A stretch of DNA of 64,000 nucleotides from Odiellus spinosus (lineage: Eukaryota; Arthropoda; Arachnida; Opiliones; Phalangiidae), in contig OY987233.1 of the NCBI GenBank assembly GCA_963920705.1, positions 682,001 to 746,000 of the forward strand, in the 5' to 3' direction. Below are positions 1-64,000 of the stretch, piece by piece. The first letter of the stretch is position 1. Each line of letters opens with the position of its first letter. A program made the translations under genes and the position numbers. Under the pieces are notes generated by a model. It made no database searches. It was not told the origin of the DNA and saw only the letters and a list, made by a program, of their open reading frames with translations.

Positions 1-2290
1 TGGATTTATACTTGGGAAATTTGTGGATTTATACTTCGGAAATTTGTGGATTTATACTTGGAAAATTTGTCGATTTATAATTGGGAAATTTGTGGATTTA
101 TACTTGGGAAATTTGTGCGTCTAGACTTGGGAAATTTGTGGGTCTAGACTTGGGACATTTGTGGATCTAGACTTGGGACATTTGTGGATCTAGACTTTGG
201 ACATTTGTGGATTTATACTTGGGAAATTTGTGAATTTATACTTGTGAAATTTGTGGATTTATACTTGGGAAATTTGTGGATTTATACTTGGGAAATTTGT
301 GGATTTATACTTGGGAAATTTGTGGATTTATACTTGGGAAATTTGTGGATTTATACTTGGGAAATTTGTGGATTTATACTTGGGAAATTTGTGGATTTAT
401 ACTTGGGAAATTTGTGGATTTATACTTGTGAAATTTGTGGATCTACACTTGTGAAATTTGTGGAGCTACACTTGGGAAATTTGTGGATCTACACTTGGGA
501 AATTTGTGGATCTACACTTGGGAAATTTGTGGATCTACACTTTTGAAATATGTGTATCTACACTTGGGAAATTTGTGGATATACACTTGGGAAATATGTG
601 GATATACACTTGGGAAATTTGTGGATCTACACTTGGGAAATTTGTGGATCTACACTTGGGAAATTTGTGGTTCTACACTTGGGAAATTTGTGTATCTACA
701 CTTGGGAAATTTGTGGATTTATACTTGGGAAATTTGTGGATTTATACTTGGGAAATTTGTGGATTTATACTTGGGAAATTTGTGGATTTATACTTGGGAA
801 ATTTGTGGATTTATACTTCGGAAATTTGTGGATTTATACTTGGAAAATTTGTGGATTTATAATTGGGAAATTTGTGGATTTATACTTGGGAAATTTGTGG
901 GTCTAGACTTGGGAAATTTGTGGGTCTAGACTTGGGACATTTGTGGATCTAGACTTGGGACATTTGTGGATCTAGACTTTGGACATTTGTGGATTTATAC
1001 TTGGGAAATTTGTGAATTTATACTTGTGAAATTTGTGGATTTATACTCGGGAAATTTGTGGATTTATACTTGTGAAATTTGTGGATTTATACTTGGGAAA
1101 TTTGTGGATTTATACTTGGGAAATTTGTGGATTTATACATAGGAAATTTGTGGATTTACACTTGACAAATTTGTGGATCTACACTTTGCAAATTTGTGGA
1201 TCTACACTTGGTAAATTTGTGGATCTACACTTGGCAAATTTGTGGATCTACATTTGGGAAATTTGTGGATCTACACTTGGGAAATTTGTGGTTCTACACT
1301 TGGGAAATTTGTGTATCTACACTTGGGAAATTTGTGGATTTATACTTTTGTAATTTATGGATTTATACTTGGGAAATTTGTGGATTTATACTTGGGAAAT
1401 TTGTGGATTTATACTTGGGAAATTTGTGGATTTATTCTTCGGAAATTTGTGGATTTATACTTGGAAAATTTGTGGATTTATAATTGGGAAATTTGTGGAT
1501 TTATACTTGGGAAATTTCTGGGTCTAGACTTGGGAAATTTGTGGGTCTACACTTGTGAAATTTGTGGATCTACACTTGGGAAATTTGTGTATCTACACTT
1601 GGGAAATTTGTGGATTTATACTTGGAAAATTTGTGGATTTATAATTGGGAAATTTGTGGATTTATACTTGGGAAATTTCTGGGTCTAGACTTGGGAAATT
1701 TGTGGGTCTACACTTGTGAAATGTGTGGTTCTACACTTGGGAAATTTGTGTATCTACACTTGGGAAATTTGTGGATTTATACTTGGGAAATTTGTGGATT
1801 TATACTTGGGAAATTTGTGGATTTTCACTTGGCAAATTTGTAGATTTATACTTGGGAAATTTGTGGATTTATATTTGGGAAATTTGTGGATTTATACTTG
1901 GCAAATTTGTGGATCTACACTTGGTAAATTTGTGGATCTACACTTGGCAAATTTGTGGATCTACACTTGGCAAATTTGTGGATCTACAATTGGCAAATTT
2001 GTGGATCTACACTTGGCAAATTTTGTGGATCTACACTTGGGAAATTTGTGGATTTACACTTTGCAAATTTGTGGATCTACACTTGTGAAATTTGTGGATC
2101 TACACTTGGGAAATTTGTGGATCTACACTTGGGAAATTTGTGAATTTATACTTGGGAAATTTGTGGATTTATACTGGGGAAATTTGTGGATTTATACTTG
2201 GGAAATTTGTGGATTTATACTTGGGAAATTTGTGGATTTATACTTGGGAAATTTGTGGATTTATACTTGGGAAATTTGTGGATTTATACT
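1..2290 (+). repeat. Long-range duplicate block, left copy (pairs with about 9983-12203)
   Basis: The order of variant monomers here repeats about 10 kb downstream. The offset begins at 9982 bp (434 monomers) and steps down to 9959, 9936 and 9913 bp (433, 432 and 431 monomers), so the copies differ by three single-monomer gains or losses. A shared rare GTCGATTTATAATTGGG monomer near 82 and 10063 ties the two copies together. The right boundary falls in plain A-type monomers and cannot be fixed exactly. Confidence 0.8.
1340..1365 (+). repeat. Diagnostic monomer TTTTGTAATTTATGG, first of about 40 copies
   Basis: This variant replaces TTGGGAAATTTGTGG and occurs about once per higher-order block. 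By eye I find it near 1348, 7553, 9052, 11258, 12914, 14539, 16287, 17368, 18841, 21053, 22476, 25283, 26249, 27008, 27767, 29285, 29883, 31079, 32252, 33563, 34874, 36599, 37864, 39175, 40486, 41797, 43245, 43774, 45842, 47174, 48439, 49635, 50854, 51130, 52304, 53064, 54007, 55708, 56629, 58856 and 63222. It is always flanked by GTGTATCTAC on the left and a plain A monomer on the right. It is a convenient phase mark for the array. Confidence 0.85.
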
Positions 2291-3405
2291 TGGGAAATTT
2301 GTAGATTTATACTTGGGAAATTTGTGGATTTATATTTGGGAAATATGTGGATTTATACTTGGGAAATTTGTGGATTTATACTTGGGAAATTTGTGGATTT
2401 ATACTTGGGAAATTTGTGGATTTATACTTAGGAAATTTGTGGATTTTCACTTGGCAAATTTGTAGATTTATACTTGGAAAAATTGTGGATTTATATTTGG
2501 GAAATTTGTGGATTTATACTGGGGAAATTTGTGGATTTATACTTGGGAAATTTGTGGATTTACACTTGGCAAATTTGTGGATCTACACTTGGTAAATTTT
2601 TGGATCTACACTTGTCAAATTTGTGGATCTACACTTGGCAAATTTGTGGATCTACACTTGGCAAATTTATGGATCTACACTTGTGAAATTTGTGGAGCTA
2701 CACTTGGGAAATTTGTGGAGCTACACTTGGGAAATTTGTGGATCTACACTTGGGAAATTTGTGGATCTACACTTGGGAAATTTGTGGATCTACACTTGGG
2801 AAATTTGTGGATCTACACTAGGGAAATTTGTGGATATACACATGGTAAATATGTGGATCTACACTAGGGAAATTTGTGGATCTACACTTGGGAAATTTGT
2901 GGATCTACACTTGGGAAATTTGTGGATTTATTCTTAGAAAATTTGGGGATATATGCTTGGAAATTTGTTGATCTATACTTGGGAAATATGTGTATCTATA
3001 CTTGGGATTTTTGTGGATCTACACTTGGCAAATTTGTGGATCTACACTTTGCAAATTTGTGGATCTACACTTGGGAAATTTGTGGATCTACACTTGCAAA
3101 TTTGTGGATCTACACTTGGCAAATTTGTGGATCTACACTTTACAAATTTGTGGATCTACACTTGGGAAATTTGTTGATTTACACTTGGCAAATTTGTGGA
3201 TCTACACTTGGTAAATTTGTGGATCTACACTTGGCAAATTTGTGGATCTCCACTTGGCAAATTTGTGGATCTACACTTGGGAAATTTGTGGATCTACACT
3301 TGGGAAATTTGTGGATCTACACTTGGGAAATTTGTGGATCTACACTTGGGAAATTTGTGGATCTCCACTTGGGAAATTTGTGGATCTCCACTTGGAAAAT
3401 TTGTG
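2212..3405 (+). repeat. 1194-bp tandem duplication, copy 1
   Basis: A block of 52 monomers repeated immediately downstream at an offset of 1194 bp. 1194 is 52 x 23 minus 2, and the block contains two 22-bp monomers (near 2957 and 3095), which accounts for the shortfall. It contains an unusual run with TTGGAAAAATTG (near 2473), TTATTCTTAGAAAATTTGGG (near 2928) and ATATATGCTTGG (near 2950). The left edge lies in plain A-type monomers, so it is uncertain by about 30 bp or more. Confidence 0.88.
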
Positions 3406-4599
3406 GATTTATACTTGGGAAATTTGTGGATTTATACTTGGGAAATTTGTGGATTTATACTTGGGAAATTTGTGGATTTATACTTGGGAAATTTGTAGAT
3501 TTATACTTGGGAAATTTGTGGATTTATATTTGGGAAATATGTGGATTTATACTTGGGAAATTTGTGGATTTATACTTGGGAAATTTGTGGATTTATACTT
3601 GGGAAATTTGTGGATTTATACTTAGGAAATTTGTGGATTTTCACTTGGCAAATTTGTAGATTTATACTTGGAAAAATTGTGGATTTATATTTGGGAAATT
3701 TGTGGATTTATACTGGGGAAATTTGTGGATTTATACTTGGGAAATTTGTGGATTTACACTTGGCAAATTTGTGGATCTACACTTGGTAAATTTTTGGATC
3801 TACACTTGTCAAATTTGTGGATCTACACTTGGCAAATTTGTGGATCTACACTTGGCAAATTTATGGATCTACACTTGTGAAATTTGTGGAGCTACACTTG
3901 GGAAATTTGTGGAGCTACACTTGGGAAATTTGTGGATCTACACTTGGGAAATTTGTGGATCTACACTTGGGAAATTTGTGGATCTACACTTGGGAAATTT
4001 GTGGATCTACACTAGGGAAATTTGTGGATATACACATGGTAAATATGTGGATCTACACTAGGGAAATTTGTGGATCTACACTTGGGAAATTTGTGGATCT
4101 ACACTTGGGAAATTTGTGGATTTATTCTTAGAAAATTTGGGGATATATGCTTGGAAATTTGTTGATCTATACTTGGGAAATATGTGTATCTATACTTGGG
4201 ATTTTTGTGGATCTACACTTGGCAAATTTGTGGATCTACACTTTGCAAATTTGTGGATCTACACTTGGGAAATTTGTGGATCTCCACTTGCAAATTTGTG
4301 GATCTACACTTGGCAAATTTGTGGATCTACACTTTACAAATTTGTGGATCTACACTTGGGAAATTTGTTGATTTACACTTGGCAAATTTGTGGATCTACA
4401 CTTGGTAAATTTGTGGATCTACACTTGGCAAATTTGTGGATCTCCACTTGGCAAATTTGTGGATCTACACTTGGGAAATTTGTGGATCTACACTTGGGAA
4501 ATTTGTGGATCTACACTTGGGAAATTTGTGGATCTACACTTGGGAAATTTGTGGATCTCCACTTGGGAAATTTGTGGATCTCCACTTGGAAAATTTGTG
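3406..4599 (+). repeat. 1194-bp tandem duplication, copy 2
   Basis: Nearly identical to copy 1. The one difference I found by eye is TCTCCACTTGCAAA near 4280 against TCTACACTTGCAAA near 3086. Similarity ends where copy 2 continues in B-type monomers after 4599, while the sequence after copy 1's matching point switches to A-type. This is the youngest-looking large duplication in the window. Confidence 0.88.
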
Positions 4600-7500
4600 G
4601 ATCTACACTTGGGAAATTTGTGGATCTACACTTGGGAAATTTGTGGATCTACACTTGGGAAATTTGTGGATCTACACTTGGGAAATTTGTGGATCTACAC
4701 TTGGGAAATTTGTGGATCTACACTTGTTAAATATGTGGATCTACATTTGGGAAATTTGTGGATCTACATTTGGGAAATTTGTGGATCTACACTTGGTAAA
4801 TTTGTGGATCTACACTTGGCAAATTTGTGGATCTACACTTGCAAATTTGTGGATCTACACTTGGCAAATTTGTGGATTTATACTTGGGAAATTTGTGGAT
4901 TTATACTTGGGAAATTTGTGGATTTATACTTGGGAAATTTGTGTATATATACTTGGGAAATTTGTGGATTTATACTTGGGAAATTTGTGGATTTAATACT
5001 TGGTAAATTTGTAGATTTATACTTGGGGAATTTGTGGATTTATATTTGGGAAATTTGTGGATTTATACTGGGGAAATTTGTGGATTTATACTTGGGAAAT
5101 TTGTGGATTTATACTTAGGAAATTTGTGGATTTTCACTTGGCAAATTTGTAGATTTATACTTGGGAAATTTGTGGATTTATATTTGGGAAATTTGTAGAT
5201 TTATACTTGGCAAATTTGTGGATCTACACTTGGCAAATTTGTGGATCTACAATTGGCAAATTTGTGGATCTACACTTGGCAATTTTTGTGGATCTACACT
5301 TGGGAAATTTGTGGATTTACACTTGGCAAATTTGTGGATCTACACTTGTGAAATTTGTGGGTCTACACTTGGGAAATTTGTGGATCTACACTTGGGAAAT
5401 TTTTGAATTTATACTTGGGAAATTTGTGGATTTATACTGGGGAAATTTGTGGATTTATACTTGGGAAATTTGTGGATTTATACTTGGGAAATTTGTGAAT
5501 TTATACTTGGGAAATTTGTGGATTTATACTTGTGAAATTTGTGGATCTACACTTGTGAAATTTGTGGAGCTACACTTGGGAAATTTGTGGATCTACACTT
5601 GGGAAATTTGTGGATCTACACTTGGGAAATTTGTGGATCTACACTTTTGAAATTTGTGTATCTACACTTGGGAAATTTGTGGATATACACTTGGGAAATA
5701 TGTGGATATACACTTGAGAAATTTGTGGATCTACACTTGGAAAATTTGTGGATCTACATTTGGGAAATTTGTGGATCTACACTTGGGAAATTTGTGGTTC
5801 TACACTTGGGAAATTTGTGTATCTACACTTGGGAAATTTGTGGATTTATACATGGGAAATTTGTGGATTTATACTTGGGAAATTCGTGGATTTATACTTG
5901 GGAAATTTGTGGATTTATACTTGGGAAATTTGTGGATTTATACTTGGGAAATTTGTGGATTTATACTTCGGAAATTTGTGGATTTATACTTGGAAAATTT
6001 GTGGATTTATACTTGGGAAATTTGTGGGTCTAGACTTGGGAAATTTGTGGGTCTAGACTTGGGACATTTGTGGATCTAGACTTGGGACATTTGTGGATCT
6101 AGACTTTGGACATTTGTGGATTTATACTTGGGAAATTCGTGAATTTATACTTGTGTAATTTGTGGATTTATACTTGGGAAATTTGTGTATTTATACTTGG
6201 GAAATTTGTGGATTTATACTTGGGAAATTTGTGGATTTATACTTGGGAAATTTGTGGATTTATACATAGGAAATTTGTGGATTTACACTTGACAAATTTG
6301 TGGATCTACACTTTGCAAATTTGTGGGTCTACACTTGTGAAATTTGTGGTTCTACACTTGGGAAATTTGTGTATCTACACTTGGGAAATTTGTGGATTTA
6401 TACTTGGGAAATTTGTGGATTTATACTTGGGAAATTTGTGGATTTATACTTGGGAAATTTGTGGATTTATACTTGGGAAATTTGTGAATTTATACTTGGG
6501 AAATTTGTGGATTTATAGTTGGGAAATTTGTGGATTTATACTTCGGAAATTTGTGGATTTATACTTGGAAAATTTGTGGATTTATACTTGAGAAATTTGT
6601 GGATTTATACTTGGGAAATTTGTGGATTTATACTTGTGAAATTTGTGGATCTACACTTGTGAAATTTGTGGAGCTACACTTGGGAAATTTCTGGATCTAC
6701 ACTTGGGAAATTTGTGGAACTACACTTGTGAAATTTGTGGATATACACTTGGGAAATATTTGGATCTACACTTGGGAAATTTGTGGATCTACACTTGGAA
6801 AATTTGTGGATCTACATTTGGGAAATTTGTGGATCTACACTTGGGAAATTTGTGGATCTACACTTGGGAAATTTGTGGATTTATACTTGGGAAATTTGTG
6901 GATTTATACTTGGGAAATTTGTGGATTTATACTTCGGAAATTTGTGGATTTATACTTGGGAAATTTGTGGATTTATACTTGGGAAATTTGTGGATTTATA
7001 CTTGGGAAATTTGTGGATTTATACTTGGGAAATTTGTGGATTTATACTTCGGAAATTTGTGGATTTATACTTGGAAAATTTGTGGATTTATAATTGGGAA
7101 ATTTGTGGATTTATACTTGGGAAATTTGTGGGTCTAGACTTGGGAAATTTGTGGGTCTAGACTTGGGACATTTGTGGATCTAGACTTTGGACATTTGTGG
7201 ATTTATACTTGGGAAATTTGTGAATTTATACTTGTGAAATTTGTGGATTTACACTTGGGAAATTTGTGGATTTATACTTGGGAAATTTGTGGATTTATAC
7301 TTGGGAAATTTGTGGATTTATACTTGGGAAATTTGTGGATTTATACATAGGAAATTTGTGGATTTACACTTGACAAATTTGTGGATCTACACTTTGCAAA
7401 TTTGTGGATCTACACTTGGTAAATTTGTGGATCTACACTTGGCAAATTTGTGGATCTACATTTGGGAAATTTGTGGATCTATACTTGGGAAATTTGTGGT

Positions 7501-9982
7501 TCTACACTTGGGAAATTTGTGTATCTACACTTGGGAAATTTGTGGATTTATACTTTTGTAATTTATGGATTTATACTTGGGAAATTTGTGGATTTATATT
7601 TGGGAAATTTGTGGATTTATACTTGGGAACTTTGTGGATTTATACTTGGGAAATTTGTGGATTTATACTTGGGAAATTTGTGGATTTATACCTCGGAAAT
7701 TTGTGGATTTATACTTGGAAAATTTGTGGATTTATAATTGGGAAATTTGTGGATTTATACTTGGGAAATTTCTGGGTCTAGACTTGGGAAATTTGTGGGT
7801 CTACACTTGTGAAATTTGTGGTTCTACACTTGGGAAATTTGTGTATCTACACTTGGGAAATTTGTGGATTTATACTTGGGAAATTTGTGGATTTATACTT
7901 GGGAAATTTGTGGATTTTCACTTGGCAAATTTGTAGATTTATACTTGGGAAATTTGTGGATTTATATTTGGGAAATTTGTGGATTTATACTTGGCAAATT
8001 TGTGGATCTACACTTGGTAAATTTGTGGATCTACACTTGGCAAATTTGTGGATCTACACTTGGCAAATTTGTGGATCTACAATTGGCAAATTTGTGGATC
8101 TACACTTGGCAAATTTTGTGGATCTACACTTGGGAAATTTGTGGATTTACACTTGGCAAATTTGTGGATCTACACTTGTGAAATTTGTGGATCTACACTT
8201 GGGAAATTTGTGGATCTACACTTGGGAAATTTGTGAATTTATACTTGGGAAATTTGTGGATTTATACTGGGGAAATTTGTGGATTTATACTTGGGAAATT
8301 TGTGGATTTATACTTGAGAAATTTGTGGATTTATACTTGGGAAATTTGTGGATTTATACTTGGGAAATTTGTGGATCTACACTTGTGAAATTTGTGGAGC
8401 TACACTTGGGAAATTTGTGGATCTACACTTGGGAAATTTGTGGATCTACACTTGGGAAATTTGTGGATCTACACTTTTGAAATATGTGTATCTACACTTG
8501 GGAAATTTGTGGATATACACTTGGGAAATATGTGGATATACACTTGGGAAATTTGTGGATCTACACTTTGGAAATTTGTGGATCTACACTTGGGAAATTT
8601 GTGGTTCTACACTTGGGAAATTTGTGTATCTACACTTGGGAAATTTGTGGATTTATACTTGGGAAATTTGTGGATTTATACTTGGGAAATTTGTGGATTT
8701 ATACTTGGGAAATTTGTGGATTTATACTTGGGAAATTTGTGGATTTATACTTGGGAAATTTGTGGATTTATACTTCGGAAATTTGTGGATTTATACTTGG
8801 AAAATTTGTGGATTTATAATTGGGAAATTTGTGGATTTATACTTGGGAAATTTGTGGATTTATACATAGGAAATTTGTGGATTTACACTTGACAAATTTG
8901 TGGATCTACACTTTGCAAATTTGTGGATCTACACTTGGCAAATTTGTGGATCTACATTTGGGAAATTTGTGGATCTACACTTGGAAAATTTGTGGTTCTA
9001 CACTTGGGAAATTTGTGTATCTACACTTGGGAAATTTGTGGATTTATACTTTTGTAATTTATGGATTTATACTTGGGAAATTTGTGGATTTATACTTGGG
9101 AAATTTGTGGATTTATACTTGGGAAATTTGTGGATTTATACTTCGGAAATTTGTGGATTTATACTTGGAAAATTTGTGGATTTATAATTGGGAAATTTGT
9201 GGATTTATACTTGGGAAATTTCTGGGTCTAGACTTGGGAAATTTGTGGGTCTACACTTGTGAAATTTGTGGTTCTACACTTGGGAAATTTGTGTATCTAC
9301 ACTTGGGAAATTTGTGGATTTATACTTGGAAAATTTGTGGATTTATAATTGGGAAATTTGTGGATTTATACTTGGGAAATTTCTGGGTCTAGACTTGGGA
9401 AATTTGTGGGTCTACAGTTGTGAAATTTGTGGTTCTACACTTGGGAAATTTGTGTATCTACACTTGGGAAATTTCTGGATTTATACTTGGGAAATTTGTG
9501 GATTTTCACTTGGCAAATTTGTAGATTTATACTTGGGAAATTTGTGGATTTATATTTGGGAAATTTGTGGATTTATACTTGGCAAATTTGTGGATCTACA
9601 CTTGGTAAATTTGTGGATCTACACTTGGCAAATTTGTGGATCTACACTTGGCAAATTTGTGGATCTACAATTGGCAAATTTGTGGATCTACACTTGGCAA
9701 ATTTTGTGGATCTACACTTGGGAAATTTGTGGATTTACACTTGGCAAATTTGTGGATCTACACTTGTGAAATTTGTGGATCTACACTTGGGAAATTTGTG
9801 GATCTACACTTGGGAAATTTGTGAATTTATACTTGGAAATTTGTGGATTTATACTGGGGAAATTTGTGGATTTATACTTGGGAAATTTGTGGATTTATAC
9901 TTGGGAAATTTGTGGATTTATACTTGGGAAATTTGTGGATTTATACTTGGGAAATTTGTGGATTTATACTTGAAAAAATTTG

Positions 9983-12203
9983 TGGATTTATACTTGGGAA
10001 ATTTGTGGATTTATACTTCGGAAATTTGTGGATTTATACTTGGAAAATTTGTCGATTTATAATTGGGAAATTTGTGGATTTATACTTGGGAAATTTGTGG
10101 GTCTAGACTTGGGAAATTTGTGGGTCTAGACTTGGGACATTTGTGGATCTAGACTTGGGACATTTGTGGATCTAGACTTTGGACATTTGTGGATTTATAC
10201 TTGGGAAATTTGTGAATTTATACTTGTGAAATTTGTGGATTTATACTTGGGAAATTTGTGGATTTATACTTGGGAAATTTGTGGATTTATACTTGGGAAA
10301 TTTGTGGATTTATACTTGGGAAATTTGTGGATTTATACTTGGGAAATTTGTGGATTTATACTTGGGAAATTTGTGGATTTATACTTGTGAAATTTGTGGA
10401 TCTACACTTGTGAAATTTGTGGAGCTACACTTGGGAAATTTGTGGATCTACACTTGGGAAATTTGTGGATCTACACTTTTGAAATATGTGTATCTACACT
10501 TGGGAAATTTGTGGATATACACTTGGGAAATATGTGGATATACACTTGGGAAATTTGTGGATCTACACTTGGGAAATTTGTGGATCTACACTTGGGAAAT
10601 TTGTGGTTCTACACTTGGGAAATTTGTGTATCTACACTTGGGAAATTTGTGGATTTATACTTGGGAAATTTGTGGATTTATACTTGGGAAATTTGTGGAT
10701 TTATACTTGGGAAATTTGTGGATTTATGCTTGGGAAATTTGTGGATTTATACTTCGGAAATTTGTGGATTTATACTTGGAAAATTTGTGGATTTATAATT
10801 GGGAAATTTGTGGATTTATACTTGGGAAATTTGTGGGTCTAGACTTGGGAAATTTGTGGGTCTAGACTTGGGACATTTGTGGATCTAGACTTGGGACATT
10901 TGTGGATCTAGACTTTGGACATTTGTGGATTTATACTTGGGAAATTTGTGAATTTATACTTGTGAAATTTGTGGATTTATACTTGGGAAATTTGTGGATT
11001 TATACTTGTGAAATTTGTGGATTTATACTTGGGAAATTTGTGGATTTATACTTGGGAAATTTGTGGATTTACACTTGACAAATTTGTGGATCTACACTTT
11101 GCAAATTTGTGGATCTACACTTGGTAAATTTGTGGATCTACACTTGGCAAATTTGTGGATCTACATTTGGGAAATTTGTGGATCTACACTTGGGAAATTT
11201 GTGGTTCTACACTTGGGAAATTTGTGTATCTACACTTGGGAAATTTGTGGATTTATACTTTTGTAATTTATGGATTTATACTTGGGAAATTTGTGGATTT
11301 ATACTTGGGAAATTTGTGGATTTATACTTGGGAAATTTGTGGATTTATTCTTCGGAAATTTGTGGATTTATACTTGGAAAATTTGTGGATTTATAATTGG
11401 GAAATTTGTGGATTTATACTTGGGAAATTTCTGGGTCTAGACTTGGGAAATTTGTGGGTCTACACTTGTGAAATTTGTGGATCTACACTTGGGAAATTTG
11501 TGTATCTACACTTGGGAAATTTGTGGATTTATACTTGGAAAATTTGTGGATTTATAATTGGGAAATTTGTGGATTTATACTTGGGAAATTTCTGGGTCTA
11601 GACTTGGGAAATTTGTGGGTCTACACTTGTGAAATGTGTGGTTCTACACTTGGGAAATTTGTGTATCTACACTTGGGAAATTTGTGGATTTATACTTGGG
11701 AAATTTGTGGATTTATACTTGGGAAATTTGTGGATTTTCACTTGGCAAATTTGTAGATTTATACTTGGGAAATTTGTGGATTTATATTTGGGAAATTTGT
11801 GGATTTATACTTGGCAAATTTTTATATCTACACTTGGTAAATTTGTGGATCTACACTTGGCAAATTTGTGGATCTACACTTGGCAAATTTGTGGATCTAC
11901 AATTGGCAAATTTGTGGATCTACACTTGGCAAATTTTGTGGATCTACACTTGGGAAATTTGTGGATTTACACTTGGCAAATTTGTGGATCTACACTTGTG
12001 AAATTTGTGGATCTACACTTGGGAAATTTGTGGATCTACACTTGGGAAATTTGTGAATTTATACTTGGGAAATTTGTGGATTTATACTGGGGAAATTTGT
12101 GGATTTATACTTGGGAAATTTGTGGATTTATACTTGGGAAATTTGTGGATTTATACTTGGGAAATTTGTGGATTTATACTTGGGAAATTTGTGGATTTAT
12201 ACT
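9983..12203 (+). repeat. Long-range duplicate block, right copy (pairs with 1-2290)
   Basis: This has the same variant order as 1-2290. Private differences include TTTTTATATCTACAC near 11820 where the left copy has TTTGTGGATCTACAC, and TTGGCAAA near 11972 where the left copy has TTTGCAAA. These differences show that the copies have had time to diverge, unlike the 1194-bp pair at 2.2-4.6 kb. Confidence 0.8.
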
Positions 12204-13095
12204 TGGGAAATTTGTGGATTTATACTTGGGAAATTTGTGGATTTATACTTCGGAAATTTGTGGATTTATACTTGGAAAATTTGTGGATTTATAATTGGGA
12301 AATTTGTGGATTTATACTTGGGAAATTTGTGGGTCTAGACTTGGGAAATTTGTGGGTCTAGACTTGGGACATTTGTGGATCTAGACTTGGGACATTTGTG
12401 GATCTAGACTTTGGACATTTGTGGATTTATACTTGGGAAATTTGTGAATTTATACTTGTGAAATTTGTGGATTTATACTTGGGAAATTTGTGGATTTATA
12501 CTTGGGAAATTTGTGGATTTATACTTGGGAAATTTGTGGATTTATACTTGGGAAATTTGTGGATTTTTACTTGTGAAATTTGTGAATTTATACTTGTGAA
12601 ATTTGTGGATTTATACTTGGGAAATTTGTGGATTTATACTTGTGAAATTTGTGGATTTATACTTGGGAAATTTGTGGATTATACTTGGGAAATTTGTGGA
12701 TTTATACATAGGAAATTTGTGGATTTACACTTGACAAATTTGTGGATCTACACTTTGCAAATTTGTGGATCTACACTTGGTAAATTTGTGGATCTACACT
12801 TGGCAAATTTGTGGATCTACATTTGGGAAATTTGTGGATCTACACTTGGGAAATTTGTGGTTCTACACTTGGGAAATTTGTGTATCTACACTTGGGAAAT
12901 TTGTGGATTTATACTTTTGTAATTTATGGATTTATACTTGGGAAATTTGTGGATTTATACTTGGGAAATTTGTGGATTTATACTTGGGAAATTTGTGGAT
13001 TTATTCTTCGGAAATTTGTGGATTTATACTTGGAAAATTTGTGGATTTATAATTGGGAAATTTGTGGATTTATACTTGGGAAATTTCTGGGTCTA
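11000..13095 (+). repeat. Block carrying the dynamin island, left flank (paralog of about 14281-16468)
   Basis: This stretch matches the one about 3.3 kb downstream monomer by monomer. After removing the island's net 498 bp, the offset is 2783 bp (121 monomers) up to about 12.3 kb and 2875 bp (125 monomers) from about 12.4 kb. The four extra monomers are a local 92-bp duplication at about 15626-15717. Both copies share a private monomer missing one T (GTGGATTATAC near 12676 and 16049), so they are true duplicates. Confidence 0.82.
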
Positions 13096-13097
13096 TA

Positions 13098-13099
13098 AG
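13098..13099 (+). promoter_or_regulatory. Candidate 3' splice site (AG) at the island's left edge
   Basis: AG at 13098-13099 is followed by G AAC ATC CAC. If it is used, the exon starts with the last base of a codon. Animal dynamins usually have lysine before NIHG, and a preceding exon ending in AA would give AAG, lysine. The upstream bases ATTTCTGGGTCTATA are satellite-derived and moderately pyrimidine-rich. Only the bases TA lie between the satellite edge and this AG, so almost no native intron is left. Splicing here is an inference; the AG itself is seen. Confidence 0.45.
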
Positions 13100-13580
13100 G
13101 AACATCCACGGTATTAGGGTTGGCCTTTTCACTCCAGATATGGCCTTCGAAGCCATTGTTAAAAAACAGATCTCAAAATTAAAAGAACCCTCGTTGAAGT
13201 GCATAGATTTGGTGGTGAATGAGATGTGTAACGTAATAAGAAGGTGTACGGAGAAGATGAACCACTATCCTAGTTTGAGAGAAGAAACGGAACGCATCAT
13301 AACCACGCACATCAGGGAACGAGAGCAAAAAACGAAGGAACAAATTAGTCTGTTGGTAGAGACAGAGTTGGCATACATGAATACAAACCATGAAGATTTT
13401 ATTGGTTTCACAAATGCGCAACAAACAGCGGAAGCTACAAGTGGGAAAAGGAAACTTGGAAATCAGGTGATCCGCAAAGGTTGGGTGTGCATTCATAATC
13501 TGGGCATCATGAAAGGCGGTTCTCGAGATTATTGGTTCGTCCTTACGTCCGAATCGCTCTCCTGGTTCAAAGACGAAGAA
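13100..13580 (+). CDS. Dynamin GTPase, partial: distal stalk and start of PH domain (one exon-like block)
   Basis: Dynamin is the large GTPase that assembles as a helix on the necks of endocytic vesicles and drives scission. This block encodes about 160 residues, matching roughly residues 394-550 of the animal protein. It opens with IHGIR (13104-13118), the stalk loop used in helical assembly, then [20 protein letters not shown] (13278-13298) and [10 protein letters not shown] (13380-13409). It then enters the PH domain with IMKGGS (13506-13523), the membrane-facing loop with its conserved lysine, and [13 protein letters not shown]. The GTPase domain, most of the PH domain, the GED and the proline-rich tail are absent. 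There is no stop or frameshift, and every strongly conserved position I can recall is kept. Residues such as [11 protein letters not shown] and LGNQVIRKG resemble the fly shibire protein. The frame is also open into the satellite on both sides, from an ATG at 13053 to 13625, but those ends are satellite, not dynamin. It is either a live exon or a captured fragment. Confidence 0.93.
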
Positions 13581-13602
13581 GTATTTCCGTTGTTAATGAT
13601 CG
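13581..13602 (+). promoter_or_regulatory. Candidate 5' splice site (GT) and intron stub at the island's right edge
   Basis: After the codons for KDEE the similarity to dynamin stops, at a GT (GAA|GTATTT, 13581-13582). In animal dynamins the next residues are typically EKEKK; here the frame gives VFPLLMI, which does not match. A phase-0 exon end at this point is the simplest reading, with 13581-13602 as a 22-bp remnant of the following intron before the satellite resumes. GTATTT is a weaker donor than GTRAGT. This stub argues against a processed mRNA copy, which would have run on into the next exon. Confidence 0.5.
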
Positions 13603-13629
13603 AATTTGTGGGTCTACACTTGTGAAATT

Positions 13630-14358
13630 TGTGGTTCTACACTTGGGAAATTTGTGGATCTACACTTGGGAAATTTGTGGATCTACACTTTTGAAATATG
13701 TGTATCTACACTTGGGAAATTTGTGGATATACACTTGGGAAATATGTGGATATACACTTGGGAAATTTGTGGATCTACACTTGGGAAATTTGTGGATCTA
13801 CACTTGGGAAATTTGTGGTTCTACACTTGGGAAATTTGTGTATCTACACTTGGGAAATTTGTGGATTTATACTTGGGAAATTTGTGGATTTATACTTGGG
13901 AAATTTGTGGATTTATACTTGGGAAATTTGTGGATTTATACTTGTGAAATTTGTGGATCTACACTTGTGAAATTTGTGGAGCTACACTTGGGAAATTTGT
14001 GGATCTACACTTGGGAAATTTGTGGATCTACACTTGGGAAATTTGTGGATCTACACTTTTGAAATATGTGTATCTACACTTGGGAAATTTGTGGATATAC
14101 ACTTGGGAAATATGTGGATATACACTTGGGAAATTTGTGGATCTACACTTGGGAAATTTGTGGATCTACACTTGGGAAATTTGTGGTTCTACACTTGGGA
14201 AATTTGTGTATCTACACTTGGGAAATTTGTGGATTTATACTTGGGAAATTTGTGGATTTATACTTGGGAAATTTGTGGATTTATACTTGGGAAATTTGTG
14301 GATTTATACTTGGGAAATTTGTGGATTTATACTTGTGAAATTTGTGAATTTATACTTG
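13630..14358 (+). repeat. 368-bp tandem duplication beside the island
   Basis: Two copies of a 16-monomer block, about 13630-13990 and 13998-14358, at an offset of 368 bp. The TTTTGAAATATGTGTATC variant at about 13690 and 14058 marks the pair. It lies directly 3' of the island's right flank. The empty-site paralog at 16.5 kb has only one such block, so this duplication happened in the island-bearing copy or was lost from the other. Confidence 0.78.
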
Positions 14359-15625
14359 TGAAATTTGTGGATTTACACTTTGCAAATTTGTGGATCTACA
14401 CTTGGTAAATTTGTGGATCTACACTTGGCAAATTTGTGGATCTACATTTGGGAAATTTGTGGATCTACACTTGGGAAATTTGTGGTTCTACACTTGGGAA
14501 ATTTGTGTATCTACACTTGGGAAATTTGTGGATTTATACTTTTGTAATTTATGGATTTATACTTGGGAAATTTGTGGATTTATACTTGGGAAATTTGTGG
14601 ATTTATACTTGGGAAATTTGTGGATTTATTCTTCGGAAATTTGTGGATTTATACTTGGAAAATTTGTGGATTTATAATTGGGAAATTTGTGGATTTATAC
14701 TTGGGAAATTTCTGGGTCTAGACTTGGGAAATTTGTGGGTCTACACTTGTGAAATTTGTGGATCTACACTTGGGAAATTTGTGTATCTACACTTGGGAAA
14801 TTTGTGGATTTATACTTGGAAAATTTGTGGATTTATAATTGGGAAATTTGTGGATTTATACTTGGGAAATTTCTGGGTCTAGACTTGGGAAATTTGTGGG
14901 TCTACACTTGTGAAATGTGTGGTTCTACACTTGGGAAATTTGTGTATCTACACTTGGGAAATTTGTGGATTTATACTTGGGAAATTTGTGGATTTATACT
15001 TGGGAAATTTGTGGATTTTCACTTGGCAAATTTGTAGATTTATACTTGGGAAATTTGTGGATTTATATTTGGGAAATTTGTGGATTTATACTTGGCAAAT
15101 TTGTATATCTACACTTGGTAAATTTGTGGATCTACACTTGGCAAATTTGTGGATCTATACTTGGCAAATTTGTGGATCTACAATTGGCAAATTTGTGGAT
15201 CTACACTTGGCAAATTTTGTGGATCTACACTTGGGAAATTTGTGGATTTACACTTGGCAAATTTGTGGATCTACACTTGTGAAATTTGTGGATCTACACT
15301 TGGGAAATTTGTGGATCTACACTTGGGAAATTTGTGAATTTATACTTGGGAAATTTGTGGATTTATACTGGGGAAATTTGTGGATTTATACTTGGGAAAT
15401 TTGTGGATTTATACTTGGGAAATTTGTGGATTTATACTTGGGAAATTTGTGGATTTATACTTGGGAAATTTGTGGATTTATACTTGGGAAATTTGTGGAT
15501 TTATACTTGGGAAATTTGTGGATTTATACTTCGGAAATTTGTGGATTTATACTTGGAAAATTTGTGGATTTATAATTGGGAAATTTGTGGATTTATACTT
15601 GGGAAATTTGTGGGTCTAGACTTGG

Positions 15626-15717
15626 GAAATTTGTGGATTTATACTTGGAAAATTTGTGGATTTATAATTGGGAAATTTGTGGATTTATACTTGGGAAATT
15701 TGTGGGTCTAGACTTGG
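15626..15717 (+). repeat. 92-bp (four-monomer) local duplication
   Basis: The ordered set TTGGAAAA, TTATAATTGGG, a plain A monomer and GGGTCTAGAC appears twice in a row here, where the matching place at 12.3 kb has it once. It shifts the offset between the two paralogous blocks from 121 to 125 monomers. Confidence 0.8.
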
Positions 15718-16440
15718 GAAATTTGTGGGTCTAGACTTGGGACATTTGTGGATCTAGACTTGGGACATTTGTGGATCTAGACTTTGGACATTTGTGGATT
15801 TATACTTGGGAAATTTGTGAATTTATACTTGTGAAATTTGTGGATTTATACTTGGGAAATTTGTGGATTTATACTTGGGAAATTTGTGGATTTATACTTG
15901 GAAAATTTGTGGATTTATACTTGGGAAATTTGTGGATTTATACTTGTGAAATTTGTGAATTTATACTTGTGAAATTTGTGGATTTATACTTGGGAAATTT
16001 GTGGATTTATACTTGTGAAATTTGTGGATTTATACTTGGGAAATTTGTGGATTATACTTGGGAAATTTGTGGATTTATACATAGGAAATTTGTGGATTTA
16101 CACTTGACAAATTTGTGGATCTACACTTTGCAAATTTGTGGATCTACACTTGGTAAATTTGTGGATCTACACTTGGCAAATTTGTGGATCTACATTTGGG
16201 AAATTTGTGGATCTACACTTGGGAAATTTGTGGTTCTACACTTGGGAAATTTGTGTATCTACACTTGGGAAATTTGTGGATTTATACTTTTGTAATTTAT
16301 GGATTTATACTTGGGAAATTTGTGGATTTATACTTGGGAAATTTGTGGATTTATACTTGGGAAATTTGTGGATTTATTCTTCGGAAATTTGTGGATTTAT
16401 ACTTGGAAAATTTGTGGATTTATAATTGGGAAATTTGTGG

Positions 16441-16600
16441 ATTTATACTTGGGAAATTTCTGGGTCTAGACTTGGGAAATTTGTGGGTCTACACTTGTGA
16501 AATTTGTGGTTCTACACTTGGGAAATTTGTGGATCTACACTTGGGAAATTTGTGGATCTACACTTTTGAAATATGTGTATCTACACTTGGGAAATTTGTG
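16441..16600 (+). repeat. Empty-site paralog of the dynamin insertion
   Basis: Here TTTCTGGGTCTA runs straight through GACTTGGGA into AATTTGTGGGTCTACAC. The following order of variants (TTGTGAAA, GTGGTTCTAC, two B monomers, TTTTGAAATATG) is the same as that to the right of the island from 13603. It is the uninterrupted version of the site that holds dynamin at 13096-13602. Similar uninterrupted junctions occur near 1520, 7775 and 11433. Confidence 0.85.
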
Positions 16601-19399
16601 GATATACACTTGGGAAATATGTGGATATACACTTGGCAAATTTGTGGATCTACACTTGGGAAATTTGTGGATCTACACTTGGGAAATTTGTGGTTCTACA
16701 CTTGGGAAATTTGTGTATCTACACTTGGGAAATTTGTGGATTTATACTTGGGAAATTTGTGGATTTATACTTGGGAAATTTGTGGATTTATACTTGGGAA
16801 ATTTGTGGATTTATACTTGGGAAATTTGTGGATTTATACTTCGGAAATTTGTGGATTTATACTTGGAAAATTTGTGGATTTATAATTGGGAAATTTGTGG
16901 ATTTATACTTGGGAAATTTGTGGGTCTAGACTTGGGAAATTTGTGGGTCTAGACTTGGGACATTTGTGGATCTAGACTTGGGACATTTGTGGATCTAGAC
17001 TTTGGACATTTGTGGATTTATACTTGGGAAATTTGTGAATTTATACTTGTGAAATTTGTGGATTTATACTTGGGAAATTTGTGGATTTATACTTGTGAAA
17101 TTTGTGGATTTATACTTGGGAAATTTGTGGATTTATACTTGGGAAATTTGTGGATTTATACATAGGAAATTTGTGGATTTACACTTGACAAATTTGTGGA
17201 TCTACACTTTGCAAATTTGTGGATCTACACTTGGTAAATTTGTGGATCTACACTTGGCAAATTTGTGGATCTACATTTGGGAAATTTGTGGATCTACACT
17301 TGGGAAATTTGTGGTTCTACACTTGGGAAATTTGTGTATCTACACTTGGGAAATTTGTGGATTTATACTTTTGTAATTTATGGATTTATACTTGGGAAAT
17401 TTGTGGATTTATACTTGGGAAATTTGTGGATTTATACTTGGGAAATTTGTGGATTTATTCTTCGGAAATTTGTGGATTTATACTTGGAAAATTTGTGGAT
17501 TTATGATTGGGAAATTTGTGGATTTATACTTGGGAAATTTCTGGGTCTAGACTTGGGAAATTTGTGGGTCTACACTTGTGAAATTTGTGGATCTACACTT
17601 GGGAAATTTGTGTATCTACACTTGGGAAATTTGTGGATTTATACTTGGGAAATTTGTGGATTTATACTTGGGAAATTTGTGGATTTTCACTTGGCAAATT
17701 TGTAGATTTATACTTGGGAAATTTGTGGATTTATATTTGGGAAATTTGTGGATTTATACTTGGCAAATTTGTGGATCTACACTTGGTAAATTTGTGGATC
17801 TACACTTGGCAAATTTGTGGATCTACACTTGGCAAATTTGTGGATCTACAATTGGCAAATTTGTGGATCTACACTTGGCAAATTTTGTGGATCTACACTT
17901 GGGAAATTTGTGGATCTACACTTGTGAAATTTGTGGATCTACACTTGGAAAATTTGTGGATCTACACTTGGGAAATTTGTGAATTTATACTTGGGAAATT
18001 TGTGGATTTATACTGGGGAAATTTGTGGATTTATACTTGGGAAATTTGTGGATTTATACTGGGGAAATTTGTGGATTTATACTTGGGAAATTTGTGGATT
18101 TATACTTGGGAAATTTGTGGATTTATACTTGGGAAATTTGTGGATTTATACTTGGGAAATTTGTGGATTTATACTTCGGAAATTTGTGGATTTATACTTG
18201 GAAAATTTGTGGATTTATAATTGGGAAATTTGTGGATTTATACTTGGGAAATTTGTGGGTCTAGACTTGGGAAATTTGTGGGTCTAGACTTGGGAAATTT
18301 GTGGGTCTAGACTTGGGACATTTGTGGATCTAGACTTTGGACATTTGTGGATTTATACTTGGGAAATTTGTGAATTTATACTTGTGAAATTTGTGGATTT
18401 ATACTTGGGAAATTTGTGGATTTATACTTGGGAAATTTGTGGATTTATACTTGGGAAATTTGTGGATTTATACTTGTTAAATTTGTGGATTTATACTTGG
18501 GAAATTTGTGAATTTATACTTGTGAAATTTGTGGATTTATACTTGGGAAATTTGTGGATTTATACTTGTGAAATTTGTGGATTTATACTTGGGAAATTTG
18601 TGGATTTATACTTGGGAAATTTGTGGATTTATACATAGGAAATTTGTGGATTTACACTTGACAAATTTGTGGATCTACACTTTGCAAATTTGTGGATCTA
18701 CACTTGGTAAATTTGTGGATCTACACTTGGCAAATTTGTGGATCTACATTTGGGAAATTTGTGGATCTACACTTGGGAAATTTGTGGTTCTACACTTGGG
18801 AAATTTGTGTATCTACACTTGGGAAATTTGTGGATTTATACTTTTGTAATTTATGGATTTTTACTTGGGAAATTTGTGGATTTATACTTGGGAAATTTGT
18901 GGATTTATACTTGGGAAATTTGTGGATTTATTCTTCGGAAATTTGTGGATTTATACTTGGAAAATTTGTGGATTTATAATTGGGAAATTTGTGGATTTAT
19001 ACTTGGGAAATTTCTGGGTCTAGACTTGGGAAATTTGTGGGTCTACACTTGTGAAATTTGTGGTTCTACACTTGGGAAATTTGTGTATCTACACTTGGGA
19101 AATTTGTGGATTTATACTTGGAAAATTTGTGGATTTATAATTGGGAAATTTGTGGATTTATACTTGGGAAATTTCTTTGTCTAGACTTGGGAAATTTGTG
19201 GGTCTACACTTGTGAAATTTGTGGTTCTACACTTGGGAAATTTGTGTATCTACACTTGGCAAATTTGTGGATTTATACTTGGGAAATTTGTGGATTTATA
19301 CTTGGGAAATTTGTGGATTTTCACTTGGCAAATTTGTAGATTTATACTTGGGAAATTTGTGGATTTATATTTGGGAAATTTGTGGATTTATACTTGGCA

Positions 19400-20226
19400 A
19401 ATTTGTGGATCTACACTTGGTAAATTTGTGGATCTACACTTGGCAAATTTGTGGATCTACACTTGGCAAATTTGTGGATCTACAATTGGCAAATTTGTGG
19501 ATCTACACTTGGCAAATTTTGTGGATCTACACTTGGGAAATTTGTGGATTTACACTTGGCAAATTTGTGGATCTACACTTGTGAAATTTGTGGATCTACA
19601 CTTGGGAAATTTGTGGATCTACACTTGGGAAATTTGTGAGTTTATACTTGGGAAATTTGTGGATTTATACTGGGGAAATTTGTGGATTTATACTTGGGAA
19701 ATTTGTGGATTTATACTTGGGAAATTTGTGGATTTATACTTGGGAAATTTGTGGATTTATACTTGGGAAATTTGGATTTATACTTGGGAAATTTGTGGAT
19801 TTATACTTGGCAAATTTGTGGATCTACACTTGGTAAATTTGTGGATCTACACTTGGCAAATTTGTGGATCTACACTTGGCAAATTTGTGGATCTACAATT
19901 GGCAAATTTGTGGATCTACACTTGAAAAATTTTGTGGATCTACACTTGGGAAATTTGTGGATTTACACTTGGCAAATTTGTGGATCTACACTTGTGAAAT
20001 TTGTGGATCTACACTTGGGAAATTTGTGGATCTACACTTGGGAAATTTGTGAATTTATACTTGGGAAATTTGTGGATTTATACTGGGGAAATTTGTGGAT
20101 TTATACTTGGGAAATTTGTGGATTTATTCTTGGGAAATTTGTGGATTTATACTTGGGAAATTTGTGGATTTATACTTGTGAAATTTGTGGATCTACACTT
20201 GTGAAATTTGTGGAGCTACACTTGGG
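19400..20226 (+). repeat. 413-bp tandem duplication
   Basis: Two copies at an offset of 413 bp, for example the TCTACAATTGGCAAA monomer at about 19483 and 19896. 413 is 18 x 23 plus 1 minus 2, matching the one 24-bp monomer (GCAAATTTTGTGG near 19515) and the 21-bp monomer (AAATTTGGATTTATAC near 19770) in the interval. Copy 2 has TTGAAAAATTTTG where copy 1 has TTGGCAAATTTTG. Confidence 0.78.
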
Positions 20227-23200
20227 AAATTTGTGGATCTACACTTGGGAAATTTGTGGATCTACACTTGGGAAATTTGTGGATCTACACTTTTGAAATA
20301 TGTGTATCTACACTTGGGAAATTTGTGGATATACACTTGGGAAATATGTGGATATACACTTGGGAAATTTGTGGATCTACACTTGGGAAATTTGTGGATC
20401 TACACTTGGGAAATTTGTGGTTCTACACTTGGGAAATTTGTGTATCTACACTTGGGAAATTTGTGGATTTATACTTGGGAAATTTGTGGATTTATACTTG
20501 GGAAATTTGTGGATTTATACTTGGGAAATTTGTGGATTTATACTTGGGAAATTTGTTTATTTATACTTCGGAAATTTGTGGATTTATACTTGGAAAATTT
20601 GTGGATTTATAATTGGGAAATTTGTGGATTTATACTTGGGAAATTTGTGGGTCTAGACTTGGGAAATTTGTGGGTCTAGACTTTGGACATTTGTGGATTT
20701 ATACTTGGGAAATTTGTGAATTTATACTTGTGAAATTTGTGGATTTATACTTGGGAAATTTGTGGATTTATACTTGTGAAATTTGTGGATTTATACTTGG
20801 GAAATTTGTGGATTTATACTTGGGAAATTTGTGGATTTATACATAGGAAATTTGTGGATTTATAATTGGGAAATTTGTGGATTTATACTTGGGAAATTTG
20901 TGGGTCTAGACTTGGGAAATTTGTGGGTCTACACTTGTGAAATTTGTGGTTCTACACTTGGGAAATTTGTGTATCTACACTTGGGAAATTTGTGGAGCTA
21001 CACTTGGGAAATTTGTGGATCTACACTTGGGAAATTTGTGGATTTATACTTTTGTAATTTATGGATTTATACTTGGGAAATTTGTGGATTTATACTTGGG
21101 AAATTTGTGGATTTATACTTGGGAAATTTGTGGATTTATTCTTTGGAAATTTGTGGATTTATACTTGGAAAATTTGTGGATTTATAATTGGGAAATTTGT
21201 GGATTTATACTTGGGAAATTTCTGGGTCTAGACTTGGGAAATTTGTGGGTCTACACTTGTGAAATTTGTGGTTCTACACTTGGGAAATTTGTGTATCTAC
21301 ACTTGGGAAATTTGTGGATTTATACTTGGAAAATTTGTGGATTTATAATTGGGAAATTTGTGGATTTATACTTGGGAAATTTCTGGGTCTAGACTTGGGA
21401 AATTTGTGGGTCTACACTTGTGAAATTTGTGGTTCTACACTTGGGAAATTTGTGTATCTACACTTGGGAAATTTGTGGATTTATACTTGGGAAATTTGTG
21501 GATTTATATTTGGGAAATTTGTGGATTTATACTTGGCAAATTTGTGGATCTACACTTGGTAAATTTGTGGATCTACACTTGGCAAATTTGTGGATCTACA
21601 CTTGGCAAATTTGTCGATCTACAATTGGCAAATTTGTGGATCTACACTTGGCAAATTTTGTGGATCTACACTTGGGAAATTTGTGGATTTACACTTGGCA
21701 AATTTGTGGATCTACACTTGTGAAATTTGTGGATCTACACTTGGGAAATTTGTGGATCTACACTTGGGAAATTTGTGAATTTATACTTGGGAAATTTGTG
21801 GATTTATACTGGGGAAATTTGTGGATTTATACTTGGGAAATTTGTGGATTTATACTTGGGAAATTTGTGGATTTATACTTGGGAAATTTGTGGATTTATA
21901 CTTGGGAAATTTGTGGATTTATACTTGGGAAATTTGTGGATTTATACTTGGGAAATTTGTGGATTTATACTTCGGAAATTTGTGGATTTATACTTGGAAA
22001 ATTTGTGGATTTATAATTGGGAAATTTGTGGATTTATACTTGGGAAATTTGTGGGTCTAGACTTGGGAAATTTGTGGGTCTAGACTTGGGACATTTGTGG
22101 ATCTAGACTTTGGACATTTGTGGATTTATACTTGGGAAATTTGTGAATTTATACTTGTGAAATTTGTGGATTTATACTTGGGAAATTTGTGGATTTATAC
22201 TTGGGAAATTTGTGGATTTATACTTGGGAAATTTGTGGATTTATACTTGGGAAATTTGTGGATTTATACATAGGAAATTTGTGGATTTACACTTGACAAA
22301 TTTGTGGATCTACACTTTGCAAATTTGTGGATCTACACTTGGTAAATTTGTGGATCTACACTTGGCAAATTTGTGGATCTACATTTGGGAAATTTGTGGA
22401 TCTACACTTGGGAAATTTGTGGTTCTACACTTGGGAAATTTGTGTATCTACACTTGGGAAATTTGTGGATTTATACTTTTGTAATTTATGGATTTATACT
22501 TGGGAAATTTGTGGATTTATACTTTAGAAATTTGTGGATTTATACTTGGGAAATTTGTGGATTTATACTTCGGAAATTTGTGGATTTATACTTGGAAAAT
22601 TTGTGGATTTATAATTGGGAAATTTGTGGATTTATACTTGGGAAATTTCTGGGTCTAGACTTGGGAAATTTGTGGGTCTACACTTGTGAAATTTGTGGTT
22701 CTACACTTGGGAAATTTGTGTATCTACACTTGGGAAATTTGTGGATTTATACTTGGGAAATTTGTGGATTTATACTTGGGAAATTTGTGGATTTATACTT
22801 GGGAAATTTGTGAATTTATACTTGGGAAATTTGTGGATTTATACTTGGGAAATTTGTGGATTTATACTTCGGAAATTTGTGGATTTATACTTGGAAAATT
22901 TGTGGATTTATACTTGAGAAATTTGTGGATTTATACTTGGGAAATTTGTGGATTTATACTTGTGAAATTTGTGGATCTACACTTGTGAAATTTGTGGAGC
23001 TACACTTGGGAAATTTGTGGATCTACACTTGGGAAATTTGTGGATCTACACTTGGGAAATTTGTGGATCTACACTTGGGAAATTTGTGGATCTACACTTG
23101 GGAAATTTGTGGATATACACTTGGGAAATATGTGGATCTACACTTGGGAAATTTGTGGATCTACACTTGGAAAATTTGTGGATCTACATTTGGGAAATTT

Positions 23201-26053
23201 GTGGATCTACACTTGGGAAATTTGTGTTTCTACACTTGGGAAATTTGTGGATTTATACTAGGGAAATTTGTGGATTTATACTTGGGAAATTTGTGGATTT
23301 ATACTTCGGAAATTTGTGGATTTATACTTGGGAAATTTGTGGATTTATACTTGGAAAATTTGTGGATTTATACTTCAGAAATTTATGGATTTATACTTAG
23401 GAAATTTGTGGATTTATACTTGGGAAATTTGTGGATTTATATTTGGGAAATTTGTGGATTTATACTTGGCAAATTTGTGGATCTACACTTGGTAAATTTG
23501 TGGATCTACACTTGGCAAATTTGTGGATCTACAATTGGCAAATTTGTGGATCTACACTTGGCAAATTTTGTGGATCTACACTTGGGAAATTTGTGGATTT
23601 ACACTTGGCAAATTTGTGGATCTACACTTGTGAAATTTGTGGATCTACACTTGGGAAATTTGTGGATCTACACTTGGGAAATTTGTGAATTTATACTTGG
23701 GAAATTTGTGGATTTATACTGGGGAAATTTGTGGATTTATACTTGGGAAATTTGTGGATTTATACTTGGGAAATTTGTGGATTTATACTTGGGAAATTTG
23801 TGGATTTATACTTGGAAAATTTGTGGATTTATACTTGGGAAATTTGTGGATTTATACTTGGGAAATTTGTGGATTTATACTTCGGAAATTTGTGGATTTA
23901 TACTTGGAAAATTTGTGGATTTATAATTGGGAAATTTGTGGATTTATACTTGGGAAATTTGTGGGTCTAGACTTGGGAAATTTGTGGGTCTAGACTTGGG
24001 ACATTTGTGGATCTAGACTTTGGACATTTGTGGATTTATACTTGGGAAATTTGTGAATTTATACTTGTGAAATTTGTGGATTTATACTTGGGAAATTTGT
24101 GGATTTATACTTGGGAAATTTGTGGATTTATACTTGGGAAATTTGTGGATTTATACTTGGGAAATTTGTGGATTTATACTTGGGAAATTTGTGGATTTAT
24201 ACTTGGGAAATTTTGTGGATTTATACTTGGGAAATTTGTGGATTTATACTTCGGAAATTTGTGGATTTATACTTGGGAAATTTGTGGATTTATACTTGGG
24301 AAATTTGTGGATTTATACTTGGGAAATTTGTGGATTTATACTTCGGAAATTTATGGATTTATACTTGGGAAATTTGTGGATTTATACTTGGGAAATTTGT
24401 GGATTTATACTTTGGAAATTTGTGGATTTATACTTAGGAAATTTGTGGATTTTCACTTGGCAAATTTGTAGATTTATACTTGGGAAATTTGTGGATTTAT
24501 ACTTGGGAAATTTGTGGATTTATACTTGGGAAATTTGTTTATTTATACTTGGGAAATTTTTGGATTTATACTTGGGAAATTTGTGGATTTATAATTGGGA
24601 AATTTGTGGATTTATACTTGGGAAATTTGTGGGTCTAGACTTGGGACATTTGTGGATTTATATTTGGGAAATTTGTGAATTTTTACTTGGAAATTTGTGG
24701 ATTTATACTTGGGAAATTTGTGGATTTATTCTTGGGAAATTTGTGGATTTATACTTGGGAAATTTGTGGATTTATACTTGGGAAATTTGTGGATTTATAC
24801 TTGGGAAATTTGTGGATTTATACTTGGGAAATTTGTGGATTTATACTTCGGAAATTTGTGGATTTTTACTTGGGACATTTGTGGATCTAGACTTGGGACA
24901 TTTGTGGATCTAGACTTGGGACATTTGTGGATTTATACTTGGGTAATTTGTGAATTTATACTTGGGAAATTTGTGGATTTATACTTGGGAAATTTGTGGA
25001 TTTATACTTGGGAAATTTGTGGATTTATACTTGGGAAATTTGTGGATTTATACTTGGGAAATTTGTGGATTTATACTTAGGAAATTTGTGGATTTACACT
25101 TGACAAATTAATGGATCTACACTTTGCAAATTTGTGGATCTATACTTGGTAAATTTGTGGATCTACACTTGGCAAATTTGTGGATATACATTTGGGAAAT
25201 TTGTGGATATACACTTGGGAAATTTGTGGTTCTACACTTGGGAAATTTGTGTATCTACACTTGGGAAATTTGTGGATTTATACTTTTGTAATTTATGGAT
25301 TTATACTTGGGAAATTTGTGGATTTATATTTGGGAAATTTGTGGATTTATACTTGGGAAATTTGTGGATTTATACTTGGGAAATTTGTGGATTTATACTT
25401 GGGAAATTTGTGGATTTATATTTGGGAAATTTGTGGATTTATACTTGGGAAATTTCAGGATTTATACTTGGGAAATTTGTGGATTTATACTTGGAAAATT
25501 TGTGGATTTATAATTGGGAAATTTGTGGATTTATACTTGGGAAATTTGTGGGTCTAGACTTGGGAAATTTGTGGGTCTACACTTGTGAAATTTGTGGTTC
25601 TACACTTGGGAAATTTGTGTATCTACACTTGGGAAATTTTTGGATTTATACTTGGGAAATTTGTGGATTTATACTTGGGAAATTTGTGGATTTATACTTG
25701 GGAAATTTGTGGATTTATACTTGGGAAATTTGTGGATTTATACTCGGGAAATTTGTGGATTTATACTTGGAAAATTTGTGGATTTATACTTGAGAAATTT
25801 GTGGATTTATACTTAGAAAATTTGTGGATTTTCACTTGGCAAATTTGTAGATTTATACTTGGGAAATTTGTGGATTTATACTTGGGAAATTTGTGGATTT
25901 ATACTTGGGAAATTTGTGGATTTATACTTGGGAAATTTGTGGATTTATACTTGGGAAATTTGTGGATTTATACTTGGGAAATTTGTGGATTTATACTTGG
26001 GAAATTTGTGGATTTATACTTGAGAAATTTGTGGATTTATACTTAGGAAATTT

Positions 26054-27960
26054 GTGTATTTACACTTGACAAATTTGTGGATCTACACTTTGCAAATTTG
26101 TGGATTTACACTTGGTAAATTTGTGGATCTACACTTGGCAAATTTGTGGATCTACATTTGGGAAATTTGTGGATCTACACTTGGGAAATTTGTGGTTCTA
26201 CACTTGGGAAATTTGTGTATCTACTCTTGGGAAATTTGTGGATTTATACTTTTGTAATTTATGGATTTATACTTGGGAAATTTGTGGATTTATACTTGGG
26301 AAATTTGTGGATTTATACTTGGGAAATTTGTGGATTTATACTTGGGAAATTTGTGGATTTATACTTCGGAAATTTGTGGATTTATACTTGGAAAATTTGT
26401 GGATTTATAATTGGGAAATTTGTGGATTTATACTTGGGAAATTTGTGGGTCTACACTTGTGAAATTTGTGGTTCTACACTTGGGAAATTTGTGTATCTAC
26501 ACTTGGGAAATTTGTGGATTTATACTTGGGAAATTTGTGGATTTATACTTGGGAAATTTGTGGATTTATACTTCGGAAATTTGTGGATTTATACTTGGGA
26601 CATTTGTGGATCTAGACTTGGGATATTTGTGGATCTAGACTTGGGACATTTGTGGATTTATACTTGGGAAATTTGTGAATTTATACTTTTGAAATTTGTG
26701 GATTTATACTTGGGAAATTTGTGGATTTATACTTGGGAAATTTGTGGATTTATACTTGGGAAATTTGTGGATTTATACTTGGGAAATTTGTGGATTTATA
26801 CTTAGGAAATTTGTGTATTTACACTTGACAAATTTGTGGATCTACACTTTGCAAATTTGTGGATTTACACTTGGTAAATTTGTGGATCTACACTTGGCAA
26901 ATTTGTGGATCTACATTTGGGAAATTTGTGGATCTACACTTGGGAAATTTGTGGTTCTACACTTGGGAAATTTGTGTATCTACTCTTGGGAAATTTGTGG
27001 ATTTATACTTTTGTAATTTATGGATTTATACTTGGGAAATTTGTGGATTTATACTTGGGAAATTTGTGGATTTATACTTGGGAAATTTGTGGATTTATAC
27101 TTGGGAAATTTGTGGATTTATACTTCGGAAATTTGTGGATTTATACTTGGAAAATTTGTGGATTTATAATTGGGAAATTTGTGGATTTATACTTGGGAAA
27201 TTTGTGGGTCTACACTTGTGAAATTTGTGGTTCTACACTTGGGAAATTTGTGTATCTACACTTGGGAAATTTGTGGATTTATACTTGGGAAATTTGTGGA
27301 TTTATACTTGGGAAATTTGTGGATTTATACTTCGGAAATTTGTGGATTTATACTTGGGACATTTGTGGATCTAGACTTGGGACATTTGTGGATCTAGACT
27401 TGGGACATTTGTGGATTTATACTTGGGAAATTTGTGAATTTATACTTTTGAAATTTGTGGATTTATACTTGGGAAATTTGTGGATTTATACTTGGGAAAT
27501 TTGTGGATTTATACTTGGGAAATTTGTGGATTTATACTTGGGAAATTTGTGGATTTATACTTAGGAAATTTGTGTATTTACACTTGACAAATTTGTGGAT
27601 CTACACTTTGCAAATTTGTGGATTTACACTTGGTAAATTTGTGGATCTACACTTGGCAAATTTGTGGATCTACATTTGGGAAATTTGTGGATCTACACTT
27701 GGGAAATTTGTGGTTCTACACTTGGGAAATTTGTGTATCTACTCTTGGGAAATTTGTGGATTTATACTTTTGTAATTTATGGATTTATACTTGGGAAATT
27801 TGTGGATTTATATTTGGGAAATTTGTGGATTTATACTTGGGAAATTTGTGGATTTATACTTGGGAAATTTGTGGATTTATACTTCGGAAATTTGTGGATT
27901 TATACTTGGAAAATTTGTGGATTTATAATTGGGAAATTTGTGGATTTATACTTGGGAAAT
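26054..27960 (+). repeat. 759-bp higher-order repeat, two full copies and a partial third
   Basis: Units of 33 monomers begin with GTGTATTTACACTTGAC at 26052, 26811 and 27570. Copies 1 and 2 differ by GGGATATTTG near 26622 against GGGACATTTG near 27381. The third copy diverges after about 27960, where it has an extra GGGTCTAGAC monomer. Confidence 0.85.
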
Positions 27961-29106
27961 TTGTGGGTCTAGACTTGGGAAATTTGTTGGTCTACACTTG
28001 TGAAATTTGTGGTTCTACACTTGGGAAATTTGTGTATCTACACTTGGGAAATTTGTGGATTTATACTTGGGAAATTTTTGTATCTACACTTGGGAAATTT
28101 GTGGATTTATACTTGGGAAATTTGTGGATTTATACTTGGGAAATTTGTGGATTTATACTTGGGAAATTTGTGGATTTATACTTGGGAAATTTGTGGATAT
28201 ATACTTCGGAAATTTATGGATTTATACTTAGGAAATTTGTGGATTTATACTTGGGAAATTTGTGGATTTATACTTGGGAAATTTGTGGGTTTATACTTGG
28301 GAAATTTGTGGATTTATACTTGGGAAATTTGTGGATTTATACTTGGGAAATTTTGTGGATTTATACTTGGGAAATTTGTGGATTTATACTTCGGAAATTT
28401 GTGGATTTATACTTGGGAAATTTGTGGATTTATACTTGGGAAATTTGTGGATTTATACTTCGGAAATTTATGGATTTATACTTGGGAAATTTGTGGATTT
28501 ATACTTGGGAAATTTGTGGATTTATACTTTGGAAATTTGTGGATCTATACTTAGGAAATTTGTGGATTTTCACTTGGCAAATTTGTAGATTTATACTTGG
28601 GAAATTTGTGGATTTATACTTGGGAAATTTGTGGATTTATACTTGGGAAATTTGTTTATTTATACTTGGGAAATTTGTGGATTTATACTTGGGAAATTTG
28701 TGAATTTATAATTGGGAAATTTGTGGATTTATACTTGGGAAATTTGTGGGTCTAGACTTGGGACATTTGTGGATTTATATTTGGGAAATTTGTGAATTTT
28801 TACTTGGAAATTTGTGGATTTATACTTGGGAAATTTGTGGATTTATACTTGGGAAATTTGTGGATTTATACTTGGGACATTTGTGGATCTAGACTTGGGA
28901 CATTTGTGGATCTAGACTTGGGACATTTGTGGATTTATACTTGGGAAATTTGTGAATTTATACTTGGGAAATTTGTGGATTTATACTTGGGAAATTTGTG
29001 GATTTATGCTTGGGAAATTTGTGGATTTATTCTTGGGAAATTTGTGGATTTATACTTGGGAAATTTGTGGATTTATACTTAGGAAATTTGTGGATTTACA
29101 CTTGAC

Positions 29107-30302
29107 AAATTTGTGGATCTACACTTTGCAAATTTGTGGATTTACACTTGGTAAATTTGTGGATCTACACTTGGCAAATTTGTGGATCTACATTTGGGAA
29201 ATTTGTGGATCTACTCTTGGGAAATTTGTGGTTCTACACTTGGGAAATTTGTGTATCTACACTTGGGAAATTTGTGGATTTATACTTTTGTAATTTATGG
29301 ATTTATACTTGGGAAATTTGTGGATTTATATTTGGGAAATTTGTGGATTTATACTTGGGAAATTTGTGGATTTATACTTCGGAAATTTGTGGATTTATAC
29401 TTGGAAAATTTGTGGATTTATAATTGGTAAATTTGTGGATTTATACTTGGGAAATTTGTGGGTCTAGACTTGGGAAATTTGTGGGTCTACACTTGTGAAA
29501 TTTGTGGTTCTACACTTGGGAAATTTGTGTATCTACACATGGGAAATTTGTGTATCTACACTTGGGAAATTTGTGGATTTATACTTGGGAAATTTGTGGA
29601 TTTATACTTGGGAAATTTGTGGATTTATACTTGGGAAATTTGTGGATTTATACTTGGGAAATTTGTGGATTTATACTTCGGAAATTTGTGGATTTATACT
29701 TGGCAAATTTGTGGATCTACACTTTGCAAATTTGTGGATTTACACTTGGTAAATTTGTGGATCTACACTTGGCAAATTTGTGGATCTACATTTGGGAAAT
29801 TTGTGGATCTACTCTTGGGAAATTTGTGGTTCTACACTTGGGAAATTTGTGTATCTACACTTGGGAAATTTGTGGATTTATACTTTTGTAATTTATGGAT
29901 TTATACTTGGGAAATTTGTGGATTTATATTTGGGAAATTTGTGGATTTATACTTGGGAAATTTGTGGATTTATACTTCGGAAATTTGTGGATTTATACTT
30001 GGAAAATTTGTGGATTTATAATTGGGAAATTTGTGGATTTATACTTGGGAAATTTGTGGGTCTAGACTTGGGAAATTTGTGGGTCTACACTTGTGAAATT
30101 TGTGGTTCTACACTTGGGAAATTTGTGTATCTACACATGGGAAATTTGTGTATCTACACTTGGGAAATTTGTGGATTTATACTTGGGAAATTTGTGGATT
30201 TATACTTGGGAAATTTGTGGATTTATACTTGGGAAATTTGTGGATTTATACTTGGGAAATTTGTGGATTTATACTTCGGAAATTTGTGGATTTATACTTG
30301 GG
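29107..30302 (+). repeat. 598-bp tandem duplication
   Basis: Two copies of 26 monomers, about 29107-29704 and 29705-30302. They are marked by the pair TCTACACATGGGAAATTTG near 29534 and 30132 and by TCTACTCTTGGG near 29211 and 29809. Copy 1 has TTATAATTGGTAAA near 29423 where copy 2 has TTATAATTGGGAAA. Confidence 0.82.
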
Positions 30303-33300
30303 AAATTTGTGGATTTATACTTGGGAAATTTGTGGATTTATACTTGGGAAATTTGTGGATTTATACTTGGGAAATTTGTGGATTTATACTTGGGAAATTT
30401 GTGGATTTATACTTCGGAAATTTGTGGATTTATACTTGGAAAATTTGTGGATTTATAATTGGGAAATTTGTGGATTTATACTTGGGAAATTTGTGGGTCT
30501 AGACTTGGGAAATTTGTGGGTCTACACTTGTGAAATTTGTGGTTCTACACTTGGGAAATTTGTGTATCTACACTTGGGAAATTTGTGGATTTATACTTGG
30601 GAAATTTGTGGATTTATACTTGGGAAATTTGTGGATTTATACTTCGGAAATTTGTGGATTTATACTTGGGACATTTGTGGATCTAGACTTGGGACATTTG
30701 TGGATCTAGACTTGGGACATTTGTGGATTTATACTTGGGAAATTTGTGAATTTATACTTTTGAAATTTGTGGATTTATACTTGGGAAATTTGTGGATTTA
30801 TACTTGGGAAATTTGTGGATTTATACTTGGGAAATTTGTGGATTTATACTTGGGAAATTTGTGGATTTATACTTAGGAAATTTGTGTATTTACACTTGAC
30901 AAATTTGTGGATCTACACTTTGCAAATTTGTGGATTTACACTTGGTAAATTTGTGGATCTACACTTGGCAAATTTGTGGATCTACATTTGGGAAATTTGT
31001 GGATCTACACTTGGGAAATTTGTGGTTCTACACTTGGGAAATTTGTGTATCTACTCTTGGGAAATTTGTGGATTTATACTTTTGTAATTTATGGATTTAT
31101 ACTTGGGAAATTTGTGGATTTATATTTGGGAAATTTGTGGATTTATACTTGGGAAATTTGTGGATTTATACTTGGGAAATTTGTGGATTTATACTTCGGA
31201 AATTTGTGGATTTATACTTGGAAAATTTGTGGATTTATAATTGGGAAATTTGTGGATTTATACTTGGGAAATTTGTGGGTCTAGACTTGGGAAATTTGTG
31301 GGTCTACACTTGTGAAATTTGTGGTTCTACACTTGGGAAATTTGTGTATCTACACTTGGGAAATTTGTGGATTTATACTTGGGAAATTTTTGTATCTACA
31401 CTTGGGAAATTTGTGAATTTATTCTTGGGAAATTTGTGGATTTATACTTGGGAAATTTGTGGATTTATACTTGGGAAATTTGTGGATTTATACTTTGGAA
31501 ATTTGTGGATTTATACTTCGGAAATTTGTGGATTTATACTTGGGAAATATGTGGATTTATACTTGGGAAATTTGTGGATTTATACTTCGGAAATTTATGG
31601 ATTTATACTTGGGAAATTTGTGGATTTATACTTGGAAAATTTGTGGATTTATAATTGGGAAATTTGTGGATTTATACTTGGGAAATTTGTGGGTCTAGAC
31701 TTGGGAAATTTGTGGGTCTACACTTGGGAAATTTGTGTATCTACACTTGGGAAATTTGTGGATTTATACTTGGGAAATTTGTGGATTTATACTTGGGAAA
31801 TTTGTGGATTTATACTTCGGAAATTTGTGGATTTATACTTGGGACATTTGTGGATCTAGACTTGGGACATTTGTGGATCTAGACTTGGGACATTTGTGGA
31901 TTTATACTTGGGAAATTTGTGAATTTATACTTTTGAAATTTGTGGATTTATACTTGGGAAATTTGTGGATTTATACTTGGGAAATTTGTGGATTTATACT
32001 TGGGAAATTTGTGGATTTATACTTGGGAAATTTGTGGATTTATACTTAGGAAATTTGTGTATTTACACTTGACAAATTTGTGGATCTACACTTTGCAAAT
32101 TTGTGGATTTACACTTGGTAAATTTGTGGATCTACACTTGGCAAATTTGTGGATCTACATTTGGGAAATTTGTGGATCTACACTTGGGAAATTTGTGGTT
32201 CTACACTTGGGAAATTTGTGTATCTACTCTTGGGAAATTTGTGGATTTATACTTTTGTAATTTATGGATTTATACTTGGGAAATTTGTGGATTTACATTT
32301 GGGAAATTTGTGGATTTATACTTGGGAAATTTGTGGATTTATACTTGGGAAATTTGTGGATTTATACTTCGGAAATTTGTGGATTTATACTTGGAAAATT
32401 TGTGGATTTATAATTGGGAAATTTGTGGATTTATACTTGGGAAATTTGTGGGTCTAGACTTGGGAAATTTGTGGGTCTACACTTGTGAAATTTGTGGTTC
32501 TACACTTGGGAAATTTGTGTATCTACACTTGGGAAATTTGTGGATTTATACTTGGGAAATTTTTGTATCTACACTTGGGAAATTTGTGAATTTATACTTG
32601 GGAAATTTGTGGATTTATACTTGGGAAATTTGTGGATTTATGCTTGGGAAATTTGTGGATTTATACTTTGGAAATTTGTGGATTTATACTTCGGAAATTT
32701 GTGGATTTATACTTGGGAAATTTGTGGATTTATACTTGGGAAATTTGTGGATTTATTCTTCGGAAATTTATGGATTTATACTTGGGAAATTTGTGGATTT
32801 ATACTTGGGAAATTTGTGGATTTATACTTGGAAAATTTGTGGATTTATACTTAGGAAATTTGTGGATTTTCACTTGGCAAATTTGTAGATTTATACTTGG
32901 GAAATTTGTGGATTTATACTTGGGAAATTTGTGGATTTATACTTGGGAAATTTGTGGATTTATACTTGGGAAATTTGTGGATTTATACTTGGGAAATTTG
33001 TGGATTTATACTTGGGAAATTTGTGGATTTATACTTCGGAAATTTGTGGATTTATACTTGGAAAATTTGTGGATTTATAATTGGGAAATTTGTGGATTTA
33101 TACTTGGGAAATTTGTGGGTCTAGACTTGGGAAATTTGTGGGTCTAGACTTGGGACATTTGCTGATCTAGACTTGGGACATTTGTGGATCTAGACTTGGG
33201 ACATTTGTGGATTTATACTTGGGAAATTTGTGAATTTATACTTTTGAAATTTGTGGATTTATACTTGGGAAATTTGTGGATTTATACTTGGGAAATTTGT

Positions 33301-34542
33301 GGATTTATACTTGGGAAATTTGTGGATTTATACTTGGGAAATTTGTGGATTTATACATAGGAAATTTGTGTATTTACACTTGACAAATTTGTGGATCTAC
33401 ACTTTGCAAATTTGTGGATTTACACTTGGTAAATTTGTGGATCTACACTTGGCAAATTTGTGGATCTACATTTGGGAAATTTGTGGATCTACACTTGGGA
33501 AATTTGTGGTTCTACACTTGGGAAATTTGTGTATCTACTCTTGGGAAATTTGTGGATTTATACTTTTGTAATTTATGGATTTATACTTGGGAAATTTGTG
33601 GATTTATATTTGGGAAATTTGTGGATTTATACTTGGGAAATTTGTGGATTTATACTTGGGAAATTTGTGGATTTATACTTCGGAAATTTGTGGATTTATA
33701 CTTGGAAAATTTGTGGATTTATAATTGGGAAATTTGTGGATTTATACTTGGGAAATTTGTGGGTCTAGACTTGGGAAATTTGTGGGTCTACACTTGTGAA
33801 ATTTGTGGTTCTACACTTGGGAAATTTGTGTATCTACACTTTGGAAATTTGTGGATTTATACTTGGGAAATTTTTGTATCTACACTTGGGAAATTTGTGA
33901 ATTTATACTTGGGAAATTTGTGGATTTATACTTGGGAAATTTGTGGATTTATACTTGGGAAATTTGTGGATTTATACCTTGGAAATTTGTGGATTTATAC
34001 TTCGGAAATTTGTGGATTTATACTTGGGAAATTTGTGGATTTATACTTGGGAAATTTGTGGATTTATACTTCGGAAATTTATGGATTTATACTTGGGAAA
34101 TTTGTGGATTTATACTTGGGAAATTTGTGGATTTATACTTGGAAAATTTGTGGATTTATACTTAGGAAATTTGTGGATTTTCACTTGGCAAATTTGTAGA
34201 TTTATACTTGGGAAATTTGTGGATTTATACTTGGGAAATTTGTGGATTTATACTTGGGAAATTTGTGGATTTATACTTGGGAAATTTGTGGATTTATACT
34301 TGGGAAATTTGTGGATTTATACTTGGGAAATTTGTGGATTTATACTTCGGAAATTTGTGGATTTATACTTGGAAAATTTGTGGATTTATAATTGGGAAAT
34401 TTGTGGATTTATACTTGGGAAATTTGTGGGTCTAGACTTGGGAAATTTGTGGGTCTAGACTTGGGACATTTGCTGATCTAGACTTGGGACATTTGTGGAT
34501 CTAGACTTGGGACATTTGTGGATTTATACTTGGGAAATTTGT

Positions 34543-36244
34543 GAATTTATACTTTTGAAATTTGTGGATTTATACTTGGGAAATTTGTGGATTTATACTT
34601 GGGAAATTTGTGGATTTATACTTGGGAAATTTGTGGATTTATACTTGGGAAATTTGTGGATTTATACTTAGGAAATTTGTGTATTTACACTTGACAAATT
34701 TGTGGATCTACACTTTGCAAATTTGTGGATTTACACTTGGTAAATTTGTGGATCTACACTTGGCAAATTTGTGGATCTACATTTGGGAAATTTGTGGATC
34801 TACACTTGGGAAATTTGTGGTTCTACACTTGGGAAATTTGTGTATCTACTCTTGGGAAATTTGTGGATTTATACTTTTGTAATTTATGGATTTATACTTG
34901 GGAAATTTGTGGATTTATATTTGGGAAATTTGTGGATTTATACTTGGGAAATTTGTGGATTTATACTTGGGAAATTTGTGGATTTATACTTCGGAAATTT
35001 GTGGATTTATACTTGGAAAATTTGTGGATTTATAATTGGGAAATTTGTGGATTTATACTTGGGAAATTTGTGGGTCTAGACTTGGGAAATTTGTGGGTCT
35101 ACACTTGTGAAATTTGTGGTTCTACACTTGGGAAATTTGTGTATCTACACTTGGGAAATTTGTGGATTTATACTTGGGAAATTTTTGTATCTACACTTGG
35201 GAAATTTGTGAATTTATACTTGGGAAATTTGTGGATTTATACTTGGGAAATTTGTGGATTTATACTTGGGAAATTTGTGGATTTATACCTTGGAAATTTG
35301 TGGATTTATACTTCGGAAATTTGTGGATTTATACTTGGGAAATTTGTGGATTTATACTTGGGAAATTTGTGGATTTATACTTCGGAAATTTATGGATTTA
35401 TACTTGGGAAATTTGTGGATTTATACTTGGGAAATTTGTGGATTTATACTTGGGAAATTTGTGGGTCTAGACTTGGGAAATTTGTGGGTCTACACTTGTG
35501 AAATTTGTGGTTCTACACTTGGGAAATTTGTGTATCTACACTTGGGAAATTTGTGGATTTATACTTGGGAACTTTTTGTATCTACACTTGGGAAATTTGT
35601 GAATTTATACTTGGGAAATTTGTGGATTTATACTTGGGAAATTTGTGGATTTATACTTGGGAAATTTGTGGATTTATACTTTGGAAATTTGTGGATTTAT
35701 ACTTCGGAAATTTGTGGATTTATACTTGGGAAATTTGTGGATTTATACTTGGGAAATTTGTGGATTTATACTTGGGAAATTTATGGATTTATACTTGGGA
35801 AATTTGTGGATTTATACTTGGGAAATTTGTGGATTTATACTTGGAAAATTTGTGGATTTATACTTAGGAAATTTGTGGATTTTCACTTGGCAAATTTGTA
35901 GATTTATACTTGGGAAATTTGTGGATTTATACTTGGGAAATTTGTGGATTTATACTTGGGAAATTTGTGGATTTATACTTGGGAAATTTGTGGATTTATA
36001 CTTGGGAAATTTGTGGATTTATACTTGGGAAATTTGTGGATTTATACTTCGGAAATTTGTGGATTTATACTTGGAAAATTTGTTCATTTATAATTGGGAA
36101 ATTTGTGGATTTATACTTGGGAAATTTGTGGGTCTAGACTTGGGAAATTTGTGGGTCTAGACTTGGGACATTTGCTGATCTAGACTTGGGACATTTGTGG
36201 ATCTAGACTTGGGACATTTGTGGATTTATACTTGGGAAATTTGT
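34543..36244 (+). repeat. Expanded 1702-bp unit with internal 391-bp duplication
   Basis: This unit of the 1311-bp series is 391 bp (17 monomers) too long. The segment containing TTGTGAAATTTGTGGTTC and TTTTTGTATCTACAC appears twice, at about 35097-35200 and 35488-35591. The join near 35458 runs from an A-type monomer directly into GGGTCTAGAC. The second copy carries TTGGGAACTTTTTG where the first has TTGGGAAATTTTTG. Confidence 0.82.
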
Positions 36245-37970
36245 GAATTTATACTTTTGAAATTTGTGGATTTATACTTGGGAAATTTGTGGATTTATAC
36301 TTGGGAAATTTGTGGATTTATACTTGGGAAATTTGTGGATTTATACTTGGGAAATTTGTGGATTTATACTTGGGAAATTTGTGGATTTATACTTAGGAAA
36401 TTTGTGTATTTACACTTGACAAATTTGTGGATCTACACTTTGCAAATTTGTGGATTTACACTTGGTAAATTTGTGGATCTACACTTGGCAAATTTGTGGA
36501 TCTACATTTGGGAAATTTGTGGATCTACACTTGGGAAATTTGTGGTTCTACACTTGGGAAATTTGTGTATCTACTCTTGGGAAATTTGTGGATTTATACT
36601 TTTGTAATTTATGGATTTATACTTGGGAAATTTGTGGATTTATATTTGGGAAATTTGTGGATTTATACTTGGGAAATTTGTGGATTTATACTTGGGAAAT
36701 TTGTGGATTTATACTTGGGAAATTTGTGGGTCTAGACTTGGGAAATTTGTGGGTCTACACTTGTGAAATTTGTGGTTCTACACTTGGGAAATTTGTGTAT
36801 CTACACTTGGGAAATTTGTGGATTTATACTTGGGAACTTTTTGTATCTACACTTGGGAAATTTGTGAATTTATACTTGGGAAATTTGTGGATTTATACTT
36901 GGGAAATTTGTGGATTTATACTTGGGAAATTTGTGGATTTATACTTTGGAAATTTGTGGATTTATACTTCGGAAATTTGTGGATTTATACTTGGGAAATT
37001 TGTGGATTTATACTTGGGAAATTTGTGGATTTATACTTGGGAAATTTATGGATTTATACTTGGGAAATTTGTGGATTTATACTTGGGAAATTTGTGGATT
37101 TATACTTGGAAAATTTGTGGATTTATACTTAGGAAATTTGTGGATTTTCACTTGGCAAATTTGTAGATTTATACTTGGGAAATTTGTGGATTTATACTTG
37201 GGAAATTTGTGGATTTATACTTGGGAAATTTGTGGATTTATACTTGGGAAATTTGTGGATTTATACTTGGGAAATTTGTGGATTTATACTTGGGAAATTT
37301 GTGGATTTATACTTCGGAAATTTGTGGATTTATACTTGGAAAATTTGTTCATTTATAATTGGGAAATTTGTGGATTTATACTTGGGAAATTTGTGGGTCT
37401 AGACTTGGGAAATTTGTGGGTCTAGACTTGGGACATTTGCTGATCTAGACTTGGGACATTTGTGGATCTAGACTTGGGACATTTGTGGATTTATACTTGG
37501 GAAATTTGTGAATTTATACTTTTGAAATTTGTGGATTTATACTTGGGAAATTTGTGGATTTATACTTGGGAAATTTGTGGATTTATACTTGGGAAATTTG
37601 TGGATTTATACTTGGGAAATTTGTGGATTTATACTTGGGAAATTTGTGGATTTATACTTAGGAAATTTGTGTATTTACACTTGACAAATTTGTGGATCTA
37701 CACTTTGCAAATTTGTGGATTTACACTTGGTAAATTTGTGGATCTACACTTGGCAAATTTGTGGATCTACATTTGGGAAATTTGTGGATCTACACTTGGG
37801 AAATTTGTGGTTCTACACTTGGGAAATTTGTGTATCTACTCTTGGGAAATTTGTGGATTTATACTTTTGTAATTTATGGATTTATACTTGGGAAATTTGT
37901 GGATTTATATTTGGGAAATTTGTGGATTTATACTTGGGAAATTTGTGGATTTATACTTGGGAAATTTGTG
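35440..37970 (+). repeat. 1265-bp tandem duplication nested on the 391-bp event
   Basis: The sequence from about 35440 to 36704 is repeated from about 36705 to 37969 at an offset of 1265 bp (55 monomers). The private GAACTTTTTG variant (35571 and 36836) and TTTGTTCATTTATAATTGGG (36080 and 37345) occur in both. The copied segment starts at the breakpoint of the 391-bp duplication, so that event came first. Confidence 0.8.
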
Positions 37971-40900
37971 GATTTATACTTCGGAAATTTGTGGATTTAT
38001 ACTTGGAAAATTTGTGGATTTATAATTGGGAAATTTGTGGATTTATACTTGGGAAATTTGTGGGTCTAGACTTGGGAAATTTGTGGGTCTACACTTGTGA
38101 AATTTGTGGTTCTACACTTGGGAAATTTGTGTATCTACACTTGGGAAATTTGTGGATTTATACTTGGGAAATTTTTGTATCTACACTTGGGAAATTTGTG
38201 AATTTATACTTGGGAAATTTGTGGATTTATACTTGGGAAATTTGTGGATTTATACTTGGGAAATTTGTGGATTTATACCTTGGAAATTTGTGGATTTATA
38301 CTTCGGAAATTTGTGGATTTATACTTGGGAAATTTGTGGATTTATACTTGGGAAATTTGTGGATTTATACTTCGGAAATTTATGGATTTATACTTGGGAA
38401 ATTTGTGGATTTATACTTGGGAAATTTGTGGATTTATACTTGGAAAATTTGTGGATTTATACTTAGGAAATTTGTGGATTTTCACTTGGCAAATTTGTAG
38501 ATTAATACTTGGGAAATTTGTGGATTTATACTTGGGAAATTTGTGGATTTATACTTGGGAAATTTGTGGATTTATACTTGGGAAATTTGTGGATTTATAC
38601 TTGGGAAATTTGTGGATTTATACTTGGGAAATTTGTGGATTTATACTTCGGAAATTTGTGGATTTATACTTGAAAAATTTGTGGATTTATAATTGGGAAA
38701 TTTGTGGATTTATACTTGGGAAATTTGTGGGTCTAGACTTGGGAAATTTGTGGGTCTAGACTTGGGACATTTGCTGATCTAGACTTGGGACATTTGTGGA
38801 TCTAGACTTGGGACATTTGTGGATTTATACTTGGGAAATTTGTGAATTTATACTTTTGAAATTTGTGGATTTATACTTGGGAAATTTGTGGATTTATACT
38901 TGGGAAATTTGTGGATTTATACTTGGGAAATTTGTGGATTTATACTTGGGAAATTTGTGGATTTATACTTAGGAAATTTGTGTATTTACACTTGACAAAT
39001 TTGTGGATCTACACTTTGCAAATTTGTGGATTTACACTTGGTAAATTTGTGGATCTACACTTGGCAAATTTGTGGATCTACATTTGGGAAATTTGTGGAT
39101 CTACACTTGGGAAATTTGTGGTTCTACACTTGGGAAATTTGTGTATCTACTCTTGGGAAATTTGTGGATTTATACTTTTGTAATTTATGGATTTATACTT
39201 GGGAAATTTGTGGATTTATATTTGGGAAATTTGTGGATTTATACTTGGGAAATTTGTGGATTTATACTTGGGAAATTTGTGGATTTATACTTCGGAAATT
39301 TGTGGATTTATACTTGGAAAATTTGTGGATTTATAATTGGGAAATTTGTGGATTTATACTTGGGAAATTTGTGGGTCTAGACTTGGGAAATTTGTGGGTC
39401 TACACTTGTGAAATTTGTGGTTCTACACTTGGGACATTTGTGTATCTACACTTGGGAAATTTGTGGATTTATACTTGGGAAATTTTTGTATCTACACTTG
39501 GGAAATTTGTGAATTTATACTTGGGAAATTTGTGGATTTATACTTGGGAAATTTGTGGATTTATACTTGGGAAATTTGTGGATTTATACCTTGGAAATTT
39601 GTGGATTTATACTTCGGAAATTTGTGGATTTATACTTGGGAAATTTGTGGATTTATACTTGGGAAATTTGTGGATTTATACTTCGGAAATTTATGGATTT
39701 ATACTTGGGAAATTTGTGGATTTATACTTGGGAAATTTGTGGATTTATACTTGGAAAATTTGTGGATTTATACTTAGGAAATTTGTGGATTTTCACTTGG
39801 CAAATTTGTAGATTTATACTTGGGAAATTTGTGGATTTATACTTGGGAAATTTGTGGATTTATACTTGGGAAATTTGTGGATTTATACTTGGGAAATTTG
39901 TGGATTTATACTTGGGAAATTTGTGGATTTATGCTTGGGAAATTTGTGGATTTATACTTCGGAAATTTGTGGATTTATACTTGGAAAATTTGTGGATTTA
40001 TAATTGGGAAATTTGTGGATTTATACTTGGGAAATTTGTGGGTCTAGACTTGGGAAATTTGTGGGTCTAGACTTGGGACATTTGCTGATCTAGACTTGGG
40101 ACATTTGTGGATCTAGACTAGGGACATTTGTGGATTTATACTTGGGAAATTTGTGAATTTATACTTTTGAAATTTGTGGATTTATACTTGGGAAATTTGT
40201 GGATTTATACTTGGGAAATTTGTGGATTTATACTTGGGAAATTTGTGGATTTATACTTGGGAAATTTGTGGATTTATACTTAGGAAATTTGTGTATTTAC
40301 ACTTGACAAATTTGTGGATCTAAACTTTGCAAATTTGTGGATTTACACTTGGTAAATTTGTGGATCTACACTTGGCAAATTTGTGGATCTACATTTGGGA
40401 AATTTGTGGATCTACACTTGGGAAATTTGTGGTTCTACACTTGGGAAATTTGTGTATCTACTCTTGGGAAATTTGTGGATTTATACTTTTGTAATTTATG
40501 GATTTATACTTGGGAAATTTGTGGATTTATATTTGGGAAATTTGTGGATTTATACTTGGGAAATTTGTGGATTTATACTTGGGAAATTTGTGGATTTATA
40601 CTTCGGAAATTTGTGGATTTATACTTGGAAAATTTGTGGATTTATAATTGGGAAATTTGTGGATTTATACTTGGGAAATTTGTGGGTCTAGACTTGGGAA
40701 ATTTGTGGGTCTACACTTGTGAAATTTGTGGTTCTACACTTGGGAAATTTGTGTATCTACACTTGGGAAATTTGTGGATTTATACTTGGGAAATTTTTGT
40801 ATCTACACTTGGGAAATTTGTGAATTTATACTTGGGAAATTTGTGGATTTATACTTGGGAAATTTGTGGATTTATACTTGGGAAATTTGTGGATTTATAC

Positions 40901-43049
40901 CTTGGAAATTTGTGGATTTATACTTCGGAAATTTGTGGATTTATACTTGGGAAATTTGTGGATTTATACTTGGGAAATTTGTGGATTTATACTTCGGAAA
41001 TTTATGGATTTATACTTGGGAAATTTGTGGATTTATACTTGGGAAATTTGTGGATTTATACTTGGAAAATTTGTGGATTTATACTTAGGAAATTTGTGGA
41101 TTTTCACTTGGCAAATTTGTAGATTTATACTTGGGAAATTTGTGGATTTATACTTGGGAAATTTGTGGATTTATACTTGGGAAATTTGTGGATTTATACT
41201 TGGGAAATTTGTGGATTTATACTTGGGAAATTTGTGGATTTATACTTGGGAAATTTGTGGATTTATACTTCGGAAATTTGTGGATTTATACTTGGAAAAT
41301 TTGTGGATTTATAATTGGGAAATTTGTGGATTTATACTTGGGAAATTTGTGGATTTATACTTGGGAAATTTGTGGGTCTAGACTTGGGACATTTGTGGAT
41401 CTAGACTTGGGACATTTGTGGATCTAGACTTGGGACATTTGTGGATTTATACTTGGGAAATTTGTGAATTTATACTTGGGAAATTTGTGGATTTATACTT
41501 GGGAAATTTGTGGATTTATGCTTGGGAAATTTGTGGATTTATACTTGGGAAATTTGTGGATTTATACTTGGGAAATTTGTGGATTTATACTTAGGAAATT
41601 TGTGGATTTACACTTGACAAATTTGTGGATCTACACTTTGCAAATTTGTGGATTTACACTTGGTAAATTTGTGGATCTACACTTGGCAAATTTGTGGATC
41701 TACATTTGGGAAATTTGTGGATCTACTCTTGGGAAATTTGTGGTTCTACACTTGGGAAATTTGTGTATCTACACTTGGGAAATTTGTGGATTTATACTTT
41801 TGTAATTTATGGATTTATACTTGGGAAATTTGTGGATTTATATTTGGGAAATTTGTGGATTTATACTTGGGAAATTTGTGGATTTATACTTCGGAAATTT
41901 GTGGATTTATACTTGGAAAATTTGTGGATTTATAATTGGGAAATTTGTGGATTTATACTTGGGAAATTTGTGGGTCTAGACTTGGGAAATTTGTGGGTCT
42001 ACACTTGTGAAATTTGTGGTTCTACACTTGGGAAATTTGTGTATCTACACATGGGAAATTTGTGTATCTACACTTGGGAAATTTGTGGATTTATACTTGG
42101 GAAATTTGTGGGTTTATACTTGGGAAATTTGTGGATTTATACTTGGGAAATTTGTGGATTTATACTTGGGAAATTTGTGGATTTATACTTGGGAAATTTG
42201 TGGATTTATACTTCGGAAATTTGTGGATTTATACTTGGGAAATTTGTGGATTTATACTTGGGAAATTTGTGGATTTATACTTGGGAAATTTGTGGATTTA
42301 TACTTCGGAAATTTATGGATTTATACTTGGGAAATTTGTGGATTTATACTTGGGAAATTTGTGGATTTATACTTTGGAAATTTGTGGATTTATACTTAGG
42401 AAATTTGTGGATTTTCACTTGGCAAATTTGTAGATTTATACTTGGGAAATTTGTGGATTTATACTTGGGAAATTTGTGGATTTATACTTGGGAAATTTGT
42501 GGATTTATACTTGGGAAATTTGTGGATTTATACTTGGGAAATTTGTGGATTTATAATTGGGAAATTTGTGGATTTATACTTGGGAAATTTGTGGGTCTAG
42601 ACTTGGGACATTTGTGGATTTATATTTGGGAAATTTGTGAATTTTTACTTGGAAATTTGTGGATTTATACTTGGGAAATTTGTGGATTTATACTTGGGAA
42701 ATTTGTGGATTTATACTTGGGAAATTTGTGGATTTATACTTGGGAAATTTGTGGATTTATACTTGGGAAATTTGTGGATTTATACTTGGGAAATTTGTGG
42801 ATTTATACTTCGGAAATTTATGGATTTATACTTGGGACATTTGTGGATCTAGACTTGGGACATTTGTGGATCTAGACTTGGGACATTTGTGGATTTATAC
42901 TTGGGAAATTTGTGAATTTATACTTGGGAAATTTGTGGATTTATACTTGGGAAATTTGTGGATTTATACTTGGGAAATTTGTGGATTTATACTTGGGAAA
43001 TTTGTGGATTTATACTTGGGAAATTTGTGGATTTATACTTAGGAAATTT

Positions 43050-44107
43050 GTGGATTTACACTTGACAAATTTGTGGATCTACACTTTGCAAATTTGTGGA
43101 TCTACACTTGGTAAATTTGTGGATCTACACTTGGCAAATTTGTGGATCTACATTTGGGAAATTTGTGGATCTACACTTGGGAAATTTGTGGTTCTACACT
43201 TGGGAAATTTGTGTATCTACTCTTGGGAAATTTGTGGATTTATACTTTTGTAATTTATGGATTTATACTTGGGAAATTTGTGGATTTATATTTGGGAAAT
43301 TTGTGGATTTATACTTGGGAAATTTGTGGATTTATATTTGGGAAATTTGTGGATTTATACTTGGAAAATTTGTGGATTTATAATTGGGAAATTTGTGGAT
43401 TTATACTTGGGAAATTTGTGGGTCTAGACTTGGGAAATTTGTGGGTCTACACTTGTGAAATTTGTGGTTCTACACTTGGGAAATTTGTGTATCTACACTT
43501 GGGAAATTTGTGGATTTATACTTGGGAAATTTGTGGATTTATACTTGGGAAATTTGTGGATTTATACTTAGGAAATTTGTGGATTTACACTTGACAAATT
43601 TGTGGATCTACACTTTGCAAATTTGTGGATCTACACTTGGTAAATTTGTGGATCTACACTTGGCAAATTTGTGGATCTACATTTGGGAAATTTGTGGATC
43701 TACACTTGGGAAATTTGTGGTTCTACACTTGGGAAATTTGTGTATCTACTCTTGGGAAATTTGTGGATTTATACTTTTGTAATTTATGGATTTATACTTG
43801 GGAAATTTGTGGATTTATATTTGGGAAATTTGTGGATTTATACTTGGGAAATTTGTGGATTTATATTTGGGAAATTTGTGGATTTATACTTCGGAAATTT
43901 GTGGATTTATACTTGGAAAATTTGTGGATTTATAATTGGGAAATTTGTGGATTTATACTTGGGAAATTTGTGGGTCTAGACTTGGGAAATTTGTGGGTCT
44001 ACACTTGTGAAATTTGTGGTTCTACACTTGGGAAATTTGTGTATCTACACTTGGGAAATTTGTGGATTTATACTTGGGAAATTTGTGGATTTATACTTGG
44101 GAAATTT
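43050..44107 (+). repeat. 529-bp tandem duplication
   Basis: Two copies of 23 monomers at an offset of 529 bp, for example the TTTTGTAATTTATGG monomer at about 43245 and 43774. Copy 2 keeps a TTCGG monomer near 43889 that copy 1 lacks, so the copies differ by a single monomer at that point. Confidence 0.78.
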
Positions 44108-45190
44108 GTGGATTTATACTTGGGAAATTTGTGGATTTATACTTGGGAAATTTGTGGATTTATACTTGGGAAATTTGTGGATTTATACTTCGGAAATTTG
44201 TGGATTTATACTTGGGAAATTTGTGGATTTATACTTGGGAAATTTGTGGATTTATACTTCGGAAATTTATGGATTTATACTTGGGAAATTTGTGGATTTA
44301 TACTTGGGAAATTTGTGGATTTATACTTGGGAAATTTGTGGATTTATACTTAGGAAATTTGAGGATTTTCACTTGGCAAATTTGTAGATTTATACTTGGG
44401 AAATTTGTGGATTTATACTTGGGAAATTTGTAGATTTATACTTGGGAAATTTGTGGATTTATACTTGGGAAATTTGTGGATTTATACTTGGGAAATTTGT
44501 GGATTTATACTTCGGAAATTTGTGGATTTATACTTGGAAAATTTGTGGATTTATAATTGGGAAATTTGTGGATTTATACTTGGGAAATTTGTGGGTCTAG
44601 ACTTGGGAAATTTGTGGGTCTAGACTTGGGAAATTTGTGGATTTATACTTGGGAAATTTGTGGGTTTATACTTGGGAAATTTGTGGATTTATACTTGGGA
44701 AATTTGTGGATTTATACTTGGGAAATTTGTGGATTTATACTTGGGAAATTTGTGGATTTATACTTCGGAAATTTGTGGATTTATACTTGGGAAATTTGTG
44801 GATTTATACTTGGGAAATTTGTGGATTTATACTTGGGAAATTTGTGGATTTATTCTTCGGAAATTTTTGGATTTATACTTGGGAAATTTGTGGATTTATA
44901 CTTGGGAAATTTGTGGATTTATACTTTGGAAATTTGTGGATTTATACTTAGGAAATTTGTGGATTTTCACTTGGCAAATTTGTAGATTTATACTTGGGAA
45001 ATTTGTGGATTTATACTTGGTAAATTTGTGGATTTATACTTGGGAAATTTGTGGATTTATACTTGGGAAATTTGTGGATTTATACTTGGGAAATTTGTGG
45101 ATTTATACTTCGGAAATTTGTGGATTTATACTTGGAAGATTTGTGGATTTATAATTGGGAAATTTGTGGATTTATACTTGGGAAATTTGT

Positions 45191-47854
45191 GGGTCTAGGC
45201 TTGGGACATTTGTGGATTTATATTTGGGAAATTTGTGAATTTTTACTTGGAAATTTGTGGATTTATACTTGGGAAATTTGTGGATTTATACTTGGGAAAT
45301 TTGTGGATTTATGCTTGGGAAATTTGTGGATTTATACTTGGGAAATTTGTGGATTTATACTTGGGAAATTTGTGGATTTATACTTGGGAAATTTGTGGAT
45401 TTATACTTCGGAAATTTTTGGATTTATACTTGGGACATTTGTGGATCTAGACTTGGGACATTTGTGGATCTAGACTTGGGACATTTGTGGATTTATACTT
45501 GGGAAATTTGTGAATTTATACTTGGGAAATTTGTGGATTTATACTTGGGAAATTTGTGGATTTATACTTGGGAAATTTGTGGATTTATACTTGGGAAATT
45601 TGTGGATTATACTTGGGAAATTTGTGGATTTATACTTAGGAAATTTGTGGATTTACACTTGACAAATTTGTGGATCTACACTTTGCAAATTTGTGGATCT
45701 ACACTTGGTAAATTTGTGGATCTACACTTGGCAAATTTGTGGATCTACATTTGGGAAATTTGTGGATCTACACTTGGGAAATTTGTGGTTCTACACTTGG
45801 GAAATTTGTTTATCTACTCTTGGGAAATTTGTGGATTTATACTTTTGTAATTTATGGATTTATACTTGGGAAATTTGTGGATTTATATTTGGGACATTTG
45901 TGGATTTATACTTGGGAAATTTGTGGATTTATACTTGGGAAATTTGTGGATTTATACTTCGGAAATTTGTGGATTTATACTTGGAAAATTTGTGGATTTA
46001 TAATTGGGAAATTTGTGGATTTATACTTGGGAAATTTGTGGGTCTAGACCTGGGAAATTTGTGGGTCTACACTTGTGAAATTTGTGGTTCTACACTTGGG
46101 AAATTTGTGTATCTACACTTGGGAAATTTGTGGATTTATACTTGGGAAATTTGTGGATTTATACTTGGGAAATTTGTGGATTTATACTTGGGAAATTTGT
46201 GGATTTATACTTGGGAAATTTGTGGATTTATACTTGGGAAATTTGTGGATTTATACTTCGGAAATTTGTGGATATATACTTGGGAAATTTGTGGATTTAT
46301 ACTTGGGAAATTTGTGGATTTATACTTCGGAAATTTATGGATTTATACTTGGGAAATTTGTGGATTTATACTTGGGAAATTTGTGGATTTATACTTGGGA
46401 AATTTGTGGATTTATACTTAGGAAATTTAAGGATTTTCACTTGGCAAATTTGTAGATTTATACTTGGGAAATTTGTGGATTTATACTTGGGAAATTTGTG
46501 GATTTATACTTGGGAAATTTGTGGGTCTAGGCTTGGGACATTTGTGGATTTATATTTGGGAAATTTGTGAATTTTTACTTGGAAATTTGTGGATTTATAC
46601 TTGGGAAATTTGTGGATTTATACTTGGGAAATTTGTGGATTTATGCTTGGGAAATTTGTGGATTTATACTTGGGAAATTTGTGGATTTATACTTGGGAAA
46701 TTTGTGGATTTATACTTGGGAAATTTGTGGATTTATACTTCGGAAATTTTTGGATTTATACTTGGGACATTTGTGGATCTAGACTTGGGACATTTGTGGA
46801 TCTAGACTTGGGACATTTGTGGATTTATACTTGGGAAATTTGTGAATTTATACTTGGGAAATTTGTGGATTTATACTTGGGAAATTTGTGGATTTATACT
46901 TGGGAAATTTGTGGATTTATACTTGGGAAATTTGTGGATTATACTTGGGAAATTTGTGGATTTATACTTAGGAAATTTGTGGATTTACACTTGACAAATT
47001 TGTGGATCTACACTTTGCAAATTTGTGGATCTACACTTGGTAAATTTGTGGATCTACACTTGGCAAATTTGTGGATCTACATTTGGGAAATTTGTGGATC
47101 TACACTTGGGAAATTTGTGGTTCTACACTTGGGAAATTTGTTTATCTACTCTTGGGAAATTTGTGGATTTATACTTTTGTAATTTATGGATTTATACTTG
47201 GGAAATTTGTGGATTTATATTTGGGACATTTGTGGATTTATACTTGGGAAATTTGTGGATTTATACTTGGGAAATTTGTGGATTTATACTTCGGAAATTT
47301 GTGGATTTATACTTGGAAAATTTGTGGATTTATAATTGGGAAATTTGTGGATTTATACTTGGGAAATTTGTGGGTCTAGACCTGGGAAATTTGTGGGTCT
47401 ACACTTGTGAAATTTGTGGTTCTACACTTGGGAAATTTGTGTATCTACACTTGGGAAATTTGTGGATTTATACTTGGGAAATTTGTGGATTTATACTTGG
47501 GAAATTTGTGGATTTATACTTGGGAAATTTGTGGATTTATACTTGGGAAATTTGTGGATTTATACTTGGGAAATTTGTGGATTTATACTTCGGAAATTTG
47601 TGGATATATACTTGGGAAATTTGTGGATTTATACTTGGGAAATTTGTGGATTTATACTTCGGAAATTTATGGATTTATACTTGGGAAATTTGTGGATTTA
47701 TACTTGGGAAATTTGTGGATTTATACTTGGGAAATTTGTGGATTTATACTTAGGAAATTTAAGGATTTTCACTTGGCAAATTTGTAGATTTATACTTGGG
47801 AAATTTGTGGATTTATACTTGGGAAATTTGTGGATTTATTCTTGGGAAATTTGT
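45191..47854 (+). repeat. 1332-bp tandem duplication
   Basis: Copies at 45191-46522 and 46523-47854, each beginning GGGTCTAGGCTTGGGAC. 1332 is 58 x 23 minus 2, and each copy has two 22-bp monomers: TTTTTACTTGGAAATTTG (near 45241 and 46573) and GTGGATTATACTTGGG (near 45602 and 46934). Both also carry GTCTAGACCTGGG. Copy 2 drifts away in its last monomers, so the right edge is approximate. Confidence 0.85.
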
Positions 47855-48243
47855 GGATTTATACTTGGGAAATTTGTGGATTTATACTTGGGAAATTTGT
47901 GGATTTATACTTCGGAAATTTGTGGATTTATACTTGGAAAATTTGTGGATTTATAATTGGGAAATTTGTGGATTTATACTTGGGAAATTTGTGGGTCTAG
48001 ACTTGGGAAATTTGTGGGTCTAGACTTGGGACATTTGTGGATCTAGACTTGGGACATTTGTGGATCTAGACTTGGGACTTTTGTGGATTTATACTTGGGA
48101 AATTTGTGAATTTATACTTGGGAAATTTGTGGATTTATACTTGGGAAATTTGTGGATTTATACTTGGGAAATTTGTGGATTTATACTTGGGAAATTTGTG
48201 GATTTATACTTAGGAAATTTGTTTATTTATACTTAGGAAATTT

Positions 48244-50980
48244 GTGGATTTACACTTGACAAATTTGTGGATCTACACTTTGCAAATTTGTGGATTTACA
48301 CTTGGTAAATTTGTGGATCTACACTTGGCAAATTTGTGGATCTACATTTGGGAAATTTGTGGATTTACACTTGGGAAATTTGTGGTTCTACACTTGGGAA
48401 ATTTGTGTATCTACACTTGGGAAATTTGTGGATTTATACTTTTGTAATTTATGGATTTATACTTGGGAAATTTGTGGATTTATATTTGGGAAATTTGTGG
48501 ATTTATACTTGGGAAATTTGTGGATTTACACTTGACAAATTTGTGGATCTACACTTTGCAAATTTGTGGATCTACACTTGGTAAATTTGTGGATCTACAC
48601 TTGGCAAATTTGTGGATCTACATTTGGGAAATTTGTGGTTCTACACTTGGGAAATTTGTGTATCTACACTTGGGAAATTTGTGGATTTATACTTGGGAAA
48701 TTTGTGGATTTATACTTGGGAAATTTGTGGATTTATACTTGGGAAATTTGTGGATTTATACTTGGGAAATTTGTGGATTTATACTTGGGAAATTTGTGGA
48801 TTTATACTTCGGAAATTTGTGGATATATACTTGGGAAATTTGTGGATTTATACTTGGGAAATTTGTGGATTTATACTTCGGAAATTTATGGATTTATACT
48901 TGGGAAATTTGTGGATTTATACTTGGGAAATTTGTGGATTTATACTTGGGAAATTTGTGGATTTATACTTAGGAAATTTAAGGATTTTCACTTGGCAAAT
49001 TTGTAGATTTATACTTGGGAAATTTGTGGATTTATACTTGGGAAATTTGTGGATTTATTCTTGGGAAATTTGTGGATTTATACTTGGGAAATTTGTGGAT
49101 TTATACTTGGGAAATTTGTGGATTTATACTTCGGAAATTTGTGGATTTATACTTGGAAAATTTGTGGATTTATAATTGGGAAATTTGTGGATTTATACTT
49201 GGGAAATTTGTGGGTCTAGACTTAGGACATTTGTGGATCTAGACTTGGGACATTTGTGGATCTAGACTTGGGACATTTGTGGATTTATACTTGGGAAATT
49301 TGTGAATTTATACTTGGGAAATTTGTGGATTTATACTTGGGAAATTTGTGGATTTATACTTGGGAAATTTGTGGATTTATACTTGGGAAATTTGTGGATT
49401 TATACTTAGGAAATTTGTTTATTTATACTTAGGAAATTTGTGGATTTACACTTGACAAATTTGTGGATCTACACTTTGCAAATTTGTGGATTTACACTTG
49501 GTAAATTTGTGGATCTACGCTTGGCAAATTTGTGGATCTACATTTGGGAAATTTGTGGATTTACACTTGGGAAATTTGTGGTTCTACACTTGGGAAATTT
49601 GTGTATCTACACTTGGGAAATTTGTGGATTTATACTTTTGTAATTTATGGATTTATACTTGGGAAATTTGTGGATTTATATTTGGGAAATTTGTGGATTT
49701 ATACTTGGGAAATTTGTGGATTTACACTTGACAAATTTGTGGATCTACACTTTGCAAATTTGTGGATCTACACTTGGTAAATTTGTGGATCTACACTTGG
49801 CAAATTTGTGGATCTACATTTGGGAAATTTGTGGTTCTACACTTGGGAAATTTGTGTATCTACACTTGGGAAATTTGTGGATTTATACTTGGGAAATTTG
49901 TGGATTTATACTTGGGAAATTTGTGGATTTATACTTGGGAAATTTGTGGATTTATACTTGGGAAATTTGTGGATTTATACTTGGGAAATTTGTGGATTTA
50001 TACTTCGGAAATTTGTGGATATATACTTGGGAAATTTGTGGATTTATACTTGGGAAATTTGTGGATTTATACTTCGGAAATTTATGGATTTATACTTGCG
50101 AAATTTGTGGATTTATACTTGGGAAATTTGTGGATTTATACTTGGGAAATTTGTGGATTTATACTTAGGAAATTTAAGGATTTTCACTTGGCAAATTTGT
50201 AGATTTATACTTGGGAAATTTGTGGATTTATACTTGGGAAATTTGTGGATTTATTCTTGGGAAATTTGTGGATTTATACTTGGGAAATTTGTGGATTTAT
50301 ACTTGGGAAATTTGTGGATTTATACTTCGGAAATTTGTGGATTTATACTTGGAAAATTTGTGGATTTATAATTGGGAAATTTGTGGATTTATACTTGGGA
50401 AATTTGTGGGTCTAGACTTGGGAAATTTGTGGGTCTAGACTTGGGACATTTGTGGATCTAGACTTGGGACATTTGTGGATCTAGACTTGGGACATTTGTG
50501 GATTTATACTTGGGAAATTTGTGAATTTATACTTGGGAAATTTGTGGATTTATACTTGGGAAATTTGTGGATTTATACTTGGGAAATTTGTGGATTTATA
50601 CTTGGGAAATTTGTGGATTTATACTTAGGAAATTTGTTTATTTATACTTAGGAAATTTGTGGATTTACACTTGACAAATTTGTGGATCTACACTTTGCAA
50701 ATTTGTGGATTTACACTTGGTAAATTTGTGGATCTACACTTGGCAAATTTGTGGATCTACATTTGGGAAATTTGTGGATTTACACTTGGGAAATTTGTGG
50801 TTCTACACTTGGGAAATTTGTGTATCTACACTTGGGAAATTTGTGGATTTATACTTTTGTAATTTATGGATTTATACTTGGGAAATTTGTGGATTTATAT
50901 TTGGGAAATTTGTGGATTTATACTTGGGAAATTTGTGGATTTACACTTGACAAATTTGTGGATCTACACTTTGCAAATTT
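48244..50980 (+). repeat. 1196/1219-bp higher-order repeat
   Basis: Successive units from the TTTACACTTGACAAATTTG monomer at about 48248, 49444 and 50663, offset by 1196 bp (52 monomers) and then 1219 bp (53 monomers). The extra monomer is a second GGGTCTAGAC near 50406; the middle unit has only one, with GACTTAGGAC near 49220. The third unit is followed by a different block from about 50981. Confidence 0.82.
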
Positions 50981-52501
50981 GTGGATCTACACTTGGTAAA
51001 TTTGTGGATCTACACTTGGCAAATTTGTGGATCTACATTTGGGAAATTTGTGGATCTACACTTGGGAAATTTGTGGTTCTACACTTGGGAAATTTGTGTA
51101 TCTACTCTTGGGAAATTTGTGGATTTATACTTTTGTAATTTATGGATTTATACTTGGGAAATTTGTGGATTTATATTTGGGACATTTGTGGATTTATACT
51201 TGGGAAATTTGTGGATTTATACTTGGGAAATTTGTGGATTTATACTTCGGAAATTTGTGGATTTATACTTGGAAAATTTGTGGATTTATAATTGGGAAAT
51301 TTGTGGATTTATACTTGGGAAATTTGTGGGTCTAGACCTGGGGAATTTGTGGGTCTACACTTGTGAAATTTGTGGTTCTACACTTGGGAAATTTGTGTAT
51401 CTACACTTGGGAAATTTGTGGATTTATACTTGGGAAATTTGTGGATTTATACTTGGGAAATTTGTGGATTTATACTTGGGAAATTTGTGGATTTATACTT
51501 GGGAAATTTGTGGATTTATACTTGGGAAATTTGTGGATTTATACTTCGGAAATTTGTGGATTTATACTTGGGAAATTTGTGGATTTATACTTGGGAAATT
51601 TGTGGATTTATACTTCGGAAATTTATGGATTGATACTTGGGAAATTTGTGGATTTATACTTGGGAAATTTGTGGATTTATGCTTGGGAAATTTGTGGATT
51701 TATACTTAGGAAATTTAAGGATTTTCACTTGGCAAATTTGTAGATTTATACTTGGGAAATTTGTGGATTTATACTTGGGAAATTTGTGGATTTATACTTG
51801 GGAAATTTGTGGATTTATACTTGGGAAATTTGTGGATTTATACTTGGGAAATTTGTGGATTTATACTTGGGAAATTTGTGGATTTATACTTCGGAAATTT
51901 GTGGATTTATACTTGGAAAATTTGTGGATTTATAATTGGGAAATTTGTGGATTTATACTTGGGAAATTTGTGGGTCTAGACTTGGGAAATTTGTGGGTCT
52001 AGACTTGGGACATTTGTGGATCTAGACTTGGGACATTTGTGGATCTAGACTTGGGACATTTGTGGATTTATACTTGGGAAATTTGTGAATTTATACTTGG
52101 GAAATTTGTGGATTTATACTTGGGAAATTTGTGGATTTATACTTGGGAAATTTGTGGATTTATACTTGGGAAATTTGTGGATTTATACTTAGGAAATTTG
52201 TTTATTTATACTTAGGAAATTTGTGGATTTACACTTGACAAATTTGTGGATCTACACTTGGGAAATTTGTGTATCTACACTTGGGAAATTTGTGGATTTA
52301 TACTTTTGTAATTTATGGATTTATACTTGGGAAATTTGTGGATTTATATTTGGGAAATTTGTGGATTTATACTTGGGAAATTTGTGGATTTATACTTCGG
52401 AAATTTGTGGATTTATACTTGGAAAATTTGTGGATTTATAATTGGGAAATTTGTGGATTTATACTTGGGAAATTTGTGGGTCTAGACTTGGGAAATTTGT
52501 G

Positions 52502-54387
52502 GGTCGACACTTGTGAAATTTGTGGTTCTACACTTGGGAAATTTGTGTATCTACACTTGGGAAATTTGTGGATTTATACTTGGGAAATTTGTGGATTTAT
52601 ACTTGGGAAATTTATGGATTTATACTTGGGAAATTTGTGGATTTATACTTGGGAAATTTGTGGATTTATACTTGGGAAATTTGTGGATTTATACTTCGGA
52701 AATTTGTGGATTTATACTTGGGAAATTTGTGGATTTATACTTGGGAAATTTGTGGATTTATACTTCGGAAATTTATGGATTTATACTTGGGAAATTTGTG
52801 GATTTATACTTGGGAAATTTGTGGATTTATGCTTGGGAAATTTGTGGATTTATACTTCGGAAATTTGTGGATTTATACTTGGAAAATTTGTGGATTTATA
52901 ATTGGGAAATTTGTGGATTTACACTTGGTAAATTTGTGGATCTACACTTGGCAAATTTGTGGATCTACATTTAGGAAATTTGTGGATCTACACTTGGGAA
53001 ATTTGTGGTTCTACACTTGGGAAATTTGTGTATCTACACTTGGGAAATTTGTGGATTTATACTTTTGTAATTTATGGATTTATACTTGGGAAATTTGTGG
53101 ATTTATATTTGGGAAATTTGTGGGTTTATACTTGGGAAATTTGTGGATTTATACTTCGGAAATTTGTGGATTTATACTTGGAAAATTTGTGGATTTATAA
53201 TTGGGAAATTTGTGGATTTATACTTGGGAAATTTGTGGGTCTAGACTTGGGAAATTTGTGGGTCTACACTTGTGAAATTTGTGGTTCTACACTTGGGAAA
53301 TTTGTGTATCTACACTTGGGAAATTTGTGGATTTATACTTGGGAAATTTGTGGATTTATACTTGGGAAATTTATGGATTTATACTTGGGAAATTTGTGGA
53401 TTTATACTTGGGAAATTTGTGGGTCTAGACTTGGGAAATTTGTGGGTCGACACTTGTGAAATTTGTGGTTCTACACTTGGGAAATTTGTGTATCTACACT
53501 TGGGAAATTTGTGGATTTATACTTGGGAAATTTGTGGATTTATACTTGGGAAATTTATGGATTTATACTTGGGAAATTTGTGGATTTATACTTGGGAAAT
53601 TTGTGGATTTATACTTGGGAAATTTGTGGATTTATACTTCGGAAATTTGTGGATTTATACTTGGGAAATTTGTGGATTTATACTTGGGAAATTTGTGGAT
53701 TTATACTTCGGAAATTTATGGATTTATACTTGGGAAATTTGTGGATTTATACTTGGGAAATTTGTGGATTTATGCTTGGGAAATTTGTGGATTTATACTT
53801 CGGAAATTTGTGGATTTATACTTGGAAAATTTGTGGATTTATAATTGGGAAATTTGTGGATTTACACTTGGTAAATTTGTGGATCTACACTTGGCAAATT
53901 TGTGGATCTACATTTAGGAAATTTGTGGATCTACACTTGGGAAATTTGTGGTTCTACACTTGGGAAATTTGTGTATCTACACTTGGGAAATTTGTGGATT
54001 TATACTTTTGTAATTTATGGATTTATACTTGGGAAATTTGTGGATTTATATTTGGGAAATTTGTGGGTTTATACTTGGGAAATTTGTGGATTTATACTTC
54101 GGAAATTTGTGGATTTATACTTGGAAAATTTGTGGATTTATAATTGGGAAATTTGTGGATTTATACTTGGGAAATTTGTGGGTCTAGACTTGGGAAATTT
54201 GTGGGTCTACACTTGTGAAATTTGTGGTTCTACACTTGGGAAATTTGTGTATCTACACTTGGGAAATTTGTGGATTTATACTTGGGAAATTTGTGGGTTT
54301 ATACTTGGGAAATTTGTGGATTTATACTTGGGAAATTTGTGGATTTATACTTGGGAAATTTGTGGATTTATACTTGGGAAATTTGTA
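52502..54387 (+). repeat. 943-bp tandem duplication
   Basis: Two copies of 41 monomers at an offset of 943 bp, each beginning with GGGTCGACACTTGTG (52502 and 53445). This SalI-like GTCGAC monomer occurs elsewhere in the window only near 55908. Both copies carry TCTACATTTAGGAAA and GGGTTTATAC. Copy 2 loses similarity in its last few monomers. Confidence 0.82.
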
Positions 54388-56779
54388 GATTTATACTTCG
54401 AAAATTTGTGGATTTATACTTGGGAAATTTGTGGATTTATACTTGGGAAATTTGTGGATTTATACTTCGGAAATTTATGGATTTATACTTGGGAAATTTG
54501 TGGATTTATATTTGGGAAATTTGTGGATTTATACTTGGGAAATTTGTGGATTTATACTTGGGAAATTTGTGGATTTATACTTCGGAAATTTGTGGATTTA
54601 TACTTGGAAAATTTGTGGATTTATAATTGGGAAATTTGTGGATTTATACTTGGGAAATTTGTGGGTCTAGACTTGGGAAATTTGTGGGTCTACACTTGTG
54701 AAATTTGTGGTTCTACACTTGGGAAATTTGTGTATCTACACTTGGGAAATTTGTGGATTTATACTTGGGAAATTTGTGGATTTATACTTGGGAAATTTGT
54801 GGATTTATACTTGGGAAATTTGTGGATTTATACTTGGGAAATTTGTGGATTTATACTTGGGAAATTTGTGGATTTATACTTCGGAAATTTGTGTATTTAT
54901 ACTTGGAAAATTTGTGGATTTATACTTGTGAAATTTATGGATCTACACTTGTGAAATTTGTGGAGCTACACTTGGGAAATTTGTGGATCTACACTTGGGA
55001 AATTTGAGGATCTACACTTGGGAAATTTGTGGATCTACACTTGGGAAATTTGTGGATCTACACTTGGGAAATTTGTGGATATACACTTGGGAAATATGTG
55101 GATCTACACTTGGGAAATTTGTGGATCTACACTTAGAAAATTTGTGGATCTACATTTGGGAAATTTGTGGATCTACACTTGGGAAATTTGTGGTTCTACA
55201 CTTGGGAAATTTGTGGATTTATACTTGGGAAATTTGTGGATTTATACTTGGGAAATTTGTGGATTTATACTTGGGAAATTTGTGGGTCTAGACTTGGGAA
55301 ATTTGTGGGTCTAGACTTGGGACATTTGTGGATCTAGACTTGGGACATTTGTGGATCTAGACTTTGGACATTTGTGGATTTATACTTGGGAAATTTGTGA
55401 ATTTATACTTGGGAAATTTGTGGATTTATACTTGGGAAATTTGTGGATTTATACTTGGGAAATTTGTGGATTTATACTTGGGAAATTTGTGGATTTATAC
55501 TTAGGAAATTTATTTATTTATACTTAGGAAATTTGTGGATTTACACTTGACAAATTTGTGGATCTACACTTTGCAAATTTGTCGATTTACACTTGGTAAA
55601 TTTGTGGATCTACATTTGGGAAATTTGTGGATTTACACTTGGGAAATTTGTGGTTCTACACTTGGGAAATTTGTGTATCTACACTTGGGAAATTTGTGGA
55701 TTTATACTTTTGTAATTTATGGATTTATACTTTTGAAATTTGTGGATTTATATTTGGGAAATTTGTGGATTTATACTTGGGAAATTTGTGGATTTATACT
55801 TCGGAAATTTGTGGATTTATACTTGGAAAATTTGTGGATTTATAATTGGGAAATTTGTGGATTTATACTTGGGAAATTTGTGGGTCTAGACTTGGGAAAT
55901 TTGTGGGTCGACACTTGTGAAATTTGTGGTTCTACACTTGGGAAATTTGTGTATCTACACTTGGGAAATTTGTGGATTTATACTTGGGAAATTTGTGGAT
56001 TTATACTTGGGAAATTTGTGGATTTATACTTGGGAAATTTGTGGATTTATACTTGGGAAATTTGTGGATTTATTCTTGGGAAATTTGTGGATTTATACTT
56101 CGGAAATTTGTGGATTTATACTTGGGAAATTTGTGGATTTATACTTGGGAAATTTGTGGATTTATACTTCGGAAATTTATGGATTTATACTTGGGAAATT
56201 TGTGGATTTATACTTGGGAAATTTGTGGATTTATACTTGGGAAATTTGTGGATTTATACTTAGGAAATTTGTGGATTTTCACTTGGCAAATTTGTAGATT
56301 TATACTTGGGAAATTTGTGGATTTATACTTGGGAAATTTGTGGATTTATACTTGGGAAATTTGTGGATTTATACTTGGGAAATTTGTGGATTTATACTTG
56401 GGAAATTTGTGGATTTATACTTCGGAAATTTGTGGATTTATACTTGGAAAATTTGTGGATTTATAATTGGGAAATTTGTGGATTTACACTTGGTAAATTT
56501 GTGGATCTACACTTGGCAAATTTGTGGATCTACATTTAGGAAATTTGTGGATCTACACTTGGGAAATTTGTGGTTCTACACTTGGGAAATTTGTGTATCT
56601 ACACTTGGGAAATTTGTGGATTTATACTTTTGTAATTTATGGATTTATACTTGGGAAATTTGTGGATTTATATTTGGGAAATTTGTGGGTTTATACTTGG
56701 GAAATTTGTGGATTTATACTTCGGAAATTTGTGGATTTATACTTGGAAAATTTGTGGATTTATAATTGGGAAATTTGTG

Positions 56780-57331
56780 GATTTATACTTGGGAAATTTG
56801 TGGGTCTAGACTTGGGAAATTTGTGGGTCTACACATGTGAAATTTGTGGTTCTACACTTGGGAAATTTGTGTATCTACACTTGGGAAATTTGTGTATCTA
56901 CACTTGGGAAATTTGTGGATTTATACTTGGGAAATTTGTGGGTTTATACTTGGGAAATTTGTGGGTTTATACTTGGGAAATTTGTGGATTTATACTTCGG
57001 AAATTTGTGGATTTATACTTGGAAAATTTGTGGATTTATAATTGGGAAATTTGTGGATTTATACTTGGGAAATTTGTGGGTCTAGACTTGGGAAATTTGT
57101 GGGTCTACACTTGTGAAATTTGTGGTTCTACACTTGGGAAATTTGTGTATCTACACTTGGGAAATTTGTGTATCTACACTTGGGAAATTTGTGGATTTAT
57201 ACTTGGGAAATTTGTGGGTTTATACTTGGGAAATTTGTGGATTTATACTTGGGAAATTTGTGGATTTATACTTGGGAAATTTGTGGATTTATACTTGGGA
57301 AATTTGTGGATTTATACTTCGAAAATTTGTG
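56780..57331 (+). repeat. 276-bp tandem duplication
   Basis: Two copies of 12 monomers at an offset of 276 bp, each running from GGGTCTAGAC through TTGTGAAA, GTGGTTCTAC and two successive GTGTATCTACAC monomers to GGGTTTATAC. Copy 1 has TCTACACATGTGAAA where copy 2 has TCTACACTTGTGAAA. Confidence 0.75.
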
Positions 57332-58640
57332 GATTTATACTTGGGAAATTTGTGGATTTATACTTGGGAAATTTGTGGATTTATACTTCGGAAATTTATG
57401 GATTTATACTTGGGAAATTTGTGGATTTATACTTGGGAAATTTGTGGATTTATACTTGGGAAATTTGTGGATTTATACTTGGGAAATTTGTGGATTTATA
57501 CTTGGGAAATTTGTGGATTTATACTTGGGAAATTTGTGGATTTATACTTGGGAAATTTGTGGATTTATACTTGGGAAATTTGTGGATTTATACTTCGGAA
57601 ATTTGTGGATTTATACTTGGAAAATTTGTGCATTTATAATTGGGAAATTTGTGGATTTATACTTGGGAAATTTGTGGGTCTAGACTTGGGAAATTTGTGG
57701 GTCTAGACTTGGGACATTTGTGGATCTAGACTTGGAACATTTATGGATCTAGACTTGGGACATTTGTGGATTTATATTTGGGAAATTTGTGAATTTTTAC
57801 TTGGAAATTTGTGGATTTATTCTTGGGAAATTTGTGGATTTATACTTGGGAAATTTGTGGATTTATACTTGGGAAATTTGTGGATTTATACTTGGGAAAT
57901 TTGTGGATTTATACTTCGGAAATTTGTGGATTTATACTTGGGAAATTTGTGGGTTTATACTTGGGAAATTTGTGGATTTATACTTGGGAAATTTGTGGAT
58001 TTATACTTGGGAAATTTGTGGATTTATACTTGGGAAATTTGTGGATTTATACTTCGAAAATTTGTGGATTTATACTTGGGAAATTTGTGGATTTATACTT
58101 GGGAAATTTGTGGATTTATACTTCGGAAATTTATGGATTTATACTTGGGAAATTTGTGGATTTATACTTGGGAAATTTGTGGATTTATACTTGGGAAATT
58201 TGTGGATTTATACTTGGGAAATTTGTGGATTTATACTTGGGAAATTTGTGGATTTATACTTGGGAAATTTGTGGATTTATACTTGGGAAATTTGTGGATT
58301 TATACTTGGGAAATTTGTGGATTTATACTTCGGAAATTTGTGGATTTATACTTGGAAAATTTGTGCATTTATAATTGGGAAATTTGTGGATTTATACTTG
58401 GGAAATTTGTGGGTCTAGACTTGGGAAATTTGTGGGTCTAGACTTGGGACATTTGTGGATCTAGACTTGGAACATTTATGGATCTAGACTTGGGACATTT
58501 GTGGATTTATATTTGGGAAATTTGTGAATTTTTACTTGGAAATTTGTGGATTTATTCTTGGGAAATTTGTGGATTTATACTTGGGAAATTTGTGGATTTA
58601 TACTTGGGAAATTTGTGGATTTATACTTGGGAAATTTGTG
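57190..58640 (+). repeat. 735-bp tandem duplication
   Basis: Two copies at an offset of 735 bp (32 x 23 minus 1), matching the single 22-bp monomer TTTTTACTTGGAAATTTG in each (near 57795 and 58530). Both carry GACTTGGAACATTTATGG and TTTGTGCATTTATAATTGGG. A third, more distant relative of the block lies at about 62200-62950. Confidence 0.8.
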
Positions 58641-59289
58641 GATTTATACTTAGGAAATTTGTGGATTTACACTTGACAAATTTGTGGATCTACACTTTGC
58701 AAATTTGTGGATCTACTCTTGGTAAATTTGTGGATCTACACTTGGCAAATTTGTGGATCTATATTTGGGAAATTTGTGGATCTACACTTGGGAAATTTGT
58801 GGTTCTACACTTGGGAAATTTGTGTATCTACACTTGGGAAATTTGTGGATTTATACTTTTGTAATTTATGGATTTATACTTGGGAAATTTGTGGATTTAT
58901 ATTTGGGAAATTTGTGGATTTATACTTGGGAAATTTGTGGAATTATACTTCGGAAATTTGTGGATTTATACTTGGAAAATTTGTGGATTTATAATTGGGA
59001 AATTTGTGGATTTATACTTGGGAAATTTGTGGGTCTAGACTTGGGAAATTTGTGGGTCTACACTTGTGAAATTTGTGGTTCTACACTTGGGAAATTTGTG
59101 TATCTACACTTGGGAAATTTGTGGATTTATACTTGGGAAATTTGTGGATTTATACTTGGGAAATTTGTGGATTTATACTTGGGAAATTTGTGGATTTATA
59201 CTTGGGAAATTTGTGGATTTATACTTGGGAAATTTGTGGATTTATACTTCGGAAATTTGTGGATTTATACTTGGAAAATTTGTGGATTT

Positions 59290-62200
59290 ATACTTGGAAA
59301 TTTGTGGATTTATACATGTGAAATTTGTGGATCTACACTTGTGAAATTTGTGGAGCTACACTTGGGAAATTTGTGGATCTACACTTGGGAAATTTGAGGA
59401 TCTACACTTGGGAAATTTGTGGATCTACACTTGGGAAATTTGTGGATCTACACTTGGGAAATTTGTGGATATACACTTGGGAAATATGTGGATCTACACT
59501 TGGGAAATTTGTGGATCTACACTTGGAAAATTTGTGGATCTACATTTGGGAAATTTGTGGATCTACACTTGGGAAATTTGTGGTTCTACACTTGGGAAAT
59601 TTGTGGATTTATACTTGGGAAATTTGTGGATTTATACTTGGGAAATTTGTGGATTTATACTTCGGAAATTTGTGGATTTATACTTGGGAAATTTGTGGAT
59701 TTATACTTGGGAAATTTGTGGATTTATACTTCGGAAATTTGTGGATTTATACTTGGGAAATTTGTGGATTTATACTTGGGAAATTTGTGGATTTATACTT
59801 GGGAAATTTGTGGATTTATACTTAGGATATTTGTGAATTTTCACTTGGCAAATTTGTAGATTTATACTTGGGAAATTTGTGGATTTATATTTGGGAAATT
59901 TGTGGATTTATACTGGGGAAATTTGTGGATTTATACTTTTGAAATTTGTGGATTTATACTTAGGAAATTTGTGGATTTACTCTTGGCAAATTTGTGGATC
60001 TACACTTTGCAAATTTGTGGATCTACACTTGGGAAATTTGTGGATCTACACTTGCAAATTTGTGGATCTACACTTGGGAAATTTGTGGATCTACACTTGG
60101 GAAATTTGTGGATCTACACTTTTCAAATTTGTGGATCTACTCTTGGGAAATTTGTGGATCTACACTTGGCAAATTTGTGGGTCTACACTTTGCAAATTTG
60201 TGGATCTACACTTGGGAAATTTTCTGATCTACACTTGGGAAATTTGTGGATCTACACTTGGAAAATTTGTGGATCTACACTTGGGAAATTTGTGGATCTA
60301 CACTTGGGAAATTTGTGTATCTACACTTGGGAAATTTGTGTATCTACACTTGGGAAATTTGTGGATTTATACTTGGGGAATTTGTGGGTTTATACTTGGG
60401 AAATTTGTGGGTTTATACTTGGGAAATTTGTAGATTTATACTTCGGAAATTTGTGGATTTATACTTGGAAAATTTGTGGATTTATAATTGGGAAATTTGT
60501 GGATTTATACTTGGGAAATTTGTGGGTCTAGACTTGGGAAATTTGTGGGTCTACACTTGTGAAATTTGTGGTTCTACACTTGGGAAATTTGTGTATCTAC
60601 ACTTGGGAAATTTGTGTATCTACACTTGGGAAATTTGTGGATTTATACTTGGGAAATTTGTGGGTTTATACTTGGGAAATTTGTGGATTTATACTTGGGA
60701 AATTTGTGGATTTATACTTGGGAAATTTGTGGATTTATACTTGGGAAATTTGTGGATTTATACTTCGAAAATTTGTGGATTTATACTTGGGAAATTTGTG
60801 GATTTATACTTGGGAAATTTGTGGATTTATACTTGGGAAATTTGTGGATTTATACTTGGGAAATTTGTGGATTTATACTTCGGAAATTTGTGGATTTATA
60901 CTTGGAAAATTTGTGGATTTATACTTGGAAATTTGTGGATTTATACATGTGAAATTTGTGGATCTACACTTGTGAAATTTGTGGAGCTACACTTGGGAAA
61001 TTTGTGGATCTACACTTGGGAAATTTGAGGATCTACACTTGGGAAATTTGTGGATCTACACTTGGGAAATTTGTGGATCTACACTTGGGAAATTTGTGGA
61101 TCTACACTTGGGAAATATGTGGATCTACACTTGGGAAATTTGTGGATCTACACTTGGAAAATTTGTGGATCTACATTTGGGAAATTTGTGGATCTACACT
61201 TGGGAAATTTGTGGATCTACACTTGGGAAATTTGTGGTTCTACACTTGGGAAATTTGTGGATTTATACTTGGGAAATTTGTGGATTTATACTTGGGAAAT
61301 TTGTGGATTTATACTTCGGAAATTTGTGGATTTATACTTGGGAAATTTGTGGATTTATACTTGGGAAATTTGTGGATTTATACTTCGGAAATTTGTGGAT
61401 TTATACTTGGGAAATTTGTGGATTTATACTTGGGAAATTTGTGGATTTATACTTGGGAAATTTGTGGATTTATACTTAGGATATTTGTGAATTTTCACTT
61501 GGCAAATTTGTAGATTTATACTTGGGAAATTTGTGGATTTATATTTGGGAAATTTGTGGATTTATACTGGGGAAATTTGTGGATTTATACTTTTGAAATT
61601 TGTGGATTTATACTTAGGAAATTTGTGGATTTACTCTTGGCAAATTTGTGGATCTACACTTTGCAAATTTGTGGATCTACACTTGGGAAATTTGTGGATC
61701 TACACTTGCAAATTTGTGGATCTACACTTGGGAAATTTGTGGATCTACACTTGGGAAATTTGTGGATCTACACTTTTCAAATTTGTGGATCTACTCTTGG
61801 GAAATTTGTGGATCTACACTTGGCAAATTTGTGGGTCTACACTTTGCAAATTTGTGGATCTACACTTGGGAAATTTTCTGATCTACACTTGGGAAATTTG
61901 TGGATCTACACTTGGAAAATTTGTGGATCTACACTTGGGAAATTTGTGGATCTACACTTGGGAAATTTGTGTATCTACACTTGGGAAATTTGTGTATCTA
62001 CACTTGGGAAATTTGTGGATTTATACTTGGGGAATTTGTGGGTTTATACTTGGGAAATTTGTGGGTTTATACTTGGGAAATTTGTAGATTTATACTTCGG
62101 AAATTTGTGGATTTATACTTGGAAAATTTGTGGATTTATAATTGGGAAATTTGTGGATTTATACTTGGGAAATTTGTGGGTCTAGACTTGGGAAATTTGT

Positions 62201-62480
62201 GGGTCTACACTTGTGAAATTTGTGGTTCTACACTTGGGAAATTTGTGTATCTACACTTGGGAAATTTGTGTATCTACACTTGGGAAATTTGTGGATTTAT
62301 ACTTGGGAAATTTGTGGGTTTATACTTGGGAAATTTGTGGATTTATACTTGGGAAATTTGTGGATTTATACTTGGGAAATTTGTGGATTTATACTTGGGA
62401 AATTTGTGGATTTATACTTCGAAAATTTGTGGATTTATACTTGGGAAATTTGTGGATTTATACTTGGGAAATTTGTGGAT
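59290..62480 (+). repeat. 1654-bp tandem duplication
   Basis: Two copies, about 59290-60921 and 60922-62480. The common offset is 1654 bp (72 x 23 minus 2), explained by two 22-bp monomers per copy (TACTTGGAAATTTG near 59296 and CACTTGCAAATTTG near 60053). Before about 59.57 kb the offset is 1631 bp, because copy 2 gained one B-type monomer near 61215. The block contains an unusual B-rich run with TTTTCAAA, TTTCTGATC and CTTTGCAAA at about 60.0-60.3 kb and 61.65-61.95 kb. Confidence 0.82.
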
Positions 62481-64000
62481 TTATACTTCGGAAATTTATG
62501 GATTTATACTTGGGAAATTTGTGGATTTATACTTGGGAAATTCGTGGATTTATACTTGGGAAATTTGTGGATTTATACTTGGGAAATTTGTGGATTTATA
62601 CTTGGGAAATTAGTGGATTTATACTTGGGAAATTTGTGGATTTATACTTGGGAAATTTGTGGATTTATACTTGGGAAATTTGTGGATTTATACTTCGGAA
62701 ATTTGTGGATTTATACTTGGAAAATTTGTGCATTTATAATTGGGAAATTTGTGGATTTATACTTGGGAAATTTGTGGGTCTAGACTTGGGAAATTTGTGG
62801 GTCTAGACTTGGGACATTTGTGGATCTAGACTTGGGACATTTGTGGATCTAGACTTGGAACATTTATGGATCTAGACTTGGGACATTTGTGGATTTATAT
62901 TTGGGAAATTTGTGAATTTTTACTTGGAAATTTGTGGATTTATTCTTGGGAAATTTGTGGATTTATACTTGGGAAATTTGTGGATTTATACTTGGGAAAT
63001 TTGTGGATTTATACTTGGGAAATTTGTGGATTTATACTTAGGAAATTTGTGGATTTACACTTGACAAATTTGTGGATCTACACTTTGCAAATTTGTGGAT
63101 CTACTCTTGGTAAATTTGTGGATCTACATTTGGGAAATTTGTGGATCTACACTTGGGAAATTTGTGGTTCTACACTTGGGAAATTTGTGTATCTACACTT
63201 GGGAAATTTGTGGATTTATACTTTTGTAATTTATGGATTTATACTTGGGAAATTTGTGGATTTATATTTGGGAAATTTGTGGATTTATACTTGGGAAATT
63301 TGTGGATTTATACTTGGGAAATTTGTGGATTTATACTTCGGAAATTTGTGGATTTATACTTGGAAAATTTGTGGATTTATTATTGGGAAATTTGTGGATT
63401 TATACTTGGGAAATTTGTGGGTCTAGACTTGGGAAATTTGTGGGTCTACACTTGTGAAATTTGTGGTTCTACACTTGGGAAATTTGTGTATCTACACTTG
63501 GGAAATTTGTGGATTTATACTTGGGAAATTTGTGGATTTATACTTGGGAAATTTGTGGATTTATACTTGGGAAATTTGTGGATTTATACTTCAGAAATTT
63601 GTGGATTTATACTTGGGAAATTTGTGGATTTATACTTGGGAAATTTGTGGATTTATACTTCGGAAATTTGTGGATTTATACTTGGAAAATTTGTGGATAT
63701 ACACTTGGGAAATATGTGGATCTACACTTGGGAAATTTGTGGATCTACACTTGGAAAATTTGTGGATCTACAATTGGGAAATTTGTGGATCTACACTTGG
63801 GAAATTTGTGGTTCTACACTTGGGAAATTTGTGGATTTATACTTGGGAAATTTGTGGATTTATACTTGGGAAATTTGTGGATTTATACTTGGGAAATTTG
63901 TGGATTTATACTTGGGAAATTTGTGGATTTATACTTCGGAAATTTGTGGATTTATACTTGGAAAATTTGTGGATTTATTATTGGGAAATTTGTGGATTTA

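Follow-up and report, generated by a model that had tools for sequence, protein, structure and literature searches.

A dynamin gene fragment in a 23-bp satellite array, likely inserted as a break-repair patch

In the human genome, class 2 templated insertions have no target-site duplication and no poly-A tail, carry a microdeletion and have been explained as the repair of breaks with a patch from elsewhere (PMC5110952). For the Drosophila simulans clade, a study reported 49 independent events that placed gene copies on the Y chromosome, 28 of them DNA-based and 13 RNA-based, and the authors inferred a preference for microhomology-mediated end joining (PMC8794474). Giant introns that contain satellite DNA are also known in Drosophila (PMC6508621).

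The locus studied here lies in a 64-kb stretch of DNA, all of which was analysed (the window), where a 23-bp satellite surrounds a single island that encodes part of a dynamin. The preliminary description had offered two readings of this island, a live gene with satellite-filled introns or a captured fragment. Our analysis favors the second, with a probability of roughly 0.8: a fragment of an animal dynamin gene was inserted into an already existing satellite array, likely as a patch in the repair of a break. An empty copy of the insertion site (flanks meeting at 16470/16478) and a marker pair split by the island support this reading and speak against a live gene in which the island would be an ancestral exon with satellite grown on either side.

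The satellite forms one array over positions 1–64000 (TRF; 2782 copies, 91% matches), and a periodic Viterbi fit gave 93% consensus agreement for the aligned satellite bases. The fit found a single non-satellite stretch in the window, 13098–13602; every 46-bp segment clear of the island had more than 30 consensus matches. The left limit can be placed slightly further out. In the satellite, the two bases after TGGGTCTA are GA in 109 cases, CA in 53 and GG in 2, and GGGTCTATA is present only once in the window, at 13089, on the left edge of the island. Because the base after TGGGTCTA at this edge fits no other copy and GGGTCTATA is unique to it, position 13096 is foreign, and therefore about 9 bp of satellite were replaced. 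These results agree with the preliminary description, which had seen a 507-bp island at 13096–13602 in an otherwise unbroken satellite.

The array itself is not uniform. Its right part is more homogeneous, with a median best-copy identity of 0.991 in 1–24000 (51 windows) and 0.996 in 24000–64000 (86 windows). The fit contained 39 single-base length changes, of which the last insertion is at 28352, with deletions only beyond that point. Open reading frame patterns that repeat every 1,311 bp in 32073–41381 suggest higher-order units, as do other long offsets separating near-identical array segments. Furthermore, stop-free frames of up to 402 codons arise from the satellite itself (41667–42875 and elsewhere), so that open frames in this window mean little.

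The dinucleotide AG is scarce on the plus strand of the satellite, with 5.4 per kb observed over 1–64000 against 64 expected from base composition, and CT is frequent (55.7 per kb). The near-absence of AG is explained by the 23-bp consensus, which has none. Intron-like selection was considered as a cause of this scarcity and is unsupported, as G>A changes giving rise to AG occur about as often as the others (9.7 versus 10.7 distinct monomers per site, three sites each; raw counts 55 versus 92). Among A>G changes, those yielding AG are the rarer class (0.5 versus 6.5 per site), a shortage that rests on just two versus four sites, and we see no clear sign of selection.

The coding part of the island is a dynamin by homology. 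Its match to DNM1 spans all 160 residues (about 246 bits, E about 1e-72), with 108/160 or 110/160 identical residues for the two DNM1 chains compared, and the match to DNM1L (Drp1) is weaker (74 bits, residues 2–102). The likeness is far above chance and, judged from the protein comparison, identifies the block as a classical dynamin of the animal DNM/shibire type, not Drp1; its residues are, we presume, arthropod-like. Pfam placed Dynamin_M over residues 1–108 (E 9.3e-35). At an E threshold of 0.001, the PH family was absent from the Pfam result for the 160-residue translation, but residues from about 121 to 160 match the solved dynamin PH domains 1dyn, 2dyn, 3zys and 2ys1. Thus, the 160 uninterrupted residues with stalk and PH elements that had been noted from the letters are upheld by the open frame at 13101–13580, the whole-length DNM1 match and the domain assignments.

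A complete classical dynamin consists of GTPase, stalk, PH, GED and proline-rich parts. No complete dynamin gene is present in the 64-kb window, where a section of the stalk and the beginning of the PH domain are the sole dynamin parts. The encoded protein would be partial, starting inside the stalk, ending inside the PH domain and lacking the GTPase domain. We also searched collections of microbes, viruses and plasmids, from which little was expected. Protein relatives of the fragment gave 8 pattern matches in viral contigs and 20 in microbial genome contigs, none of them confirmed, and no match in plasmids; a two-monomer satellite pattern had no match in microbial genome contigs or viral contigs. 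The features of the locus are collected in Table 1.

Table 1. Features of the dynamin island and its surroundings in the 64-kb window.
Feature	Positions	Strand	Basis
Left portion of the 23-bp satellite array; consensus TGGATTTATACTTGGGAAATTTG; higher-order variants present	1..13095	+	TRF, Viterbi fit
Left flank in common with the empty copy ending at 16470; 2 mismatches in 844 bp	12252..13095	+	Flank comparison
Marker CTGGGTCTA; its partner TGGGTCTA is pushed to 13609 by the island	13087..13095	+	Marker count
Inserted foreign segment, 507 bp; the replaced satellite bases, about 9, read GACTTGGGA in the empty copy	13096..13602	+	Viterbi fit, empty-site comparison, marker pair
Left edge TAAGG; together with the A before it can be read as Ile-Arg, which would fit dynamin coding, or as an AG acceptor followed by G	13096..13100	+	Sequence
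Dynamin coding, 160 open codons, NIHGIR to KDEE; covers a section of the stalk/middle domain and the beginning of the PH domain	13101..13580	+	Open frame, protein matches, Pfam
22-bp tail GTATTTCCGTTGTTAATGATCG, starting with GT; possibly a native intron start, or filler	13581..13602	+	Frame comparison
23-bp satellite array, right part	13603..64000	+	TRF, Viterbi fit
Right flank in common with the empty copy starting at 16478; 1 mismatch in 300 bp	13603..13902	+	Flank comparison
Empty site: 7 satellite bases between the matched flanks, in a copy without the island	16471..16477	+	Flank comparison, controls

Which came first, the array or the island? An empty copy of the same array segment lies about 3 kb downstream of the island. 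The best other match of the left flank ends at 16470, with identities of 99.8, 99.6 and 99.0% for flanks of 460, 690 and 1000 bp; with 230 bp alone, four places tie at 99.6% (14722, 11441, 16470 and 1528). For the right flank, the best other match of 230 bp begins at 16478 (99.6%); at 460 bp this place ties for best at 95.9%, and from 690 bp upwards it is surpassed by other places. Beyond about 1.1 kb on the left and 0.3 kb on the right, the match to the empty copy drops to the ordinary level of the array. Near-identical copies are common in this array, where a second copy with at least 99% identity exists for 83 of 137 segments 460 bp long, and the argument therefore rests on both flanks meeting at one site. 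Taken jointly (460 + 230 bp), the flanks agree with the 16470 site at 0.9971 over 690 bp, with the next best site at 0.939, and the 16470 site was also the best at three other flank lengths tried. The 7-bp spacing between the flanks follows from the 23-bp phase and adds no evidence.

Control comparisons were made at other positions in the array. Random boundary pairs in the same monomer phase reached at most 0.983 (n = 250) and pairs within 5 kb at most 0.988 (n = 150), so that none of the 250 random and none of the 150 nearby pairs attained 99%; among truly contiguous positions, 30 of 100 reached 0.997. Furthermore, CTGGGTCTA was found 16 times, and in all 15 occurrences other than the one at the island TGGGTCTA follows exactly 23 bp on; the pair is split by the island alone. 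The higher-order pattern of the array runs on across the island. Because the flanks meet at an empty site and the marker pair is split, we conclude that the island was placed into a pre-existing array. The two copies of TGGGTCTA that border the island might be taken for a target-site duplication, but the same pair stands 23 bp apart at 15 of 15 island-free CTGGGTCTA sites. Neither the empty-site comparison nor the marker pair revealed a target-site duplication at the island, and its tail sequence has no poly-A.

Within the block shared by the occupied and the empty copy, 3 of 1,144 bases differ (2/844 on the left and 1/300 on the right), a count that omits bases 13096–13097 and whose outer ends were set where mismatches start to cluster; the identity over the full 1000-bp left flank is 99.0%. 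So few differences indicate that the insertion is probably young and that its open frame needs no selection. In simulations with an assumed indel share of 0.12, which apply if these differences mark the time elapsed since the duplication, a neutral frame as long as the coding block survived in 91% of runs at 0.13% divergence and in 82% at 0.26% (1,500 runs per value), and survival was 45% at 1% and 2% at 5% divergence. The open frame is consequently not strong evidence of function. The age estimate is itself soft, as homogenization or conversion of the satellite could make the event look too young.

Could the island nevertheless be one exon of a live dynamin gene with this satellite filling its introns, as in Drosophila kl-3 and kl-5? 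The frame is intact, an AG at 13098–13099 and a GT at 13581–13582 flank the homologous block, and the 22 bp past KDEE show no recognizable dynamin likeness in their three forward frames. The AG|G start and GT end are what a real exon would show, and they count against capture. On the other hand, the left-edge bases also read as dynamin coding, their counterpart in human dynamin being, as we take it, Ile-Lys. Had satellite expanded independently in two introns, one would expect neither a shared higher-order phase across the exon nor a 99.7% empty copy 3 kb away. The lack of AG on the plus strand follows from the consensus, with no clear selection found, and there is no second exon in the 64-kb window, where the island is the only non-satellite stretch; the remark that no other dynamin exon lies within 13 kb upstream or 50 kb downstream was thus accurate. 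The empty site, the flank controls and the split marker pair rule out a giant-intron gene as the leading reading, and we consider it very unlikely. Classical processed pseudogene formation, by LINE-type retroposition of a dynamin mRNA, is highly improbable as well. The island is seamless across at least one human DNM1 intron position (c.1197), as a copy of an mRNA would be, but neither of the hallmarks of LINE retroposition, a poly-A tail and a target-site duplication, is present. About 9 bp were lost instead, the 3′ end lies inside the coding region and the 22-bp tail is not recognizable as dynamin.

An assembly or read chimera also has to be weighed, as satellites are difficult to assemble. 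However, a chimera joins two unrelated ends once, whereas at this locus the two ends come back to one array position to within 9 bp, and we regard this explanation as very unlikely. Capture by a transposon was rejected on grounds of length: of the 507 bp, 480 code for dynamin, and little room for transposon ends remains in the other 27 bases. It is also conceivable, though extremely unlikely, that the inserted fragment later gained a role, either as a spliced extra exon of an array-spanning transcript (perhaps the dynamin transcript, should the array be part of a dynamin intron) or as a source of small RNAs for the germline regulation of dynamin.

The preferred reading, capture of a dynamin fragment during break repair, can be put as a sequence of events. 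A double-strand break would have arisen within the satellite, and end joining would have repaired it using a piece of dynamin DNA or cDNA as a patch. About 9 bp of satellite would have been lost at the repair, with neither a target-site duplication nor a poly-A tail being made, and the open frame would have survived since the event is young and not since the fragment works. The loss of about 9 bp, together with the absence of a target-site duplication and of poly-A, fits end-joining repair with a dynamin patch, and these are the same features that mark class 2 templated insertions.

Was the patch DNA or RNA in origin? The clues pull in opposite ways. A variant name identifies c.1197 as the first base of human DNM1 exon 10a (PMC10516351); by arithmetic it is the third base of codon 399, and the N394 numbering of the DNM1 match places it within the island. 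The island shows no break at this position, which would suit a cDNA patch, provided that the donor gene carries an intron there. The alternative exon 10 pair is described as a vertebrate feature absent from invertebrate dynamin (PMC2916854), and intron positions may therefore differ. The 22-bp tail, which starts with GT and is not recognizable as dynamin, would fit a genomic fragment that extends into an intron. The sequences beside the dynamin block are TAAGG on the left and GTATTTCCG on the right; the left edge, (A)TAAGG, is readable both as Ile-Arg and as AG|G and does not decide between DNA and cDNA.

The locus is a clear case of a satellite array that holds both a gene-fragment insertion and its own empty site, so that a single sequence reveals the order of events. 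The locus carries a warning too: an intact exon-like block within satellite is, alone, no evidence of a giant-intron gene. Otherwise, it is a minor event of genome evolution. Judging by titles and abstract openings, a literature search that covered few subscription journals gave no published account of this satellite or of dynamin in satellite, and six short satellite strings looked for in papers led to none about this satellite.

The captured dynamin fragment is best seen as an unusually legible case of an already known kind of event. It resembles the giant introns of Drosophila kl-3 and kl-5 in having an exon-sized coding block amid tens of kb of satellite but, unlike in those genes as described, the evidence here places the array before the block, and the window contains no second exon (PMC6508621). 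The gene duplications to the Drosophila Y chromosome, made by DNA- or RNA-based transposition and in more than half of the cases suspected by the authors to be pseudogenes, share with it a partial gene copy in repeat-rich DNA; what differs is that here one 507-bp piece lies in pure satellite (PMC8794474). The human class 2 templated insertions (TSIPs) likewise consist of a short sequence from elsewhere with a microdeletion and neither a target-site duplication nor poly-A; unlike in the human cases reported, the acceptor here is a satellite array, and the event is read from the acceptor side alone (PMC5110952).
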